The translations under genes and the position numbers were made by a program. From Herbidospora yilanensis (GTDB lineage: Bacteria > Actinomycetota > Actinomycetes > Streptosporangiales > Streptosporangiaceae), in the NCBI RefSeq assembly GCF_001570565.1, contig NZ_BBXE01000016.1:186001-250000 (forward strand): 64,000 nucleotides of DNA, given 5' to 3'. The notes below the pieces were generated by a model. The model ran no database searches. It was not told the origin of the DNA and saw only the letters and a program-made list of their open reading frames with translations. Below, one piece after another: positions 1-64,000 of the stretch. Within the stretch, counting starts at the first letter, position 1. Each line of letters opens with the position of its first letter.

Positions 1-831
1 CACGCTGCCCCTCCTCCGGGCGAGATAGGCGTCCCGCACGTGGACGACGCCGCTGGGCCCGCTCCCGTCGCTGACGATCAGACGGGTGTGGCCGCTGGCC
101 GCGCTCACGTCGATGACCTCCTGAGGAGACGACGCGGCGGGCAGCGCGACGATGTCCCGCGCCGGGACCACCAGCGGTTCGATCGGCGTGCTGGGGGCGT
201 TCAGGGCCTGGGTCAGCACCACGTGGTCGTCGGCGTCGATGAGCTTCAGCCGGCGCGACTCCTCCACCAGGTGCTGAAGCTGGTCGCGGGTGCGCGGTTG
301 CGACTCGCCGTCGGTCGGCTGCACCCCGAACGCGCGCAGCAGCAGGTTGCTGATCCCGTTCAGCAGGGTGAGGACGGGCCGGACGACCATCGTGAAGCCC
401 CGGAACGGCAGTGCCAGCAGCGTGGCCGACCGTTCGGGATGGGCGATGGCCCACGACTTGGGGGCCATCTCGCCGATGACCATGTGGAGGAACGTCACGA
501 TCGCCAGGGCGATGACGAACGCCACCACGTGCGCCATGGTGGCCGACAACCCCACGGCCTCGAACGCAGGGGTGAGCGTCCCGGCGATGAGCGGTTCGGA
601 GACCACACCCAGTCCGAGAGAGCACAACGTGATGCCCAGTTGCGCGCCGGCGAGCATCAGCGACAACTCGCGGATGCCCGCGATCGCCGCCGTCGCCGCA
701 CGGCTGCCCTGGGCCGCGGCCTGTTCCAGCCGGTGGCGTTTGGCGGCGACGAGCGCGAACTCGGCCGCGACGAAGAAGCCGTTGCCCACCAGGAGCAGCA
801 GCGTGAGCATCAGTCCGGTGGTGATGTTCAT
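1..831 (-). CDS. CNNM/CBS-domain membrane protein, C-terminus cut by window edge
   Basis: The reading frame is open from an ATG at 831 to base 1 (277 codons, no stop), so the C-terminus lies outside the window. The N-terminus has the hydrophobic CNNM (DUF21) transmembrane domain, with the family signatures AAEFALV near residue 23, LMLAGAQLGIT near 58 and GEMAPKSWA near 122, followed by the start of a CBS pair (PLVVPARDIV). It overlaps its upstream neighbour by 4 bp (ATGA), so the two are co-translated. CNNM/CorC proteins are linked to magnesium/cobalt efflux; the old hemolysin C label is misleading. The substrate is not shown by sequence. Confidence 0.9.
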   Translation of the reverse strand, partial: MNITTGLMLTLLLLVGNGFFVAAEFALVAAKRHRLEQAAAQGSRAATAAIAGIRELSLMLAGAQLGITLCSLGLGVVSEPLIAGTLTPAFEAVGLSATMAHVVAFVIALAIVTFLHMVIGEMAPKSWAIAHPERSATLLALPFRGFTMVVRPVLTLLNGISNLLLRAFGVQPTDGESQPRTRDQLQHLVEESRRLKLIDADDHVVLTQALNAPSTPIEPLVVPARDIVALPAASSPQEVIDVSAASGHTRLIVSDGSGPSGVVHVRDAYLARRRGSV

Positions 832-2174
832 GACGACTCCTCCTGGGCGTCCGGCAGCGGTCGGAGCGTCACCCGGTCGGGCACGTGCCGGTCGATCGTG
901 AGCACGCGGATCTCGGCACGTTTGGCGGCTCCCGCGTCCAGGGAGGGCGTGAGCGGCACCGACAGGACGTCGTCGGGGACGGCGAAGCGTTCGAGATGGT
1001 GCAGGATCAGGCCGGCGACCGTGTCGTACTCGTCCATGTCGGGCAGTTCGAGGCCGGTCTCCAGGGCGATCTCGTCGATGCGCAGAGCGGCGTCGACGGT
1101 CCAGCCGTCGCCGTCGCGCTTGACCGTGACGATCTCGGCGTCGTTCTCGTCGGTGATCTCGCCGACGAGTTCTTCCGCGACGTCCTCCAGCGTCACCAGC
1201 CCGGCCAGGCCGCCGTGCTCGTCGACGACGCAGGCGACCTCCTCGCCGCGGTGGAGCATCTCGGCCACCAGGTCGGGCAGTGTGATCGAGAACGGCACCA
1301 CGAGGACGTCTCGGGCGATGTCGGCGACCTTCGTCGTGGCCGCCTCCGCGGGCCGGACCTTGACGAGTTCGCGCAGGCCGACGATGCCGACGACCTCGTC
1401 CAGGCGGGCGCCCAGCACCGGGTAGTGGGTGTGGCCGTGCCGGGCCAGGACCTCGTCGAGATCCGGCACGGCGGCCGAGCCGCTGATCGTCACGACGTCG
1501 ACCCGGGGCACCATGACCTCTACGGCGGTGTGGTCGGAGAAGGCCAGCGCGCGGGCGAGGATGTCGGCCTGCTCGCCGGGCAGATGGCCGTGGCGTTCCG
1601 ATTCGCCGATGATGTGGCCGAGCTCCTCCAGGGTCGCGCCGTGGTGGAGTTCCTCGACCGGCTCGATGCCGACCGCCCGCAGCAGGCGGTTGGCGGAGGC
1701 GTCGAACAGCTTGATGATCGGCCCCGCCACGGTCAGGTAGACGAGGGTGGAGCTCGCGAGGGCGCGGGCGAGGGCCTCCGACCGGGCCAGCGCGAGGTTC
1801 TTGGGCGCCAGCTCACCGAGGATCATCTGGATGACGGTGGCCACCACGAACCCGAGGACCAGCGCGACGGCGTCGACCGCGCCGGAGGGCACGCCGAGCG
1901 CGTCGAGGCCGGGGGCGATCAGCTCCGCGAGGGCGGGCTTGGCGATGAAGCCCACCACCAGGGCGGTCACCGTGATGCCGAGCTGCGCGCCCGACAACAT
2001 GAACGACAACCGTTCCAGCACCTTCACGGCGCGGGCGGCCTGTTTGTCGCCTTCGGCGGCCTTCTGCGTGAGGGCCAGCCGGTCGGCGGTGACGTAGGCG
2101 AACTCCTGGGCCACGAAGTATCCGGTGGCGAAGGTCAGGACGAACACGGCGACGAGGCCGAGGAACACGCTCAT
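828..2174 (-). CDS. CNNM/CBS-domain (CorC/HlyC-like) membrane protein
   Basis: A paralogue of the next gene downstream, in the same operon. The order is an N-terminal CNNM domain with about three to four membrane segments (VAQEFAYV, FMLSGAQLGITV, GELAPKNLA), two CBS repeats around residues 210-330 (VMVPRVDVV, DEHGGLAGLVTLEDV) and a C-terminal CorC/HlyC-type transporter-associated domain (residues 345-430). Full length is about 448 aa, normal for the family. I use the ATG at 2174; a TTG at 2192 is the longer alternative, and neither has a strong ribosome site. It is probably a divalent-cation transport or homeostasis component. Tandem duplicates like this are common in actinobacteria. Confidence 0.88.
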   Translation of the reverse strand: MSVFLGLVAVFVLTFATGYFVAQEFAYVTADRLALTQKAAEGDKQAARAVKVLERLSFMLSGAQLGITVTALVVGFIAKPALAELIAPGLDALGVPSGAVDAVALVLGFVVATVIQMILGELAPKNLALARSEALARALASSTLVYLTVAGPIIKLFDASANRLLRAVGIEPVEELHHGATLEELGHIIGESERHGHLPGEQADILARALAFSDHTAVEVMVPRVDVVTISGSAAVPDLDEVLARHGHTHYPVLGARLDEVVGIVGLRELVKVRPAEAATTKVADIARDVLVVPFSITLPDLVAEMLHRGEEVACVVDEHGGLAGLVTLEDVAEELVGEITDENDAEIVTVKRDGDGWTVDAALRIDEIALETGLELPDMDEYDTVAGLILHHLERFAVPDDVLSVPLTPSLDAGAAKRAEIRVLTIDRHVPDRVTLRPLPDAQEESS

Positions 2175-2299
2175 TCCGGCGTCAGCCCACAAAGATCGCT
2201 GGGATGGTTACCGTCCGCTTCCACGTGCTGACTCCTGTCCGTTTCGTACCTTCTTGGGGTTCCGAACGAGCAGATGCCCACGGTCGTTCCAGGAATCAG

Positions 2300-2897
2300 G
2301 GGCCGGGTCCGGACCTGGTAGGAGACGGCGGCGACGGCCAGCGCCCAGCCGTATCCGCCGAACGCCAGCGACGCTGACACTCGCCAGGATCCCGCTCACG
2401 GTGCCGTACAGAGCGAGGGCCGGGGCGATCAGCCAGACCGGCGTCAGCGGCAGGAACCGGGGCACCCGCCTTCCGGCCAGCCACAACGTCCAGCGCGGGA
2501 AGACCATGCCCCACGGCCGCACCAGCCCCACCAGCAGGAAGACGGCCGGCGGCATGTACCAGGTCGGCCGGAACCCGCCGGGCTCGATGCCGGGGACGCC
2601 GGCCGCGCCGAGGGTGTGCAGGACGAGGTAGGGAAGGAACGCGCCGCACCCGGCGTACGCGATCCACCGCACCCTCGACGGCGCCGCGTGAGGCGCGGGA
2701 CCGCGCCGGTACGACGCCCGCTCCGCATGCGCCCGGCCACCCCGGACGCGACGAGCAGCACGGCCACGCCCACCCACGTCGCGTCGGACAGGCCGACGTC
2801 CGGGATGCCGAGGAACGAGCGGTACCCCCAGAGCGCGGTCACCAGCAGCACGCAGCCGTACAAGTCGGCCCCTCCGCTCGCCGGGTAGCCCGTTCAT
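2300..2897 (-). pseudogene. Frameshifted multipass membrane protein
   Basis: Protein-like sequence jumps between frames. A start-like MNGLPGERRG (ATG at 2897) is followed, in another frame, by a hydrophobic stretch (LYGCVLLVTALWGYRSFLG, then WVGVAVLLVASGVAGRM). A second shift near 2690 leads to WIAYAGCGAFLPYL, GLVRPWGMVFPRWTLWL and a conserved-looking RRVPRFLPLTPVWL. A third shift near 2380 leads to LAFGGYGWALAVAAVSYQ. GLVRPWG/FPRWTLWLAGRRVP is a pattern I recall from hypothetical actinobacterial integral membrane proteins. No single open frame covers it, so I call it a decayed gene. Sequencing error in GC runs is the alternative. Confidence 0.6.
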
Positions 2898-2969
2898 GAC
2901 GCCCACCGCCGCCACCGGCTGATCGGCATCGCCTGGTCATTGACGTGTCCCCTCATGTGGAAAGCCTGC

Positions 2970-3347
2970 TCAGGGCGAGGTCGGCGCGGTCGTGCCGGGC
3001 CGCAGAGCCGCCTGGACGATCCGGATCGCCTCAGCCGGGTCGATGCCGACGCTGGCGATCACCGCCGCGTAGTCGGCGGCGGCCTGGCGGGCGCGCTCCC
3101 GGCCCTCCTCGCCGGAGGCCGACACGAACGAGCCGGCGCGGCCCCGGGTTTCGATCAGGCCCGCCTCCTCCAGCTCCCGGTAGGCCCGGCCGACCGTGTT
3201 GACGGCCAGGCCCAGGTCGGCCGCGAGGTGGCGGATGGTCGGCAGGCGGGCGCCCACGGCCAGCGTGCGGTCGTGGATCTGCCGGGCGAGCTGGGCGCGT
3301 AGTTGTTCGAAGGGCGGCACCGGCGAGGCGGCGTCGATGACGATCAT
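2970..3347 (-). CDS. GntR-family (YtrA-like) transcriptional regulator
   Basis: 125 aa. An N-terminal winged helix-turn-helix (PPFEQLRAQLARQI, LPTIRHLAADLGLAVNT, AYRELEEAGLIETR) is followed by a short helical tail of about 45 residues. That is the short YtrA-type GntR form with no large effector domain. The start ATG at 3347 overlaps the stop of the membrane-protein gene (ATGA), so it is translated as the second gene of that operon. It most likely represses its own operon through the repeated TTTGTCGCA elements at 4156-4205. The ligand is unknown. Confidence 0.9.
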   Translation of the reverse strand: MIVIDAASPVPPFEQLRAQLARQIHDRTLAVGARLPTIRHLAADLGLAVNTVGRAYRELEEAGLIETRGRAGSFVSASGEEGRERARQAAADYAAVIASVGIDPAEAIRIVQAALRPGTTAPTSP

Positions 3348-4147
3348 CAGGTGGTCACGACCCGCCGGGCCACCGTCGCGCTCGACGGCGTCCTGGTCCG
3401 GAGCGTGGCGAAGGCGGCCAGGCTGACGACCACGTAGGCCAGCGCGGCGGCGCTCCACCAGCCGGGAGCGGTGCCGACCAGCAGCACCATGGGCAGACTC
3501 CACTGCACGCTCGGGGTGGTGAGCTCGCGGGCGTCCTCCACCCGCATGACGACGTCGGCGGTCAGCGACTCCTCGTCCTCCGCCACGACCGGGTGACGGA
3601 GCAGGTGGCGCAGTTGCAGGGCGGAGATGGCGTACACGCCCACCAGGCCGATCAGCATGACGACGGTCAGTTCCCGTACGGTCGGGTCGGGAACGGCCAG
3701 GGCGCTTCCGGCCAGCAGGATCGAACCGGCGAAGACGGCGGCGGCGAAAACGGCGTACGGCAGGCCGAGCACGGTCCGCCAGCCGGGCTGTATCAGGTGG
3801 GCGGCCCTGCGGGACAACGTCGCGCCGGCCCGCCGGTCGACGCGGCGCACCCACCCGTCGAGCAGCGACTGCGCCACCAGCAGCCCGGCCACCACCACGG
3901 CCAGGGCCGGCAGCGCCGGCGGGCGGAGGGAGTCGGGGCCGAACCGGTTGACGGTCGCGGCGAGGGCGCTCGCGAGGATGAGCAGGGCCAGGACGACCGA
4001 ACCGCCGAGGCGCGCACGCTGCCGGGCGGCCAGCCGGTCGGCGAGCAGCAGGGTCGGCCGGACGTCGGCCAGATCGTGGCGCGCCAGCCACTCTCCCGCC
4101 TGCCGCAGATCGCCCGCACGCGCGTCGGGAAGGGGTTCACGGGTCAT
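3347..4147 (-). CDS. Multipass membrane protein of the GntR operon
   Basis: 266 aa with roughly six hydrophobic segments (for example SVVLALLILASALAATV, LPALAVVVAGLLVAQSLL, AVFAAAVFAGSILLAGSAL, TVVMLIGLVGVYAISAL, LPMVLLVGTAPGWW). The N-terminus is cytosolic and charged. I do not recognise a functional motif. Start ATG 4147 has a good ribosome site (AAAGGAG, 7 nt away). The gene is first in a two-gene operon with a YtrA-type GntR regulator, an arrangement often seen with membrane proteins or exporters induced by envelope stress or antibiotics. That role is inference only. Confidence 0.8.
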   Translation of the reverse strand: MTREPLPDARAGDLRQAGEWLARHDLADVRPTLLLADRLAARQRARLGGSVVLALLILASALAATVNRFGPDSLRPPALPALAVVVAGLLVAQSLLDGWVRRVDRRAGATLSRRAAHLIQPGWRTVLGLPYAVFAAAVFAGSILLAGSALAVPDPTVRELTVVMLIGLVGVYAISALQLRHLLRHPVVAEDEESLTADVVMRVEDARELTTPSVQWSLPMVLLVGTAPGWWSAAALAYVVVSLAAFATLRTRTPSSATVARRVVTT

Positions 4148-4155
4148 GAGCGCTC

Positions 4156-4205
4156 CTTTGTCGCAGCCTTTGTAGCAACATGGTGCGTCAAAGGTTGCGA
4201 CAAAG
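4156..4205. promoter_or_regulatory. Four-repeat GntR operator overlapping the operon start
   Basis: A near-perfect inverted repeat with 17-bp arms (4156-4172 and 4189-4205, one mismatch). It resolves into four 9-mers: TTTGTCGCA (4157), TTTGTAGCA (4169), and on the other strand TTTGACGCA (4184-4192) and TTTGTCGCA (4196-4204). Same-orientation copies are spaced 12 bp. The proximal arm overlaps the ribosome site of the membrane-protein gene, which suits repression by the downstream GntR protein. Confidence 0.75.
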
Positions 4206-4234
4206 TCAATCTCGGGAGCGCGCGTCCCCGAGCC

Positions 4235-4594
4235 CTAGCCCGGCGACCGGAGCAGGTCGGCGAGCACCGCCGCCTCGCTGATGTCGGCCTGTTTCGTCGC
4301 GGTGAGCAGGGTCAACACTCCGTCATGGGCGAGCTCCCGCAGGTGGGTCACCGCCGCCGCCCGTTCGGGGGTGGTCAGCTCGCTCCGGTAGCGGCGCCCG
4401 AACTCCGCGAACCGGTCGGGATCGTGGTGATACCAGGTGCGCAACTCCGCCGAGGGGGCGATCTCCTTGCACCATTCGTCGAGGTCGGCAGCGGCCTTGG
4501 CCAGCCCGCGAGGCCAGAGCCGGTCGACCAGCACCCGGGTGCCGTCGTCGTCGGCCGGGTCTTCGTAGACCCGGCGTACCCGCACTTCGCTCAT
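4235..4594 (-). CDS. DUF488 family protein
   Basis: 119 aa, typical for the short DUF488 family. The family pattern is clear: VRRVYEDP near the start, then GTRVLVDRLWPRGL (residues 18-31), WCKEIAPSAELRTWY (41-55), and FGRRYRSEL with a C-terminal LTLLTATKQADISEA replacing the usual LLYAAKD. The biochemical function is not established; members are small soluble proteins of unknown role, sometimes found near stress genes. It is monocistronic here. Start ATG 4594 follows an A/T-richer spacer. Confidence 0.88.
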   Translation of the reverse strand: MSEVRVRRVYEDPADDDGTRVLVDRLWPRGLAKAAADLDEWCKEIAPSAELRTWYHHDPDRFAEFGRRYRSELTTPERAAAVTHLRELAHDGVLTLLTATKQADISEAAVLADLLRSPG

Positions 4595-4621
4595 GAATCC
4601 GACGTTACGCCGGTGCCCCGG

Positions 4622-4906
4622 CTAGCGCAGCGTGCCCTCTTCGGAGGAGACGAGTTCGCCGATCACGGCGAAGAAGGCCTGGATGCCGGGCAGATTGCCG
4701 CCCTTGGCCCGGGAGGCCGCGAAGTCGGCCGAGGAGCGCCACTCGACGATGTCGAGCCATTCGCCGTCGGGCAACTGGATGAGCTTGGCGCCCAGGAACC
4801 CCGCACGGTCGGCCTCGAAGTCGGCGACCATCCCGGCGCGGGCGGCGAGCAGGTCGGCCGTGCGCTCGGGAGAGACCCGGAACCTGGTGATTTCCACTGT
4901 CGTCAT
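4622..4906 (-). CDS. Antibiotic biosynthesis monooxygenase (ABM)-fold protein
   Basis: About 94 aa from the ATG at 4906 (MTTVEITRFRVSPER). An upstream ATG at 4918 and the frame's first start at 4942 are less likely. The sequence is a single dimeric alpha+beta barrel: a short strand (TVEITRFRV), a helix (ADLLAARAGMVADFEAD), FLGAKLIQLPDGEWLDIVEWRS, then a final helix containing FFAVIGELV. Known members are small cofactor-free oxygenases or haem/quinone-modifying proteins. The substrate cannot be predicted. It lies tail-to-head with the DUF488 gene, 27 bp apart. Confidence 0.75.
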   Translation of the reverse strand: MTTVEITRFRVSPERTADLLAARAGMVADFEADRAGFLGAKLIQLPDGEWLDIVEWRSSADFAASRAKGGNLPGIQAFFAVIGELVSSEEGTLR

Positions 4907-4984
4907 GGGTCCGACCATATAGTCACAAATAATGACAGTCAAAAACAGTGACCAACGGCGCGTCGCCGGACGACGCCGACGTGT

Positions 4985-5545
4985 TCACGACGCGCCGCCC
5001 CGGGTGAACCACCGGCGCCTGCGAGCGCCCCGATAGCGCACCCGCACCCTCCCGTACCCGACCTCCCCGATCACCCGCACATGCGGCAGCCCCGGCCGGG
5101 GCGCGCCCGGGACGTCGGAGGCCACGCTGCCCCACTCGCAGTGCACGCCGTCGGTGTCGGCCGTCGCGCCCGGCGGCAGGAGGATCTCGGCGGAGCCGTA
5201 CTTCAGGTTGAGGTCGAAGGTGACCTCCGCGTGCTCGATCACCGCTTCGCTCAGGTCGAGGTGCGGGTTCCCGTAGACCGACTCGATGCGCAGCACCTTC
5301 GGCACCCGCCACTGCCCGGTCCGCAGGATCTTGCCCGCCTTCGTGGTGACGGTGACCGTCTCGCCGGGACGTTCGGGCAGGTCGGCCAGCAGGTCGGCCA
5401 GGTCGCCGTGGGAGACGGCCGTCAGGGCGCGTTCGACGCGCTGTTCCATCTCGTCGGCGGCCAGTCGTCCGTCGGCGTAGGCCTGCTGGAGGCGGCTGAC
5501 GGTCGTCTCCCGGTCCTGGTCGGAGGCACGGGCTTCAAGGTCCAT
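4985..5545 (-). CDS. DUF1707 / LiaF-like C-terminal domain protein
   Basis: 186 aa. The N-terminal DUF1707 (SHOCT-like) helix pair lies at about residues 5-57 (ASDQDRETTVSRLQQAYADG, then LAADEMEQRVERALTAVSHGDLADLL). The C-terminal half is a beta-rich domain of the type found in cell-wall stress proteins such as LiaF/VraT (VYGNPHLDLSEAVIEHAEVT, YGSAEILLPPGATADTDG, VRVIGEVGYGRVRVRYRG). It is soluble, with no signal or membrane segment. Actinobacterial genomes carry many copies. It is divergent from the DUF6493-like gene with 59 bp between starts. Confidence 0.85.
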   Translation of the reverse strand: MDLEARASDQDRETTVSRLQQAYADGRLAADEMEQRVERALTAVSHGDLADLLADLPERPGETVTVTTKAGKILRTGQWRVPKVLRIESVYGNPHLDLSEAVIEHAEVTFDLNLKYGSAEILLPPGATADTDGVHCEWGSVASDVPGAPRPGLPHVRVIGEVGYGRVRVRYRGARRRRWFTRGGAS

Positions 5546-5604
5546 GGGGTCAATTTACGGTCGCGTGTGCTGGTTTGTCGGCGGTGATCTATAACGTGCG
5601 GCGC

Positions 5605-8211
5605 ATGACATGGCAGCAGGTCCGGGAGTGGATCGAAATCGGCGGGCACGACCCGTTCCCGGCGGGCCTCGACGCCGCCGACCGCAAGGCCGCCGCCGCC
5701 GAGTTGCCCCGCTACCTGGCCGCACGGCTGCGCGCGGAGGGCCGCTGGCGAATCGCCGAGAACGCCCACACGTTCCGCCTCGCCGGCGCGGCCTGCCTCT
5801 CCGGCGCCGCCCAGGTCGCCGCCTGGCTCGACCGCCGGGAGTTACGCGAACCCGCGGAGCCGGAAGCCGACGCCGAGCGCATCCTCGTCGTCCTGCGCGA
5901 CCGCCCGGACGAATGGCGGCGCGACCTGGCCCACCGGCTGGTCGAGGGCCTGCGGGCGGGCCGGGTCGACGGCTGGCAGAGCCTCACCGGCCGCCCCGGT
6001 TTCGACCTGGCCGTCTCACTGGCGATCGAGACGGGCATCGAACCGCCCGAGAACGACGCCTTCGTCGTCGGCTGGCTCTGGCACCTCTACCGGGAGTTCT
6101 GGCGGGGCGCGGAGATCGGGATCGTCCGCGACCACCCCTTCCTCGACCTCATGGTCGCCCGGCTCTTCCAGGCCGAAGGCGTCGCCGCCCCACTGACCAG
6201 CGACTGGACCCGCGGCCGAAAATCGATCATCGGTGCGCTGGCCGACCTGGCGTCCGAGGGCCGCCTTGAGCGGCAGGCTCTGATCGACGGTTGCGGGGCC
6301 CGTTTCCTCACCCACGGGCAGGACCGCGACGTCGAACCGTTCGTCCACCTGTGGAACCGGCTTCAGCCGACCCCCGCCGAGGTGTCCGTGCTCGACCTGG
6401 CGCGGGTCCTGCCGGTCGCCGCCGCCCCGCTGGCCCGGCTGGCCGTCGACGAACTGCGTCGCTACGACGAAACCGTGGGCCTGACCTCCGACCTGTTCGC
6501 CGAGACGGTCGGCGCGCTCGCGTTCCGGCCGGAGCGCAAACACGTCACGACCGCCCTGCGGTGGATCGCCAAGGCGACCCCGGAACGGGCCGACGGCGCA
6601 CTCGCCGCCCTCGCGCCGGTCTTCGGCCAGGAAGACCACGCGCTCCGCGCCCGTGCGGTACGGCTCTCGCGCAAACTGGCCCCCTACGCCACCCCGGCCA
6701 CGTCGGAGAGCATCCGCGAGGCCGCGAGCGTCCTGCCGTGGGAGCTGCGCACCCAGATCGCCGCCGTCTTCGGCGAGGTCGCCGCCCCACCGCCGGCGGA
6801 ATCACCGGTGCCCGGCACGCTGGAGATCACGATCTCGCTGCCGGAGATGCCGCCGCCGATCGTCTCGACAGCCCAGTTGCTCACCGCACTCAGCTCCCCG
6901 CCCTCCTTCCGGCCGCAGGATGTCGAGCAGGTCGTGGCCGCGCTCGTCGAGCTGACCCACCGCGACCGCCGGGCGACCGTCGAAGCCCTGCGGCCCTGGT
7001 GGGCGGAGAACTGCAGAGGTTACGGCTCCCGCCTCTTCGCCTTGGCCGACAGTTGGACCACGTACAACCCCTACTTCCTGGTGCGCCACTGCGTGAGCGC
7101 GATCGTGTCTCCGGAGCAGAGCGTCGAGGCGTCCCGGCTGAGCGCCGAATACCTGGGCGAGAACGGCCGCTACCGGACCCTGCTCGACCATGTGTTCGCC
7201 GCCCGGATGCGCGAGATCATCGCCCTGCTGGAGTCGGGCCGGACACTTCCGGCGCTGCTGTCCACCCCCACGACGCCCACCGGTCATGTCGACGTCGCGA
7301 CGCTGGTCACCCGGCTGGAACTCCTCGGAGACGCCGAACCGCTCGAACTCGACTTCGGCCAGGCGCTCCTGCGCCTCCCCCGCGCTGCGGACCCCGAAGC
7401 GGTCGCCCGCGCCAGAAGGTTGATCTCACCGGCGGGCCGGCGACTGGCCGCGTGGTTGCGAGACGGCGGCCTGCCTGATCCGATCATGGATTGCGGCATC
7501 GACGCCAGGCTCCGCTACGTCGCCTACGACACCTACCGGCCCGTCCCGGCCATGCACGCCCGCATGCGGCCGGCCACTCCTGACGTGCCGAAACCGATCG
7601 CCGCTGTGTGGACGCTCGAACCGAAGGACTACGGTGCCGGACACTCCGACGACATGAGGTGGTGGCCGTCGATCATGCCGTCGCACCGGGAGGCGGTCGC
7701 CGCCCACGTCCTGGAGTGCTTCGCCGTGGGCACCACCCGGGGGATGGAGGTGCTGACCGGCCTCGTCCAGGGAGAGGGGCCGGTGGGCCGGGCGACGGCG
7801 AGCGCCGTCGTGACGGCGCTCGGCCACAAGCGGCCCGAAGCCGTCGACGCGATGAAGATCCTCGCCAAGCGGGGAGAGTTCGACGCCGCCGACTTCGGCT
7901 GGGCGCTGGCCGAACTCGTCAGGGCCGACGCCGTGAAACTCACCCGGGTGACCCCCGCCCTGGAGGATCTCGCCTTCTCCGGAGCCCACCGCGAGACCTG
8001 GGCCCTGCTCGCCGAGGCGATTCCCGCGCTGCTCCCGAAAACCGGAGACCGCCCGAAGACCGGCTTGGCCGACCTGCTGAAGGTCGCGGTCAAGGCCGCC
8101 CTCATGGCCGGAGCCCGCACCGAGATCCCCGGGCTGGCGGAGGCGGCGGCGCGCAAGGGCGGCAGCCGGGTGGCCCTGGAGGCCCGCGTCCTCCTCGACA
8201 CGATCAGCTGA
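5605..8211 (+). CDS. Large DUF6493-like helical-repeat protein
   Basis: 868 aa from the ATG at 5605; a TTG 30 bp upstream is possible. It is a soluble, mostly alpha-helical protein with HEAT-like arrays (LFAETVGALAFRPERKHVTT; AIAVWTL-type segments near the C-terminus; LADLLKVAVKAALMAGARTE). A Pro-rich linker sits around residues 390-410. It resembles actinobacterial DUF6493 proteins, which I know only as hypothetical proteins found beside VWA/MoxR/SWIM-type genes; no such neighbours are present here. No catalytic motif was recognised. The last 8 bp overlap the carbonic anhydrase gene tail to tail. Confidence 0.72.
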   Translation: MTWQQVREWIEIGGHDPFPAGLDAADRKAAAAELPRYLAARLRAEGRWRIAENAHTFRLAGAACLSGAAQVAAWLDRRELREPAEPEADAERILVVLRDRPDEWRRDLAHRLVEGLRAGRVDGWQSLTGRPGFDLAVSLAIETGIEPPENDAFVVGWLWHLYREFWRGAEIGIVRDHPFLDLMVARLFQAEGVAAPLTSDWTRGRKSIIGALADLASEGRLERQALIDGCGARFLTHGQDRDVEPFVHLWNRLQPTPAEVSVLDLARVLPVAAAPLARLAVDELRRYDETVGLTSDLFAETVGALAFRPERKHVTTALRWIAKATPERADGALAALAPVFGQEDHALRARAVRLSRKLAPYATPATSESIREAASVLPWELRTQIAAVFGEVAAPPPAESPVPGTLEITISLPEMPPPIVSTAQLLTALSSPPSFRPQDVEQVVAALVELTHRDRRATVEALRPWWAENCRGYGSRLFALADSWTTYNPYFLVRHCVSAIVSPEQSVEASRLSAEYLGENGRYRTLLDHVFAARMREIIALLESGRTLPALLSTPTTPTGHVDVATLVTRLELLGDAEPLELDFGQALLRLPRAADPEAVARARRLISPAGRRLAAWLRDGGLPDPIMDCGIDARLRYVAYDTYRPVPAMHARMRPATPDVPKPIAAVWTLEPKDYGAGHSDDMRWWPSIMPSHREAVAAHVLECFAVGTTRGMEVLTGLVQGEGPVGRATASAVVTALGHKRPEAVDAMKILAKRGEFDAADFGWALAELVRADAVKLTRVTPALEDLAFSGAHRETWALLAEAIPALLPKTGDRPKTGLADLLKVAVKAALMAGARTEIPGLAEAAARKGGSRVALEARVLLDTIS

Positions 8212-8929
8212 CCGGCGCCCCGTTGAGCACCTCGACCTGGCCCGTGTCGAGGGAGTAGTAGGCCGCGACCACCGCCAGCTTCGACTCGCTCACCAGCGGC
8301 CGGAGGTCGCCGTTCCCGCGCAGCGTGTCGGCGGTCAGCGTGACCTGGTGTTTCGTCATCGTCTCGATCGGGTCGGCGCTGCCCTCCCGGGTGGTCTGCT
8401 CGTAGGCGGGCCGCAGTGCCTCGACGATGGCCTGGAGGTTCCCGGGGAGCGGCTTGCCGTCCTTCAAGGACTGGTACGCCGCCTCCACCGCCCCGCACCG
8501 CTGATGCCCCAGCACCACGATCAAGGGGGTCCCGCCGGTCATGGGGCCGTATTCGACCGAGCCGGTCACCACGGGCCCGACCGCCTGCCCGCCGGTGCGC
8601 ATCACGAACAGGTCGCCGAGCCCGGTGTCGAAGACGAGCTCGGGGGGCACCCGGGAGTCGATGCACGACAACACGACCCCATACGGCTTCTGCTTGGTGG
8701 CCAGCAGTTCACGGCGGGTGGGGTCGCGGTCGGGGTGTTGCAGGGCGCCGGTGATCCAGCGCCGGTTGCCCGTCATCAGCCGGTCGAAGGCGGCCTTCGG
8801 GGTGTCGGGGTAGGCCTGGGACGCGGTCGCCACGGGCACGGCCCGGAGCGTCGTCTCGGTCGCGGCGCAGCCGCCGAGCGCGAGTGACGCGGCGCCCGCG
8901 AGTAGTGTCCTTCGCCCCATACCGTCCAT
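8204..8929 (-). CDS. Exported beta-class carbonic anhydrase (lipoprotein)
   Basis: About 241 aa from ATG 8929; a GTG at 8947 is the longer option, but its codons carry the GGAGAAG ribosome site. The N-terminus GRRTLLAGAASLALGGC combines a twin-arginine-like start with a lipobox whose acylated Cys is residue 21, so the enzyme should sit on the outer face of the membrane. Beta-CA zinc ligands are visible: Cys89 and Asp91 in SCIDSRVPPE, and His142 and Cys145 in GHQRCGAV. It hydrates CO2 to bicarbonate. Most bacterial beta-CAs are cytosolic; an exported subclass with Tat-type signals exists in actinobacteria. Confidence 0.9.
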   Translation of the reverse strand: MDGMGRRTLLAGAASLALGGCAATETTLRAVPVATASQAYPDTPKAAFDRLMTGNRRWITGALQHPDRDPTRRELLATKQKPYGVVLSCIDSRVPPELVFDTGLGDLFVMRTGGQAVGPVVTGSVEYGPMTGGTPLIVVLGHQRCGAVEAAYQSLKDGKPLPGNLQAIVEALRPAYEQTTREGSADPIETMTKHQVTLTADTLRGNGDLRPLVSESKLAVVAAYYSLDTGQVEVLNGAPVS

Positions 8930-8971
8930 GACCTGGATCTTCTCCACCCAGGTGGGCCGAAAAACGGGATA

Positions 8972-9000
8972 CGGCGACCGCTGCCAGGTGGCGGTCGCCG
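8972..9000 (-). terminator. Rho-independent terminator after the SRPBCC gene
   Basis: Perfect 10-bp arms (CGGCGACCGC at 8972-8981, GCGGTCGCCG at 8991-9000) with a 9-nt loop. On the minus strand the hairpin is followed by TATCCCGTTTTT. It ends transcription from the gene at 9010-9645 before the carbonic anhydrase gene. Confidence 0.8.
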
Positions 9001-9009
9001 CGGAACGAC

Positions 9010-9645
9010 TTAGAGGGCGCCGCTCTCGATGCGCTGCTTCAGGACCGTCTGGATGCCCTGGTGCGCCTGCACGCCGGAGGTCAGCGCGAGGTCGATCAGC
9101 TCCGTGGGGGTCTCGAACGTCAGGTGCTCGGTCACCTTGGTCTTGTTACCGGTGACCCGCTCGAAGGTGATCTTCTGGTGGGTGACGATGTTGCCCGTGG
9201 ACCAGGAGTCGACCGTGTAGTAGTAGTCCGCCAGGTGCAGCTTCTGGCAGGCGTGCGTGTTCAGCGTCAGCGGGGCCGGGTCCATCGGGATGACCTCGAT
9301 GGCCGTGAGCCTCCGGGCCTCGATGCCGAACTGCGTGGTGTCGCTATGGGTGACGACCCGCTCCAGCACCGGATTGGCGCCGATGTGGTTGTTGAAGTCC
9401 GAGTAGGCCCAGAAGACCTGGCTCCGCGGAGCGTTGATCACGATGGAGATGCTCTGGGACGCGCGTGACCGGCCTTCCGGCAGCGGATCGGCGACCTGGG
9501 TGAACTTGTAAGTGTTCCAAGTGGTCAGCCACTCCTGTGCGAGTTCGAGGTCGGTCGCGGCACGCGCCGGCGCACCGAAGACCGAGAGCACGAGGGAGAT
9601 GGCGAGGAGGGGAGCGCTTAAGAAGCGAAACAGCCTCGTTTTCAT
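9010..9645 (-). CDS. Secreted SRPBCC-fold protein
   Basis: 211 aa from ATG 9645 (MKTRLFRFLS). A Sec signal peptide is evident (residues 1-29, ending GAPARAAT), followed by an SRPBCC/polyketide-cyclase-like lipid-binding domain: ISIVINAPRSQVFWAYSDFN is the first strand and helix, EARRLTAIEVIPMDP is central, and the long C-terminal helix begins ETPTELIDLALTSG. No catalytic residues can be assigned. Exported SRPBCC proteins probably bind hydrophobic ligands. It is transcribed divergently from the GH5 gene with 241 bp between, and ends at its own terminator. Confidence 0.8.
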   Translation of the reverse strand: MKTRLFRFLSAPLLAISLVLSVFGAPARAATDLELAQEWLTTWNTYKFTQVADPLPEGRSRASQSISIVINAPRSQVFWAYSDFNNHIGANPVLERVVTHSDTTQFGIEARRLTAIEVIPMDPAPLTLNTHACQKLHLADYYYTVDSWSTGNIVTHQKITFERVTGNKTKVTEHLTFETPTELIDLALTSGVQAHQGIQTVLKQRIESGAL

Positions 9646-9805
9646 GCAGAACATTTATCGCATTCAGGACCTGAACACATCTCTCGTGATCATGTCTGTC
9701 ACTGATTGCCAACATGTGCGCCGGTAGGCATGGACAAGCCGCAGTTCGTGCCAGAACGCGGACCGCGACCAGACGGGTGCGATCCGTTGCATGATCAACT
9801 ATTAG

Positions 9806-9813
9806 AAGCGCTT
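9806..9813. promoter_or_regulatory. LacI-type operator core (AAGCGCTT)
   Basis: An 8-bp palindrome with the central AGCGCT that CelR/CebR-type LacI regulators recognise in actinobacterial cellulase promoters (known core in GAGCGCTC). It lies 74 bp upstream of the GH5 start. It is a single short match, so weak evidence alone. A second GAGCGCTT lies at 9612-9619, inside the 5' part of the divergent SRPBCC gene. Confidence 0.4.
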
Positions 9814-9850
9814 GCGTCATGATTGACGTTGTTTTACGCTCCACGTCAAA

Positions 9851-9867
9851 TTAGGAAACCTTCCTAA
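9851..9867. promoter_or_regulatory. ROK-type (CsnR-like) palindromic operator
   Basis: Perfect inverted repeat TTAGGAA-ACC-TTCCTAA, 19 bp upstream of the GH5 start and just before its ribosome site (CAAGGAG). It closely matches the AGGAAA(N)TTTCCT palindrome that I recall as the operator of Streptomyces chitosanase genes under the ROK-family repressor CsnR. No ROK regulator lies in the window. Confidence 0.6.
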
Positions 9868-9886
9868 CTACTCACAAGGAGCGCCT

Positions 9887-11302
9887 ATGTTACGTAGCAC
9901 GCTCGTCGCCCTGCTCATACTGACCGGCTTGACCACGGTCAGTGCGCCGGCCGCCGCCGCCCCCGTCCTCGTCTCCGCCGGCAAACCCGCCACGGCGTCG
10001 TCCATCGAGGCCACCGGCCTGGAGGCGGGCAAGGCGGTCGACGGCAACACCGCCACCCGCTGGGCGTCGGCGGAGGGCAGCGACCCCCAGTGGATCAGGA
10101 TCGACCTCGGCGCCTCGTACCCGATCTCCCGCGTCAAGCTGACCTGGGAGACGGCCTACGCGTCGGCGTACCGGATCGAAGTTTCGCCTGACGGCGGAAC
10201 GTGGTCGAGCATCTACTCCACGACCACGGGCAACGGCGCGACCGACGACCTCACGGTCTCCGGGACCGGCCGTTACATCCGCATGTACGGCACCACCCGC
10301 GCCACCCAGTGGGGCTACTCCCTCTGGGAGTTCGAGGTCTACACCGAGTCGTCGACCGGCGGCGGCACCCCCGTGGCCGCCAACGGCCAGCTCCGCGTCT
10401 GCGGCGTGAAGCTGTGCAACGAGGCGGGCAAGCAGATCCAGCTCAGGGGCATGAGCAGCCACGGCATCCAGTGGTACAACCAGTGCCTCAACACCGCCTC
10501 GCTCGACGCCCTGGCCACCGACTGGAAGGCCGACGTCCTGCGCATCTCCATGTACATCCAGGAGGGCGGCTACGAGACCAACCCCCGGCTCTACACCGAC
10601 CGGGTGCACAACCTGATCGAGATGGCCACCGCACGCGGCATGTACGCCATCGTCGACTGGCACATGCTCACCCCGGGCGACCCCAACTACAACCTGACCA
10701 GGGCCCGGACCTTCTTCACCGAGATCGCCCAGCGCCACAACGCCAAGAAGAACGTCCTGTACGAGATCGCCAACGAGCCCAACGGCGACAGCGTGACGTG
10801 GTCGGTCATCCGCAACTACGCCAACTCGCTGGTCCCGACGATCCGCCAGTACGACCCCGACGCGCCCGTGCTGGTCGGCACGCCGGCCTGGTCGTCGCTC
10901 GGCGTCTCCGGCCCCGGCGACCAGACCGACACGATCCGCGCCAACCCGGTCACCGGCACCAACATCATGTACACGTTCCACTTCTACGCCGCCTCGCACG
11001 GCACCCAGTACCTGAACGCCCTGTCGAGGGCCGCCGACCTGCTGCCGATGTTCGTCTCGGAGTTCGGCACCCAGGAGGCCTCCGGCGACGGGCCGAACAA
11101 CTTCAGCAGGTCGCAGCAGTACATCGACCTGATGGCCCAGAAGAAGATCAGCTGGGTCAACTGGAACTTCTCCGACGACTTCCGCACGGGAGCCGTCTTC
11201 ACCACCGGGACCTGCTCCAGCGGCCCGTACACGGGCACCACCAGGTTGAAGGAGGCGGGTGTCTGGGTGCGTGACCGGATCCGCACCGCCGACGACTTCT
11301 AG
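9887..11302 (+). CDS. Secreted GH5 glycoside hydrolase with N-terminal CBM32/F5-F8C module
   Basis: 471 aa. Signal peptide residues 1-25 (ending PAAAA). A discoidin/CBM32-like sugar-binding module covers about 28-153 (GKAVDGNTATRWAS, WIRIDLGASYPISRVKLTW). After a Gly/Thr linker, a GH5 catalytic barrel covers about 168-465. The acid/base is Glu297 in IANEPNG and the nucleophile Glu392 in FVSEFGTQ; GMSSHGIQWY and YAIVDWHM are typical of GH5_2-like endoglucanases. It likely cleaves beta-1,4-glucan or a related polymer outside the cell. The palindrome upstream suggests sugar-controlled expression. It converges on the DinB gene with a 4-bp overlap of stop codons. Confidence 0.9.
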   Translation: MLRSTLVALLILTGLTTVSAPAAAAPVLVSAGKPATASSIEATGLEAGKAVDGNTATRWASAEGSDPQWIRIDLGASYPISRVKLTWETAYASAYRIEVSPDGGTWSSIYSTTTGNGATDDLTVSGTGRYIRMYGTTRATQWGYSLWEFEVYTESSTGGGTPVAANGQLRVCGVKLCNEAGKQIQLRGMSSHGIQWYNQCLNTASLDALATDWKADVLRISMYIQEGGYETNPRLYTDRVHNLIEMATARGMYAIVDWHMLTPGDPNYNLTRARTFFTEIAQRHNAKKNVLYEIANEPNGDSVTWSVIRNYANSLVPTIRQYDPDAPVLVGTPAWSSLGVSGPGDQTDTIRANPVTGTNIMYTFHFYAASHGTQYLNALSRAADLLPMFVSEFGTQEASGDGPNNFSRSQQYIDLMAQKKISWVNWNFSDDFRTGAVFTTGTCSSGPYTGTTRLKEAGVWVRDRIRTADDF

Positions 11303-11802
11303 CCCATGGTCTTCTGACCGTCGAGGGACTCGCGGATGATGTCCGCGTGCCCGGCGTGCTGGGCGGTCTCGGCGATGACGTGCAGCAGCACCCGCCGAGC
11401 CGTCCAGCTCTCCTCCTGGTTCCACGGGGCCTTCGGGAGCGGCTGGGCGGCGTCGAGTGAGGGAAGGTTCCTAACCAACTCGTCGGTCACGCCGGCGACC
11501 TTCTCGTACTCGGCCAGGACTCCGGCGAGGGTGTCGCCCGGCAGCATGCGGAACTCGTCGGCGCGGCGTTGCCAGTCCTCCTCGGTCATGTCGGTGAAGT
11601 CGCCCATCGCCGAGGGCCCCCGCACGATGAACTCGGCCCAGCCGCGCTCGACCGAGGTGACGTGCTTGACCAGGCCGCCCAGGCACAGTTCGCTCGTGGT
11701 GGTCCGCCGGCCCGCCTGCTCGTCGGTCAGGCCCTGGGTGGTGTGGCGCAGGAAGCCGCGATGCTTGGTCAGGGTCGCGATCAGGTCGTCTCGTTCGCTC
11801 AT
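11299..11802 (-). CDS. DinB-family protein (DUF664)
   Basis: 167 aa from ATG 11802. The family four-helix pattern with putative metal ligands is visible: LTKHRGFLRHTTQGLTDEQA, then GGLVKHVTSVERGWAEF (helix 2 with the first His), and a C-terminal RRVLLHVIAETAQHAGHADIIRE carrying the conserved H-x3-E-x3-QHAGHAD set. These DinB/YfiT-like enzymes are predicted to be thiol-dependent transferases, in actinobacteria probably mycothiol-linked. That is family knowledge; activity is untested here. It faces the WYL regulator divergently (61 bp between starts), a common pairing. Confidence 0.88.
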   Translation of the reverse strand: MSERDDLIATLTKHRGFLRHTTQGLTDEQAGRRTTTSELCLGGLVKHVTSVERGWAEFIVRGPSAMGDFTDMTEEDWQRRADEFRMLPGDTLAGVLAEYEKVAGVTDELVRNLPSLDAAQPLPKAPWNQEESWTARRVLLHVIAETAQHAGHADIIRESLDGQKTMG

Positions 11803-11863
11803 GGATCCAGCTTGTCGCCGATAGCGGCCACTTCCTGTCCTGTATGACGGCCAGAATCGAAGC

Positions 11864-12811
11864 ATGGCGAACACCAGCAACCGGTCCCTCCGGCTGCTCT
11901 CCCTGCTCCAGACCCGCCGCTACTGGCTCGGCGTCGAGCTGGCCGAACGGCTCGGGGTGTCGGTCCGGACGCTGCGCCGCGACGTCGACCGGCTGCGTGA
12001 GCTGGGCTACCCGGTCGAGTCGCAACGCGGCGTCGACGGCGGCTACCAACTGGCCGCGGGCGCGGCCCTGCCGCCTCTGGTGATCGACGACGAGGAGGCG
12101 GTCGCCCTGGCCGTCGGACTCCAGGTGGCCGCGCAGGGCGCCGTCGAGGGCATCGAGGAGTCGTCGGTACGGGCGCTCGCGAAGGTCGTCCAGGTGATGC
12201 CGGCCAGATTGCGCAACCGGGTCGAGGCGCTGCGCACGATGACCGTGCCGAGCGCGTGGAGTGGCACCATCCGCATCGACCCCGACGTGCTGACCGCGGT
12301 CGCGCTGGCCTGCCGCGACCTTGAGCGGCTCCGCTTCTCCTACACGGCCGCCGACAAACGCCGCTCGGAACGCCTGACCGAACCTCACCGGCTCGTCTGC
12401 ATCGGCCACCGCTGGTACCTCGTGGCCTACGACCTGACCAGGCACGACTGGCGTAGTTTCAGGGTCGACCGCGTCACCGCCCCGGAACGCGACGGGACCC
12501 GGTTCCGCCCGCGCGACCTGCCCGCCGCCGACGCGGCCGAGTTCGTGAAGGCCGGTCTGGAGACCCCGCCCAACCCCTACACGGTGGAGGCGCTGATCTT
12601 CGCCCCCGCCGACGTCGTCAGGGAACGGATCGGCCGCTGGTGCACGATCGAGGAACTCGACTCGGAGCGATGCCGGATGGTGATGACGACCAACTCGCTC
12701 GACTGGCCGACGATGGCCCTCGGGACGGTCCGGGCGGATTTCCACGTGGTGCACCCGCATGAACTGGGCGAACGGCTGCGGGAGTGGGGGGCGCGCTTCC
12801 AGCGGGCCTAG
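11864..12811 (+). CDS. WYL-domain transcriptional regulator (HTH_11)
   Basis: 315 aa. The N-terminal DeoR/HTH_11 helix-turn-helix is at residues 6-60 (LLSLLQTRRYWLGVELAERL, VSVRTLRRDVDRLRELG). The central and C-terminal WYL domain, about 145-225, contains LRFSYTAADKRRSER and GHRWYLVAYDLTRHDWRSFRVDR, then a WCX-type tail. WYL regulators sense small molecules or nucleic acids and often activate or repress a neighbouring gene. The divergent DinB-family gene is the obvious target. Start ATG 11864 has no strong ribosome site. Confidence 0.9.
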   Translation: MANTSNRSLRLLSLLQTRRYWLGVELAERLGVSVRTLRRDVDRLRELGYPVESQRGVDGGYQLAAGAALPPLVIDDEEAVALAVGLQVAAQGAVEGIEESSVRALAKVVQVMPARLRNRVEALRTMTVPSAWSGTIRIDPDVLTAVALACRDLERLRFSYTAADKRRSERLTEPHRLVCIGHRWYLVAYDLTRHDWRSFRVDRVTAPERDGTRFRPRDLPAADAAEFVKAGLETPPNPYTVEALIFAPADVVRERIGRWCTIEELDSERCRMVMTTNSLDWPTMALGTVRADFHVVHPHELGERLREWGARFQRA

Positions 12812-12821
12812 CCTGTTCCGA

Positions 12822-13358
12822 TCAGCTGTGGCCCGCGTAGTAACGGCGGGATTTGTCCCGGCTGCCGCAGGTGGTCATGCTGCACCAGCGGCGACGGCGG
12901 TTCTTGCTGACGTCCAGAAACAACCAGCAGCACGAGGGACACTCCCCGAGCCGATCGAGCGGCCCATGGGTGAGCAACTCCACGGCCGAGGCGGCGACCT
13001 CCCACACCAGAACCTGAATGGTGCGCGGCGGCGACCACTCCAGCCGGAAATTTCCCTCGTGTGAGTCCAACTGCCCCCGCGTGACGCCCTCCCCATAGAC
13101 GGCGAGGATCCGATCGAGATCCCCCTGCGGAACTTGACCGCCGTGAGCCAACGGCTGAAAAACCCGGAACACCGCCTCACGAAAATCCCGAGCCTCGGCC
13201 AGATCGCCGAGCTCTTCGAGGGGGTGGCCTGTCGCGTCCGCCCAGGTCACGGCTTCTTTCGTGGTGGCGAGCCAGTCGCGTCCGGCCACAGGGCGGGCGT
13301 TGACGGTGTTCGTGAAGTCCAGGCACAGCGCGTTGCCCACTAGTTCGACCGGCACCAT
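12822..13358 (-). CDS. CGNR zinc-finger (ABATE domain) regulator
   Basis: 178 aa. The N-terminal ABATE-like region (LVGNALCLDFTNTVNAR at residues 7-22, typical of the family) is followed by a C-terminal zinc finger, CPSC-x15-CSMTTC-GSR (about residues 140-165). The name-giving CGNR is CGSR here, and an Arg/Lys-rich end follows (RDKSRRYYAGH). Known members are stress-related transcription regulators. It is divergent from the MFS gene, which it probably controls. Start ATG 13358; the next codon is GTG, so the exact start is uncertain by one residue. Confidence 0.88.
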   Translation of the reverse strand: MVPVELVGNALCLDFTNTVNARPVAGRDWLATTKEAVTWADATGHPLEELGDLAEARDFREAVFRVFQPLAHGGQVPQGDLDRILAVYGEGVTRGQLDSHEGNFRLEWSPPRTIQVLVWEVAASAVELLTHGPLDRLGECPSCCWLFLDVSKNRRRRWCSMTTCGSRDKSRRYYAGHS

Positions 13359-13442
13359 CTCACCATTAAAACACTGTTGACAGGTGAGAGTGACGGGCTC
13401 CAGGCTATGACCGTTCAAATGCCTTTGAAAGGTAAGAAACGG

Positions 13443-14627
13443 ATGGGCCGGTCTTTCAACGCCCTGTGGTTCGGCACCGGCGCGGCGAACCTCGGTGACG
13501 GCATCGCCCTGTTCGTCCTGCCGCTGCTGGCGCTCGGCGTCGGCGCCTCGCCCGGTGGCGTCGCGGCGGTCACGGCCGCGCTCACCCTCGCCTGGCCGGT
13601 GTTCGGCCTGCACGCGGGCTGGATCGTCGACCGCGTCGACCGGCGGCTGCTGCTCTCCGGAGTCAACGTGGCCAGGGCGGTGGTGCTGGCCGGGGTCGGT
13701 GTCGCGTTCTTCGCCGAGTCGCTCTCCCTGGCAGTGCTGATCGTGGCCGCGATCCTGCTCGGCGCGGCCGAGACACTGGTCGACACCGCGCTGACCTCGA
13801 CGATCCCGCTGGTCGTCGAGCCCGACGGCCGCAACCGGGCCAACGCCCGGATCGAGGCGACGGTTAACCTCACTAACCAACTCGCCGGCCCACCTCTGGC
13901 AGGCCTGCTGGCCGGGGTAAGCCTGCTCCTGGCCACCGGCCTGAGCGCCGGCCTCTACGCCTTGGCCGTCGCAGGCTTGGCCCTGATGACACTCGGCCCG
14001 TCAGCGCTCGGCCAAGCCGATCCGAGCAGGAATGCCCAGGTAAGTGCCGGTTTTCGGCATCTGTGGCGGCAGCCGGTGGTCCGCACGTTGACCCTCTTCA
14101 CGGCCGCGATGAACATCCCCTGGGCTGTCTCGACCGCCCTCTTCGTCGTGTACGCCATAACCCCGGGCCCGCTCGGCCTCACCCCCGCGCAATACGGCCT
14201 GATCCTCACCGCCATGGCCTTCGGCGGACTGGTCGCCTCGGCCGTGGTCGAACGCCTGCGGCTGAGGTTCGGCGTGACCCGGCTGCTGATCGCCGACGCC
14301 GTCGGCACGGTTCTGCTCGTGCTGCCGGTCGCCGTCGGCGCTCCGGTCTGGGCCGTGGCGGCGGGGGCGGTCGTCGCGGGCGCGGGGTCGAGTGTCTGGC
14401 GCATCCTCGTGGCCACCATCCGGCAGAACCTGTCCCCGCCCGACCTGCTCGGACGCGTCTACGCCGCGTCCCGCATGATCAGCTGGGGCGTCATCCCGGT
14501 CAGCGCGGCCCTGGCGGGGGGCGCGGCCGAGGTCTGGGGGGTTCAGGCCGTCTTCTGGGGGGCGACCGTGATCTCGATCGTGGTGCTGGCGGTGTTCGTG
14601 CCCTACGCGGTGCGGACCGACTTGTAG
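13443..14627 (+). CDS. MFS transporter (drug-efflux type)
   Basis: About 394 aa from ATG 13443, chosen because AAAGGTAAG precedes it; in-frame ATGs at 13407 and 13419 are alternatives. About 12 hydrophobic helices fit the major facilitator fold. The start RSFNALWFGTGAANLGDGIALFVLPLLAL and the loop WIVDRVDRRLLLSG match the actinobacterial MFS_3/enterobactin-exporter-like group, and a second-half loop WRILVATIRQNLSPPDLLGRVYAASRM is typical. It probably exports a toxic small molecule. The divergent CGNR regulator suggests inducible control. Its 3' end overlaps the remains of an HxlR gene. Confidence 0.87.
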   Translation: MGRSFNALWFGTGAANLGDGIALFVLPLLALGVGASPGGVAAVTAALTLAWPVFGLHAGWIVDRVDRRLLLSGVNVARAVVLAGVGVAFFAESLSLAVLIVAAILLGAAETLVDTALTSTIPLVVEPDGRNRANARIEATVNLTNQLAGPPLAGLLAGVSLLLATGLSAGLYALAVAGLALMTLGPSALGQADPSRNAQVSAGFRHLWRQPVVRTLTLFTAAMNIPWAVSTALFVVYAITPGPLGLTPAQYGLILTAMAFGGLVASAVVERLRLRFGVTRLLIADAVGTVLLVLPVAVGAPVWAVAAGAVVAGAGSSVWRILVATIRQNLSPPDLLGRVYAASRMISWGVIPVSAALAGGAAEVWGVQAVFWGATVISIVVLAVFVPYAVRTDL

Positions 14628-14831
14628 GCCTCGGTCAGCCGGTCGAGCACGCTCGGGCCCTCGGGCGGAGGGCCGCCGGTTGGAGGCGATGCCCTCGATC
14701 GATCCGGCCAGCAGTTCGCGGAAGTGGCGGCGGTTGCTGAACATCATGTCCCGCAGGACGAGCAGGCTCCAGCTGTCGCCGAACGTCTCGACCGCCGCGT
14801 TGATCGGGCAGCCCGACCGTGCCGATTCCAC
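14603..14831 (-). pseudogene. Truncated HxlR-family regulator remnant
   Basis: The first 50 residues from GTG 14831 are a clear HxlR N-terminus (CPINAAVETFGDSWSLLVLR, DMMFSNRRHFRELLAG, then EGIASN), but the recognition helix and dimer region are missing. After about 14675 the HxlR frame becomes meaningless while another frame reads like the natural tail (GPSVLDRLTEAYKSVRT, stop at 14603-14605). This fits an internal deletion with frameshift. The intact protein would have controlled the divergent RibD-like reductase gene through the GTTGCAA palindrome at 14892. Confidence 0.7.
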
Positions 14832-14891
14832 TCTTCGCCCCTCCCAAGTGGTTGCAACTTACCACCGGTTTGCCTTAGTTTCGGCGTACCA

Positions 14892-14906
14892 GTTGCAAAT
14901 TGCAAC
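14892..14906. promoter_or_regulatory. HxlR-type operator palindrome
   Basis: GTTGCAAATTGCAAC, a perfect inverted repeat around a central A, lying between the HxlR remnant and the reductase gene, 19 bp before the GTG start. A partial copy (GGTTGCAACTT) is at 14850-14860. It is the likely binding site of the now-broken HxlR regulator. Confidence 0.65.
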
Positions 14907-14925
14907 CAGTTTGGAGGGAGAAGAC

Positions 14926-15456
14926 GTGAGCGCGAAGGTCCTGTGGCACTTCACGATGTCGCTCGACGGGTTCGTGGCCGGCCCGAACCACTCGATGGAC
15001 TGGATGGAGGGGCTGCCGCCCCGCCCCGACCTGGTACGGGAGTACGTCGAGGCCCTCGGCGCCGTGCTGGGCGGACGGGCCGGCTGGGACGCCGCGATCG
15101 ACGAGGCCCGGCCCTACGGCGACTGGCGGGGACCGATCTTCGTGCTCACCCACCATCCGGAAGACGCCCGGCCGGCCGACGGCGTGACGTTCCTGAACTG
15201 CGACGTCGCCGAGGCGGTCCGGATCGCGCGGGAGGCGGCGGGCGACAAGAACGTCGAGGTCCTCTCGCCGACGATCGGACGGCAGCTCCTGGAGCGCGGC
15301 CTGATCGACCAGATCGACATCCACATCGCCCCCGTGCTGCTCGGCGACGGGATCCGCCTGTACGACAACCCCGGCGGCAAGCCGATCAGACTCCAGCCGA
15401 ACGCGACCGTGGACGTGCGCTACCATCCTCTTGACGCAACCACTCGGTTGCCATAG
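14926..15456 (+). CDS. RibD C-terminal / dihydrofolate-reductase-like protein
   Basis: 176 aa from GTG 14926, which has an excellent ribosome site (GGAGGGAGAAGAC). The DHFR-like fold of the RibD_C family is evident: KVLWHFTMSLDGFVAGPNHS at the N-terminus, ALGAVLGGRAGWDAA, GPIFVLTHHPEDA, and the C-terminal IDIHIAPVLLGDGIRLYDN. Family members are NADPH-dependent reductases of unknown substrate, not the folate enzyme. It would be the target gene of the adjacent HxlR regulator, now a pseudogene. Confidence 0.88.
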   Translation: MSAKVLWHFTMSLDGFVAGPNHSMDWMEGLPPRPDLVREYVEALGAVLGGRAGWDAAIDEARPYGDWRGPIFVLTHHPEDARPADGVTFLNCDVAEAVRIAREAAGDKNVEVLSPTIGRQLLERGLIDQIDIHIAPVLLGDGIRLYDNPGGKPIRLQPNATVDVRYHPLDATTRLP

Positions 15457-15479
15457 ATTTATGGCAACCGAATGGTTGC
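15436..15479. promoter_or_regulatory. Twin ArsR-type operators
   Basis: Two GCAACC-N4-GGTTGC inverted repeats, at 15436-15451 (spacer ACTC) and 15464-15479 (spacer GAAT), centres 28 bp apart. The facing half-sites also form an 11-bp perfect inverted repeat (15445-15455 with 15460-15470). They lie directly upstream of the SRPBCC-ArsR operon and match the GCAACC/GGTTGC operators common to ArsR-SRPBCC pairs. Confidence 0.7.
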
Positions 15480-15498
15480 AACATATGGAGGGGTTCCG

Positions 15499-15927
15499 AT
15501 GGCATTTCCCGATCGGATCGAACGCACCGTCCACATCGGCCGCCCGCAGGAGAAGGTCTGGGCCGCCATCACCACCGCCGAAGGGCTCGGCACCTGGTTC
15601 GGCGAGGCCGCCGAGGGCGAGGTGAAGGTCGGCGGCACGGTCGAGCTGAGCTGGCAGAGCGGCGACACCGCCCGGCTGCGCGTCGAACGGCTCGACCCGC
15701 AGTCGGTCTTCGCCTACTCGTGGCACATCCACGGCCTGCCCGAGAACGACCCGCGCCGGACCTACGTCGAGTTCACTCTCACGCCCGACGCCGAGGGCAC
15801 CAGCCTGACCGTCGTCGAGACCGGCTTCGCCCAGCTCGACCACGACGAACACGCCATGGCCTTCGACGGCAACACCCGCGGCTGGAAGCACGAGCTCGAC
15901 GAACTGGTCGCCTACGTCAATGGCTGA
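15499..15927 (+). CDS. SRPBCC (AHSA1-like) protein of an ArsR operon
   Basis: 142 aa from ATG 15499, preceded by GGAGGGG. The START/AHSA1-like signature is clear: RIERTVHIGRPQEKVWAAIT, then GLGTWFGEAAEGEVKVGGT, and TYVEFTLTPDAEGTSLTVVE before the long C-terminal helix WKHELDELVAYV. Such proteins bind hydrophobic ligands; none is predictable. It overlaps the following ArsR gene by 8 bp, and both are under the twin operator upstream. The order SRPBCC then ArsR, rather than the reverse, is slightly less usual. Confidence 0.88.
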   Translation: MAFPDRIERTVHIGRPQEKVWAAITTAEGLGTWFGEAAEGEVKVGGTVELSWQSGDTARLRVERLDPQSVFAYSWHIHGLPENDPRRTYVEFTLTPDAEGTSLTVVETGFAQLDHDEHAMAFDGNTRGWKHELDELVAYVNG

Positions 15928-16249
15928 CGAGTCGCCCGAGACGGTCGCCGAGGCGGTCTTCACGGCCCTGGCCGACCCCAACCGGCGGGCGATCCTGGCC
16001 GCGCTGGCCGAGCGGGGGCCGGCCACCGCGACCGACCTGGCCGGCCGGTTGCCGATCACCCGGCAGGGCATCGCCAAGCACCTCGTGCTCCTCGCCGACG
16101 CGGGCCTGGTGGTGGCCGAACCGGGCGAACGGCGGCGGGTGCGCTACCGCGTGGAGACCGAGCCCATGCGGGTGGCGCAGCGGTTCCTGGCCGTGCTGGC
16201 GCGCGACTGGGACGGCCCGCTGGCGGCTCTGCGGACCCATCTGGAGTGA
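15920..16249 (+). CDS. ArsR-family winged-helix regulator
   Basis: 109 aa. A compact winged helix-turn-helix: FTALADPNRRAILAALAERG, TATDLAGRLPITRQGIAKHL (recognition helix), VLLADAGLVVAEPGERR (wing), and a C-terminal FLAVLARDWDGPLAALRTHL. There is no metal-binding Cys/His cluster, as in the non-metal ArsR group that regulates SRPBCC genes. It overlaps the SRPBCC gene by 8 bp and is probably an autorepressor of that operon. Confidence 0.9.
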   Translation: MADESPETVAEAVFTALADPNRRAILAALAERGPATATDLAGRLPITRQGIAKHLVLLADAGLVVAEPGERRRVRYRVETEPMRVAQRFLAVLARDWDGPLAALRTHLE

Positions 16250-16255
16250 TGAGGG

Positions 16256-16289
16256 GCGCCGCCCACGCCGACGTTGGCGCGGGCGGCGC
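16256..16289. terminator. Terminator between convergent ArsR and sortase genes
   Basis: 9-bp GC-only arms (GCGCCGCCC at 16256-16264, GGGCGGCGC at 16281-16289) in the 44-bp gap between two convergent stops. There is no clear T-tract on either side, so the assignment rests on position and stem strength. Confidence 0.5.
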
Positions 16290-16293
16290 GTCC

Positions 16294-16908
16294 CTATTCC
16301 GCCGACGGGTGCAGATCGGCGTAGACGATGACGTTGTCGCGGTAGTGGCCCGTCGCGGCATCGAAGGACCCACCGCAGGTCACCAGTCTCAGGGCGGGGT
16401 GGTCGAGGGGGCCGTACACGCGCTCGGCGGGGAAGCGGCTCTTGGGCACCCGTTCCACCGACGTGACCGTGAACCGGGCCACCTTCCCGTCGGCGCGGGT
16501 GACGTCGACGGTGTCGCCGCGGCGCATCCGGCCGAGGTCGTGGAAGACGCCGCGGCGGCCCTCGCCGTCGACGTGCCCGAGGATCACGGCCCCGCCGGGC
16601 TCGCCGGGGGCGTAGCCCGGGGCGTACCAGCCCGCGTCCTCGGGCTCCTCGGGGACCTGCACGGTCCCGTCGGGGTTGAGGCCGAGCATCATCAGGTCGA
16701 CGTAGACGCCGATGCGGCCGACCTCCAGTCGTACCGGCCTCGACCTGGGCAGATCTCTCGCGGCGGGCACGACCGGCAGGGCCACGGCCACGGCCTCGCC
16801 GGGCGGGGGTGCGGGCGGCGCCTCCCTGGGGAGGAGCGCGCCGCCCGCGAGCAGGGCCCCGGTCGCGGTGAGGGCGGCGGCCGCCAGGCCGAGGACCCTG
16901 CGGGTCAC
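16294..16908 (-). CDS. Class F sortase
   Basis: 204 aa from GTG 16908. An N-terminal membrane anchor (LGLAAAALTATGALLAGGALL) and Pro-rich spacer are followed by the sortase fold from about residue 58. The catalytic His is in ILGHVDGEG (residue 112), the Cys in LVTCGGSF (residue 178), and the Arg in HYRDNVIVYA (residue 190). The short length and GHVDG/TCGG motifs fit class F, which in actinobacteria has been reported to use LPxTG-like signals. GTGA overlap with the upstream gene means coupled translation with its probable substrate. Confidence 0.88.
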   Translation of the reverse strand: MTRRVLGLAAAALTATGALLAGGALLPREAPPAPPPGEAVAVALPVVPAARDLPRSRPVRLEVGRIGVYVDLMMLGLNPDGTVQVPEEPEDAGWYAPGYAPGEPGGAVILGHVDGEGRRGVFHDLGRMRRGDTVDVTRADGKVARFTVTSVERVPKSRFPAERVYGPLDHPALRLVTCGGSFDAATGHYRDNVIVYADLHPSAE

Positions 16909-17216
16909 GCCGCGCCGCGCCGCCGCAGGGCGACGAAGCCCGTCGCGGCCCCCGCCACGAGAAGGACACCGCCCAGCGGCAACGCGGCGGGCACGCCGCC
17001 GCCGGTCTGCGGCGCGCCGTCGGGAACCGGGCGGCTGTCTCCGCGCTCCCGCGGCACCGGCGCCGGCGTCGCGGCCCGCGACCGGACGGAGGGCACGGGA
17101 GAAGGCGCCCCGGCCTGCTCCGCGGGCGCGGGCTCCGGCGACGGCGCGGCGGCGGCCGGGGCGGCGAAGGTGAGCGTGGCCGCGACGAGGCCGATGGCGG
17201 CCAGAGTGAATCGCAT
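16905..17216 (-). CDS. Small Pro-rich surface protein, candidate sortase substrate
   Basis: 103 aa. A Sec signal (residues 1-24, ending PAAAAP), a Pro/Ala/Arg-rich stalk (25-65), then GAPQTGGG followed by a hydrophobic segment (about 79-97) and an RRRG tail. That order is a cell-wall sorting signal, with APQTG (residues 68-72) in place of LPxTG. Ribosome site AGGAGG. It is co-transcribed and translationally coupled with the class F sortase, so it is likely the enzyme's dedicated substrate. Alternatively it is simply a membrane-anchored protein. Confidence 0.75.
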   Translation of the reverse strand: MRFTLAAIGLVAATLTFAAPAAAAPSPEPAPAEQAGAPSPVPSVRSRAATPAPVPRERGDSRPVPDGAPQTGGGVPAALPLGGVLLVAGAATGFVALRRRGAA

Positions 17217-17340
17217 ACATCCTCCTAGGTCTCGACCCGGGATCCTGGCAGCGTGATGTCCGCTGGCCATGAGCGGAATGTCATGAGCGTGTAATGAACG
17301 TCGCCTTCGGCGGTATATGCGCTGATCAAGCCGGATACTG

Positions 17341-18024
17341 GTGCGCGTGGCCCGGGTGATGCTCATCGAGGACGACCAGTCCGTCCGTGAAGGACTGCGG
17401 TTGTCGCTCAGCCGCCACGGCCACGAGGTCGCCACCGCCGGGACCGGCGAGGAGGGCCTGCGGCGGCTGCGCGAGACGGCGATGGACATCGTCGTGCTCG
17501 ACCTGATGCTGCCCGGCCTCGACGGCTTCGAGGTCTGCCGCCGGATCAGGGCTGGCGGGCACCTGCCGATCGTCATGCTCACCGCCCGGGGCGACGACCT
17601 CGACGTGGTCAGCGGGCTGGAGGCGGGCGCCGACGACTACGTGGTCAAGCCGGTCCGGCCGCGGGTGCTGGAGGCGCGCATCCGCGCCGTGCTCCGGCGC
17701 TGGGCGGCGCCCCTGGACGCCGGGCAGGAGACCCACGGCGACCTGGTGATCGACCGGGCCGCGCTCACGGTGGCCAAGAACGGCGTCCCGGTCACGCTGC
17801 CCCCGCTGGAACTCCGGCTGCTGCTGGAGTTGTCGGCGTCCCCCGGGCAGGTGTTCAGCCGCCAGCAACTCCTGGAATCGGTCTGGGACCTCGACTTCCT
17901 GGGCGACTCGCGGCTGGTCGACGCGTGCGTGCAGCGGCTCCGCACCAAGATCGAGGACGTCCCCGCCCAGCCCCGCTACGTCCAGACCGCGCGTGGCTTC
18001 GGATACAGATTCGGTCCCCTGTGA
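17341..18024 (+). CDS. OmpR/PhoB-family response regulator
   Basis: 227 aa from GTG 17341. Receiver domain residues 5-118: acidic pair in IEDD, phosphoacceptor Asp54 in VVLDLMLPGLDG, Thr in VMLTARGDD, Lys in YVVKPVRPR. C-terminal winged helix about 135-225 (LELRLLLELSASPGQVFSR, VDACVQRLRTKIE, TARGFGYRF). GTGA overlap couples it to the kinase gene. It is divergent from the sortase/substrate operon, which it might control. The stimulus is not evident. Confidence 0.93.
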   Translation: MRVARVMLIEDDQSVREGLRLSLSRHGHEVATAGTGEEGLRRLRETAMDIVVLDLMLPGLDGFEVCRRIRAGGHLPIVMLTARGDDLDVVSGLEAGADDYVVKPVRPRVLEARIRAVLRRWAAPLDAGQETHGDLVIDRAALTVAKNGVPVTLPPLELRLLLELSASPGQVFSRQQLLESVWDLDFLGDSRLVDACVQRLRTKIEDVPAQPRYVQTARGFGYRFGPL

Positions 18025-19394
18025 GAGGGCTGCGCGCCCGGTTGGTGGTGGTCTTCGTCGCCCTGGCCGGCTTGAGCGCGCTCACCGCCGCCGGTCTGGT
18101 CTACAAGCAGGCCCGCGACCTCATGCTGAGCCGGACCGAATGGTCGGTCGTCAACGAGTTCCGGCTCCGCGTCGCCACCCTCACCGAGAACATGCAGCAC
18201 CCGCCGGGCCGGGCCGCCCTGCAGCGACTCGCCAATGGTGTCGCGCCCGCGTTCCTCGACGCGACCGGCGCGGCCGTCTACGGCGACTCGGGCCTGGTCG
18301 CGTCGGGCGACGCCGTCGCGGCCCTGACACCCGACCTGCGGCGGCGCGTCGCGGCCGAGCGGCGTCTGGTCTACCAGCGGGTGGTGCACGACGGCGATCC
18401 CTATCTCGTGGTGGGCACGCCGGTGCTGCTGCGCCGGGAGGGCACCCCCTCGGGCGTCGAGGTCTACCTGGTCTCCTCGTTGCACACCGAGGCCGCCGAC
18501 CAGGAGGCCCTGGTCGCCGCCGCACGCAACGGCGTGTTGCCCGTGCTGCTGCTGGCCGTGCTGTTCGCGCTGGTCGCCGCCGGTGGGGTGCTCAGGCCGG
18601 TACGCGATCTCGACCGTGCCGCCCGCCGCCTGGGCGCCGGGGAACTCGACACCCGGCTCAAGGTCACCGGCCGCGACGAACTGGCCCGGCTGGTCAAGAC
18701 GTTCAACGCGACCGCCGAGGCGCTGGAGACCAACGTGTCGATGGCCCGGCGGTTCGTCGCCGACGTCTCCCACGAGTTGCGCACCCCGCTGGCCTCGATC
18801 CTCGCCATGGCCGAGGTGATCGAGGAGGAGTCCGCCCGGCTCGACGGCGACCTGCCGGAGGCGGCCCGGCTGCTGAACCTGGAGGCCGGACGGCTGGTGA
18901 AGCTCGTGGAGGACCTCATGGAGATCTCCCGCTTCGACGCGGGGGCCGTCGGCCTCGTCGTCGACGACGTGGACGTCGCGCAGGCGGTGGCGGCGAGTCT
19001 GCGTACCCGGGGATGGACCTCGGACGTCGAGGTGCACATCGAACCGGGGGTGCGCGTGCGGCTCGACCCGCGCCGGTTCGACGTCGTCATGGCCAACCTG
19101 GTCGGCAACGCGTTGCGGCACGGCGCAAAGCCGGTGACGGTGTCGTTGGAAGAGGCGCACGACGTCGTCATCGAGGTCGCCGACGCGGGCCCCGGCGTCG
19201 ACCCCGACCTGCTCCCGCGCGTGTTCGACCGGTTCTCCAAGGCCGACGCCGCCCGCACCCGGTCGGACGGCAGCGGCCTCGGCCTGGCCATCGCCCTGGA
19301 GAACGCCCGTCTCCACGGCGGCACGATCGAGGTCGGCAACCGGCCCGAGGGCGGCGCGGTGTTCCGGCTCACGCTGCCCAGGGAGCCGCGATGA
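18021..19394 (+). CDS. Membrane sensor histidine kinase
   Basis: 457 aa. Two membrane helices (residues about 8-28 and 172-192) flank an extracellular sensor of about 140 residues with no recognised fold. HAMP follows at about 193-245 (LRPVRDLDRAARRLGAGELD). The HisKA motif FVADVSHELRTPLASI carries His251. The ATPase domain shows an N-box (NLVGNALRHG), G1 (DAGPGVD), an F-box-like FDRFSKADAART and G2 (GSGLGLAIA). It partners the response regulator (4-bp overlap) and is coupled by ATGA to a lipoprotein gene, suggesting the lipoprotein is part of the sensing complex. Confidence 0.93.
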   Translation: MRGLRARLVVVFVALAGLSALTAAGLVYKQARDLMLSRTEWSVVNEFRLRVATLTENMQHPPGRAALQRLANGVAPAFLDATGAAVYGDSGLVASGDAVAALTPDLRRRVAAERRLVYQRVVHDGDPYLVVGTPVLLRREGTPSGVEVYLVSSLHTEAADQEALVAAARNGVLPVLLLAVLFALVAAGGVLRPVRDLDRAARRLGAGELDTRLKVTGRDELARLVKTFNATAEALETNVSMARRFVADVSHELRTPLASILAMAEVIEEESARLDGDLPEAARLLNLEAGRLVKLVEDLMEISRFDAGAVGLVVDDVDVAQAVAASLRTRGWTSDVEVHIEPGVRVRLDPRRFDVVMANLVGNALRHGAKPVTVSLEEAHDVVIEVADAGPGVDPDLLPRVFDRFSKADAARTRSDGSGLGLAIALENARLHGGTIEVGNRPEGGAVFRLTLPREPR

Positions 19395-19918
19395 GACATC
19401 TGCTGGCGGCGCTCCTGCTGGTGGCCGGGTGTGGCATCAGCCCGACGGGCGTACAGGACGGCGGGGAACCCGCGAGCGGTTTCCAGCCGAGCATGCGGCT
19501 CTACTTCCTGTCGGGCCAGCGCCTGAAGGCGGTCACCCGGCCGATGCCCTGGCCGTCGCTGAAGGAGACGCTCAACCTGCTCGTCGACGGCCCCAGCGAG
19601 CCCGAACGCCGTCTCGGCCTCGGCACCGACCTGCCCAACTGGATCGGCGGCCTGGGCGCGGTCACCGCCGACGACGCCAAGGTGCGGATCACCGTCGAGC
19701 CGCCCGCCTCGGTCACCGTCCCGGTGCCGGCCCCCCGGGAGGCCTTCACGGCCCAGCACGACCGCGTGTTGTGGCTCGGCCAGCTCACCTGCACGGCCGC
19801 CGCCGCGCTGGCCGCACGGTCGAACATCGACGCCGACGCGGTGACGGTCGTGGTGCGGCGCGGCAGGGAGAGCTTCGGGTCGTTCCGCTGTTCGGAGTTC
19901 CCGCGTGCGGCGGAGTGA
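19391..19918 (+). CDS. GerMN-domain lipoprotein linked to the two-component system
   Basis: 175 aa. A short signal with lipobox LLVAGC (Cys14) is followed by a single GerMN-like domain (MRLYFLSGQRLKAVTRPM; TLNLLVDGPSEPERRLGLGT; DDAKVRITVEPPASVTV; LGQLTCTAAAALAARS). The arrangement kinase - GerMN lipoprotein recalls MtrB-LpqB and related actinobacterial pairs, in which the lipoprotein modulates the kinase, but here there is only one GerMN domain and no beta-propeller. ATGA overlap with the kinase. Confidence 0.82.
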   Translation: MRHLLAALLLVAGCGISPTGVQDGGEPASGFQPSMRLYFLSGQRLKAVTRPMPWPSLKETLNLLVDGPSEPERRLGLGTDLPNWIGGLGAVTADDAKVRITVEPPASVTVPVPAPREAFTAQHDRVLWLGQLTCTAAAALAARSNIDADAVTVVVRRGRESFGSFRCSEFPRAAE

Positions 19919-19921
19919 CCG

Positions 19922-20338
19922 TCAGCAGCGCCCGCCGCAGCGCTCGATGATCTCGGCCATCGCCTGCTCGAAGTGTTCGCGCCCTTCGGGCGTCAGGGTC
20001 GCGACCAGGCCTTCCAGTTCGGTGTGGACCTCTTCGTAGAAGGCCGTCGCCGCCCGGCGTCCGTCGTCGGTCAGGGTCACCGCGACGGCCCGCCGGTTGC
20101 CCGGCACCGGAGTGCGCCGCGCCAGCCCGCGCTTCTCGGCCCGGTCCATGAGCCCGGTCAGGGCCGCCTTCTCGACGCCGAAGACCGTGGCCAGCTCGGC
20201 CATCCCCCGAGGCCCCTCCAGCAGCACGCACAGCAGCTTGGCCTGTACGGGGGTCAGGTCGTGACGCTGGGAGACACGCGCGTACAGGCCCTGCACCAGC
20301 CCGGAGAGCTGGACCAGCCCGATGGCGACGTCGTTCAT
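19922..20338 (-). CDS. MarR-family regulator
   Basis: 138 aa. Helical dimer ends surround a winged helix: LTPVQAKLLCVLLEGPRGMAEL, FGVEKAALTGLMDRAEKRGL (recognition helix), ARRTPVPGNRRAVAVTLTDDG (wing), and a C-terminal helix EGREHFEQAMAEIIERCGG. The terminal Cys is a possible redox residue but is not in a known sensor position. It is divergent from the Ddn-type gene, which is its most likely target. Its 3' end faces the lipoprotein gene with 3 bp between stops. Confidence 0.92.
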   Translation of the reverse strand: MNDVAIGLVQLSGLVQGLYARVSQRHDLTPVQAKLLCVLLEGPRGMAELATVFGVEKAALTGLMDRAEKRGLARRTPVPGNRRAVAVTLTDDGRRAATAFYEEVHTELEGLVATLTPEGREHFEQAMAEIIERCGGRC

Positions 20339-20410
20339 GGACGTAACGGTACATCGTGCATATAGTTAGCGCCCCATACAGTACGCGCCATTAACCAACA
20401 GAGGTGTGCC
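20339..20410. promoter_or_regulatory. Divergent marR/ddn-like promoter region
   Basis: A 72-bp gap with lower GC than its surroundings. It contains GTGCATATAG and, further on, loosely mirrored GTTAGCGC (20367-20374) and GCGCCATTAAC (20386-20396) blocks that could bind the MarR protein. No clean palindrome was found. Confidence 0.35.
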
Positions 20411-20863
20411 GTGACCTTCGACACCCCCGCCGGAACCCGGGGCAGCCGCCAGCCCGGCGGACGCCTGTTCGTCTGGTTCAACAAGCTGATGGCCCGCCGC
20501 ATCCGCAAGAGCGGCAACTTCAGCGGCTTCAACGCGCTGGTCCTGACCACCGTCGGCCGCAAGACCGGTCAGCCGCGCACCACCCCCGTCGGCTGGTTCC
20601 CCGGTCCCGACGGCACCTGGCTGATCGTCGCCTCCGCAGCCGGCGCGGCCGGGAACCCCGCCTGGTACTACAACCTCGCGGCCCACCCCGACCAGGTGCG
20701 CATCGAACTCGACGGCAAGGCGTTCGACGTCACTGCAGAGCAGTTGCACGGAGCCGAGCGCGAGCAGGCGTGGAAGGAGATCGTCGCCAGGTCGCCCCGG
20801 TTCGCCGGATACCAGGAGAAGACCGACCGGCAACTGCCGGTCATCCGGCTGAAATCCCGCTAG
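20411..20863 (+). CDS. Deazaflavin (F420)-dependent nitroreductase-family protein (Ddn-like)
   Basis: 150 aa from GTG 20411. The DUF385/Ddn fold is recognisable by FNALVLTTVGRKTGQPRTTP (residues about 40-59), WLIVASAAGAAGNPAWYYNL and HPDQVRIELDGKAFDVTAEQ. These split-barrel proteins bind F420, a cofactor abundant in actinobacteria, and reduce quinones, nitro compounds or related substrates. The divergent MarR regulator fits an electrophile-inducible detoxification gene; that is inference. Confidence 0.9.
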   Translation: MTFDTPAGTRGSRQPGGRLFVWFNKLMARRIRKSGNFSGFNALVLTTVGRKTGQPRTTPVGWFPGPDGTWLIVASAAGAAGNPAWYYNLAAHPDQVRIELDGKAFDVTAEQLHGAEREQAWKEIVARSPRFAGYQEKTDRQLPVIRLKSR

Positions 20864-20953
20864 CGGCAGGATCGTGCAAGAGGTCGAGCGGATCTTTCTA
20901 CCCCTTGTCGCAGCTCAGCGCTTCGATGGAGGAGACGAGAAAGGAACACGATC

Positions 20954-22036
20954 ATGCCGCTCGACCACTACGTGACACTCGGACGCTCCGGCCTGCGGGT
21001 CAGTCCCCTCGCCCTCGGGGCGATGACGTTCGGCGACGACCCCGGCTCGGCGGGATGCGACGTCGAGGAGTCGGAGAAGATCCTCTCGACCTACCTCGAC
21101 CGGGGCGGGAACTTCGTCGACACGGCCAACTTCTACAGCAACGGCCACTCGGAGAAGATCCTCGGCGACTACTTCGCCGCCCGGCCGGGTCTGCGCGGCC
21201 ACACGGTCGTGGCCTCGAAGTTCTTCGGCAACATGCACCCCGGCGACCCCAACGGCGGCGGGGCGGGCCGAGGCTCGATCGTCGCCCAGCTCCACGAGAC
21301 CCTGCGCCGCCTCCAGACCGACTACCTGGACCTCTACTGGCTGCACAACTGGGACCGCAACACTCCCCTGGAGGAGACGATGCGGACCCTCGACGACCTG
21401 GTGCGGGCCGGCAAGATCCGCTACATCGGCTTCTCCAACACCCCCGCGTGGGTCACCGCCCAGGCGCAGACGACGGCCCTGCTGCGGGGCTGGACCCCGC
21501 TGATCGCCCTCCAGGTCGAATACTCCCTGCTGGCCCGCACGGTCGAGGGCGAGGTGGCCCCTCTGGCCCGTGACCAGGGCATGGCGCTGACACCCTGGAG
21601 CCCCCTGAAGAACGGCTTCCTGTCCGGCAAGTACCGCCGGGGCGTCGACGTCGCCGACTCGGCCAGAACCGCCTACGTGGGCGGCCCGACCGAGGACGAA
21701 TACCGCGTCATCGACACCCTGGCCTCGGTCGCCGACGAGGCCGGCGCGACGTCGGCGGCGGTCGCCCTGGCCTGGCTGCGCGCCCGCCCCGGCACGGTGG
21801 TGCCGATCGTGGGAGCCCGCCGGGTCGAACACCTGGAGAGCAACCTCGCGGGCGCGGACGTGACCCTCACCCCCGGCCAGCTCCGCACCCTCGACGAGGT
21901 CTCGGCCCCCACGCTGGGCTACCCGGCGGCGGTCAACGGAGAGGTGCGCTCGATGTTGCAGTTCGCCGGGACGACCGTCGACGGCGAGTCGTCGACCGTC
22001 TATCCGCCGCTGCTCCAGAGCTCGGTGCGTTACTGA
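20954..22036 (+). CDS. Aldo/keto reductase
   Basis: 360 aa. A TIM-barrel NADPH oxidoreductase of the YghZ/YajO-like group: start YVTLGRSGLRVSPLALGAMTFG, catalytic Asp in FVDTANFYSNG (Tyr adjacent), Lys in VVASKFFGN, His in YWLHNWD, and the nucleotide-binding end VPIVGARRVEHLESNL. Ribosome site AAAGGA lies 10 nt before ATG 20954. It is monocistronic or loosely linked to the following phosphatase-like gene (14-bp gap). The substrate is unknown. Confidence 0.92.
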   Translation: MPLDHYVTLGRSGLRVSPLALGAMTFGDDPGSAGCDVEESEKILSTYLDRGGNFVDTANFYSNGHSEKILGDYFAARPGLRGHTVVASKFFGNMHPGDPNGGGAGRGSIVAQLHETLRRLQTDYLDLYWLHNWDRNTPLEETMRTLDDLVRAGKIRYIGFSNTPAWVTAQAQTTALLRGWTPLIALQVEYSLLARTVEGEVAPLARDQGMALTPWSPLKNGFLSGKYRRGVDVADSARTAYVGGPTEDEYRVIDTLASVADEAGATSAAVALAWLRARPGTVVPIVGARRVEHLESNLAGADVTLTPGQLRTLDEVSAPTLGYPAAVNGEVRSMLQFAGTTVDGESSTVYPPLLQSSVRY

Positions 22037-22050
22037 CGCAGAATGGGCGA

Positions 22051-22509
22051 ATGGAATACAGGTTCGTTCCCTATGACGACCAGCCGTGGCACGAGATCAT
22101 CCCCGGCCTCTTCATGGGCGGCCATTTCCGCAATGACCCCGGCGGCCTGCTGCCCGTCGTCGTGGCCGACGAGTTCGATGTGGTCATCAGCATGATCCGC
22201 CTCGACGGCCACGGCCCGGGAACCTCCGCCGTCCACCACGCCTGCCACGTCCCCGACGGGCAACTGACCCCGGCCGAGATGGCCGAGGTCCGTGCGATGT
22301 CCGACCTCGCCGCCGAGGCGGTGCGGTCGGGGCAGAAGGTCCTGGTCAGGTGCAGGGCGGGCTACAACCGCTCGGGTTTGGTGGTGGCGCAGACCCTGCT
22401 CCTGCTGGGTCACGGCCTGGACGAGGCGATAAATCTGGTGCGAACAAAACGCTCGTCGTTCGCCCTGCACAATCCGTATTTCGTGGAATACCTGACCGCC
22501 GGCACATGA
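22051..22509 (+). CDS. Dual-specificity phosphatase-like protein
   Basis: 152 aa. It has a cysteine-phosphatase loop VRCRAGYNRSGL (residues about 99-110): the C-x5-R is intact (Cys101, Arg107) but the usual His before the Cys is Arg. The N-terminal IIPGLFMGGH and EFDVVISMIRLDG match the DSP fold, and HVPDGQLTPAEM supplies a plausible general-acid Asp. It may dephosphorylate protein or a small substrate. The His-to-Arg change could raise the Cys pKa and weaken activity. A strong terminator follows the stop. Confidence 0.8.
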   Translation: MEYRFVPYDDQPWHEIIPGLFMGGHFRNDPGGLLPVVVADEFDVVISMIRLDGHGPGTSAVHHACHVPDGQLTPAEMAEVRAMSDLAAEAVRSGQKVLVRCRAGYNRSGLVVAQTLLLLGHGLDEAINLVRTKRSSFALHNPYFVEYLTAGT

Positions 22510-22511
22510 GA

Positions 22512-22546
22512 AAGCGCCCGTCCCCCGGGGAAGAGGACGGGCGCTT
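22512..22546. terminator. Bidirectional rho-independent terminator
   Basis: 12-bp perfect arms (AAGCGCCCGTCC at 22512-22523 and GGACGGGCGCTT at 22535-22546) with an 11-nt loop, followed by CTGTTTCTG on the plus side and preceded by TGAG on the other. It serves the convergent phosphatase-like and nuclease genes. Confidence 0.88.
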
Positions 22547-22564
22547 CTGTTTCTGCGAAGGGTG

Positions 22565-25012
22565 TTACTCGACGTCCACGACCGGGCTGCCCGGACGGCA
22601 CCGCTCGGGCAGCGGTTCCGTGTTGCACCCGGTCAGGATCCGCAGGATCTGCGGGTCGTGGTCGGAGGCCTGGTCGGAGAACTCGGCGTTGATGTGGACC
22701 ACGCCGTAGGCGTAACCCTTGATGTTCGGGGTCACCAGGATGTGGTCGAGCGCCTGCGAGTTCCCGTCGAAGATGTACGAGTACCGCTCACCCGCGGGCA
22801 GGTCGTTGATCAGCGCCTTCAGCAGCGCGCCGTTGTCGGTCAGCGTCGAGACCGCCGGCGAGAACTGGTAGTCGTTGATGTCGCCCAGAACCACCGCGCG
22901 GGCCTGGCCGCCGCTCTTGGCGTGCAGGTCGGCGATGAAGTTGCGGACCTCGGTGGCCTGCGCGACGCGCTGGACCTCCGTGGTGCGGTTCGGGGGCTGC
23001 ACGGCGGCCGAGTGGGGGTGGTCGCCGCCCTTGCTGTTGAAGTGGTTGGCGACGACGAAGAGCTGCTTGTTGCCGTCGTACAGGAACTCGCCGACGAGCG
23101 GCTTGCGGCTGGACTCCCACGCCGACGAAGTCGGGTTGATGCGGCCGGGGGAGGCCGACAGGTAGACCTGGTTGCTCGTCGGGCGCTCGCGCAGCACCGT
23201 CACGGCGGTGTCGGCGTCGCCGCCCGGACGGTCCACGAAGGTGGTCCGGGCCGGGTTGAACAGGAAGACCTGGCGGATGTTGCCGCCGGGGGCGCCGCCG
23301 TCGGTGCCCTCGTTGGGGTCGATCGAGCGCCAATCGTAGGTCGGGCCGCCGGCCGCGACGATGGCCGCGATGAACTTGGCCACGGTCTGGTCGGCCGCGA
23401 CGGTGCCGGTGGCGGTGCCGTTGTTGTCCTGGATCTCCTCCAGGGCCAGGATGTCCGGCGTGCCGAGGTTGACGACGACGGCCTCGGCGAGGCGCTGGTA
23501 CTTCGCGGCCGAGTCGGCGACGGTCAGGTTCTCGACGTTGTACGTCGCGATCGACAGGTCGCCGGTCTTCTTCGGCGGGGTCACCTTCTGGCGCTTGAGG
23601 CCGCCCTCGGTGATGGCGCCGAGCTGGGTGGCCTGGAGCACGTAGCCGCCGAAGCTCTGGTAGTCGATGACGCCGGTGGTGCCGGCGGCCAGCGTCGAGC
23701 CGACGTTGGCGGCGGGGGCGCCGACGAGCGACTGGATGAAGAACCGGCCCGCGTTGTTGTCGGCGTATTCGAGGTAGACGTGGCCGCCGCGCGGGGTCGG
23801 GTTGTGGTTCGGGGTGTAGGTCACCCAGAGCTCGCCGAACTGGGTGTCGACCGGGCTGACCAGCTTGGTGTCCTGGGCGACGGTCATCCGCATGCCCTCG
23901 TGGACCTCAAGGTAGTCGAGGACGTACGACGACGGTTCCAGCGGCTGGGCCTCAAGGGCGCCCGACTTGGTGTAGACGGCGGGCAGGTTGACCGGGACCG
24001 GCGCGGGCAGGGCGTTTCCGCCGGACAACTTGACGGTGTTGATGGTGCCGCCGAGCTCGGTCAGCGCCTGCGAACCCGTGGCGGGACGGTATTCGGTGAC
24101 CCGGCCGGAGGCCAGCACCGAGTCGCCCGGGACGACCGTCGGCGAGGTCGTGCCCATGAAGACGAAGATGCCCTCGGAGGTGAGCGGGTCGGCGTCGGCC
24201 GTGGGGTCCTGCATCCAGTAGCCGCGGCTGCTGCCGGTGGTGCGGACGGCGGTGACGATGCCGGGCACGTTGGTGACGTTCTGGCCGACGATCGGGGAGA
24301 TACGGCCGGAGCCCTGGATGTCGTGGATGCGGACCGAGCCGGGCGTCGGGTCGGTCGGGCCGCCCGTGTCCGTCGCGGTGACCGTGGTGCCCGCGGTGTT
24401 GGTGGCCTTCGGCACGCCGGAGGTGAAGTCGACCGAGTTGTTGTCGGTGTCGATCATCGCGCCGGAACGGGCGGCGGCCGTGGTGTTCGTCAGGCCGGGG
24501 GCCGCGAGGGTCTCGACGTTGGCGGTGGCGCCGTAGCCGACGAGGTCCTTCACGTTGGGGGCGGTGGAGCAGGAGATGCCGCAGCCGACGAGCGGGACCT
24601 GCGCGGTGACCAGCGCGACGACCCCGGAGGTGCCCGACATCGGGATCGAGCCGATGGCGTCGGGGGTCGGCAGGCTCAGGGTGCCGCCGGCACCGGCCGC
24701 CTGCTGGACCAGGTACCTGCCGTGGGCCGGGATGGTTCCGCTCAGGTTCGTCATCTGGAAGACGGCACCTGCGGCCGAGGCGTATTGAACGCTCCAACCG
24801 GAGACGTTGATCGGGCTGCCGGTGAGGTTGGCGAGCTCGATGTAGTCGTTCTTGATGGTCGCGCCGGAGTTACCGCCACCGCCGTACACGCCGGAGATGA
24901 CGACGTCGGACGACAGCGCGTTCGCAGGAGCCTGAACGGTCGTCAGGCTGGCCGCGACCGCTAACGACAGACCTGCCGCAGCGATCAGGCGGCGTGCTCT
25001 GGGCTTTGCCAC
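22565..25012 (-). CDS. Secreted ExeM/NucH-type endonuclease/exonuclease/phosphatase with lamin-tail domain
   Basis: 815 aa from GTG 25012, with ribosome site GGAGGAG. Signal peptide about 1-32. A lamin-tail domain spans about 34-175 (VVISGVYGGGGNSG, DYIELANLTGSPINVSGWSV). A central OB-like region follows (HDIQGSGRISPIVGQ through RPATGSQALTELGG). The C-terminal EEP nuclease domain has catalytic motifs SIATYNVENL, DILALEEIQDN, NHFNSKGGDH, VLGDINDY and FSDQASDHDP. It probably degrades extracellular DNA for phosphate or nitrogen. Two Cys in VGCGISCS may form a disulfide. The length is typical of actinobacterial members. Confidence 0.92.
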   Translation of the reverse strand: MAKPRARRLIAAAGLSLAVAASLTTVQAPANALSSDVVISGVYGGGGNSGATIKNDYIELANLTGSPINVSGWSVQYASAAGAVFQMTNLSGTIPAHGRYLVQQAAGAGGTLSLPTPDAIGSIPMSGTSGVVALVTAQVPLVGCGISCSTAPNVKDLVGYGATANVETLAAPGLTNTTAAARSGAMIDTDNNSVDFTSGVPKATNTAGTTVTATDTGGPTDPTPGSVRIHDIQGSGRISPIVGQNVTNVPGIVTAVRTTGSSRGYWMQDPTADADPLTSEGIFVFMGTTSPTVVPGDSVLASGRVTEYRPATGSQALTELGGTINTVKLSGGNALPAPVPVNLPAVYTKSGALEAQPLEPSSYVLDYLEVHEGMRMTVAQDTKLVSPVDTQFGELWVTYTPNHNPTPRGGHVYLEYADNNAGRFFIQSLVGAPAANVGSTLAAGTTGVIDYQSFGGYVLQATQLGAITEGGLKRQKVTPPKKTGDLSIATYNVENLTVADSAAKYQRLAEAVVVNLGTPDILALEEIQDNNGTATGTVAADQTVAKFIAAIVAAGGPTYDWRSIDPNEGTDGGAPGGNIRQVFLFNPARTTFVDRPGGDADTAVTVLRERPTSNQVYLSASPGRINPTSSAWESSRKPLVGEFLYDGNKQLFVVANHFNSKGGDHPHSAAVQPPNRTTEVQRVAQATEVRNFIADLHAKSGGQARAVVLGDINDYQFSPAVSTLTDNGALLKALINDLPAGERYSYIFDGNSQALDHILVTPNIKGYAYGVVHINAEFSDQASDHDPQILRILTGCNTEPLPERCRPGSPVVDVE

Positions 25013-25030
25013 GGGTGTGTGCTCCTCCTA

Positions 25031-25046
25031 TGGAGAGTGTTCTCCA
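25031..25046. promoter_or_regulatory. Inverted repeat in the nuclease leader
   Basis: TGGAGA-GTGT-TCTCCA, perfect 6-bp arms, 19 bp upstream of the nuclease start and just before its ribosome site. It could be a 5' UTR hairpin or an operator. The remaining 63 bp to the serine hydrolase gene hold no clear feature. Confidence 0.4.
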
Positions 25047-25109
25047 GAGAGCATGCTGGCCCCCGTGATCAGGCGGAAGTACCAAAATTGACGAACTGCC
25101 GTGATTGCC

Positions 25110-26186
25110 CTAGGTGTTCCGCGTTTCTTTCCACCGCGTTTCACTGCTGGTGGGGAACGGTGACGAGGTCAGCAGTTCGGTGATCTCTTTCGTGTACGGC
25201 GTCGACAGCACCTGTGTCAGGAATATAACGATTGCATCGTTCCACGGGTCGACGGCGAAGGTCGTGCCCGCGGCGCCCGACCACCCATAGCCGCCGGTTC
25301 GCCAGGTCGTCACCCCGAGCCCGAACAGGCGCCCGTCGTAGTGGCCCGGAGTGGGCGTCGCCCAGGCGGCCTCGGCAAGATCCACCACGTCGCCCGAGGG
25401 CCGCAGCAGGCCGGTGGTGAGCAGCCAGCGGGCGAACCGGTGGTAGTCGCGCATCGTGCCGACCAGCCCGCCGCCGCCCGACAGGAAACCCCATTCTTCG
25501 AGCGGGGTCGTGTACGTCACCCGGCCGTCCAGATGGTGGAGCGGGACCGCCGTGGCGGGCCGGAAGGTGGTTTCGGTCATTCCCAGGGGCCGCAGGATCA
25601 GCTCGCCGAGCACCTCGTCGAGCGGCGCGCCCCGGACCACTTCGAGCACCCGTCCCAGCACGTCGGTGGCGTAGCCGTAGTTCCACCGGGTGCCCGGCTC
25701 GAACAGCAGGGGCAGTTCCGCCAGTTCGTCGACGAAGGCGGCCAGGCCGCGGGGCCGGGGCGGTGAGCCGAACCCGCGCTCCCGGTAGAGGTCGTCGACC
25801 GGGTGGTCGAGGAACGCGCCGTAGGAGAGCCCGGCGGTGTGCTGGAGCAGGTGCCGGACGGTGATCGGGGACCGCGCCGGGACGCCCGGCCAGACCCGCA
25901 TCCCGGCGAAGGCCGGCAGGTGGCGGGCCACCGGTTCGTCGAGGCCGAGCGCGCCCTCGCGGGCCAGCAGGACCGCGGCGGCCGAGGTGATCGGCTTGGT
26001 CATGGAGTAGAGGCGGTAGGGCTGCCCGGGCGCGACCCCGTGCCATTCATGCCGGACGACCTCGCCGCCCCGGCTCACCAGGAGCTCCCAGAACGGCAGG
26101 TCGTAGCGCCTGAGCTCGTCGTGCACGACGACGATGCTGGCCTCCTCGCCCATGGGAGTCAAGCCTGTGGACAAAGGTTCGCCCAT
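25110..26186 (-). CDS. Serine hydrolase (class C beta-lactamase fold)
   Basis: 358 aa from ATG 26186; ATG 26153 is a shorter alternative and neither has a clear ribosome site. The beta-lactamase/DD-peptidase motifs are SMTK (YSMTKPITSAAAVLLARE, catalytic Ser and Lys), the Tyr of WNYGYATDV (YxN equivalent) and GWSGAAGTTF (third-motif position). HLLQHTAGLSYG is the esterase-group hallmark. No signal peptide, so it is cytosolic, as are EstB-like esterases. It is divergent from the rhamnosidase operon, and a GTTC-N8-GAAC site covers its start, so it may belong to the same regulon. Confidence 0.85.
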   Translation of the reverse strand: MGEPLSTGLTPMGEEASIVVVHDELRRYDLPFWELLVSRGGEVVRHEWHGVAPGQPYRLYSMTKPITSAAAVLLAREGALGLDEPVARHLPAFAGMRVWPGVPARSPITVRHLLQHTAGLSYGAFLDHPVDDLYRERGFGSPPRPRGLAAFVDELAELPLLFEPGTRWNYGYATDVLGRVLEVVRGAPLDEVLGELILRPLGMTETTFRPATAVPLHHLDGRVTYTTPLEEWGFLSGGGGLVGTMRDYHRFARWLLTTGLLRPSGDVVDLAEAAWATPTPGHYDGRLFGLGVTTWRTGGYGWSGAAGTTFAVDPWNDAIVIFLTQVLSTPYTKEITELLTSSPFPTSSETRWKETRNT

Positions 26187-26192
26187 ATGAAC
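26177..26192. promoter_or_regulatory. IclR-type operator, site 1
   Basis: GTTCGCCCATATGAAC, the GTTC-N8-GAAC pattern (outer bases extend it to GGTTC/GAACC). It covers the putative start codon of the serine hydrolase and lies 65 bp, centre to centre, from site 2. Confidence 0.6.
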
Positions 26193-26241
26193 CAGTCGAA
26201 AGCCAACATAGTATCCGAAAACCGGCAAAGCGCTTCGAGGA

Positions 26242-26257
26242 GTTCACATGTATGAAC
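26242..26257. promoter_or_regulatory. IclR-type operator, site 2
   Basis: GTTCACATGTATGAAC, within a longer perfect inverted repeat GGAGTTCA-N6-TGAACTCC (26239-26260). It ends 14 bp before the -35 of the rhamnosidase operon promoter. Confidence 0.7.
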
Positions 26258-26271
26258 TCCGGTTCTCATCC

Positions 26272-26301
26272 TTGACAGCCCGAGCAGATGTGGCGCACGA
26301 T
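26272..26301 (+). promoter_or_regulatory. Promoter of the rhamnosidase/transporter operon
   Basis: Consensus -35 TTGACA at 26272-26277, 18-bp spacer, -10-like CACGAT at 26296-26301. The predicted transcript starts near 26308, giving a leader of about 50 nt to ATG 26359 with GGAAGG as ribosome site. Confidence 0.6.
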
Positions 26302-26358
26302 TCCGGACATGTGAACGGTGCATTACCGAAGGGTCCGAAACCTGGAAGGCAGGTCGTG

Positions 26359-28863
26359 ATGGCAGAGCAGCAGGCAGCCCCGGTCGTGAGCGCGCTACGC
26401 GCCGCCGGGCGCGCCGCACCCCTCGGGCTGCCCGGCACCCCGCCACGTCTCTCCTGGTCCGCCAGTGCCGACGGGCCTTTCGAGGTCACCACCTCCACCG
26501 GCTGGTCGGCCACCGTCACCCGCCCCTGGATCGAGTACGCCGGCCCGGCCCTCGCCTCCCGCCAGCGGGTGACCTGGCAGGTGGAGGGTGCGGAGGCCGC
26601 CTTCGAGGTCGGGCTGCTGAACGCGGCCGACTGGCGGGCGACCTGGATCACCGGGCACCCGGAGCGCTTCCCCCGCGAGAGCCACGACCCGGCCCCGATC
26701 CTGGAACACGACTTCACGGCGTCCGGAGGCGTCGCCCGCGTCTACGCCACCGCGCTCGGGCTCTACCGCCTCTGGCTGAACGGCGTCGAGCTCACCGCCG
26801 CCGACCTCTACCGGCCGGGCTGGACCGACTACCGCACGCGCGTCCACCACCAGACCTACGCGGCGCGGCTGCTGCCCGGCCGCAACACGATCAGGGCGGT
26901 CCTGGCCAAGGGCTGGTACGCCGGCCGCCTCGGCCTGCTCCGCGAGCCCGGCTTCTACGGCGGCCTCCCCGCCTTCCTGGCACAGGTGGAAGAGGACGGC
27001 GAGGTCGTGGCGGCGACCGACAGCGGATGGCGTACCGCCAAAGGACCGATTCTCAGCACCGACCTGCTGCGCGGCGAGATCCAGGACCTGCGGCGGGAAC
27101 CCGAGGAGTGGGCCGGCGCGCTGCCCTTCGAGGGCCCGGCCCCCGAGGTCGTCCCGCAGCCGCACGACTCGATCACCGGCTACGAGATCCACGAGGGCAG
27201 GCTGGTCCACGAGCACGCGCGCGGCCCGGCGGTGTTCGACTTCGGGCAGAACCTCGTGGGCTGGACCCGGCTGACCACCCCGACAGTGCCGTCGGTCGAG
27301 GTGATCGTGCGCCACGGCGAGATCCTCACGCCGGAGAACCTGGTCTACCGCGACAACCTGCGCGGCGCCTTCCAGGAAGACCGCTACACCGTGCCCGGCG
27401 AGGGCCCCCACGTGCTCGAACCCGCCTTCACCATGCACGGCTTCCGCTACGCCGAGGTCTGGGGGCTGCCCGGCGACACGCCCTACGGCATGTACAAGGT
27501 GCGCCCCGAGACCCGCATCGAGGCGGTCTCGGTCACCGGCCTCCCCCTGCGGGCGGGCTGGTTCGAGTCGTCGAACGCCGCCCTGACCAGGCTCGCGAGC
27601 AACGTCGAGTGGACCGTCAGGGACAACTTCCTGGAGGCCGCCACCGACTGCCCGCAGCGCGACGAGCGCCACGGCTGGCTCGGCGACGCCGGCGTCATCG
27701 CCCCCACGGCCGCCTACCACTTCGACATCTCGGCGTTCCTGGCCAAGTTCACCCAGGACGCCGCCGACGCCCAGGGCCCCGACGGCGAGATCCCCAACTA
27801 CGTGCCCGCGGTCCCGCCCTCGGGCCTGACCCCGGGCGCTCCCGGCTGGTCGGACGGCTTCATCCGGCTCGTCCACACCGCCGTGCAGCGCTACGGCGAC
27901 CTCGGCACCGCCCGGCGCCTGTTCCCGAACATGGTCAGGTTCCTCGACCACGTCGACCGGGCCAACCCCGACGGTCTGCGGGTCAACCAGACCGGCGCCG
28001 ACTTCGGCGACTGGCTCTCGCTCCCCGAGCGGGAGGGCGCCCCCTTCCATTTCGGATACGAGTACACCGGCGCCCACTCGACCACCCCGCGCCCGGTCGT
28101 CGGCACCGCCCACAGCTACCGGTCCTTCGTCCAGCTCGCCGAGATCGCGGCCTGGCTGGGGGAGACCGGGGAGGCGGCCCGGCTGGCCGAGCGGGCCGAG
28201 GAGATCAGGCAGGCGTACCTGAAGGCCTTCCTGCCGCTGCGGGAGCCCACCCAGACGGCCTTCGCTCAGGCGATCGGTTACGGCCTGGTCCAGGGCGCGG
28301 ACGCCGCCGAGATGGCCGCCGAGCTGCGGCACGCCATCGAACGCGCCGGGCGCGTCACCACCGGCATCCACGGCGTCGAGCACGTGCTGCCCGTCCTGTC
28401 GGCCCACGGCCACGCCGACTTCGCCACGAGGCTCCTGCTCAAGGACGAGATGCCGAGCTGGCTCTACATGGTCGCCAAGGAGGCCACCACGATCTGGGAG
28501 AAGTGGGACGGCATCCGCCCTGACGGCACCCTGTCCACCGCCGAGATGAACTCCTTCAACCACTGCGCCCTCGGCGCGGTCGGCCGCCATCTCTTCGAGG
28601 GCGTCGCCGGCCTCGACGCCACCACCACCACGTGGACCGGCGAGATCGTCGTCCGCGCCCGGTACACCCGCGATCTCGACTGGGTCAGGGCCGGTTACGA
28701 CAGCCCCGTCGGCCCCATCCGCAGTTCCTGGCGGTGGGCCGGCCAGGCGGTCGAGCACGAGATCGAGGTGCCGGGCGCGGCGTTCGCCACCGTCCATCTG
28801 CCGGAGGCCGAGCCGGTCCGGCTCGGGCCCGGAACCCACACCGTGCACGTGGAGCTGCCATGA
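26359..28863 (+). CDS. Alpha-L-rhamnosidase, GH78
   Basis: 834 aa from ATG 26359. Domain order matches GH78: an N-terminal beta-sandwich domain (about 100-290, with ALGLYRLWLNGVELTAADLY and LLPGRNTIRAVLAKGWY), the concanavalin-like rhamnosidase domain (about 300-400, FDFGQNLVGWTRL), then the (alpha/alpha)6 catalytic barrel with the signature TDCPQRDERHGWLGDAG (about 432-448) holding the catalytic acid, and KEATTIWEKWDG near 715. A C-terminal beta domain ends the protein. No signal peptide, so it acts on imported rhamnosides. ATGA overlap with the permease gene ties it to the ABC importer. Confidence 0.93.
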   Translation: MAEQQAAPVVSALRAAGRAAPLGLPGTPPRLSWSASADGPFEVTTSTGWSATVTRPWIEYAGPALASRQRVTWQVEGAEAAFEVGLLNAADWRATWITGHPERFPRESHDPAPILEHDFTASGGVARVYATALGLYRLWLNGVELTAADLYRPGWTDYRTRVHHQTYAARLLPGRNTIRAVLAKGWYAGRLGLLREPGFYGGLPAFLAQVEEDGEVVAATDSGWRTAKGPILSTDLLRGEIQDLRREPEEWAGALPFEGPAPEVVPQPHDSITGYEIHEGRLVHEHARGPAVFDFGQNLVGWTRLTTPTVPSVEVIVRHGEILTPENLVYRDNLRGAFQEDRYTVPGEGPHVLEPAFTMHGFRYAEVWGLPGDTPYGMYKVRPETRIEAVSVTGLPLRAGWFESSNAALTRLASNVEWTVRDNFLEAATDCPQRDERHGWLGDAGVIAPTAAYHFDISAFLAKFTQDAADAQGPDGEIPNYVPAVPPSGLTPGAPGWSDGFIRLVHTAVQRYGDLGTARRLFPNMVRFLDHVDRANPDGLRVNQTGADFGDWLSLPEREGAPFHFGYEYTGAHSTTPRPVVGTAHSYRSFVQLAEIAAWLGETGEAARLAERAEEIRQAYLKAFLPLREPTQTAFAQAIGYGLVQGADAAEMAAELRHAIERAGRVTTGIHGVEHVLPVLSAHGHADFATRLLLKDEMPSWLYMVAKEATTIWEKWDGIRPDGTLSTAEMNSFNHCALGAVGRHLFEGVAGLDATTTTWTGEIVVRARYTRDLDWVRAGYDSPVGPIRSSWRWAGQAVEHEIEVPGAAFATVHLPEAEPVRLGPGTHTVHVELP

Positions 28864-29843
28864 CGGCCAGGTTCGTGGTCCTGCGGCTGCTCCGGCTGGT
28901 AGCCGTGCTGCTCGTCGTGTCGGCGTTGTGCTTCCTCAGCCTCAACCTGCTGCCCGGCGACCCGGCCCGCGCGATCCTCGGCGAGTCGGGCACCCCCGAG
29001 TCGGTGGCCGCCCTCCAGCAGGAGCTCGGTCTCGACGTCCCGATGGGCGAGCGCTACATCACCTGGCTGGGCGGCATCCTCCAGGGCGACTTCGGCCGGT
29101 CGTACGCCAACCGGCTCCCGGTCGCCGACATCATCCTCCAGCGGGCGCCGGTCACGATCGAGCTGATCCTGCTGAGCCAGCTCATCGCGCTGGCCGTGGC
29201 GATCCCGCTGGCCACCGTGGCCGCGGTCAAGCGCGGCACGGCGGTCGACCGGGGGATCAGCTCGCTGGTGTTCCTCGCGGTCTCGGTGCCGTCGTTCGTG
29301 CTGGCGTTCGTGCTGATCTGGGTGTTCGCGATCAAGCTCGGGCTCTACCCGGCCAACGGCTTCATCCCCATCAGCGCGGGGCTCGGCCAGAACCTCGGCT
29401 CGCTGCTGCTGCCGTCGCTGGCGCTGGCCGCCGGGCCGGCCGCCCTCTACCAGCGGGTGCTCCGCGCCGACCTGGCCGAGACCTACGGACAGGAGTTCAT
29501 GAACGTGGCCCGCGCCAAGGGCGTCTCGCCGCTGCGGATGGCCGTCAGGCACGCCTTCCGGCCCAGCCTGCTCGGCCTGACCACCTCGCTCGGCGTGGTC
29601 GTCGGCGTGCTGATCGGGTCGAGCGTGATCATCGAGAACCTGTTCAGCCTGCCGGGCCTCGGCTCGATCCTGGCCACCTCGGTCAGCGGGCGCGACTACG
29701 TGGTGGTCCAGGGGGTCGTGCTGGTCGCGGCGACGGCGTTCGTGGTGATCAACGCGGTCGTCGACCTGGTCTACGGGCTCATCGACCCGCGCCTGCGCAA
29801 AGCCCGCGTGACCCGCCGGGCCGGGGCGGTGCCGGTCGCATGA
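28860..29843 (+). CDS. ABC importer permease, DppB/OppB type
   Basis: 327 aa, first permease of the importer. The family N-terminus is classic (RLLRLVAVLLVVSALCFLSLNLLPGDPARAI), with about six membrane helices and the EAA-like cytoplasmic loop MNVARAKGVSPLRMAVRHAFRP. It forms the translocation channel with the next gene's product. The overlap with the rhamnosidase gene (ATGA) and the next gene (ATGA) indicates strict coupling. Although named for peptides, members of this family also import oligosaccharides, which the context favours here. Confidence 0.92.
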   Translation: MTARFVVLRLLRLVAVLLVVSALCFLSLNLLPGDPARAILGESGTPESVAALQQELGLDVPMGERYITWLGGILQGDFGRSYANRLPVADIILQRAPVTIELILLSQLIALAVAIPLATVAAVKRGTAVDRGISSLVFLAVSVPSFVLAFVLIWVFAIKLGLYPANGFIPISAGLGQNLGSLLLPSLALAAGPAALYQRVLRADLAETYGQEFMNVARAKGVSPLRMAVRHAFRPSLLGLTTSLGVVVGVLIGSSVIIENLFSLPGLGSILATSVSGRDYVVVQGVVLVAATAFVVINAVVDLVYGLIDPRLRKARVTRRAGAVPVA

Positions 29844-30652
29844 GGCGTCTCAAGGTCGTCGACTCCCTCTCGCTCACCTGGCTGGGCGTGCTGTTCCTCG
29901 CCGCGGTGATCCTGCCGCTGGTCATCGCCTTCGACACCGAGACGATGTCGTCGGCCCAGCGGCTGGCCGGACCGTCGGCCGACTACTGGCTCGGCGGCGA
30001 CAACTACGGCCGGGACCTGCTGGCCCGCGCCCTGGCCGGGGCCCGGGTGTCGCTCGGCATCGGGTTCGGGTCGGTCGCGATCGCGGCGCTGATCGGGGTG
30101 CCGCTCGGCATGCTGGCCGGCTATCTGCGCGGCGCCGTCGACGCGGTGATCTCGTTCGTCGTGGACGTCGTGCTCGCCTTCCCCGGGCTGGTGCTGGCCC
30201 TGGCGCTGGCCTCGTTCCTGGGGGCCTCGATCCAGAACGTCATGATCGCGATCATCGTGCCGATGACCCCGGTGTTCGCCCGGCTGGCCAAGGCGCAGAC
30301 GATGGCGGTCTCCGGCCGGGAGTACGTCGAGGCCAGCCAGGTGATCGGCACCCCCACCCGGTCGATCGTGTGGCGGGACGTGCTGCCCAACATCCTGCCG
30401 CCGATCCTCGCCTACGCCATGGTCAACGTCGGCACCGCGATCCTCATCGAGGGCGGGCTGAGCTTCCTGGGCATGGGCGTGCCGCCCGACCAGCCGTCGT
30501 GGGGCAGCATGATCAACCAGGGCCGGGTCTTCATCAGCGAGGACCCCCGCCTGGTCGCGGTGCCGTCGGTGTTCATGCTGCTCACCATCCTCGGGCTCAA
30601 CCTGCTGGGTGACCGGTTCCTCTCCGGCAACGACAAGGCGGGCGTGCGATGA
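29840..30652 (+). CDS. ABC importer permease, DppC/OppC type
   Basis: 270 aa, second permease. N-terminal helix (SLTWLGVLFLAAVILPLVIAF), WLGGDNYGRDLLARALAGARVSL (typical DppC start of the channel domain), EAA loop YVEASQVIGTPTRSIVWRDVLPN, and the family end LLTILGLNLLGDRF. About six helices. ATG 29840 overlaps the previous stop, and its own stop overlaps the first ATPase gene (ATGA). Confidence 0.92.
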   Translation: MRRLKVVDSLSLTWLGVLFLAAVILPLVIAFDTETMSSAQRLAGPSADYWLGGDNYGRDLLARALAGARVSLGIGFGSVAIAALIGVPLGMLAGYLRGAVDAVISFVVDVVLAFPGLVLALALASFLGASIQNVMIAIIVPMTPVFARLAKAQTMAVSGREYVEASQVIGTPTRSIVWRDVLPNILPPILAYAMVNVGTAILIEGGLSFLGMGVPPDQPSWGSMINQGRVFISEDPRLVAVPSVFMLLTILGLNLLGDRFLSGNDKAGVR

Positions 30653-31622
30653 CCCTGCTCAGCATCCGTGACCTGGTCGTGGAGTTCCCCACTCCGGCCG
30701 GGGTGGTCAGGGCGGTCGACCACGTGAGCCTCGAACTCGGGTTCGGCGAACGGCTCGGCGTCGTCGGGGAGTCGGGGTCGGGGAAGAGCGTGCTGGCCCG
30801 TACCGCGATGGGACTCACCCGGAAGGGACCCGCGCGGATCAGCGGCGAGGTCGTCATCGACGGCCGGTCGATCCTCGGCCTGAGCGAACGCGGCAGGCGG
30901 GCGCTCTGGGGCCGCGAGGTGGCCATGGTCTTCCAGGACCCGCTGAGCGCCCTCCACCCGATCACCCCGATCGGCGCGCAGATCGCCGAGGCGGTCCGGC
31001 GCGACCCGTCGGTGAAGAAGGAGCAGGCCGCGAAGCGGGCCGTCGAACTCCTGGAGATCGTCGGCATCCCGCAGGCCGCCCGCCGCGCGAAGTCACGGGC
31101 GCACGAACTGTCCGGCGGCATGCGCCAGCGGGTCGCCATCGCGATGGCGGTGGCCGGCCGGCCGAAGTTGTTGTTCGCCGACGAGCCGACGACCGCGCTC
31201 GACGTCACCGTGCAGGCCCGCATCCTCGACCTGTTCGACGAGTTGTGCCGCGAGTTCGGCATCGGCATCGTGATGGTCAGCCACGACCTCGGCGTCGTCG
31301 GCCGCCACACCGACCACGTCGCGGTCATGTACGCCGGCCGCATCGCCGAACGCGGCCCGGTGAAGGCCGTGTTCGCCCGGCCGAGCATGCGCTACACCAG
31401 CGCGCTCATGGCCGCCATCCCCAGCCACCGGGCCGAGCGGCAGACGCTGCCCAAGCCGATCCCCGGCTCCCCGCCCAACCTGCTGGCTCCCCCGCCGGGC
31501 TGCCGCTTCGCCCCGCGCTGCGCCTTCGCCACCGACAGGTGCGGCACCGAGCAGCCCACGCTGACCGAACTCTCCGGCGGCCACGAATACGCCTGCTGGC
31601 ACCCCGGACAGGAGGCCGTCCG

Positions 31623-31626
<4 letters not shown>
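30649..31626 (+). CDS. ABC importer ATPase, DppD/OppD type
   Basis: 325 aa. Walker A GESGSGKSVLA, Q-loop in MVFQDPLSALHP, signature ELSGGMRQRVAIAMA, Walker B LLFADEPTTALDVT, H-loop VSHDLGVV. The C-terminal oligopeptide/HPY region (about 235-320) has the usual four-cysteine iron-sulfur-type motif (CRFAPRCAFATDRC and a later Cys in YACWHPG). It pairs with the next ATPase. ATGA overlaps on both sides. Confidence 0.93.
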
Positions 31627-32564
<938 letters not shown>

Positions 32565-32580
32565 GAAAGAAGGCAAGGCA

Positions 32581-34185
32581 ATGCGCGTCCCCATCCGGCG
32601 GAGGCTGCTCGCCCTCCCCATAGCCGCCGTCACCGCCGTGGCCCTGGCATCCTGCACGGTCTCGGGCGGCGCCGATCCCGCCGCGGTCGCGTCGTCCCAG
32701 GCGGCGGCCGGAAACGACCAGCCCAGGCAGGGCGGCACCCTCAACGTCGCCATCGGCGCCGACCTGGCCACCCTCGACCCGTCCAAGGGCTCGGCCAACA
32801 CGATGGCCCTGGTCGGCTCGGCCGTGTACGACACCCTCATGGTCGTCCCCAAGATCGGCGACCTGCCCCAGCCCAACCTGGCCCAGTCGCTCACCGAGAG
32901 CGCCGACAAGATGAGCTGGGAGATGAAGCTCCCCACGGGCGTCAAGTTCAGCGACGGCACCCCGTTCGACGCCGAGGCGGTCAAGTTCAACCTCGACCGC
33001 AACCGCGCCGAGGGCTCCACAGCCGCCGCGTTGTTGTCGTCGATCGACTCCGTCGAGGTCGCCGACCCGGCCACGGTCACGATCAAGATGAAGCACCCGT
33101 TCAGCAACCTGCCCTACGCCTTCTCCTACGACGGCTCGGGCACCGCGGGCTACGTCGCCTCCCCGACGGCCCTGAAGCAGTACGGCGACGACTACACCGC
33201 CCACGCGGCCGGGGTCGGCCCCTACAAGCTCCAGTCGTGGGCGCCCGGCCAGCCGGTCGAGCTGGTCCGCAACCCCGACTACTGGAACAAGGACAAGCAG
33301 GTCTACCTCGACAAGGTCGTGGTCAAGACGATCGCCGACCCGCAGAGCGCCTACCAGGCGCTGCTCGCCGGCGACATCGACCTGATGGCGACCGTCTCGC
33401 CGACCCTGATGAAGACCGCGAAGGAGAACCCGCAGGTCAACTTCGTGCAGGGCGTCGGCGCCGACCAGGACAGCATCATCCTGAACGTCACCCGGCCGCC
33501 GTTCGACGACGTGCGGGTGCGCGAGGCGCTGTCGAAGGCGCTGAACCGGCAGGAGATCGTCGACCTGACGACCGAGGGCCTCGGCAAGCCGGCCGTGAAC
33601 CTGTTCCCCGAGGGCAACCCGTTCCACAGCCCGGCCGCCGACCCCGCCTACGACGTCGCGGGGGCCAAGCAACTGCTCGCCGCCTACGAGGCCGACACCG
33701 GCAAGAAGGCCACGTTCAACTACACGTGCAGCAACGTGCGCCCGGCCAGCGACGTCATCGTCAACCAGCTCAAGGCGGCCGGGTTCGACGTGAAGTTCGA
33801 CGCGCTGGAGCCGTCGGCCTGGCTCGACCAGTTCTTCGGCAAGAAGTACTCGGCGATCTGCTGGACCATGGCCGGCTTCCTCACCCCCGACCTGCTGCCC
33901 TACCGCTTCCTCCACTCCACGGGCGACCTGAACACCGGCGGCTTCAAGAGCGCCGCGTTCGACGAGAAGGCCGACGCCGCCCGCACGGCCACGCCCGAGG
34001 AGCAGAAGACCCTGTGGGCCGAGGCCGACACGGTGCTCACCAAGGAGCTCCCGTGGGTGTGGACGACCAGCGCGCCCATCGGCTTCGTCTGGTCCAAGAA
34101 GGTCCACAGCGTCGACTTCGACGAACCCGCCCGGCTGCGCTACAGCGTGCCGAGCTTCGTGAACGCCTGGCTCCAGGAGGGCTGA
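32581..34185 (+). CDS. Solute-binding lipoprotein, family 5 (DppA/OppA)
   Basis: 534 aa. Lipoprotein signal with lipobox ALASC (Cys near residue 24). SBP_bac_5 landmarks: GGTLNVAIGADLATLDPSKG, TWEMKL-type MSWEMKLPTGVKFSDGTPF, GVGPYKLQSWAPGQPVELVRNPDYW, and DVRVREALSKALNRQEIV. It delivers substrate to the importer encoded just upstream. The substrate is inferred to be a rhamnose-containing glycoside because of the coupled GH78; a peptide-like substrate cannot be excluded. Position at the end of the transporter block allows separate translation to higher level. Confidence 0.92.
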   Translation: MRVPIRRRLLALPIAAVTAVALASCTVSGGADPAAVASSQAAAGNDQPRQGGTLNVAIGADLATLDPSKGSANTMALVGSAVYDTLMVVPKIGDLPQPNLAQSLTESADKMSWEMKLPTGVKFSDGTPFDAEAVKFNLDRNRAEGSTAAALLSSIDSVEVADPATVTIKMKHPFSNLPYAFSYDGSGTAGYVASPTALKQYGDDYTAHAAGVGPYKLQSWAPGQPVELVRNPDYWNKDKQVYLDKVVVKTIADPQSAYQALLAGDIDLMATVSPTLMKTAKENPQVNFVQGVGADQDSIILNVTRPPFDDVRVREALSKALNRQEIVDLTTEGLGKPAVNLFPEGNPFHSPAADPAYDVAGAKQLLAAYEADTGKKATFNYTCSNVRPASDVIVNQLKAAGFDVKFDALEPSAWLDQFFGKKYSAICWTMAGFLTPDLLPYRFLHSTGDLNTGGFKSAAFDEKADAARTATPEEQKTLWAEADTVLTKELPWVWTTSAPIGFVWSKKVHSVDFDEPARLRYSVPSFVNAWLQEG

Positions 34186-34190
34186 TCGAC

Positions 34191-34982
34191 ATGGACTGGA
34201 CCGATCGCGTCGGCGTCGTGACCGGCGCCGCCTCGGGCATCGGGGCGGCCACCGCCAGACGGTTCGCCGCCCGGGGCATGCGCGTCGTCGGACTCGACCT
34301 CGACGCGGCCGGCCTGGCCGCGACCCACGAGGCCATCGGGGCGGCGTTCACCCCCGTGGCGCTCGACGTCTCCGACGGCGCCGCCGTGCGCGCCGCCGTC
34401 GGGGGCCTGGCCCGGATCGACGCCGTGGTCAACTGCGCGGTGAACTTCCTGGCCAAGGGCATCGACGTCACCCAGGACGACTGGGACCGGGTGCTGCGGG
34501 TCAACGTGCAGGGCATCAGCAACGTCGTGCAGGCCGCCCATCCGCTGCTGGCCGCCTCGGGGCACGGCGCGGTGGTGAACGTCGCCAGCGTCTCGGCGCA
34601 CGCCGCGCAGCCGTCGCGGTGGACGTACAACACCACCAAAGGCGCCATCGTCACGCTGACCAAGTGCATGGCGCTCGACCTGTCCGCCGACCGGATCAGG
34701 GTCAACGTGGTCAGCCCCGGCTGGATCTGGACCCCCGAGGTCGCCAAGGCGGCCGGAGGAGACCGGGAGAAGTGGGAACCCGTCTGGGGCCGCTTCCACA
34801 TGTTGCGCCGCCTGGGCGAGGCCGACGAGGTGGCCGCGGCCATCACGTTCCTCTGCTCGGCGGACGCCAGTTTCATCACCGGCGCGGAACTGCCCGTCGA
34901 CGGCGGCTACCTGGCCATGGGGCCGGAGGGCCTCGGCGACGACTCCAGCTTCGCTGGAACCGATGCGAGGGAAGAGCGTTGA
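34191..34982 (+). CDS. SDR-family sugar or acid dehydrogenase
   Basis: 263 aa. Classical short-chain dehydrogenase: TGAASGIG (cofactor loop), Asp of GLDLDAAG (NAD preference), NCAVN in place of NNAG, catalytic Ser in NVASVSAHA, Tyr and Lys in YNTTKGAI, and PGWIWTPEVAK. L-rhamnose 1-dehydrogenases and 2-keto-3-deoxy-L-rhamnonate 4-dehydrogenases belong to this family, and either would fit beside a rhamnosidase and an FAH hydrolase. The specific reaction is inference. ATG 34191 lies 5 bp after the previous stop. Confidence 0.88.
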   Translation: MDWTDRVGVVTGAASGIGAATARRFAARGMRVVGLDLDAAGLAATHEAIGAAFTPVALDVSDGAAVRAAVGGLARIDAVVNCAVNFLAKGIDVTQDDWDRVLRVNVQGISNVVQAAHPLLAASGHGAVVNVASVSAHAAQPSRWTYNTTKGAIVTLTKCMALDLSADRIRVNVVSPGWIWTPEVAKAAGGDREKWEPVWGRFHMLRRLGEADEVAAAITFLCSADASFITGAELPVDGGYLAMGPEGLGDDSSFAGTDAREER

Positions 34983-35902
34983 GCACGCACATCGTCATTA
35001 CCGACACGAATCTGGGCGACGGCTCGATAGAGCTGGAGATCCTGCGGCCGGCGTTCGAGGTCAGCCACCACCACGTGCTCACCGAGGACGAGGTGCTGGA
35101 GGTCGGCGCCGAGGCCGACGGGCTGATGGTCCAGTGGGCCCCGCTGACCGAGCGTGTCCTGTCGGGCCTGCCGCGGCTGAAAGCGGTCGTCCGGTACGGG
35201 ATCGGCATGGACAACATCGACCTCGACGCGGCCCGGCGGCTGGGCATCACGGTCCGCAACGTCGACGACTACTGCCTCGCCGAGGTCGCCGACCACGCCG
35301 TCGCCGCGATCTACGCCCACAACCGGCGGCTGACCGCCGGATCCCGCTCCTACGTGGCCAAGGGCTGGACCACGGCCGGGATCGCGCTGCCCCTGCTCCC
35401 GGAGGAGGACCCGGTCGGGATCGCCGGCTTCGGCCGGATCGGGCGCGAGGTCGCCCGGCGGGCCCTGGCGCTGGGCTTCCCCGTGCACGTGTGGGACCCG
35501 TTCGTCGGCGAGTTGCCCGAAGGCGTCGTCGGCCACGCCACCCCCGTGGAACTGGCCGCCGCGGTCAACCACCTGACCCTGCACATGCCGTCGAACGAGC
35601 AGACCAGGGGGGTGATCGACAAGGCCGTGCTGGACGCGCTCGGACCGGACGGTCATCTGGTCAACACCGCCCGCGGCGCGCTCGTGGACGAGGAGTCGCT
35701 GCTCGCGGCGCTCGACCAGGAGAAGCTGGCGTTCGCCACCCTCGACGTGCTGGTTGAGGAGCCGCCCACCGGGGTGTCGGCCGAACTGGCGAACCATCCC
35801 CGGGTGCTTGTCACCCCCCACACCGCCTACCTGTCGACCCGCTCGCTCCCGTCGCTCCAGCGCCGGGCCGCCGAGATCATGCGCGACCTGATGGCGGGCT
35901 GA
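34979..35902 (+). CDS. D-isomer-specific 2-hydroxyacid dehydrogenase
   Basis: 307 aa from a TTG at 34979 that overlaps the SDR stop (TTGA), with GGGAAGAG 4-5 nt upstream; no better start exists in frame. The NAD-binding motif GFGRIGREVARRAL is intact, as are catalytic Arg (NTARGALVDEE), the Glu region (LDVLVEEPP) and His (VTPHTAYLS). It follows the C-terminal-binding-protein-like branch. It would interconvert a 2-keto and 2-hydroxy acid within the pathway. Confidence 0.9.
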   Translation: MSTHIVITDTNLGDGSIELEILRPAFEVSHHHVLTEDEVLEVGAEADGLMVQWAPLTERVLSGLPRLKAVVRYGIGMDNIDLDAARRLGITVRNVDDYCLAEVADHAVAAIYAHNRRLTAGSRSYVAKGWTTAGIALPLLPEEDPVGIAGFGRIGREVARRALALGFPVHVWDPFVGELPEGVVGHATPVELAAAVNHLTLHMPSNEQTRGVIDKAVLDALGPDGHLVNTARGALVDEESLLAALDQEKLAFATLDVLVEEPPTGVSAELANHPRVLVTPHTAYLSTRSLPSLQRRAAEIMRDLMAG

Positions 35903-35903
35903 G

Positions 35904-36836
35904 ATGCGCGCCCTCGTCTACACCCGGCCCGGCGTGGTCGAATCGCTCGACGTCGCCGAACCCGCCCCCGCCGAGGGTGAGGTTCTCGTCAAGGTCCACG
36001 CCGTCGGCATCTGCGGCAGCGAACTCCACGGCATCCGCGACGCCGGGTTCCGCCGTCCCCCGCTCATCATGGGCCACGAGTTCGCCGGCACCACCCCCGA
36101 CGGCCGCCGCGTCGTGGCCAACCCCCTCATCAGCTGCGGGCGCTGCGACCAGTGCCTGATGGGCCGCGACCACCTGTGCCGCGAACGCGCGCTCCTCGGC
36201 ATCCACCGGCCGGGCGCCTTCGCCGAATGGGTGAGCGTCCCGGAGAAGGCCCTCCACGACCTGCCGCCGGACATGAGCTTCGAGACCGCCGCCGTCGTCG
36301 AACCGCTCGCGAACGGCGTGCACGCCGTCAACCTGGCCCGCCCCTACCCGGGCGCCCGGGTGGCCGTGCTCGGCGCCGGAACCATCGGCCTGGTCTGCGC
36401 GCTGGTCGCCCGGCAGGTCACCGACCAGGTGACCGTCTGCGACCTGTCGCCCGACCGGCTCGCCGTGGCCGGGCGGCTCGGCGCGTCGGCGGTCACGACC
36501 ACCCTGGAGGGCGAGTTCGACATCGTGATCGACGCCGTCGGGGCCGCCGCCACCCACCAGATCTCGGTCCAGCACCTGCGGCCCGGCGGGACCGCCGTCT
36601 GGATCGGCCTGCTGAGCAGCGAGGCCGCGATCGACGGCCAGAAGATCGTCCGCGAGGAGAAGCACATCGTCGGCTCCTACTGCTACACCGCCGCCGAGTT
36701 CGCCCAGGCCGTGAAGCTGGCGCGGGACGTGGACCTCGGCTGGACGACCAGCTTCGACCTGGCCGACGGGGCCGCCATCTTCGGCGAGCTGGTCGACGGC
36801 CGCTCCGACGTCGTGAAGGCGCTGCTACGCCCATAA
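35904..36836 (+). CDS. Zinc-dependent medium-chain dehydrogenase
   Basis: 310 aa, slightly short for the family. Catalytic zinc ligands: Cys and nearby residues in VGICGSELHG, and His-Glu in MGHEFAG. The structural zinc site has four Cys (CGRCDQCLMGRDHLC). Rossmann motif VLGAGTIGLV. Similar to threonine, sorbitol or galactitol-phosphate dehydrogenases, so a polyol or sugar-acid oxidation is plausible. ATG is 1 bp after the previous stop. Confidence 0.9.
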   Translation: MRALVYTRPGVVESLDVAEPAPAEGEVLVKVHAVGICGSELHGIRDAGFRRPPLIMGHEFAGTTPDGRRVVANPLISCGRCDQCLMGRDHLCRERALLGIHRPGAFAEWVSVPEKALHDLPPDMSFETAAVVEPLANGVHAVNLARPYPGARVAVLGAGTIGLVCALVARQVTDQVTVCDLSPDRLAVAGRLGASAVTTTLEGEFDIVIDAVGAAATHQISVQHLRPGGTAVWIGLLSSEAAIDGQKIVREEKHIVGSYCYTAAEFAQAVKLARDVDLGWTTSFDLADGAAIFGELVDGRSDVVKALLRP

Positions 36837-36844
36837 GGAGAGAC

Positions 36845-37615
36845 ATGTATTCGGTGAGACTGCTGCACCTCGGCGACGGGGACGTCCCCGGGCCGGAGGT
36901 CTACTGGATGTCCGACTGGGACCGGTGGTACACCCTGGCGTTCCAGGCGTTCCTGATCCAGGGCGAGGGCGTGACGGCCCTGGTCGGCACCGGCCCGGCC
37001 GAGGACCTGGGCCCGATGAACGAGGGCTGGGCGGCCTTCCTGGGCGAACGCGCGGCGATGCGCCGGGAGCCGGGAATGTGGCTGCCCGACCAGCTGGCCG
37101 CGCTGGGCATCGCCCCGGCCGACGTGACCCATGTGCTGCTGACGCCGTTGCAGCTCTACACGACGCCGAACGTGCCGCTCTTCCCGAACGCCGAGATCTG
37201 CCTGACCGAACGCGGCTGGACCCACTTCCACCGCACGAAGAAGCACCCCCACGACAACCGCTGGACCAGCCTCCCGCCGGAGGTCCTGTCGTACCTGACC
37301 CACGACGCGTGGGACCGGGTCAGGCTGCTCGCCGACGAGGACGAGGTCGTGCCCGGCATCCGCACCTGGTGGACGGGCTCGCACCACCGCGCCTCGATGG
37401 CCGTGGAGATCGACACGTCGGCGGGCGTGGTGACCGTCACCGACGCCTACTTCACCCGCCGCAACCTGGAGACCGACCAGCCGATCGGCATCTGCGAGAA
37501 CATCTACGAGGCCCTGGCCGCCCACGAGCGCATCCGCCGCGTCTCCGACATCCCCCTGACCCTGTACGACGCCGACCAGCTCACGCTCTATCCGGACGGC
37601 GTCGTGGCGTCGTGA
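36845..37615 (+). CDS. Metallo-beta-lactamase-fold protein lacking the HxHxDH metal motif
   Basis: 256 aa. The overall layout is that of lactonase-type MBL proteins (AFLIQGEGVTALVGTG; LPDQLAALGIAPADVTHVLL; FPNAEICLTERGW; EVVPGIRTWWTGSHHRASMA; VVTVTDAYF). The segment that should read THxHxDH is TPLQLYT, so all four first-half metal ligands are replaced, while the later His and the Asp of VTDAYF remain. It is either a non-metal or structural relative or an enzyme with a different site. Ribosome site GGAGAG before ATG 36845. Its operon position would suit a sugar lactonase. Confidence 0.8.
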   Translation: MYSVRLLHLGDGDVPGPEVYWMSDWDRWYTLAFQAFLIQGEGVTALVGTGPAEDLGPMNEGWAAFLGERAAMRREPGMWLPDQLAALGIAPADVTHVLLTPLQLYTTPNVPLFPNAEICLTERGWTHFHRTKKHPHDNRWTSLPPEVLSYLTHDAWDRVRLLADEDEVVPGIRTWWTGSHHRASMAVEIDTSAGVVTVTDAYFTRRNLETDQPIGICENIYEALAAHERIRRVSDIPLTLYDADQLTLYPDGVVAS

Positions 37616-38376
37616 GCCGGGTGGCGCTGGGCGGCGCCCGCTGGTCGCTGACCGGCTCCCCCGACGAGGACCTCGCCCTCGCCACCCTCCACGCGGCGCT
37701 CGACGCCGGGGTGACCCTGGTCGACACCGCCTACGCCTACACGCCGCCCGGCACATCGGGCGGCCACAACGAGTCACCGATCGCCCGGGGGATCGCCGGG
37801 CGATCGGTGACCGTCTCCACCAAGGGCGGCCACTGGCGCGGCCCCGGCGGCTTCCTGATCGACGGAAGGCCCTCGACGCTGCGGCGGCACTTCGAGGAGA
37901 GCCTGTCGAGGCTGGGCGCGATCGGCCTCTACTTCCTCCACTGGCCCGACCCCGCGGTCCCCCTGCGGGAGTCCGTGGGCGAGCTGATCCGCCTGCGCGA
38001 GGAGGGCCTGGTCGAGCGCGTCGGCGTCTGCAACGTGACCCTGGACCGGCTTCGGCGGCTGGAGGGCATCGACGCGGTCCAGAACCGCTTCTCGCCCGAC
38101 ATCGCGCGACACTGCGCCGGGCACGGCCTGGAGTATCTCGTCCATTCGCCCTTCGGTGGCCCGGCGGGCGCGCGGCGCATCGCCGCGGACCCCGTGATCG
38201 GTGAGATCGCCCGTGACCACGGCGTCACGCCGCACGCGGTCGCGCTGGCCTGGTTGACGGCACAGGGGCCGGTGGTCCCGATCGTGGGCGCGGGCCGTCC
38301 GGGCAGCGTGGCGGCCTTCGACGGCGCGAGGCTGACCCTGACCGGGACCGAACTCCGGCGCATCCCCGGCCTGTGA
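37612..38376 (+). CDS. Short aldo/keto reductase
   Basis: 254 aa from GTG 37612, overlapping the previous stop (GTGA). Shorter than the usual 300-340 aa, but the core AKR motifs are present: VDTAYAYT (Asp, Tyr), STKGGHW (Lys), FLHWPDP (His), RVGVCNVT and VPIVGAGRPGSV. Possibly reduces lactaldehyde or another aldehyde produced from rhamnose breakdown, or oxidises a sugar. Last gene of the plus-strand operon; its stop is immediately adjacent to the stop of the convergent FAH gene. Confidence 0.88.
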   Translation: MSRVALGGARWSLTGSPDEDLALATLHAALDAGVTLVDTAYAYTPPGTSGGHNESPIARGIAGRSVTVSTKGGHWRGPGGFLIDGRPSTLRRHFEESLSRLGAIGLYFLHWPDPAVPLRESVGELIRLREEGLVERVGVCNVTLDRLRRLEGIDAVQNRFSPDIARHCAGHGLEYLVHSPFGGPAGARRIAADPVIGEIARDHGVTPHAVALAWLTAQGPVVPIVGAGRPGSVAAFDGARLTLTGTELRRIPGL

Positions 38377-39222
38377 TCAGTAGGCCACGATCACCTGTTC
38401 CTGTCGGCCGAGGCCGTCGATCTCCATCGTCACGACGTCGCCGACCTTCAGATAGGGGAAGCGGCCCGACAGCGCCACGCCCTCGGGGGTGCCGGTGCTG
38501 ATCACGTCGCCCGGCATCAGCAGCATGTAGTGGCTCAGGTGGTGGATGATCTCCGCGACGGAGAACACCATGTCGGCCGTGCTGGAGTCCTGCCGGATCT
38601 CGCCGTTCACCCACGACCGCAGCCGGAGCCCGGTCGGGTCGATCTCGGAAGCCGGCCGCAGGACCGGGCCCAGCGGGTTGAAGGTCTCGGCGCACTTGCC
38701 CTTCGACCACTGCCCGCCCGACTCCTCCAGTTGGAAGGCCCGCTCGCTCAGGTCGTTGGACAACGCGTAGCCCGCGACGTAGTCGAGCGCCTCGGAGGGG
38801 TCCTTGAGGTAGCGCGGAGTGCGCTTCATGACGACGGCCAGCTCGACCTCCCAGTCGGTCTTCTCCGAGCCGGGAGGCAGGATCACGTCGTCGTCCGGGC
38901 CGACCACGCAGCCCGGGTGCTTGAGGAACACGACCGGGTAGGGCGGCGGCGCGGCGCCCGACTCGGCCGCGTGGGCGGCGTAGTTCATGCCGATGCAGAC
39001 CACGGCGGCGGGCCGGGCGACGGGCGGGCCGACGCGTTGTCCCCGCGCGGCGATCGGGGGGAGCTCCCCGTTCGCCAGGGCCGCCGCGACACGATCGATC
39101 CCGTCGGCGGCGAAGAAGTCGCCGTCGAGGTCGGGGGTGAGCGGCGTCAGGTCGTATTCACGGCCTTCGTGGCGGACGGCGGGGCGCTCGGACCCCGCGG
39201 GGCCGTGGCGGAACAGTTCCAT
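38377..39222 (-). CDS. Fumarylacetoacetate hydrolase (FAH)-family protein
   Basis: 281 aa from ATG 39222 (GAGGAAA ribosome site). FAH C-terminal catalytic domain: VCIGMNYAAHAAESG, FLKHPGCVVGPDDDVILPPG, metal ligands in DWEVELAVVM and SNDLSERAFQ, and GTPEGVALS near the end. The family includes 2,4-diketo-3-deoxy-L-rhamnonate hydrolase, which yields pyruvate and lactate; in this setting that is the most attractive role, though fumarylpyruvate-type hydrolases look similar. It sits 11 bp after the IclR gene and is presumably co-transcribed. Confidence 0.9.
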   Translation of the reverse strand: MELFRHGPAGSERPAVRHEGREYDLTPLTPDLDGDFFAADGIDRVAAALANGELPPIAARGQRVGPPVARPAAVVCIGMNYAAHAAESGAAPPPYPVVFLKHPGCVVGPDDDVILPPGSEKTDWEVELAVVMKRTPRYLKDPSEALDYVAGYALSNDLSERAFQLEESGGQWSKGKCAETFNPLGPVLRPASEIDPTGLRLRSWVNGEIRQDSSTADMVFSVAEIIHHLSHYMLLMPGDVISTGTPEGVALSGRFPYLKVGDVVTMEIDGLGRQEQVIVAY

Positions 39223-39233
39223 TGCTGATTTCC

Positions 39234-39998
39234 TCACACGTCCTGGCGGCCCATCCGCAGCGATAGCTGGTGGACGGTCGACCGGACGTTCTCGATGGTT
39301 CTGGTGATGACCTCGGGGGTCCTGCGCACTTCGGGGATGGAGACGCTGATGGCGGCCCGGCCGCCGCCCCGGTGGCCGCTGAAGGGCGCGGCGATGCAGA
39401 ACACCCCGGGGGTGTATTCGGAGTTGTCGGTGGCGTAGCCGTTCTCGCGGACCTCGCGGATGGCCGTCAGCAGCGCCGGCAACGACGTGATCGTGTTGGG
39501 GGTGTAGGTCGCGAAGGCGACCCCGGTGAAGCGCTCGGTGATCTCGTCGTCGGTGAGCTGGCTGAGCAGCGCCTTGCCGATGCCGGTGGCGTGGGCGGGC
39601 AGGCGCACGCCCACCCGGGAGGCCAGCCGGAGCTGGTGGTCGGGGTCGACCTTGGCGATGTAGATGTTGTCGGTGCCGTCGAGCGTGGCGAGCTGGACGG
39701 TCTCGTTGAGCGCATCGCGCAGCGCCTCCATGTAGGGGAGGGCGACCTTCTCCAGGTCGGCGACGGCGACGTAACTCTGCCCGGCCTGCCAGAGGCGGAT
39801 GCCGACCCGGAACCTGCGGCTCTCGGTGTCCTGCTCCAGGAACCCCCGGGTGACCATCGTGACCAGCAGGGTGTACGTGCTGCTCTTGGGGATCTCCAGG
39901 CGGCGCTGGATCTCCGTCAGGGTCAGCCCGTCGCGGTGGTCGGTCAGCAGATCGAGGATGGCGAGCGTGCGATCAGCCGACTTCACGAGTGAGTTCAT
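39234..39998 (-). CDS. IclR-family transcriptional regulator
   Basis: 254 aa. N-terminal winged helix at residues 6-68 (SADRTLAILDLLTDHRDGLT, LTEIQRRLEIPKSSTYTLLV). The C-terminal effector domain (about 80-250) contains LDGTDNIYIAKVDPDHQLRL, LPAHATGIGKALLSQL and GVFCIAAPFSGHRGGGRAAI, with the family Cys retained. It probably binds the GTTC-N8-GAAC sites and senses a sugar-acid or aglycone intermediate. It lies in the minus-strand operon between the AMP-ligase and FAH genes. Confidence 0.93.
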   Translation of the reverse strand: MNSLVKSADRTLAILDLLTDHRDGLTLTEIQRRLEIPKSSTYTLLVTMVTRGFLEQDTESRRFRVGIRLWQAGQSYVAVADLEKVALPYMEALRDALNETVQLATLDGTDNIYIAKVDPDHQLRLASRVGVRLPAHATGIGKALLSQLTDDEITERFTGVAFATYTPNTITSLPALLTAIREVRENGYATDNSEYTPGVFCIAAPFSGHRGGGRAAISVSIPEVRRTPEVITRTIENVRSTVHQLSLRMGRQDV

Positions 39999-40012
39999 GA
40001 TTTTGGATGGCC

Positions 40013-40028
40013 GTTCATGTGGATAAAC
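40013..40028. promoter_or_regulatory. Possible IclR-type operator, site 4 (imperfect)
   Basis: GTTCATGTGGATAAAC, one mismatch to GTTC-N8-GAAC, 14 bp upstream of the IclR start. The overlapping TGTGGATAA (40018-40026) also equals a DnaA box on the other strand, so the match could be coincidental. Confidence 0.35.
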
Positions 40029-40046
40029 CTGCGGGGTATCTGCACT

Positions 40047-41585
40047 TTACCGCCGCGCACGCAGCTCGTTTTTCCGTATTTTGCCTGATGAGGTCTTGGG
40101 TAGCGGGCCGAACTCGTACCGGTCGGGGGCTTTGAAGGCGGCCAGCCGGGCCCTGACGTGAGCACGTAGTTCCTCCGGCGAGACGGTGTGTCCTTCGCGC
40201 AGGGTCACGTAGGCGATCGGGCGCTCACCCCAGTGTTCGTCCGGCATCGCCACGACGGCGGCCTCCAGCACGGCCGGGTGGGCCGCGAGCGCCGACTCGA
40301 CCTCGATCGACGAGATGTTCTCTCCGCCGGAGACGATGACGTCCTTGGCCCGGTCGCGCAGTTCCAGATAGCCGTCGGGGTGGAGCACGCCCAGGTCGCC
40401 GGTGCGGAACCAGCCGTCGGGGACCGCCAGGCGGGTCGCCTCGTCGTCGCGGTAGTAGCCGAGCATGACGGTGTTCCCGCGCAGGGCCACCTCGCCCAGG
40501 GTCGCGCCGTCGCGGGGGACGTCCGTGCCGTCCTTCAGCACGCGGATCGTGCACGACACCAGGTTGGAGACGCCCTGACGGGCCCGCAGGACGGCCTGCT
40601 CGGCCACGGGCAGCGTGTTCCATTCGGGCCGCCAGTCGCAGATGGCGGCGGGGCCGAAGGTCTCGGTCAGGCCGTACAGATGAGTGATGTCGAGGCCCGC
40701 GCGTTCGCAGCCGGCCAGCAGCGACGGCGACGGCGGCGCGCCTCCGACGGCGACCGCCACCCGCCGCCCGCGCGCCGGCGGGGCCACTTCGAGCAGCGAG
40801 ATCAGCACGGTCGGCGCGCCGCAGAACATGGTCACGCCCTCGGCGTCGATCAGGCGCCACACCTGGGCGGGGTCCACTCTTCGCAGACAGACGTGGACCC
40901 CGCCGGCCGCCGTGACGGCCCAGGGGAAGGCCCATCCGTTGCAGTGGAACATCGGCAGAGTCCACAGATAGACGGTCTCCGGCGTGAGCCGGAAGTGGGC
41001 GACCATGGCGAGCGACTGGAGGTAGGCGCCGCGATGGTGGTACATGACACCCTTCGGGTGCCCGGTGGTCCCGCTGGTGTAGTTGAGCGCCATCAGCCCG
41101 CGCTCGTCGGCCTCGACCCGGTGGGGTTCGGCCTCGGCCCGCAGCCGTTCGTGTTCGGCCGGACCCACGACGCGCAGGCCGCCGCCGATCTCCTCGGCCA
41201 GTTCGGCGAACTCGGGGTCGTGCAGGAGGACGGTCGCCCCCGAGTGCTCCAGGATGTGGCGGAGTTCGGCGGCCGCGAGCCGGATGTTCAGCGTGACCAG
41301 CACCGCGCCCGCGTACAACACGCCGAAGTGGGATTCGAGCAGCAGCGGCGAGTTGGCCCCCAGCACGGCCACGCGGTCGCCCGGCTCGACCCCGAGCCCG
41401 CGCAGCAAGCCGGCCTGCCGCAGGCAGCGGTCGTGCAGTTCGCGGTAGGTCAGCCGCAGGTCTCCGTCGACCACGGCGAGCCGCTCGGCGTGGACCTCGG
41501 CGGCCCGGTCGAGCAGGGCGGTCGGGGTGAGCGGCTCGTAGCTGACGTGAGACGGCACCGCTCGCCACCCTTCGAAACCGGACAT
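40047..41585 (-). CDS. AMP-dependent acyl-CoA synthetase/ligase
   Basis: 512 aa from ATG 41585. ANL-superfamily motifs: YTSGTTGHPKGVMYH (phosphate loop), LYGLTETFGP, GWFRTGDLGVLHPDGY, and the C-terminal catalytic Lys in PKTSSGKIRK. It activates a carboxylic acid (medium-chain, aryl or hydroxy acid) as CoA thioester. In this operon it could process the aglycone or acid released from imported rhamnosides. No ribosome site precedes ATG 41585; the predicted transcription start lies only a few nucleotides upstream, so the mRNA may be leaderless. Confidence 0.9.
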   Translation of the reverse strand: MSGFEGWRAVPSHVSYEPLTPTALLDRAAEVHAERLAVVDGDLRLTYRELHDRCLRQAGLLRGLGVEPGDRVAVLGANSPLLLESHFGVLYAGAVLVTLNIRLAAAELRHILEHSGATVLLHDPEFAELAEEIGGGLRVVGPAEHERLRAEAEPHRVEADERGLMALNYTSGTTGHPKGVMYHHRGAYLQSLAMVAHFRLTPETVYLWTLPMFHCNGWAFPWAVTAAGGVHVCLRRVDPAQVWRLIDAEGVTMFCGAPTVLISLLEVAPPARGRRVAVAVGGAPPSPSLLAGCERAGLDITHLYGLTETFGPAAICDWRPEWNTLPVAEQAVLRARQGVSNLVSCTIRVLKDGTDVPRDGATLGEVALRGNTVMLGYYRDDEATRLAVPDGWFRTGDLGVLHPDGYLELRDRAKDVIVSGGENISSIEVESALAAHPAVLEAAVVAMPDEHWGERPIAYVTLREGHTVSPEELRAHVRARLAAFKAPDRYEFGPLPKTSSGKIRKNELRARR

Positions 41586-41594
41586 CGGGTGACT

Positions 41595-41643
41595 ATTCTG
41601 GAATCGAGTTCCGTATCTTGTCAATCGGTTCACATATGAGAAC
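41595..41643 (-). promoter_or_regulatory. Promoter with IclR-type operator (site 3) for the ligase operon
   Basis: The operator GTTCACATATGAGAAC (41628-41643) fits GTTC-N8-GAAC. Three bp downstream on the minus strand is a consensus -35 TTGACA (41624-41619), then after 18 bp a -10-like CAGAAT (41600-41595). It mirrors the operator/-35 arrangement at the rhamnosidase promoter. Confidence 0.7.
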
Positions 41644-42416
41644 TAGAACGACGTCGGCTGGCCCGGTTCCAGGAGGCGCAGGCGGTCGTCGAGCTCGTAC
41701 TTCTCGAAGGCGTCCAGGAGGTCGGCCGGGCCCTCGGTGAAGTGTTGCCAGCCCTCCATGTGGAGGGGGATGACCACCTCGGCGCCGGTGATCAGGGTCG
41801 CCTCGACGACCTCCTCGCCCGTGAAGGTCAGGAAGCCGTCGACCAGGGGGGTGCGGGCCGCCCCGGCGAAGAACAGGCCCGCGTCCATCGGCCCGAGCCG
41901 CTCCGTGATCTCCCTGGTCGCTTCGAGCGAGGCGTTGTCGCCGCTCACATAGATGGCCGGCAGATCGAAGGCGGTCAGCACGAAACCCGTCACCGGCCCC
42001 AAGAGGTCCTCCGTGCCCGGTGGCCCGTGCTCGGCCGGCACCCACGTGATCCGCAGTGAACCGCCGTCGGGCCGTTCGAAGGTCACGTGGTCCCAGGCGG
42101 GCAGGCCGGTGACGTCCTCCCCGAGGCGCTCGGCGGCCTCGGGTGTGGTCAGCACCTCCGGCACCTCGTCGAGCAGCGCTCGGCCCGAATGGTCCAGGTT
42201 GTCGGCGTGCTGATCGTGCGAGAGCAGGATGATGTCGAGATCGCCCAGTTCGTGGGGCTGGACGGCCGGGCCGGTGGTCTTGATGAGCGTACGGGTGCCG
42301 CTGACGATCGGTCCCGGCCCGTCGAAGGTCGGGTCGGTGAGCAACTTCAGGCCGCCGATCTCCAGCAACGCCGTCGGCCCGCCCACCAACCGCACGGTGC
42401 AGGTTTTCCGCTCCAT
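41643..42416 (-). CDS. UlaG-like metallo-beta-lactamase-fold hydrolase
   Basis: 257 aa from ATG 42416 (the frame also has a GTG one codon earlier). MBL motifs of the UlaG/L-ascorbate-6-phosphate lactonase group: LLTDPTFDGPGP, metal motif LSHDQHADNLDH (residues about 66-77), EHG of VPAEHGPPG, SGDNAS and a final PLHMEG with His. Metal ligands appear complete. Probably a lactonase or phosphodiesterase-type hydrolase of unknown substrate. It lies upstream of the AMP-ligase gene on the same strand; its last base touches operator site 3, so the downstream operon has its own promoter. Confidence 0.87.
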   Translation of the reverse strand: MERKTCTVRLVGGPTALLEIGGLKLLTDPTFDGPGPIVSGTRTLIKTTGPAVQPHELGDLDIILLSHDQHADNLDHSGRALLDEVPEVLTTPEAAERLGEDVTGLPAWDHVTFERPDGGSLRITWVPAEHGPPGTEDLLGPVTGFVLTAFDLPAIYVSGDNASLEATREITERLGPMDAGLFFAGAARTPLVDGFLTFTGEEVVEATLITGAEVVIPLHMEGWQHFTEGPADLLDAFEKYELDDRLRLLEPGQPTSF

Positions 42417-42467
42417 CACCCCATCCTGCGCGCACCCCGTTCAAGGGAATCCATCCGGGGGTGCAAC

Positions 42468-42514
42468 ACACCACATGTTGATGTGACAGCCGAGAACGAT
42501 CCCATATATGGTGT
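42468..42514 (+). promoter_or_regulatory. Pair of NrdR-like boxes
   Basis: Two 16-mers resembling the NrdR consensus acaCwAtATaTwGtgt: ACACCACATGTTGATG (42468-42483, weaker) and ATCCCATATATGGTGT (42499-42514, about 12 of 16 matching). Their centres are 31 bp apart, the three-turn spacing usual for NrdR box pairs. They lie just upstream of the riboswitch of the nrdAB operon. Confidence 0.6.
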
Positions 42515-42521
42515 CTCCCGC

Positions 42522-42706
42522 GTTGGTTCGCCCCGCCCGCCAGCCGGGGTGCCGTAAGAGGGAACCCGGTGCGAATCCGGGACTGCCCCGCAGCGGTGAG
42601 CGGGAACGAAAGCCGTCAATCAAGCACTGGGCCTGGGCCTGGGAAGCGACGGCCGGTAGGCGCCTTTCACGAAGGCCTGCCCGCGAGTCCGAATACCTGC
42701 CATCGC
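42522..42706 (+). promoter_or_regulatory. Cobalamin (adenosylcobalamin) riboswitch of nrdAB
   Basis: The conserved elements appear in order: GGTGCC and AGAGGGAACCCGGTGCGAAT, then CCGGGACTGCCCCGCAGCGG, then AAGCACTGGGCC and TGGGAAGCG, and the 3' B12 box GAGTCCGAATACCTGCC (42685-42701). The leader is about 185 nt and ends about 95 nt before nrdA. In Streptomyces a B12 riboswitch shuts off class Ia nrdABS when adenosylcobalamin, the cofactor of the class II enzyme, is present; the same logic should apply here. Confidence 0.95.
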
Positions 42707-42714
42707 GTTTTGGT

Positions 42715-42767
42715 CCGAGGCCGCGTGGGACGGCCCTGCCCGGGTGCCCTGCGCCCGCGTGCCTCGG
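42715..42767 (+). promoter_or_regulatory. Candidate expression-platform hairpin of the riboswitch
   Basis: CCGAGGC (42715-42721) can pair with GCCTCGG (42761-42767), with further GC-rich pairing possible inside. It lies between the B12 box and the nrdA ribosome site (GAGGAGAGG at 42777-42785), where an anti-expression structure is expected. There is no T-tract, so control of translation or rho access is more likely than intrinsic termination. Confidence 0.45.
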
Positions 42768-42797
42768 TGGGTTCGCGAGGAGAGGGCTCCAACGAGG

Positions 42798-45077
42798 ATG
42801 CGCATCAAGAAGCGTGACGGTTCGCTCGAACCGGTCGACGTGACCAGGATCGTGCGGGCGGTCGAACGTTGTTCCGGCGGGCTCGCCGACGTCGAGCCGC
42901 TGCGGGTCGCCACCAGGACGATCAGCGGCCTGTACGACGGCGCCACCACCGAGGAACTCGACCGGTTGTCGATCCAGACCGCCGCCGAGATGATCGGCGA
43001 GGAGCCGCAGTACTCCCGGCTGGCCGCCCGGCTGCTGGCGGCGTACATCACCAAGGAGGTGGCCGCCGACACCTTCAGCCGGTCGATCAAGGAAGGCCAC
43101 GCCCTCGGCCTGATCGGCGACACCACCGCCGCCTTCGTGGCCGACCACGCCGACCTGCTCGACGCCACGATCGACACCGCCAACGACCGGCGGTTCGAGT
43201 ACTTCGGCCTGCGCACCGTGTACGACCGCTACCTGCTCCGCCACCCCCGGACCCGGCTCCCCGTCGAGACCCCGCAGTTCTGGCTGCTCCGGGTGGCCTG
43301 CGGTCTGGCGCGGCGGCCCGAGGAGGCGGTCGAGCTCTACCGCCTGATGTCGTCGCTGGCCTACCTGCCCAGCTCGCCGACGTTGTTCAACTCCGGCACC
43401 GGCCACACCCAGATGTCGTCGTGCTACCTGGTCGACTCCCCGCGCGACGAACTCGGCTCGATCTACGAGCGGTACGCCCAGGTCGCCCACCTGTCGAAGT
43501 TCGCCGGCGGCATCGGCATCTCCTGGTCCCGCGTGCGATCGAGGGGCGCCCTGATCAAGGGCACCAACGGCCACTCCAACGGGATCGTCCCGTTCCTGCG
43601 CACCCTCGACGCCTCCGTGGCCGCCGTCAACCAGGGCGGCCGGCGGAAGGGCGCCGCGTGCGTCTACCTGGAGCCCTGGCACCCCGACGTCGAGGAGTTC
43701 CTGGAGCTGCGGGACAACACCGGCGAGGACGCCCGCCGCACCCACAACCTGAACCTGGCCAACTGGATCCCCGACGAGTTCATGCGCCGCGTCGAGGCCG
43801 ATCAGATGTGGTCGCTGTTCGACCCGAACGAGCTGCCCGAGCTGCCCGACCTGTGGGGCGAGGCCTTCGACGAGGTCTACCGGACGGCGGAGGCGGACGG
43901 CCGTCAGGTGCGCCGGATCCGCGCCCGCGACCTCTACGCCAAGATGATGCGCACCCTGGCCCAGACCGGCAACGGCTGGATGACCTTCAAGGACACCTCG
44001 AACCGCACCTGCAACCAGGCCGCCGAGCCGGGCAACGTGGTGCACCTGTCGAACCTGTGCACCGAGATCATCGAGGTGTCGAACGACGAGGAGACCGCGG
44101 TCTGCAACCTCGGTTCGATCAACCTGGCCGCCCACCTGGCGGAGGGCGGAATCGACTGGGAGAAGCTGCGCAGGACCGTCAGGACAGCGGTGGTCTTCCT
44201 CGACCGGGTGATCGACATCAACTACTACCCGACTCGGCAGGCCGCGGCGAGCAATCCGCGCTGGCGCCCGGTCGGCCTGGGGCTGATGGGTCTCCAGGAC
44301 GTCTTCTTCGCGCTCCGGCTGCCGTTCGACTCGCCCGAGGCAAAGGAGCTCTCCACCCGGATCTCGGAGGAGATCTACCTGGCCGCCCTCGACACCTCGG
44401 CCGACCTCGCGGCGGAGCACGGCCCGCATCCGGCGTACGGGGAGACCTGGGCGGCCCGCGGGAAACTCCAGCCCGACCTGCACGGCCTCAGCCCCGAGTG
44501 GACCGCGCTCCGCGCCAAGATCGCCGAGCACGGGCTGCGCAACTCCCTGCTGATCGCCGTCGCCCCCACCGCGACCATCGCCTCGATCGCGGGCTGCTAC
44601 GAGTGCGTCGAGCCGCAGGTGTCGAATCTCTTCAAGCGCGAGACGTTGAGCGGGGAGTTCCTCCAGATCAACAACGCGCTGGTCGCCGAGCTCAAGGCGC
44701 GCGGCCTGTGGACGGAGCCGATCCGCACGGCCATCCGCCAGGCCGAGGGCTCGGTCCAGGGCATCGCCGAACTGCCCGGCGAGATCAGGACCCTGTTCAG
44801 AACCGCCTGGGAACTGCCCCAGCGGGCGTTGGTCGACATGGCGGCGGCACGCGGCCCGTACATCGACCAGAGCCAGTCGCTCAACCTGTTCATGGCCAGC
44901 CCGACCATCGACAAGTTGTCGTCGATGTACCTCTACGCCTGGAAGTCGGGCCTCAAGACCACGTACTACCTGCGCTCGCGCCCCGCGACGCGCATCCAGC
45001 AGGCCACCGTGCCGGTCCTCACCGCCGCGGAGGTCTGCTCCCTGGAGAACCCCGAGTCCTGTGAGGCGTGCCAGTGA
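42798..45077 (+). CDS. nrdA: Ribonucleoside-diphosphate reductase alpha subunit, class I
   Basis: 759 aa from ATG 42798. N-terminal ATP-cone (KKRDGSLEPVDVTRIVRAVE, residues 3-22, through about 90), then the ten-stranded catalytic barrel: LPSSPTLFNSGTGHTQMSSC (substrate and redox Cys), GGIGISWSRVRSRG, NQGGRRKGAACVYLEPWHPD, NLCTEIIEV (radical Asn/Cys/Glu), and TATIASIAGCYECVEPQVSN. The tail ESCEACQ supplies the shuttle Cys pair. It reduces ribonucleotides to deoxyribonucleotides with NrdB. Overlapping TGATG with nrdB, behind a B12 riboswitch and NrdR-like boxes. Confidence 0.95.
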   Translation: MRIKKRDGSLEPVDVTRIVRAVERCSGGLADVEPLRVATRTISGLYDGATTEELDRLSIQTAAEMIGEEPQYSRLAARLLAAYITKEVAADTFSRSIKEGHALGLIGDTTAAFVADHADLLDATIDTANDRRFEYFGLRTVYDRYLLRHPRTRLPVETPQFWLLRVACGLARRPEEAVELYRLMSSLAYLPSSPTLFNSGTGHTQMSSCYLVDSPRDELGSIYERYAQVAHLSKFAGGIGISWSRVRSRGALIKGTNGHSNGIVPFLRTLDASVAAVNQGGRRKGAACVYLEPWHPDVEEFLELRDNTGEDARRTHNLNLANWIPDEFMRRVEADQMWSLFDPNELPELPDLWGEAFDEVYRTAEADGRQVRRIRARDLYAKMMRTLAQTGNGWMTFKDTSNRTCNQAAEPGNVVHLSNLCTEIIEVSNDEETAVCNLGSINLAAHLAEGGIDWEKLRRTVRTAVVFLDRVIDINYYPTRQAAASNPRWRPVGLGLMGLQDVFFALRLPFDSPEAKELSTRISEEIYLAALDTSADLAAEHGPHPAYGETWAARGKLQPDLHGLSPEWTALRAKIAEHGLRNSLLIAVAPTATIASIAGCYECVEPQVSNLFKRETLSGEFLQINNALVAELKARGLWTEPIRTAIRQAEGSVQGIAELPGEIRTLFRTAWELPQRALVDMAAARGPYIDQSQSLNLFMASPTIDKLSSMYLYAWKSGLKTTYYLRSRPATRIQQATVPVLTAAEVCSLENPESCEACQ

Positions 45078-46072
45078 TGCTGCTCGACCCCGGCATGAGC
45101 CTGACCCTGCGCCCGATGCGCTACCCGGCGTTCTTCGAGCGCTACCGCGACGCCATCAAGAACACCTGGACCGTCGAGGAGGTCGACCTCCACTCCGACC
45201 TCGCCGACCTGGGCAGACTGTCGCCCGCCGAACGCCACCTGGTGTCACGGCTGGTGGCCTTCTTCGCCACGGGCGACACGATCGTCGCCAACAATCTGGT
45301 GCTCAACCTCTATCAGCACGTCAACGCCCCCGAAGCGCGCCTCTACCTGTCGCGGCAGCTCTTCGAGGAGGCCGTGCACGTGCAGTTCTACCTGAACCTG
45401 CTCGACACCTACGTGCCCGACGAGCAGGAGCGTTTCGAGGCCTTCGCGGCGGTCGAGAACATCCCGTCGATCAGCCGCAAGGCCGAGTTCTGCTTCCGCT
45501 GGATCGACTCACTCGGCGACCTCAGGAGCCTGGAGACCAAGGCCGACCGCCGGGCCTTCCTGCTCAACCTCATCTGCTTCGCCGCCTGCATCGAGGGCCT
45601 GTTCTTCTACGGCGCCTTCGCGTACGTCTACTTCCTGCGCTCCCGAGGCCTGCTGAACGGCCTGGCCTCGGGCACGAACTGGGTGTTCCGCGACGAGTCG
45701 ATGCACATGGCGTTCGCGTTCGACGTCGTCGAGGTCGCCCGCGCCGAGGAGCCCGACCTGTTCGACGACGACCTGATCGCCCAGATCAGGCAGATGCTCG
45801 CCGAGGCGGTCGACTGCGAGGCCCAGTTCGCCGAAGACCTCCTCAACCAGGGGGTGCCGGGCATGTCGATCGCCGACATGCGCCTCTACCTGGAGCACGT
45901 CGCCGACCGCCGGCTGGCCCAGCTCGGCATCCTGCCCCTCTACGGCTCGAAGAACCCCTTCGCCTTCATGGAACTCCAGGACGTGCAGGAGCTCTCGAAC
46001 TTCTTCGAGCGCAAGGTCTCGGCCTACCAGGTCGGCGTCACGGGCACGGTCAGCTTCGACGCCGACTTCTAA
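45077..46072 (+). CDS. nrdB: Ribonucleoside-diphosphate reductase beta subunit, class I
   Basis: 331 aa from ATG 45077, the A shared with the nrdA stop; a GTG at 45068 is possible. The ferritin-like four-helix core carries the metal ligands Glu and His in FEEAVHVQFY, Glu in CIEGLFFYGAF, and Glu and His in RDESMHMAFAF. The Tyr four residues after the first His is in the radical-Tyr position, so this looks like a tyrosyl-radical enzyme. In Streptomyces an AraC-like nrdS follows; here the third gene is absent and an inverted repeat follows the stop. Confidence 0.95.
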   Translation: MLLDPGMSLTLRPMRYPAFFERYRDAIKNTWTVEEVDLHSDLADLGRLSPAERHLVSRLVAFFATGDTIVANNLVLNLYQHVNAPEARLYLSRQLFEEAVHVQFYLNLLDTYVPDEQERFEAFAAVENIPSISRKAEFCFRWIDSLGDLRSLETKADRRAFLLNLICFAACIEGLFFYGAFAYVYFLRSRGLLNGLASGTNWVFRDESMHMAFAFDVVEVARAEEPDLFDDDLIAQIRQMLAEAVDCEAQFAEDLLNQGVPGMSIADMRLYLEHVADRRLAQLGILPLYGSKNPFAFMELQDVQELSNFFERKVSAYQVGVTGTVSFDADF

Positions 46073-46101
46073 GGCCGCTGTAAAGCCCCCTCCAATCCGG
46101 G

Positions 46102-46140
46102 CCGTGACCACTGGACTCGTCAAGAAGGCCGTGGTCACGG
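46102..46140. terminator. Inverted repeat after nrdB, probable terminator
   Basis: Perfect 10-bp arms CCGTGACCAC (46102-46111) and GTGGTCACGG (46131-46140) with a 19-nt spacer, 29 bp beyond the nrdB stop. There is no T-run, so it may instead be an operator for the small gene at 46174. Confidence 0.5.
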
Positions 46141-46173
46141 TGGAGGTACCGCTAAGCCGGAAGGGGATCTCCG

Positions 46174-46401
46174 ATGGAGAAGAAGAGAGTGGCCGCAGTC
46201 GGTGCGGGGCTCGCCGGAGCGGCGGCCCTGGTGTTCGGGCCCGTGGCCACGTCGGCGTCGGCCACCGAGGCGGCGACGCAGACCACCACGACGGCCGCGT
46301 CCGCGCCGTCACATCGCGACCCGCCGCACCACAGTGATCACCCCCACAAGAAGCATCACAACAAGCACCACAAGCACCACAACAAACACCACCACTACTG
46401 A
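46174..46401 (+). CDS. Small exported histidine-rich protein
   Basis: 75 aa. Sec signal (residues 1-30; VAAVGAGLAGAAALVFGPVA, ending SASA), a Thr/Ala stretch, then a tail of about 28 residues rich in His, with HxH and HHxxHH repeats (HHSDHPHKKHH, HKHHNKHHHY). Ribosome site AAGGGGAT. Such tails bind Zn, Ni, Cu or Co; an extracellular metal buffer is likely. It is next to B12-controlled nrdAB, but a cobalt or iron link is speculation. The gene ends 7 bp inside the convergent ligase-like gene. No homologue recognised. Confidence 0.75.
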   Translation: MEKKRVAAVGAGLAGAAALVFGPVATSASATEAATQTTTTAASAPSHRDPPHHSDHPHKKHHNKHHKHHNKHHHY

Positions 46402-47534
46402 GTGGAGTGCCGTCGGTCGCGATCGTCGCGGCCGTCGGCCCTTCTCACCCGCGCCCCGGTGACCGTCACGCCCTTCGACGAGACGGTCACCGGTGACAGG
46501 TCGATCGACGTCACCTCCGGGAGGGTCGCGATCAGGCGGCCGACCCGCGTCAGCAGTTCGCCCAGCGCGGTCGTGTCGGCCTTGGGATGGTCGCGGTAGC
46601 CGTACAGCAGGGGTGAGCAGCGCAGGTCGGCGATCATCTCGGCGGCGGTCTCCGGCCCGAGCGGCGGGACCCGGCAGGCCCGGTCGCCGGTCAGTTCGGC
46701 GACCACCCCGCCGTAGCCGACCACCACGAGCGGCCCGGTCACCGGGTCGTTGACGCCCCGCACGGTCATCTCCACGCCCGGCCAGGAGGCGCCCAGCGTG
46801 ATGCCGAAGTGGGCCAGCAGCCGAGGCGTGTCGTGGACGAGGCCGTGCGCCTCCGGGTCGTCGCCCACGAAGAGCCATTCGGGCGCGGTACGCCGCCACT
46901 CCGCATACGCCGCCACCCGCGCCAGTGCGCCGACCGCCTGCTCCGGGTAGGCGTAACACGGCACCCGGCCCCCGACCAGCCCGTCCTGGCCGAGCACGCA
47001 CGCCAGCGTCGTCACCTTCCGCTCGGCCGCCAGCACGGTCTTCCACGCCGTCCCCAGGTCCGCTCCGAACGGCGCGACGACCAGACACGCGTCGGCGTCG
47101 GCGTCGGCCGCGTGCGGGAGCAGCGTCGTCGCCGCGTCGGCGTGCAGCAGGTCGCCGCTGACGGCCACCCGGCGGCCCGCCGGGAGCGGCTGGTAGGCCA
47201 GCAGCCGGACCGTGTCGACCAGGTCACGCAGCCCTTCGACGAGGATCACCCCGGTCGCGCGGGCGAGCGCCGCCAGCCCTTCGGTGATCCCGGCCGGGGT
47301 GCGGACCACGATCGGCTTGCGCCGGCTGACCCGCGCCGCCACCTGCGCGAACTCGCGGGGATCGCCCAGCGAGTCGACGACGATGACGGTCGTCTGCGGG
47401 TCGTCGCCCCAATGGGACAACATCTCCGCGTCGTCGGCCCGCACGTAGGAACACACCGGCAGCACGTCGACGAGCGCCGCCAGCACCGCCTCCGACCGTG
47501 CCAGCACGGCCACCTCACCAGGAATGGAATCCAC
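46395..47534 (-). CDS. Acyl-CoA synthetase (NDP-forming)-like protein, reduced domain set
   Basis: 379 aa from GTG 47534. The succinyl-CoA-ligase-like region is recognised (VDSLGDPREFAQVAARVSRR, KPIVVRTPAGITEGLAALAR, RLLAYQPLPAGRRVAVSGD), then YPEQAVGALARVAAYAEWRR, and a C-terminal ATP-grasp-like portion (GVEMTVRGVNDPVTGPLVVVG, CSPLLYGYRDHPKADTTALG, EVTSIDLSPV). The N-terminal CoA-binding domain, the catalytic His loop and much of the ATP-grasp found in full-length enzymes (about 700-900 aa) are missing. It may be regulatory or inactive. A DevR-like box lies 55 bp upstream. Confidence 0.72.
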   Translation of the reverse strand: MDSIPGEVAVLARSEAVLAALVDVLPVCSYVRADDAEMLSHWGDDPQTTVIVVDSLGDPREFAQVAARVSRRKPIVVRTPAGITEGLAALARATGVILVEGLRDLVDTVRLLAYQPLPAGRRVAVSGDLLHADAATTLLPHAADADADACLVVAPFGADLGTAWKTVLAAERKVTTLACVLGQDGLVGGRVPCYAYPEQAVGALARVAAYAEWRRTAPEWLFVGDDPEAHGLVHDTPRLLAHFGITLGASWPGVEMTVRGVNDPVTGPLVVVGYGGVVAELTGDRACRVPPLGPETAAEMIADLRCSPLLYGYRDHPKADTTALGELLTRVGRLIATLPEVTSIDLSPVTVSSKGVTVTGARVRRADGRDDRDRRHSTQ

Positions 47535-47588
47535 GCCGACAGGCTGCCCGCGTCGAGGTTCCCCCAGTAGGGCCGGACGGCTCGCCCC

Positions 47589-47608
47589 GAAAGGACCAAA
47601 GTCCCGCC
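47589..47608. promoter_or_regulatory. DevR/DosR-like box upstream of kinase and ligase-like genes
   Basis: GAAAGGACCAAAGTCCCGCC aligns with the mycobacterial DosR consensus TTSGGGACTWWAGTCCCSAA, keeping GGAC-N4-GTCCC and the A-rich centre. It lies 55 bp upstream of the minus-strand ligase-like start, the better promoter distance, and 21 bp before the kinase start. Confidence 0.6.
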
Positions 47609-47629
47609 GGTTAGGAGCAGAATGTCGGC

Positions 47630-49171
47630 ATGGCTCACCCCCTCGTGCCCAGCATGCGTCTCGACGAGCTGCTGGCCGAGCTCCAGACCCGGCTCGAAGC
47701 CGTGCTGGCCACCCGCGACCGCGTCCACTCCCTGCTCGAAGCCGTGGTCCTCATCGGCAGCGACCTCCAGTTGGAGATCGTGCTGGGCCGGATCGTGGAG
47801 ACCGCCGCCCGGCTGGTCGACGCCACCTACGGCGCGCTCGGCGTGGTGGGCGAGGAGTCCACGCTCCTGGAGTTCATCCCGGTCGGGCTGAGCGAGGAGG
47901 AGATCGCCCGCATCGAGCACTGGCCCCACGGCCTCGGGCTGCTCGGGCTGCTCATCAAGGAGCCGAAGCCGCTCCGGCTGGCGCGGATCTCCGACCACCC
48001 CGACTCCTACGGCTTTCCGCCCGGCCACCCGCCGATGGGCAGTTTCCTCGGGGTGCCGCTGCGGGTGCGCGACGAGGTGTTCGGCAACCTCTACCTGACC
48101 GAGAAGCGCGGCGGCGCCGAGTTCGACGAGGAGGACCAGGCGGTCGTCACCGCGCTCGCCACGGCCGCCGGCGTCGCCATCGAGAACGCCCGCCTGTTCG
48201 AGGAGACCCGCCGCCGCGAGATGTGGCTGCAGGCGTCGTCCGAGGTGACCACGAGCCTGCTGTCGGGCGCCGGGCCCCACGAGGTGCTCACCCACGTCGT
48301 CGGCCGGGCCCGCGAGATGGCCGATGCCGACGTCGCCGTGTTGCGCTTCGGCAACGGCACCGAGATCGTCGACGGCGACCTCGCCGACCTCGTCGACCAG
48401 GCGTCGATACCGCTGGGCCGCGTCGGTTCGGTGCGCGCGATGCTCCAGCTCGGCAAGCGTCCGGGCCGGTTGCCGTTCACGCCGTCGCTGCTGCGCATGC
48501 TGAGCGCCTTCGCCGACCAGGCCTCGATCGCGCTGGAACTGGCCGAGGCCCGGGAGGACGCCGAGCGCCTGGGCCTGCTGGAAGACCGCCACCGCATCGC
48601 CAAAGACCTGCACGACGTCGTCATCCAGCGGTTGTTCGCCACCGCCATGACGCTGATGAGCACGGTCAAGCTCGTCGAACACCCCGAGGCGGCGACCCGG
48701 GTCAGGCACACCATCGACGAACTCGACGAGACGATCAGGCAGATCCGCTCCACCATCTTCGCCCTGCAGTCGCCGGCCGTGATGGGCGAGCAGAGCCTCC
48801 GCTCCCACATCGTCGAACTGGTCGAGGGCGCCCGCGGCCACCTGGGCTTCATGCCCGGCCTGCGGATGGACGGCTGGCTCGACAACGCCGTGGGCGACGC
48901 GGTCGCCGAACAGCTCCTCGCCGTTCTGCGCGAGGCGCTCTCCAATCTCGTACGCCACGCGAAGGCCTCCCGCGCCGAAGTGGTGGCCGAGGTGACCGAC
49001 GGCGTGCTCACGCTGACCGTCCAGGACGACGGCGTCGGCATCGCCGACGGGGGCCGCCGCAGCGGCCTGCGCAACCTGGAGGAGAGAGCGGTCCTGCTGG
49101 GCGGCTCGTTCACGATCGGCTCGGCCGACGGCTGGAGAACCCGCCTCCGCTGGAGCGTGCCCGTCAATTGA
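47630..49171 (+). CDS. DevS/DosS-like GAF sensor histidine kinase
   Basis: 513 aa, cytosolic. GAF-A about 35-190 with FPPGHPPMGSFLGVP; His133 aligns, from memory, with the haem-ligand His of mycobacterial DosS (HPPM motif). A shortened GAF-B (about 195-305) lacks the insertion of DosS. HisKA_3 has the phosphoacceptor His328 in RHRIAKDLHDVVIQRLF, and the ATPase domain has LREALSNLVRHAKAS, DDGVGI and GLRNLEERA. Likely senses O2, NO, CO or redox state and phosphorylates the NarL regulator at 49620. It is separated from its partner by the PPOX gene. Confidence 0.88.
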   Translation: MAHPLVPSMRLDELLAELQTRLEAVLATRDRVHSLLEAVVLIGSDLQLEIVLGRIVETAARLVDATYGALGVVGEESTLLEFIPVGLSEEEIARIEHWPHGLGLLGLLIKEPKPLRLARISDHPDSYGFPPGHPPMGSFLGVPLRVRDEVFGNLYLTEKRGGAEFDEEDQAVVTALATAAGVAIENARLFEETRRREMWLQASSEVTTSLLSGAGPHEVLTHVVGRAREMADADVAVLRFGNGTEIVDGDLADLVDQASIPLGRVGSVRAMLQLGKRPGRLPFTPSLLRMLSAFADQASIALELAEAREDAERLGLLEDRHRIAKDLHDVVIQRLFATAMTLMSTVKLVEHPEAATRVRHTIDELDETIRQIRSTIFALQSPAVMGEQSLRSHIVELVEGARGHLGFMPGLRMDGWLDNAVGDAVAEQLLAVLREALSNLVRHAKASRAEVVAEVTDGVLTLTVQDDGVGIADGGRRSGLRNLEERAVLLGGSFTIGSADGWRTRLRWSVPVN

Positions 49172-49568
49172 TCCTGCGGCCCGAGACCTCGTCGGTCGAG
49201 AGTGTCACGAAGTGGTCGAACGCCGAGGGCGCCCAGGGCATCAACGGCAGCGCCGACAACCGGGCGACCTCCTCGGGCGCGGTGACCCCTCGGGCGTGCC
49301 CGAGCACGGTCACCGACCAGCCCGACCCGGTCTCCCGGTCGATGTCGTCGATCTCGAACGCCACCACGGCGTCACGGGTCGCGGCGGCCAGGCGGGAACC
49401 GATGGCGGTCCTGATGACGACGGTCTCCCCGTCGAGGACGTAGTTGACCGGCTGGACGGCGGGCAGCGCCCGGAAGGTGAAGACCAGCCGCCCGATGGGC
49501 GTGGTGGCCAGCAGGCGCAGGCATTCCTCCCGTGACAACACCGAAAGCCCGGCCGAGTCGATTCTCAT
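49164..49568 (-). CDS. Pyridoxamine 5'-phosphate oxidase-fold (PPOX/FMN-binding) protein
   Basis: 134 aa. Split-barrel flavin-binding fold: LSREECLRLLATTPIGRLVF, LPAVQPVNYVLDGETVVIRT, GSRLAAATRDAVVAFEID, and GSGWSVTVLGHARGV. Small PPOX proteins of this type are typical members of DosR regulons in actinobacteria. A strong DevR-like box lies 34 bp upstream of ATG 49568. Its stop converges on the kinase gene with an 8-bp overlap. Flavin, F420 or haem binding cannot be separated by sequence reading. Confidence 0.85.
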   Translation of the reverse strand: MRIDSAGLSVLSREECLRLLATTPIGRLVFTFRALPAVQPVNYVLDGETVVIRTAIGSRLAAATRDAVVAFEIDDIDRETGSGWSVTVLGHARGVTAPEEVARLSALPLMPWAPSAFDHFVTLSTDEVSGRRIN

Positions 49569-49601
49569 GTCGTGAGTCTGCCGGTAACGGCATATAGCGG
49601 A

Positions 49602-49621
49602 TTAGGGACCTAAGTCCTATT
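49602..49621. promoter_or_regulatory. DevR/DosR-like box of the PPOX gene
   Basis: TTAGGGACCTAAGTCCTATT, with 15 or more positions matching TTSGGGACTWWAGTCCCSAA and a near-palindromic GGAC-CTAA-GTCC core. It lies 34-53 bp upstream of the PPOX start and overlaps the stop codon of the response-regulator gene. Confidence 0.75.
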
Positions 49622-50261
49622 AATCGCGCCGATCTGCCCTCATCCGGGCCGCAAGCGCCGCCGCTTGGGTGCGCCGCTGCATGTTCAGCTTGGCCAGCAG
49701 GTTCGAGACGTAGTTCTTGACGGTCTTCTCCGCCAGATACATGCGCTCTCCGATCTGCCGGTTCGTCAGCCCCTCGCCGATCAGCTCCAGGATCGTGCGC
49801 TCCTGGTCCGACAACGCCGCCAGCGGGTCGGTGCGGCCGGCCTGGCCGCGCAGCCGGTGGAGCATCGACGCGGTGGTCTGCGGGTCGAGCAGCGACTGCC
49901 CAGCGGCGACCGTGCGGACCGCGCCCACCAGGTCGGAGCCGTGGATCTGCTTCAGCACGTAGCCCGCCGCCCCGGCCATCACGGCCTCGAAGAGCGCGTC
50001 GTCGTCGGCGTAGGAGGTGAGCATCAGGCAGGCCAGCCCCGGCACCAGGCTGCGCACGTCGCGGCAGACCTTGACACCGTCGCCGTCGGGCAGCCGGACG
50101 TCGAGGATGGCCACGTCGGGCCGCAGGGCGGGGATGCGCGCGACGGCCGCGGCGGCGGTGCCGGCCTCGCCGACGACCTCGATGTCGTCCTCCGACTCCA
50201 GCAGCGCCGCCACTCCACGCCGCACGACCTCGTGGTCGTCGAGCAGGAAGACACGAATCAT
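49620..50261 (-). CDS. NarL/LuxR-family (DevR/DosR-like) response regulator
   Basis: 213 aa. Receiver with DDH at residues 8-10, phosphoacceptor Asp54 (AILDVRLPDGDG), Thr/Ser in LMLTSYADDD and Lys of VLKQIHG. The C-terminal LuxR helix-turn-helix (about 150-205) reads LSDQERTILELIGEGLTNRQ, then IGERMYLAEKTVKNYVSNLL. These DNA-contact residues resemble DevR (K/N in TVKNYVS). It should bind the two boxes in this region and pair with the GAF kinase nearby. Confidence 0.92.
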   Translation of the reverse strand: MIRVFLLDDHEVVRRGVAALLESEDDIEVVGEAGTAAAAVARIPALRPDVAILDVRLPDGDGVKVCRDVRSLVPGLACLMLTSYADDDALFEAVMAGAAGYVLKQIHGSDLVGAVRTVAAGQSLLDPQTTASMLHRLRGQAGRTDPLAALSDQERTILELIGEGLTNRQIGERMYLAEKTVKNYVSNLLAKLNMQRRTQAAALAARMRADRRD

Positions 50262-50338
50262 GGGACGAATCTAGATAGCGGAGGTCCCCAGGGGAAGGGA
50301 CCCAACCGCATGGACACGGAGGAGTTCATGGCGCCTGC

Positions 50339-50824
50339 CTACGTGTTGAGCCGGCCGAACTCGTAGCTCAGCGCGGCGAGATAGACCGTCCAGGCCATGA
50401 ACGGCAACAACAGCAGGGCCGCCATCCTGCTGTCGCGCCAGAAGACGAAGAAGCCGACGACCTGCAGAAGGAGGAAGATCGCCGCGTCGATCGCGGCCAG
50501 ATAGTGGAGGCGCAGCCCGAGCGAGAGCGGCGCCCACAGGAAGTAGGCGACCAACTGGGCCACCCACCACCACAGGGCGAGGGGCCGGGCCTGCTCGTAC
50601 CAGAGCAGGCCGGCGATCAGGGCGAAGGTGAGCGAGAGGAAGGCGAACATCGGCCCGTGCAGCCAGATGGGCAGCTCGAAGGGGGGACGCTGGACCTCCG
50701 CCAACCCCGGCCGCACGTTCTGCGCGATCACCCGGTTGTCGATCGCCGTGGCGAGCACGGCGAGCAGCGCGAGCACCAGCCCCGGCCAGCGCCGGAGCCA
50801 GTGGGTACGCGGGGGTTCACTCAT
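50339..50824 (-). CDS. TspO/MBR-like membrane protein
   Basis: 161 aa from ATG 50824. Five hydrophobic helices with a TspO-like pattern: a loop rich in Pro/aromatics after helix 1 (RPPFELPIWLHGPMFAFL), WWWVAQLVAYFLWAPLSLGL (the N/Q-x2-W-S/A helix) and the hallmark last helix PFMAWTVYLAALSYEFGRLN. TspO proteins bind porphyrins and respond to oxygen or stress, which fits the adjacent DevRS-like genes. A GGGACGTTA half-box lies near the start. The assignment is by pattern; alternatives are other five-helix proteins. Confidence 0.65.
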   Translation of the reverse strand: MSEPPRTHWLRRWPGLVLALLAVLATAIDNRVIAQNVRPGLAEVQRPPFELPIWLHGPMFAFLSLTFALIAGLLWYEQARPLALWWWVAQLVAYFLWAPLSLGLRLHYLAAIDAAIFLLLQVVGFFVFWRDSRMAALLLLPFMAWTVYLAALSYEFGRLNT

Positions 50825-50846
50825 GGTGACACCGTAACGTCCCATA

Positions 50847-50874
50847 AAACGGCCTGGCCGGAGCCAGGCCGTTT
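50847..50874. terminator. Strong hairpin terminator
   Basis: 12-bp perfect arms AAACGGCCTGGC (50847-50858) and GCCAGGCCGTTT (50863-50874) with a CGGA tetraloop, directly after the esterase stop on the minus strand. The arm ends give A/T tails in both directions (AAAA / GTTT). Confidence 0.85.
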
Positions 50875-50879
50875 CGGGG

Positions 50880-52175
50880 TCACGCGACGGCGCAGGCGGT
50901 TCCGTTCAGCGTGAACGCGCTCGGCCGCGCGGTGTTGCCGCTGTGGTTGGCGTTGAACCCGAACGACTGGGTCCCGTTCACGGGGATCGTCGCGTTGTAG
51001 GTCAGGTTCCGTGCCGTGACGTTCCCGCTGGCCGGTGAGACCGTGGAGTTCCACGCCGAGGTCACCGTCTGCCCGGAGGGCAGCGTGAAGGCCAGGTTCC
51101 ACGAGTTGATCGGGCTGGTCCCGGTGTTGGTGATCGTCACGTTGGCCGTCAGCCCGGTGTTCCAGGGATTGACGGTGTACGCCACCCGGCAGGGCCCGTT
51201 GTCGGGAGTCGGCGTGGGCGTCGGAGTAGGCGTCGGGGTGGGCGTGGGGGTCGGCGTGGGCGTGGGCGTCGGGGAGGGCGACGGCTGGGAACCGTCGAGG
51301 CCGAAGAAGCTGATGGCCATCGCGGCCTGGCCGGACAGCGGCAGGTTGTGGCCCACCCCCTGGAGGCTGATCGCCTCGACCTGGGTGCCGTAGCGGGTCC
51401 GCGTCCAGCCCGAGCGCGGGGTGTCGGTGGAGGTCGGCGTCTGCGACAGGCCGTGGACGTTCGTCCACTGCTTGATCTGCTCCTGGAAGTTCGGGTAGCG
51501 CAGCGTGGCGTCCTCGGTGCCGTGCCAGATCTGCATCCTCGGCCGGGACCCGGTGTAGCCCGGGTAGGCGCCGCGCACCAGGTCACCCCACTGCTGCGCG
51601 GTCCTGATGAGCTGCCCGTTGGCACACTGGCTGTTCCACGTCGACCCGCCCGTGGTGGCGAAACAGGCGAACGGCACCCCCATGAACGCCGCCCCGGCCC
51701 GGAACACGTCGGGGTAGTCGCCCAGCAGGACGTTGGTCATCATGCCGCCCGAGGACGCGCCGGTGGCGAAGACGCGGTTCGGGTCGGCGTTGTAGCGCGA
51801 CTTCACGTAGTCGACCATCGAGACGATGCCCACGGGGTCGCTGTTTCCGTTGTGGGTGAGCGCGCCGGAGGTGTAGACGTCGAAACACTGGCCGCTGCGG
51901 GTCGCCGACGGGTAGATCACGATGAAGCCGTACCGGTCGGCGAGGGAGGCGAACTCCGTGCCCGAGTAGAAGGCCGGGCCCGTCCCGGTGCAGTAATGCA
52001 CCGCCACCAGGATCGCCGGGCGCGGGGCGACGTTGTCGGGGACGTACAGGTGCATGCGCAGGTTGGTGGGGTTGGTCCCGAAACCCGTCACCTCGACGAG
52101 CGACGCCGCCTGGGCCGGCCGCAGGGGTAACAGCCCCGCGGCCAGGATCAACAGGGCTACCAGCAGTCGTTTCAT
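50880..52175 (-). CDS. Secreted CE1/PHB-depolymerase-type esterase with CBM2
   Basis: 431 aa from ATG 52175. Signal peptide 1-23 (ending PAQAA). Esterase domain about 25-300: [18 protein letters not shown], nucleophile Ser in [13 protein letters not shown], Asp region in [13 protein letters not shown], and His in [10 protein letters not shown] Thr-Pro linker of about 36 residues follows, then a CBM2 cellulose/xylan-binding module (residues about 335-431, [20 protein letters not shown] to NGTACAV). It probably removes acetyl or feruloyl groups from xylan. Twin AT-rich boxes lie upstream. Confidence 0.92.
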
Positions 52176-52192
52176 GCTTCCTCCGAGCGTTC

Positions 52193-52223
52193 GAAATATT
52201 CCGAGACTGATCCGAAATATTTC
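52193..52223. promoter_or_regulatory. Twin AT-rich palindromic boxes of the esterase promoter
   Basis: GAAATATTCC (52193-52202) and the perfect palindrome GAAATATTTC (52214-52223), exactly 21 bp apart, so on the same face of the helix. Both are preceded by C (CGAAATATT). They resemble the CGAAA-N-TTTCG elements described for Streptomyces xylanase genes. They lie 18-48 bp before the esterase start. Confidence 0.55.
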
Positions 52224-52271
52224 AGCGCGCAACGTTCGGGATCAGGGCGAACCGCCCACCTGGGAGGGGTC

Positions 52272-52544
52272 ATGAAACATTCGGGAAGAGGTTCTTCCGG
52301 AAGGAGGGCCGCCCGCAAGGCCCACCACCTGCTGCGTGCAGCGGGATTCACCGACGTCGCCACCGAGATCCTCGGCACCGTGCTCTCCGGCCCGGAGGGC
52401 CTGCCCGCCGTGTTGAACCTGGCCAAGGGCCAGGAGGGCGAGGAGATCACCGCCTGGCGCGACGACCAGCGCCGGAGGGCGGCGGAAGGCCGGCTGTTCC
52501 TGGCCGTTCCCGTTTTCGTCACCTCCGCCCAGGTGATTGCATGA
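52272..52544 (+). CDS. Small hypothetical protein
   Basis: 90 aa with a strong ribosome site (GGGAGGGG, 4 nt before ATG 52272). The N-terminus is basic (RRAARKAHHLLRAAGF), followed by an Ala/Leu helix pair and WRDDQRRRAAEGRLFLAVPV. No domain recognised. The codon pattern is consistent with coding, and the stop lies 5 bp before the start of the DUF72 gene, suggesting an operon. It may be a small helical regulator; nothing more can be said. Confidence 0.6.
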   Translation: MKHSGRGSSGRRAARKAHHLLRAAGFTDVATEILGTVLSGPEGLPAVLNLAKGQEGEEITAWRDDQRRRAAEGRLFLAVPVFVTSAQVIA

Positions 52545-52548
52545 CCTC

Positions 52549-53370
52549 ATGGACCTGCACGTGGGCTGTGCGATGTGGAATCAGAAATCGTGGCCGTCAC
52601 AGGGCCTGGCCGACTACGCGACCTACTGCAACGCCGTCGAGGGCAACACGACCTTCTACGCCGTCCCGTCGCGCGAGACGGTCGAGTCGTGGGCCCGCCA
52701 GACCGGCCCCGGCTTCCGCTTCCTGATCAAGCTCCCCAAGACCATCACCCACGAACGCCACCTGACCGGCGCGGCCGACGAACTGAGGGCGTTCCTGCAC
52801 ACGATGGAACCCCTGGGCCCCCGCAACCACGCCCTGTGGATCCAGCTCCCCAGCGGTTTCGGCCCCCTCGACGTCGGCACCCTGGCGGCCTTCCTCCGCA
52901 ACCTGCCCGGAGACCACCGATACGCCGTCGAGGTCCGCCACCGGGCCTTCTTCGACGACGACCGGGCGATCGCGGCGCTGGAGAGGGCCCTGGCCGTCAG
53001 AGACGCCGAATGGGTGCCCTTCGACACCACCGTCCTGTTCGAGCGCCCGCCGACCTCCGACACCGAGCGCGAGGCCTGGACGAGGAAACCGCGGATGCCC
53101 AGAAGGGACCGCGCGCTCACCGACCGCCCGCTGATCCGCTACATCGGCCGCGACGACCCCGACCGGACCGTCGAGGGCTGGGCTTTCTGGGTGGACAAGA
53201 CCGTCGAGTGGCTGAAGGAGGGCCGTTCGCCGACGATGTTCGTGCACACCCCCGACAACGTCGACGCGCTGACCCTGAACCGGCGCTTCCACGAGGAGGT
53301 CCGGGCCCGGCTCCCCGAACTGGAGCCGCTGCCCGAGCCTCCGGAGGTGGAGCCGCTGACGCTCTTCTAA
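52549..53370 (+). CDS. DUF72-family (YecE-like) protein
   Basis: 273 aa from ATG 52549. TIM-barrel-like DUF72 signatures: HVGCAMWNQKSWPSQG (strand 1), AVEGNTTFYAVPSRETVESW, FRFLIKLPKTITHERHL, YAVEVRHRAFF, RPLIRYIGRD and MFVHTPDNVDA. Family function is not established; a relation to TIM-barrel endonucleases or sugar isomerases has been suggested by fold. The stop converges on the AraC gene with a 4-bp overlap. Confidence 0.88.
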   Translation: MDLHVGCAMWNQKSWPSQGLADYATYCNAVEGNTTFYAVPSRETVESWARQTGPGFRFLIKLPKTITHERHLTGAADELRAFLHTMEPLGPRNHALWIQLPSGFGPLDVGTLAAFLRNLPGDHRYAVEVRHRAFFDDDRAIAALERALAVRDAEWVPFDTTVLFERPPTSDTEREAWTRKPRMPRRDRALTDRPLIRYIGRDDPDRTVEGWAFWVDKTVEWLKEGRSPTMFVHTPDNVDALTLNRRFHEEVRARLPELEPLPEPPEVEPLTLF

Positions 53371-54311
53371 CGGTTCTTCCGGAAGGCCGAGGGTGCGATG
53401 CCGAAGCGGCTGGTGAAGGCCTGCCGCAGCGACTCGGCCCGGCCGAATCCGGTCCGCTGGGCGATCACCGCCATCGTCAGGTCGGTCGTCTCCAGCAGCC
53501 GCGCCGCCGCCTCCAGCCGGGCCTCGCGTACGTATCGGGCCGGCGACGAGCCCAGGTGCTTCACGAACAGGCGGGTCAGGTGGCGTTCGCTCGTTCCGGC
53601 GCGGCGGGCGAGGGCGGACGTCGACAGGTCGTCGCACAGGTTGGCGCCGATGAAGGCGGTGAGGGTGCTCAGCGGCCCGTCGGGGGCGGGGGGTTTGACG
53701 AACATGCTCATCTGGGCCTGGTTGCCGGGGCGCTGGAGGTAGGTCACCAGGTGCCGCGAGGTCATCCGGGCCACTTCGGCGCCGTGGTCCTCCTCGATGA
53801 AGGCCAGCGTGAGGTCGAGCGCGGCGGTCACCCCGGCCGAGGTGGCGACCGCGCCGTCGCGGATGAAGATCGGGTCGGGGTCGACCGTGATCTGCGGGTG
53901 GCGGGCGGCCAGGCGGGCGGCGTCCCACCAGTGGGTGGTGGCGCGGCGGCCGTCGAGGAGGCCGGTTGCGGCCAGCACCGACGCGCCCGTGCAGACCGAG
54001 GCGACCCGGCGGGTGACCTTGGCGAGCCGTCTGATGTGGGCGACCAGCAGGGGGTTGCCCGCGGCGTCGTCGCAGCCGATCCCGCCGGCGATGATCAGGG
54101 TGTCGAGCGGGCCGGTCTCGTGTTCGAGCGTGGTCTGCGCGGCCAGGGTCAGCCCGCTGGCGCAGACGACGGGACGGCCGCCGAGGGTGGCGAACGAGAC
54201 GTCGTAGGGAGGCGCGGCGCCGAACAGGTTGGACATGATCAGTGAGCTGGTGACGCTGGCGATGTCCAGTAATTCGGCGGCGGGATACCCGACGACCACG
54301 ACTCTCCGCAT
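53367..54311 (-). CDS. GlxA-type AraC-family regulator (DJ-1/PfpI + HTH)
   Basis: 314 aa. N-terminal DJ-1/PfpI domain about 1-180: RVVVVGYPAAELLDIAS, LIIAGGIGCDDA, and the nucleophile elbow VASVCTGASVLAATGLL with Cys retained. C-terminal AraC double helix-turn-helix about 215-312: STSALARRAGTSERHLTRLF, then AVIAQRTGFGRAESLRQAFT. The ligand is unknown. It is divergent from the small membrane protein at 54397 (85 bp between starts), which is its likely target. It is not an NrdS equivalent by position. Confidence 0.92.
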   Translation of the reverse strand: MRRVVVVGYPAAELLDIASVTSSLIMSNLFGAAPPYDVSFATLGGRPVVCASGLTLAAQTTLEHETGPLDTLIIAGGIGCDDAAGNPLLVAHIRRLAKVTRRVASVCTGASVLAATGLLDGRRATTHWWDAARLAARHPQITVDPDPIFIRDGAVATSAGVTAALDLTLAFIEEDHGAEVARMTSRHLVTYLQRPGNQAQMSMFVKPPAPDGPLSTLTAFIGANLCDDLSTSALARRAGTSERHLTRLFVKHLGSSPARYVREARLEAAARLLETTDLTMAVIAQRTGFGRAESLRQAFTSRFGIAPSAFRKNR

Positions 54312-54396
54312 GACAGCAGACTAAGAGCCCAGGTTTCCGGACACATTGGCCTTCGGATGTAGGTTCGTCTCCTTCTCGCGGACCATCCTCGACCGC

Positions 54397-54759
54397 ATGA
54401 ACTGGAAACGATTCGTCCTCCACTACCTTGAGATGGTCCTCGCGATGTTCGCCGGGATGTTCCTGCTCGGCCTGATCACCGGCCGCTGGGACTTCGGCCC
54501 CGAGGCGGGCTATCTGGTCATGGCGACCAACATGTCGATCGGGATGGCCGTGGTCATGCTGCTGCGCGGGCACTCATGGCCGCGCACCCTGGAGATGTGC
54601 GCCGCCATGTACGCGCCCGCGCTCGTGGCCTTCCCGCTGTTCTGGGCCGGTGTGCTCGACGACCACGGCCTGATGATGGTCACCCACGTGATCATGTTCC
54701 CGCTCATGCTCGCGGTGATGTTGTTCCGCCGCGAGGAGTACGCCCACGCCCACCACTAG
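54397..54759 (+). CDS. Small four-helix membrane protein
   Basis: 120 aa from ATG 54397. Four hydrophobic helices (LHYLEMVLAMFAGMFLLGLI, TNMSIGMAVVMLLRG, MCAAMYAPALVAFPLFW, VTHVIMFPLMLAVMLF), with a notably Met-rich composition and a His-rich end (EEYAHAHH). Met and His enrichment in membrane helices can indicate copper handling, but no known motif is complete. I do not recognise the family with certainty. Probably controlled by the divergent GlxA-type regulator. Confidence 0.75.
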   Translation: MNWKRFVLHYLEMVLAMFAGMFLLGLITGRWDFGPEAGYLVMATNMSIGMAVVMLLRGHSWPRTLEMCAAMYAPALVAFPLFWAGVLDDHGLMMVTHVIMFPLMLAVMLFRREEYAHAHH

Positions 54760-55968
54760 TCAGAGCTTCTCCTGCCGGGGCAGGACCACCTCCCGCAGGA
54801 CCAGCAGCAGCGCGGCGGCCAGCGGGATGCCGAGCAGGGCGCCCACGACGCCGAGCAGCGCGCCGCCCAGCAGGGCGCCGATGATCGTCGCGATCGGGGG
54901 CACGTCGACCGACGACTTGAACACCCTCGGCGAGATCACGTAGTTCTCGATCTGCTGGTAGATCACGAAGAAGATCACGCACGCGATGCCGACGGGCAAC
55001 GAGGTCAGCAGCCCGACCAGCGAGGCCACCACGGCGCCGATGACCGCGCCGACCATGGGGATCAGGTCGGTGACCGCCACGAAGATCGCCAGCGCCAGGG
55101 CGTAGGGGACCCCGGCGATGGTCAGGAAGATGAACGTCACCACGCCGGCGATCAGGGAGATGATCAGGTTGCCGCCGACGTAGCCGCCGATCTGCCTGAT
55201 CACCTCGTCCACGAGCTTGGTCACCCGCTCGCGCCGCGAGCGCGGCACCAGCCGGTAGCCCGACTCCTTGATCGAGTTCAGCGACCCGAGGAAATAGAGC
55301 GTCAGCACCAGCACCGTCAGGAAGCTGAACACGGCGCTGATCACCACCCCGGCCACGCCCAGGATGCCGCCGAAGAGCTGGCTGGCCAGGTCGCCGCTGG
55401 TGACGTACTCCGTCAGCTTGTCCAGTACCTGGTACTCCTGGTCGAGCGACCGGATCAGGGGATGGTTCTGGAGTTGCCGTACGAGTGTCGGCACGTCCTG
55501 GATGAATCCGGTCGTCTGCTCGGTGAGGGCGGGCACGATCGAGACCGCGAAGATCGCGAAGAACGCGATCACCCCGACGAACACGATGGTGATCGCCCAG
55601 ATGCGGGCCATGCCGCGGCCGTGCAGCCACTCGACGGCCGGGTTGAGCCCGATCGCGAGGAACAGCGACACCACGATCAGCACCAGGACCGACCCGGCGG
55701 CGGCCACCATCTGCACCAGCCACCAGGCGGTCAGCACACCCAGCGCGGCCACCAGGCCGAACATGAACGGGCTGTTGCCCATGGGCTTGCCGGGACGGCC
55801 GAACGGCAGCTTGTGCTCGCCGGTCGGCTCGGGTTCGGGCGGGGGCGGCGGTTCGGCCACGGCGCCGATGGGGGCGTGTGCGATGGGCGCCTCGACGTGC
55901 GGGGGCCCGGAAGAAACGGATTTGTCCGTCACGAGAGCCAAGACTGCCCCAAAGGTGCCTCCATACAC
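54760..55968 (-). CDS. AI-2E family transporter (PerM-like permease)
   Basis: Up to 402 aa. The first ATG (55968) lies in the T-rich tail of an upstream terminator, so the in-frame GTG at 55932 (VTDKSVSSG) may be the real start. A Pro/Glu-rich cytosolic N-terminus (about 25-55) precedes about eight membrane helices. Family landmarks: LNPAVEWLHGRGMARIWAI, RERVTKLVDEVIRQIGGYVG, VTDLIPMVGAVIGAVVASLV and IYQQIENYVISPRVF. Substrate unknown; relatives export AI-2 or ions. The stop abuts the preceding plus-strand gene. Confidence 0.88.
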   Translation of the reverse strand: MYGGTFGAVLALVTDKSVSSGPPHVEAPIAHAPIGAVAEPPPPPEPEPTGEHKLPFGRPGKPMGNSPFMFGLVAALGVLTAWWLVQMVAAAGSVLVLIVVSLFLAIGLNPAVEWLHGRGMARIWAITIVFVGVIAFFAIFAVSIVPALTEQTTGFIQDVPTLVRQLQNHPLIRSLDQEYQVLDKLTEYVTSGDLASQLFGGILGVAGVVISAVFSFLTVLVLTLYFLGSLNSIKESGYRLVPRSRRERVTKLVDEVIRQIGGYVGGNLIISLIAGVVTFIFLTIAGVPYALALAIFVAVTDLIPMVGAVIGAVVASLVGLLTSLPVGIACVIFFVIYQQIENYVISPRVFKSSVDVPPIATIIGALLGGALLGVVGALLGIPLAAALLLVLREVVLPRQEKL

Positions 55969-55973
55969 AAAGA

Positions 55974-56001
55974 AGCCGGCGCCCGATCATGGGCGCCGGC
56001 T
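55974..56001 (-). terminator. Rho-independent terminator of the 56017 gene
   Basis: 11-bp arms (AGCCGGCGCCC with GGGCGCCGGCT, 55974-55984 and 55991-56001) and a 6-nt loop, followed on the minus strand by TCTTTGTGT. It lies directly between the membrane-anchored protein gene and the AI-2E gene. Confidence 0.82.
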
Positions 56002-56016
56002 CCTCCGGACAGGGCC

Positions 56017-56571
56017 TCAGGACATCCGGTTCTGCATCTCTTCGGCCTTCTGCTCCATCGTCTCGCCGGCCTGCTGAGCGCGGTGCCGCACGTGCTCGAC
56101 CTTGCCGCGGACGGCGTCCTTGGTTTCGGACATGGTGTCCGCCCACTGCCGGGCGTTCCGCTTGTAGAGCGCGAAGCCGATCGCGCCCATCGCCAGCCCG
56201 CCCATCAGCACCATCAGCGGCATCCGGGTGCGCCGCCTGATGATCGGCGGCGCCGGGTCGATCCGCCGCGCCATCTCGGCCATGATCGCGGCCACCCTCG
56301 GCGCGATCTGCTCCTCGAACGACACGGCCGCGTGGTCAAGCCGCGGGGCGGCCCAGTAGCGGGCGTCTTCGAGTCGGCTCGTCGCGACGTCACGGGCGGT
56401 GCCCGCGTAGTCGCGCGCGTTTCCGGCCATGCCGATCGCGCTGTCACGGGCCATTCCGGCCATCGGGCCGACCCTGCCCGCCGTGCGGTAGGCCGAGTGT
56501 TTGGCCCGGCTCGCCCATGTGTCTGGATAGTCGAGCGCGGCGCGCGCCTTCTTCTTCATTGTCCGGGACAC
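56017..56571 (-). CDS. Single-pass membrane protein with helical domains
   Basis: 184 aa from GTG 56571, preceded by GGGGAGG at the right spacing; ATG 56559 is the alternative. An N-terminal amphipathic region rich in Ala/Arg and repeated MARDSAIGMAGNARDYAG-type segments, a predicted membrane helix (PLMVLMGGLAMGAIGFALY, about residues 117-135), then a charged helical tail (TKDAVRGKVEHVRHRAQQAG, METEQ-like end) that may be a coiled coil. Resembles small YtxH-like or CsbD-like stress-associated proteins, but no domain is certain. Confidence 0.72.
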   Translation of the reverse strand: MSRTMKKKARAALDYPDTWASRAKHSAYRTAGRVGPMAGMARDSAIGMAGNARDYAGTARDVATSRLEDARYWAAPRLDHAAVSFEEQIAPRVAAIMAEMARRIDPAPPIIRRRTRMPLMVLMGGLAMGAIGFALYKRNARQWADTMSETKDAVRGKVEHVRHRAQQAGETMEQKAEEMQNRMS

Positions 56572-56715
56572 GACAACCTCCCCTGTCGAATTGGGGCCCC
56601 GAGTCGTCACCTTCCCGGTCGAATGCCCCTCAATCATCACCAGGGGCGCTCCGGACGATCGCTACCCTTGCCCTTGGAAAACATCGAGTCTGTGACACAA
56701 AGGGGGCGGCCACGC

Positions 56716-57246
56716 ATGGCTGAGAACCTCATCGCGACCCTGAACACCAACCGGGGCACGATCAAAATCAAGCTCTGGCCGAACCAGGCGCCGAAGACCG
56801 TGCGCAACTTCGTCGAGCTCGCCGAAGGCACCCGGGAGTGGACCCACCCCGAGACCGGCCAGAAGACCAACGCCAAGCTCTACGACGGCACGGTCTTCCA
56901 CCGCGTGATCGCCGGGTTCATGCTCCAGGGCGGCGACCCGCTGGGCCAGGGCATCGGCGGCCCCGGCTACGACTTCGACGACGAGATCCACGTCGACAAC
57001 CAGTTCAACCGTCCCTACCTGCTGGCCATGGCCAACGCGGGCAAGCGGTTCGGCAAGGGCACCAACGGCTCGCAGTTCTTCATCACCGTCGCCAAGACCC
57101 CCCACCTCAACCAGGGGCACACGATCTTCGGCGAGGTCATCGAGGGCACCGACGTGGTCGACGCGATCGCCACCACCGAGACCGACGGCCGCGACCGGCC
57201 GATCAAGGAAGTCGTCCTGGAGTCGGTCACCATCGACCGGGTCTGA
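56716..57246 (+). CDS. ppiA: Cyclophilin-type peptidyl-prolyl isomerase
   Basis: 176 aa from ATG 56716. Canonical cyclophilin: LNTNRGTIKIKLWPNQAPKT (strand 1), KLYDGTVFHRVIAGFMLQGG (catalytic Arg and Phe region), NQFNRPYLLAMANAG, GTNGSQFFITVAKTPHLNQG, and TIFGEVIEGTDVVDAI. No signal peptide, so cytosolic. Catalyses cis-trans isomerisation of Xaa-Pro bonds. Position beside rhomboid, crgA and pknB is conserved among actinobacteria, where it is called ppiA. Very strong terminator downstream. Confidence 0.95.
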   Translation: MAENLIATLNTNRGTIKIKLWPNQAPKTVRNFVELAEGTREWTHPETGQKTNAKLYDGTVFHRVIAGFMLQGGDPLGQGIGGPGYDFDDEIHVDNQFNRPYLLAMANAGKRFGKGTNGSQFFITVAKTPHLNQGHTIFGEVIEGTDVVDAIATTETDGRDRPIKEVVLESVTIDRV

Positions 57247-57252
57247 TCGCCC

Positions 57253-57288
57253 ACGGCGGAGGCGCCCCACGGTGGGCGCCTCCGCCGT
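57253..57288 (+). terminator. Strong terminator after ppiA
   Basis: 15-bp perfect arms (ACGGCGGAGGCGCCC at 57253-57267; GGGCGCCTCCGCCGT at 57274-57288) with loop CACGGT, followed by TTCCGT on the plus strand. It starts 6 bp after the ppiA stop. Confidence 0.9.
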
Positions 57289-57332
57289 TTCCGTATGGCA
57301 GGCTGTGGTAAGGCCCCTCCGGAAGGACCCAA

Positions 57333-58220
57333 TTGACCACCCAGCCTCCCTCGATGGAACCGGGCTCGGCGGCGGTGCCCACCTGCTACCGGCACCCCGA
57401 GCGCGAGACCTACGTCCGCTGCCAGCGGTGTGACAAGCCCATCTGCCCCGACTGCATGCAGAACGCCGCCGTGGGCTTCCAGTGCGTCGAGTGCGTCCGT
57501 GAGGGCAACAAGGGGGTCCGGCAGGCCCGGTCCCAGTTCGGCGGCGGCCACGTCACCGTGCCCCGGGTCACCTGGGCGTTGCTCGGCCTCAACGTGGTGG
57601 CCTATCTGGCCGAGCTGGTGCTGGGCAACGAGTTCGTCAACCAGTTCGCCACCTCGCCGTTCCACATCTACCAAGGCGAATTCTGGCGGCTGATCACCGG
57701 CGCCTTCCTGCACTCCCGGCCCACGTCGGCCTTCGCGATCACCCACATCCTGTTCAACATGTGGGCGTTGTGGGTCATCGGGCCGGAACTCGAACGCCGC
57801 CTGGGCCACCTGCGGTTCGCGGCGCTCTACCTGACCGCCGCGCTGGGCGGCTCGGTCGCCGTCTACCTGTTCAGCGCCTACTCGGCGGTCGGCGCCTCGG
57901 GCGCCATCTACGGCCTGTTCGGCGCGTTGTTCGTGATGGCCCGCCGCCTCGGCTACGACGCCCGCGGAGTGATCTGGCTGATCGGGATCAACGTCTTCGT
58001 GACCTTCGTGATCCCGGGCATCAGCTGGCAGGGCCACCTGGGCGGCCTGGTCGTGGGCGCGCTGGTGGCGATCATCTTCGCCTACGCGCCCCAGCGCAAC
58101 CGGGCGGTCATCCAGTGGGCCGGCGTGGCCGCGGTGCTGCTCGTGCTGGTGCTGACGGTCTACTTCGCCGAGCCCTACGCGCTCATCGCCGAAATCCAAC
58201 GGCAGATGAGCACGCAGTGA
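57333..58220 (+). CDS. Rhomboid-family intramembrane serine protease with N-terminal zinc finger
   Basis: 295 aa from TTG 57333 (GGAAGGACCC ribosome site). N-terminal B-box-like zinc ribbon about 17-55 (CYRHPERETYVRCQRCDK, CPDCM, CVECVREG). The rhomboid core has about six to seven helices with FNMWALWVIGPELERRLG, nucleophile Ser in AVGASGAIYGLFGA and catalytic His in SWQGHLGGLVVGAL. It cleaves membrane proteins within the bilayer; substrates unknown. It belongs to the conserved ppiA-rhomboid-crgA group. Confidence 0.93.
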   Translation: MTTQPPSMEPGSAAVPTCYRHPERETYVRCQRCDKPICPDCMQNAAVGFQCVECVREGNKGVRQARSQFGGGHVTVPRVTWALLGLNVVAYLAELVLGNEFVNQFATSPFHIYQGEFWRLITGAFLHSRPTSAFAITHILFNMWALWVIGPELERRLGHLRFAALYLTAALGGSVAVYLFSAYSAVGASGAIYGLFGALFVMARRLGYDARGVIWLIGINVFVTFVIPGISWQGHLGGLVVGALVAIIFAYAPQRNRAVIQWAGVAAVLLVLVLTVYFAEPYALIAEIQRQMSTQ

Positions 58221-58248
58221 ACGAACCCGGGCTGATGCTTCCCCAGGC

Positions 58249-58298
58249 TGTGGAAAAACCTGTGGAAAGCGTCAGCCCGTCGTCGTGGCTGTGGTCAA
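58249..58298. other. Cluster of three DnaA-box-like 9-mers
   Basis: On the minus strand: TTTTCCACA (58249-58257), CTTTCCACA (58261-58269) and TTGACCACA (58290-58298). Each is within one mismatch of TTWTNCACA or TTGTCCACA. They lie in the 74-bp gap between the convergent rhomboid and crgA genes. Not an origin by themselves. Confidence 0.3.
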
Positions 58299-58543
58299 CG
58301 CCACTTGGTGGAGAGCACCACACCGAAGATGATCAGGGCGAACCCGATCGCCAGGTTCCAGTTGCCGAGCGGCTCGAACACGGGGCCCGTGCGGCCGATG
58401 ATGTAATAGGCCGCGATCCAGCCGATGCCGAGGATCCAGGACGCCACCATAACCGGCGCCAGCCAGCGGGGGCTCACCTTGACCGTCGTCGTCTTCTGCG
58501 GCGGGGTGTAGACGGCCTTCTTGCGAACCTTCGAGTTGGGCAC
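58295..58543 (-). CDS. crgA: Cell division inhibitor / septation protein CrgA
   Basis: 82 aa from GTG 58543 with AGGAG 6 nt upstream. The compact CrgA layout is intact: basic N-terminus (PNSKVRKKAVYTPP), SPRWLAPVMVASWILGIGW (helix 1), YYIIGRTGPVFEPLGNWNL (periplasmic loop), and AIGFALIIFGVVLSTKWR (helix 2 with the family end). It binds FtsZ-ring and PBP proteins and co-ordinates growth with septation in actinomycetes. The surrounding gene order supports the identification. Confidence 0.96.
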   Translation of the reverse strand: MPNSKVRKKAVYTPPQKTTTVKVSPRWLAPVMVASWILGIGWIAAYYIIGRTGPVFEPLGNWNLAIGFALIIFGVVLSTKWR

Positions 58544-58709
58544 GGGAGTCTCCTGATGGTCACCCGCGCTCGATGCGGGTCTGTCAGTAAGCGTAGTCGC
58601 TAAGAATAGACGCCGACGTCCCCGAAGGGCGATTCCCCTTTCCATCGGGCGTCCGCAAACAATAGGTCAACTCGGTGATCTCGGGCACCCCCGCTTCTAC
58701 GGTGGCCCG

Positions 58710-59327
58710 GTGAGGGCCATCCTGCGGACCATCGGTGAGCTCAGCATCACCCTGGGTGTCGTGTTGCTGCTCTTCTGCGCCTACCTGCTGTGGGGCACCA
58801 GCGCCTACACCGAACGCCACCAGCGCATCCTCCAGCGGCAACTCATGGCCGAGCCGGAGGAGAAGATCCTGGGAAAGGTCGAACTCGGCGGCGCCGTGGC
58901 TCTCATCCGGATCCCCCGCCTCGGTGCAAGTTACAAGTACGCCATCGTCGAGGGTGTCGAACACGAACACCTGCGGCAGGGCCCCGGCCACTATCCGGGC
59001 TCGGCCCAGCCGGGCGAAGTCGGCAACTTCGTCGTCTCGGGCCACCGCACCACCTACGCCGCCCCGTTCAACCGGATCGACGAGCTCAAGAAGGGCGACC
59101 CCATCGTGGTCGACGCCCGCGAGGCGCGGTACACCTACGAGGTCACCGGCACGAAGATCGTCGAGCCCACCGAGGTGGACGTCATCGAACCGGTCCCCGG
59201 CCACCCGGGCAAGAAGGCCGAGAAAGCCGTGATCACCCTCTCCACCTGCCACCCCGAATACTCGGCCCGCCAACGCCTCATCGTCTTCGGCACCCTGACC
59301 AAGACCGAGGAACGCGACGTCATCTAG
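58710..59327 (+). CDS. Class E sortase
   Basis: 205 aa from GTG 58710. N-terminal membrane helix (ELSITLGVVLLLFCAYLLWG), then sortase domain: GAVALIRIPRLGASYKYAIV, catalytic His in VVSGHRTTYAAPFNRIDELK, Cys in LSTCHPEYSARQRLIVFG and Arg in the same segment. Class E enzymes in Streptomyces anchor chaplins and recognise LAxTG. Conserved location between crgA and the trpG-like gene. It is not a paralogue of recent origin to the class F enzyme at 16294. Confidence 0.92.
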   Translation: MRAILRTIGELSITLGVVLLLFCAYLLWGTSAYTERHQRILQRQLMAEPEEKILGKVELGGAVALIRIPRLGASYKYAIVEGVEHEHLRQGPGHYPGSAQPGEVGNFVVSGHRTTYAAPFNRIDELKKGDPIVVDAREARYTYEVTGTKIVEPTEVDVIEPVPGHPGKKAEKAVITLSTCHPEYSARQRLIVFGTLTKTEERDVI

Positions 59328-59335
59328 GAGATGTC

Positions 59336-59491
59336 CTGTACGCCTTCGTCTGGCGCCACCTGCCCGGCAACCGCGCCGCCAAGCTGGTCGGCCTGCTGCT
59401 GCTGCTCGGCCTGGCCGGGCTCTTCCTCTGGTACGGCCTGTTCCCCTGGCTGGAGCCGCGTGTCGCCCTTGACGAGGTGACCGTAGGGTGA
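59336..59491 (+). CDS. Small single-pass membrane protein with CTG start
   Basis: 51 aa. The frame CTG-TAC-GCC-TTC-GTC-TGG begins exactly where homologues, as I recall them, start with MYxxxWRxLPG. AGGAG lies 5 nt before the CTG, and no ATG, GTG or TTG is available in frame near it. Sequence features: YAFVWRHLPGNRAAKLVG, one long helix (LLLLLGLAGLFLWYGLFPWL), and the conserved end DEVTVG. Found between sortase E and the trpG-like gene in many actinobacteria. Function unknown. Confidence 0.75.
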   Translation: MYAFVWRHLPGNRAAKLVGLLLLLGLAGLFLWYGLFPWLEPRVALDEVTVG

Positions 59492-59495
59492 GCAG

Positions 59496-60062
59496 GTGCG
59501 CATTCTGGTCGTCGACAACCATGACAGTTTCGTGCACACCATCGTCCAATACCTGCGCGTCCTCGGCGCCGACTGCGACGTCCGCCCCCGCGACGAGGTG
59601 AGCGTCGCCGACGCCGCCGGGTTCGACGGCGTGCTCGTCTCCCCGGGGCCCGGAGCCCCGGAAGACGCCGGGGTCAGCGTGCCGCTGGTCCACTGGTGTG
59701 CCGACCACCAGGTGCCCTACCTGGGCGTCTGCCTGGGACATCAGGCCCTGGCCATCGCCTACGGCGGCGAGGTGAAGCGGGCCCCCGAACTGCTGCACGG
59801 GCGCACCAGCCCGATCGCCCACGACGGCCGCGGCGTCTTCGAGGGGCTGCCGAGCCCGGTGACCATGACCCGCTACCACTCCCTGGCCGTCACGCCCGAG
59901 AGTGTGCCCGAGGAGCTGACCGTCACCGCGACCACCCCTGACGGGGTGGTCATGGGGCTGCGGCACAGGTCAGCGCCCTTGGAAGGGGTGCAATTCCACC
60001 CAGAGTCGGTCCTGTCCGAGCATGGCTCACAATTGCTCGGAAATTGGCTCAGAAACCTGTAA
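59496..60062 (+). CDS. Glutamine amidotransferase, anthranilate/aminodeoxychorismate synthase component II type
   Basis: 188 aa from GTG 59496. Class I amidotransferase triad: Cys in GVCLGHQALA, His and Glu in GVQFHPESVLSEHG. VVDNHDSFVHTIVQYL and SPGPGAPEDAG are typical of TrpG/PabA. It would pass ammonia to a chorismate-using partner (PabB or TrpE) that is not in the window, so trpG versus pabA cannot be decided. Conserved neighbour of sortase E and pknB. A strong terminator follows. Confidence 0.93.
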   Translation: MRILVVDNHDSFVHTIVQYLRVLGADCDVRPRDEVSVADAAGFDGVLVSPGPGAPEDAGVSVPLVHWCADHQVPYLGVCLGHQALAIAYGGEVKRAPELLHGRTSPIAHDGRGVFEGLPSPVTMTRYHSLAVTPESVPEELTVTATTPDGVVMGLRHRSAPLEGVQFHPESVLSEHGSQLLGNWLRNL

Positions 60063-60093
60063 CACGGCGGGGGCTGTAACCGAAGTCACAGTG

Positions 60094-60130
60094 AGGGTTT
60101 CCGCCATTGCCCCCGAGTGGCGGAAACCCT
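60094..60130. terminator. Bidirectional terminator between trpG-like and pknB
   Basis: 13-bp perfect arms AGGGTTTCCGCCA (60094-60106) and TGGCGGAAACCCT (60118-60130) with an 11-nt loop, followed by TTCTG on the plus side. It serves two convergent genes. Confidence 0.88.
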
Positions 60131-60138
60131 TTCTGCGT

Positions 60139-62040
60139 TTACTGGCCGAACTCGCCGGCCCCGCCGTTGCCGCCCGTGTCGACGTCGACGCCGTCACCGG
60201 GGTCACCCGGGTTGGTCGGGTCTTCGGTGCCGTCGGTGGGGTCGTCGCTCGGGGGATCGGTGCCCGGGTCGGTGGTCGGCGGGAACTGCGGCTGGTCGGT
60301 CGACGGGCCGCTGGAGACGACCAGCGTGATCGTCCGCTTCGGCTGCTGCTTCGAGCCGCCGGCGGGGGTCTGGTCGATGACGATGCCGCGCGGGACCACG
60401 TCGCTCGGCTGCTCCGAGATGTTGACGTTGAAGCCCGCCTCTTCGAGCGTCTGGCGCGCGTCGTCGACCGTCAGCGTGGTGACGGTCGGGACCTCGATCA
60501 GCTCGGTCGGCAGGGTCAGCTTGACCCGGCTGCCCTTGTTGACCTCTTCGCCCGCGGGCGGGTCGGTCGCGATGACCGTGCCCTGCTTGCCCGAGGAGCC
60601 CTTGAACTCGACCGTGAACTTCAGCCCGGCGGCCTGCAGCTCGGCCGTGGCGTCTTCACGGGTCTTGCCCACGACGTTGGGCACCGCGATCGTCTCAAGG
60701 CCCTTGGAGACGATGAGCTTGACGTCGCTGCCCTTCTGGATGTCCTCGCCGGCCGCCGGGTCGGTACCGATCGCCCGGCCCTTGCGGTAGTCCTCGTTGA
60801 ACTCCTCTTCGACCGTGACCTTGAAGCCGGCCTTCGTCAGCGCCGCCTCGGCCTCGGCCCTCGGCTGGTCTTCCACGACGGGGACCGGGACGGTCTCGAC
60901 CTTCTCGCCGCCGTCGGTGGGGGCGAGGAAGGTGAGGCCGACCCAGATGAACGCACCGATGATCAGCAGCGGGACGAGGATCCACGCGGCCGTCTTGGCG
61001 GCGGTCGCCCCGGCGCTGCTCTTCTGCCGGTGGCGGTCGCTGCGGCTGGTGCGCTCCTCCTCGCCGTACTCATAGGCGGGGATGTGGCGGGTGCCCTGCG
61101 CCGGGACGGCGCCCTGGGCGCTGGTCATGGTGCGGGTGCGGTCGGCGCCGGCGTACTGGCCGTAGTTGTTGGCCAGGGCCATCGTCTGCGGGTCCATCGG
61201 CATGCCCTGCACGGCCCGCTGGAGGTCGGCCCGCATCTCGGCCGCGCTCTGGTAGCGCTGCACCGGGTCTTTGGCCATCGCCTTGAGGACGATGGCGTCA
61301 CACCACTTGGGGATCTCCGGGTCGATCCGCGACGGCGGGATCGGGTCTTCGCGGACGTGCTGGTAGGCGATCGCCACGGGGGAGTCGCCGGTGAACGGGG
61401 GCTGGCCGGTCAGCAGCTCGTAGAGCACGCAGCCGGTCGAGTAGATGTCGCTGCGGGCGTCGACGCGCTCACCGCGCGCCTGCTCGGGCGAGAGGTACTG
61501 GGCGGTGCCGATGACCTGGGCGGTCTGCGTCATCGTGGCGGCCGAGTCGGCCATCGCGCGGGCGATGCCGAAGTCCATCACCTTGACCTCGCCGTTGCGG
61601 GTCAGCATGACGTTGGCCGGCTTGATGTCACGGTGGACGATGCCGCCGCGGTGGCTGTAGTCGAGCGCCCGCAGGATGCCGTCGATCAGCTCGGCCGCGC
61701 GCTCGGGCATCAGCCGGCGGTCTTGGCGCAGCAGGTCGCGGATGGTCCGCCCGTCGACGTACTCCATCACGATGTAGGGCACCGGGGTGCCGTCCATCAT
61801 GTCCTCGCCGGTGTCGTACACCGCGATGATCGACGGGTGGTTCAGTGACGCCGCCGACTGTGCCTCGCGCCGGAACCGGGCCTGGAACGTGTGGTCACGG
61901 GCCAGGTCGGAGCGGAGGGTCTTGATCGCGACGATACGGTCGAGCCGGATGTCCCGGGCGCGATAGACCTCGGCCATGCCGCCACGCCCGACGACGCCGT
62001 CGAGTTCGTATCGACCGCCGAGTAGCCGTGGCTGAGTCAT
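60139..62040 (-). CDS. pknB: PASTA-domain Ser/Thr protein kinase PknB
   Basis: 633 aa from ATG 62040. Kinase domain about 10-270: Gly loop GRGGMAEVYRA, Lys40 in VAIKTL, HRDIKPANV, DFGIARA and the activation-loop TQTAQVIGTAQYLSPEQA. A juxtamembrane linker leads to a single membrane helix (AWILVPLLIIGAFIWVGL), then three extracellular PASTA repeats (VPVPVVEDQPRAEAEAALTK; VPNVVGKTREDATAELQAAG; VPTVTTLTVDDARQTLEEAG) and an acidic Pro/Asp/Gly tail. It senses peptidoglycan fragments and controls wall synthesis and division. Three PASTAs rather than the four in Mycobacterium. Confidence 0.95.
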   Translation of the reverse strand: MTQPRLLGGRYELDGVVGRGGMAEVYRARDIRLDRIVAIKTLRSDLARDHTFQARFRREAQSAASLNHPSIIAVYDTGEDMMDGTPVPYIVMEYVDGRTIRDLLRQDRRLMPERAAELIDGILRALDYSHRGGIVHRDIKPANVMLTRNGEVKVMDFGIARAMADSAATMTQTAQVIGTAQYLSPEQARGERVDARSDIYSTGCVLYELLTGQPPFTGDSPVAIAYQHVREDPIPPSRIDPEIPKWCDAIVLKAMAKDPVQRYQSAAEMRADLQRAVQGMPMDPQTMALANNYGQYAGADRTRTMTSAQGAVPAQGTRHIPAYEYGEEERTSRSDRHRQKSSAGATAAKTAAWILVPLLIIGAFIWVGLTFLAPTDGGEKVETVPVPVVEDQPRAEAEAALTKAGFKVTVEEEFNEDYRKGRAIGTDPAAGEDIQKGSDVKLIVSKGLETIAVPNVVGKTREDATAELQAAGLKFTVEFKGSSGKQGTVIATDPPAGEEVNKGSRVKLTLPTELIEVPTVTTLTVDDARQTLEEAGFNVNISEQPSDVVPRGIVIDQTPAGGSKQQPKRTITLVVSSGPSTDQPQFPPTTDPGTDPPSDDPTDGTEDPTNPGDPGDGVDVDTGGNGGAGEFGQ

Positions 62041-62104
62041 TTCCTGCACAGTCCCTTGCCGTTCATCGTGGGGTGCCGCCGTTGTCCATCATCGACCCCA
62101 TACG

Positions 62105-63451
62105 TCATGGCGTCTCCTCATTCGGGACGGTCGTGGCGCTTGGGGAAGGTATGGGCGTTGTTGGAGTCTCACTTGGCGTCGGAGTCTCGCTCGGCGTCGG
62201 GGTCGGGGTGGGAGTCGTCGTGGTCGTCGGCGACGGCGCGGGGCTCTTGCTCGGGATCGCCGTCTTGACAACCGTAGCCGACGGCGTGGAAATAGGCCGG
62301 GCCGACGGCACCGAGGGCGGCCGGCGCGTGGCCGGAACCAGGGGCGTGAGTGTGGTCCGCCTCGGCTGGTCGACCGGCGCGAACGTCACCTGACCACCAT
62401 CTTCCGGTGACGTTCCGGTCACCGTCTCCGGCTCTGTCGAAGTCGGTATGAACTGAATCGCCCCGAATCCGGCCGCCGCGGCCGCACCGACGGCGGCGAC
62501 GACGAGGGCGGTCGTCCGCCGCCCGTTCTGGGGCAGCGGCTTGGTCGACAGCGGCCCGCCCGAAGGCGGGGCGCCCACCCGGTTGGTGATGACGACACTC
62601 GGCCCGGTGAGCGTGCTCAGCGCGGCCTCCTGCGGCCCGGCCAGGGAGTCGCGCAGCACCATCGCCCGGTCGCCCAGCTCCCGGGCGCTGCCGGGACGCC
62701 GCGCGGGATCTTTGGACAGCAGCGCCATCACCAGCGCCCGCACCGCGTCGGGCACGTCGGCGGGCAGCGGCGGCGGCTGCTCGTTGAGGTGGAGCAGCGC
62801 CACGGCCACCTGGGTCTCGGCCAGGAACGGCGGCCGGCCGGTCAGGCACTCGTAGGCCACCACGCCCAGCGAGTAGAGGTCGGTCGAGGGGGTGAGCTGG
62901 TGGCCCGAGGCCTGCTCGGGGCTGACGTACTGGGCGGTGCCGAGGACCGTTCCCGTCGCCGTGACCGAGGCAGACTCGAGCGCGCGGGCGATGCCGAAGT
63001 CGGTGATCTTGATCAGGCCGGTCCGGGTGACCAGCAGGTTGCCCGGCTTGACGTCGCGGTGGATGACGCCCGCCTGATGGGCGGCGTGGAGGCCACGCGA
63101 CGACTGCGAGACGACGTCGAGGGTGACCTCGGCGCTCAGCTTCCCGTTGCGCGCCAGGATCGCCGACAGCGGCTCTCCCGGCACCAGCTCCATCACCAGA
63201 TAGGCGAGGTCGTTCTCCTCGCCGTAGTCGAAGACCTGGGCGATGCCCGGGTCGGCCAGCCCCGCGGTGATGCGGGCCTCGGTCCGGAACCGGTCGCGGA
63301 ACGCCGGATCGGCGGCCACGTGGGCGCGCAGCAACTTGACCGCGACCTCCCGGTGGAGGAGGTCGTCGGTCGCGCGCCAGACCTCGCCCATGCCGCCGAT
63401 GGCGATCCGGGAGGTCAGACGGTAACGGTTGCCGAGCAGGCCATGGCTCAT
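62105..63451 (-). CDS. pknA: Ser/Thr protein kinase PknA
   Basis: 448 aa. Kinase domain about 8-270 with Gly loop AIGGMGEVWRA, Lys in VAVKLLRAH, HRDVKPGNLLV, DFGIARA and ATGTVLGTAQYVSPEQA. After a linker there is one membrane helix (TALVVAAVGAAAAAGFGAI) and an extracellular Ser/Thr/Pro-rich tail without PASTA repeats ([19 protein letters not shown]). Overlaps pbpA by 4 bp (ATGA) and precedes pknB by 64 bp, the classic pbpA-pknA-pknB order. Acts on division and wall-synthesis proteins. Confidence 0.94.
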   Translation of the reverse strand: MSHGLLGNRYRLTSRIAIGGMGEVWRATDDLLHREVAVKLLRAHVAADPAFRDRFRTEARITAGLADPGIAQVFDYGEENDLAYLVMELVPGEPLSAILARNGKLSAEVTLDVVSQSSRGLHAAHQAGVIHRDVKPGNLLVTRTGLIKITDFGIARALESASVTATGTVLGTAQYVSPEQASGHQLTPSTDLYSLGVVAYECLTGRPPFLAETQVAVALLHLNEQPPPLPADVPDAVRALVMALLSKDPARRPGSARELGDRAMVLRDSLAGPQEAALSTLTGPSVVITNRVGAPPSGGPLSTKPLPQNGRRTTALVVAAVGAAAAAGFGAIQFIPTSTEPETVTGTSPEDGGQVTFAPVDQPRRTTLTPLVPATRRPPSVPSARPISTPSATVVKTAIPSKSPAPSPTTTTTPTPTPTPSETPTPSETPTTPIPSPSATTVPNEETP

Positions 63452-64000
63452 TTCGCTTCGAGCACCGCCTGCATGACGTCACGCGCCAGCGGCGCCGCCG
63501 TGCCACCACCGGTGGCGTCGTTGCCGGCGCTGCCCGCCTCGATGAAGACGCAGATGGCCGTCTCGGGGTTCTCCGCCGGGGCGAAGCCGATGAACCAGGC
63601 GTGCGGCGCCGGGGCGTCGCCCGCCTCGGCGGTGCCGGTCTTGCCGGCCACCGTCACGCCCGGAATCTGGGCGCCGGTGCCGGTGCCGTTGGTGATGACC
63701 GACACCATCATCTGCTTGAGCTCGTCGGCGACCTCGCCGCTCAGGGCCTCGGTGAGCTGCTCGGGCTTCAGCTCCTCGATGACGCTGCCGCCCGGGTCGG
63801 TGATCTTGTTGATCAGCGTCGGCTTCATCAGCACGCCGCTGTTGGCGATCGCCGAGGCGACCTGCGCCATCTGCAGCGGGGTCTGCTGGTTGTTGCGCTG
63901 GCCGATCGAGAGCTGCGCGAGCGCCGCCGTCTCTTCTTCGGGGCCGATCGTGGTGCCGGCGGTCGGCAGGTCGAACTGGATCGGTTCGCCGATGCCGAAC
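63448..64000 (-). CDS. pbpA: Penicillin-binding protein 2-like transpeptidase PbpA, N-terminus beyond window
   Basis: The frame is open to the right edge, so only the last 184 codons are seen. The transpeptidase end is clear: LAQLSIGQRNNQQTPLQMAQ, VASAIANSGVLMKPTLINKI, the KTGTAE box (VAGKTGTAEAGDAPAPHAWF) and the class-typical FIGFAPAENPETAICVF. The active-site SxxK and SxN are outside the window. A peptidoglycan cross-linking enzyme of class B. Its stop overlaps the pknA start, so the kinase is translationally coupled. Confidence 0.93.
   Translation of the reverse strand, partial: FGIGEPIQFDLPTAGTTIGPEEETAALAQLSIGQRNNQQTPLQMAQVASAIANSGVLMKPTLINKITDPGGSVIEELKPEQLTEALSGEVADELKQMMVSVITNGTGTGAQIPGVTVAGKTGTAEAGDAPAPHAWFIGFAPAENPETAICVFIEAGSAGNDATGGGTAAPLARDVMQAVLEAK

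Follow-up and report, generated by a model that had tools for sequence, protein, structure and literature searches.

What does a protein do that is built like a metallo-beta-lactamase (MBL) lactonase and reads TPLQLYT where the metal-binding THxHxDH motif is expected? An earlier note, made from the DNA alone, raised this question for the gene at 36845-37615 (+) of the window, by which we mean the whole 64,000-nucleotide stretch of Herbidospora yilanensis DNA analysed here. Its description of an intact gene with a good ribosome site in a tight operon is accurate: translation of the window gives a full frame of 256 amino acids, a Shine-Dalgarno AAGGAG (36835-36840, +) is spaced 4 nt from the ATG, 8 nt separate the gene from the stop of the preceding zinc-type alcohol dehydrogenase (ADH), and its end overlaps the next gene, which starts with GTG, by 4 nt (37612-37615). 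We use the label pMBL for this protein and for the members of its clade, in which the metal ligands are replaced.

The gene cluster

The genes of the cluster are listed below, named from Pfam matches unless stated otherwise.

26248-28863, + strand: GH78 alpha-L-rhamnosidase
28860-32564, + strand: two ABC permeases and two ATPases, Dpp/Opp-like (named by eye; order conserved in locus L063)
32581-34185, + strand: ABC solute-binding lipoprotein (named by eye)
34191-34982, + strand: SDR dehydrogenase (34194-34982 scanned)
34979-35902, start approximate, + strand: D-isomer-specific 2-hydroxyacid dehydrogenase (2HADH) family (34982-35902 scanned)
35904-36836, + strand: zinc-type MDR alcohol/sugar dehydrogenase
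36845-37615, + strand: pMBL, an MBL-fold (AiiA-type) protein with five of seven metal ligands replaced (translation, alignments, AlphaFold2)
37612-38376, + strand: aldo-keto reductase
38377-39237, - strand: FAA hydrolase (Pfam and NCBIfam)
39234-39998, - strand: IclR-family regulator
40047-41633, - strand: acyl-CoA synthetase (AMP-binding), also with the cluster in L025, L028, L033 and L063

Three dehydrogenases and the FAA hydrolase are thus present, and no dehydratase or aldolase was recognised in the window cluster; elsewhere in the genome, MR_MLE gave 12 matches, 11 of them over the cut-off. The top NCBIfam match of the FAA hydrolase is 2,4-didehydro-3-deoxy-L-rhamnonate hydrolase, at 250.8 bits below the cut-off of 500. 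Adjoining the acyl-CoA synthetase gene is that of a second MBL-fold protein, MBL2 (41643-42419, -; Lactamase_B_2, UlaG-like), with the motif SHDQHADN, which did not turn up alongside the cluster in L063, L066 or the other clade loci examined.

Predicted fold and family scores

An AlphaFold2 model of pMBL, computed on ten sequences, reached a pLDDT of 83.9 and a pTM of 0.88; residues 17-23 are poorly predicted. Its best PDB matches are AHL lactonases (8x78_H: VIA-align Z 25.3, rmsd 2.5, 238 residues); Z is 23-25 against GcL, AaL (6cgy), AiiB and AiiA, and Foldseek gives an E value of 9.4e-16 against GcL. The lactonase-like MBL fold that the earlier note proposed to check by structure prediction is therefore borne out as AiiA/GcL-type, at a Z of about 25. 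pMBL resembles these lactonases in whole-chain fold, in length and in the positions of H180 and D200; it differs from them in sequence, the top 20 structural alignments showing 13-19% identity, and in its family scores. Every NCBIfam lactonase model stays far under its cut-off (AhlS, the best, 27.2 of 475 bits; AidB 20.2 of 360; AiiA 20.1 of 375; AttM 17.6 of 390; YtnP 14.3 of 425; 4-pyridoxolactonase 18.4 of 325), and Pfam Lactamase_B, at 21.2 bits, falls below its gathering threshold of 22.7. Despite this sub-threshold score, MBL descent is supported by the predicted fold and by the relatives.

Replacement of the metal ligands

In AiiA-type lactonases, the ligands of the dinuclear centre follow the pattern HxHxDH~H~D~H in MBL motif notation. 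The predicted pMBL model has the alpha-beta-beta-alpha MBL fold of the lactonase subtype, and lacks this ligand set: five of the seven positions are replaced in all 13 members of its clade. The positions that matter here are as follows.

37142-37162, + strand: TPLQLYT, residues 100-106, replacing THxHxDH (translation, alignments)
37229-37231, + strand: His129, present throughout the clade (13 of 13) and in none of 17 comparison rows
37259-37261, + strand: Arg139, unchanged throughout the clade (13 of 13); 3 of 17 comparison rows also have Arg
37382-37390, + strand: His180-His181-Arg182; H180 holds one of the two kept ligand positions, and H181 and R182 are specific to the clade, occurring in none of 17 comparison rows
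37442-37444, + strand: Asp200, the bridging Asp position, retained (alignments)
37565-37567, + strand: Tyr241, in place of the last His ligand, GHDP/SHDP having become LYDA/LYDP (alignments)

Aligned to relatives, TPLQLYT does occupy the place of THxHxDH, as claimed, and represents real substitutions (H to P101, H to Q103, D to Y105 and H to T106). The claimed loss of the first-half ligands thus holds for all four, and the loss is larger than described, because the last ligand was missed: all 17 comparison rows have His there, and the window protein has Tyr241 and reads LYDA. Only H180 and D200 are left, both kept in 13 of 13 clade rows; the stretches GSHHR and VTDAYF, correctly described as kept, correspond to residues 178-182 and 198-203.

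The replacements belong to a wider set of clade-specific residues, invariant in the 13 members and found in none of the 17 comparison rows: W21, M22, Q34, P101, Q103, Y105, H129, T174, H181, R182, E218, Y221 and Y241. Passages of PMC11423328 present Tyr223 of GcL as a candidate acid catalyst and describe the GcL Asn152-Ala157 loop as important in substrate accommodation. Counted from the aligned Asp, on sequence only, the counterpart of Tyr223 is approximately F203 in the window protein, and Phe stands at that position in the full-motif sisters L041-L045 as well; the H129 segment aligns near the loop, as placed via the G156P change. In the first 10 sequences, a new metal site made of a His cluster at residues 127-137 was attractive. 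This cluster, H(F/Y)Hx(T/S)xxHPHD, is kept in 11 of the 13 members, and we dropped it as the main reading because L040 and L053 are without it, lacking H127, H134 and H136.

A clade with shared replacements

The first-motif replacement is common to 12 of 42 aligned rows and the remaining 30 all keep HxHxDH, which excludes chance or sequencing error. With L053 added, the clade has 13 members from several actinobacterial lineages, 34-88% identical to the window protein, and a branch with support 100/99 separates all 13 from the other rows in a 30-row tree. That tree leaves out 15 of the 30 full-motif rows and includes aiiB (L067) and a Qingshengfaniella lactonase (L068); it carries long-branch warnings for aiiB, L037, Qing, L007 and two large groups, and its midpoint root serves for drawing only. 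Before counting, we dropped the window's own copies (L001, L047, L081), rows from the L025 contig (L035, L066), L046 and L048, which we treated as duplicates of L033 and L028 on the strength of identical identities, and L010 and L023, which gave no tblastn match; weak class matches (L049-L051) and the L069 stretch were left out of the alignment. Close homologues therefore share the replacement, as the earlier note had suggested checking, and its own possible undoing, that homologues keep the full motif and the window carries a sequencing error, is excluded by them. A frameshift is ruled out likewise, since all 13 rows, from different genomes, carry these replacements.

The clade is sparsely distributed. 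A scan of genome_contigs gave 10 loci, of which one, L034, is a distant full-motif protein and nine are clade members (56-88% identity), hosted by Acrocarpospora, Streptomyces, Nocardioides (two), Pimelobacter, Jiangella, Phytoactinopolyspora, Sciscionella and an actinobacterial MAG. Among 341 Streptosporangiaceae genomes, close orthologues occur in three, namely that of the window, G060 and G339, and six have any match at an E value of 1e-15. Six further genomes belong to the window's genus and none of them has an orthologue, the matches in G004 and G005 being distant full-motif proteins. Seven of 396 genomes in a phylum sample match, the window's own included: G665 supplies a second metal-less protein and five keep the motif. 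The class sample of 394 genomes also yields seven, comprising the window's own, two taken as Jiangellaceae repeats, G036, whose protein (L003) has the full motif, and three weak matches. Within the family of G665, 7 of 35 genomes match (two metal-less, five full-motif), and widening the search to 40 genomes of its class gave no further match. A plasmid collection contains 92 matching records, all under 60% identity; among the 20 listed, the best reaches 34.5%, and the two aligned, H1 and H20, are full-motif proteins. Our literature searches recognised no paper on this clade, and it is within these searches that we call it undescribed in print.

Selection and constraint

The pMBL gene is under purifying selection and shows no recent decay. 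Pairwise dN/dS (Nei-Gojobori) between the window protein and L025, L036 and L026 is 0.160, 0.143 and 0.131, and three other pairs give 0.175, 0.151 and 0.112; the neighbouring ADH gives 0.195. Across the 13 members, 49 of 256 positions are invariant, and these include six of the seven old ligand positions (hypergeometric p 2e-4, with positions treated as independent). For the replaced positions only, four of five are invariant (p 0.005, again treating positions as independent) and the fifth is shared by 12 of 13 members, with a mean conservation of 0.98 against 0.73 for the average position. A dead site would be expected to drift; here the ligand positions have become fixed to new residues, so the protein probably works, in a new way. 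The values of 0.11-0.18 in six pairs and the conserved operon uphold the earlier view of a gene that is probably functional rather than decaying. To a sequencing error or decaying gene as the explanation of the locus we give next to no credence, in view of the 13 of 13 rows from different genomes, these dN/dS values, the intact frame and the ribosome site.

Clusters in relatives

The block SDR-2HADH-ADH-pMBL is contiguous in the window and in L025, L026, L027, L028, L029, L030, L033 and L063; among the nine clade loci of the genome_contigs scan, seven have it, and it is not contiguous in L031 and L032. In L063, from another genus, all 14 cluster genes occur in the same order, GH78 being cut by the end of the stretch. 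GH78 is visible only in the window, L027 and L063, and many locus stretches end early. The cluster or its dehydrogenase-pMBL core is patchy over Streptosporangiaceae, Streptomyces, Nocardioidaceae and Jiangellaceae, and this spread over distant genera suggests horizontal transfer of the catabolic operon. In Streptomyces blattellae, a Mutator-family transposase gene (L026, 7449-8732) lies downstream of the orthologue, near the contig end.

Full-motif sisters stand at the lactonase position of sugar-acid clusters. L064 has the order SDR-MBL-MR_MLE dehydratase-DHDPS aldolase and L062 has Peripla_BP_4 binding protein-SDR-MBL-MR_MLE, matching the step order aldose dehydrogenase, lactonase, dehydratase and aldolase given in passages of PMC6336799 and PMC9795676. 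The five sisters L041-L045 share 28-31% identity with pMBL, its GPE and PIG/PVG stretches and an adjoining SDR gene; unlike pMBL, they keep SHLHHDH and SHDP. These sisters are known here from sequence and gene context.

Two divergent metal-less members are found in related surroundings: L061 reads Gfo/Idh-Gfo/Idh-MR_MLE-DHDPS-pMBL with sugar ABC genes upstream, and L032 reads IclR-DHDPS-pMBL-Gfo/Idh. Other loci speak against a lactonase slot. The L031 locus has GH43, SDR and ADH genes. L060, one of the two deepest members, adjoins DegT aminotransferase and Gfo/Idh genes and offers no plain lactonase context; its DegT/DnrJ aminotransferase (L060, 670-1899) hints at an amino- or keto-sugar substrate there. 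Near the pMBL gene of L032, from an actinobacterial MAG, we also observed a DnaB helicase with an intein (1274-3916; Intein_splicing, LAGLIDADG).

As for the pathway in the window, passages of PMC6336799 describe a route in which L-2-keto-3-deoxyrhamnonate is oxidised and then hydrolysed to pyruvate and lactate. The window FAA hydrolase might point to this oxidation and hydrolysis route. An L-rhamnose route is only a guess, because the window cluster is without a dehydratase or aldolase and the FAA hydrolase score is well below its cut-off.

Proposed explanation and alternatives

Our preferred reading, which we put at somewhat under an even chance, is that pMBL descends from a sugar lactonase and is an enzyme that has been rewired to do without the dinuclear centre, acting perhaps on a lactone derived from L-rhamnose. 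Its established elements are the predicted fold, the clade and its descent, the ligand losses, selection and the genomic context. The ancestor would have been a dinuclear AiiA/GcL-type metallo-lactonase, presumably serving the lactone-opening step of non-phosphorylative sugar-acid catabolism. Along the stem branch of the clade, the dinuclear site would have given way to the fixed residues P101, Q103, Y105 and Y241 and to the clade-specific H129, H181, R182, E218 and Y221, with the retained H180 and D200 joining the new set; judging from the alignment, these residues may line one pocket. The present substrate would most likely be a sugar lactone or a closely related sugar-acid intermediate, in the window probably originating from L-rhamnose released by the GH78 enzyme. 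Acid/base residues drawn from H180, H181, R182, D200, Y105, Y241 and H129, together with a carbonyl polarised by Arg or Tyr, would replace the two metal ions in a presumably metal-free hydrolysis. Several points count against this explanation: the surroundings of L060, the missing dehydratase and aldolase in the window cluster, and the probable Phe at the position of GcL Tyr223. In addition, sugar lactones also hydrolyse slowly without enzyme, and the pentonolactonases of one review are SMP30 metalloenzymes (PMC9795676). A Haloferax pentonolactonase, considered as a possible MBL-fold precedent, is SMP30 by homology in that review and was dropped. We hold more loosely still the broader proposal of a metal-independent clade of MBL-fold lactonases that has a Tyr/His/Arg/Asp site, has kept its role on sugar lactones and is carried by a patchy operon across Actinomycetota.

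The retention of H180 and D200 in all members, and the invariance of the clade-specific H129, H181 and E218, could also mean that one metal is still bound. The site would then be rewired and shifted, with H180 and D200 joined by new ligands (H129, H181, Q103 or E218), and the protein would still be a metallo-lactonase. The proximity of the H129 segment to the GcL substrate loop fits such a site, whereas the loss of the H(F/Y)Hx(T/S)xxHPHD cluster in two members speaks against it, and we regard it as unlikely, though worth serious consideration. Quite unlikely, in our judgement, is that the same pocket supports another reaction, isomerising, dehydrating or epimerising a sugar lactone or keto-sugar intermediate. 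What recommends this idea is that the cluster encodes an FAA hydrolase, an enzyme whose substrate in the published route is a 3-deoxy diketo acid (passages of PMC6336799), and has no recognisable dehydratase; the conserved residues of pMBL also differ from those of the 17 comparison rows. However, an MR_MLE dehydratase stands beside the metal-less protein of L061 and over-cut-off MR_MLE matches occur elsewhere in the window genome, so the dehydratase need not be pMBL.

A non-catalytic role, in ligand binding, regulation or scaffolding, would make pMBL a pseudoenzyme comparable to CPSF100 and INTS9, which assist active MBL partners; CPSF100 sets the precedent of an MBL fold without key motif-2 residues that works with an active partner (passages of PMC4819959). 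We consider this distinctly unlikely. No conserved active MBL partner was seen in the examined cluster loci and pMBL has no close paralogue in its genome, where the next profile match has an E value of 0.011 and the next single-sequence match is the full-motif L022 at 7e-4; a distant partner such as L022 is possible. The carrier or regulatory partner imagined in the earlier note thus finds no support there. The high conservation of the replaced positions favours a pocket in use, though it also fits ligand binding.

If the rewired-enzyme reading is true, the clade would show how a metalloenzyme becomes metal-free, or rewired, and comparing full-motif sisters with metal-less members, which sit in similar sugar clusters, would be a clean natural experiment. 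In a superfamily known for its metal site, a clade that has preserved the lactonase fold while giving up five of seven ligands and fixing the replacements warns against calling such proteins metallo-hydrolases from fold alone.

Comparison with other systems

SMP30 aldonolactonases, described in passages of PMC9795676, catalyse the step proposed for pMBL, from aldonolactone to aldonate in non-phosphorylative pathways, and differ from it as six-bladed beta-propeller metalloenzymes of unrelated fold. CPSF100 and INTS9 share the MBL fold and are themselves non-catalytic, and the yeast CPSF100 crystal structure has no bound metal (passages of PMC4819959). They differ in being eukaryotic RNA-processing proteins; both have active partners, and CPSF100 contains a beta-CASP domain. 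Beta-CASP is not among the Pfam matches of the window protein, in which the lactonase fold spans residues 1-256.
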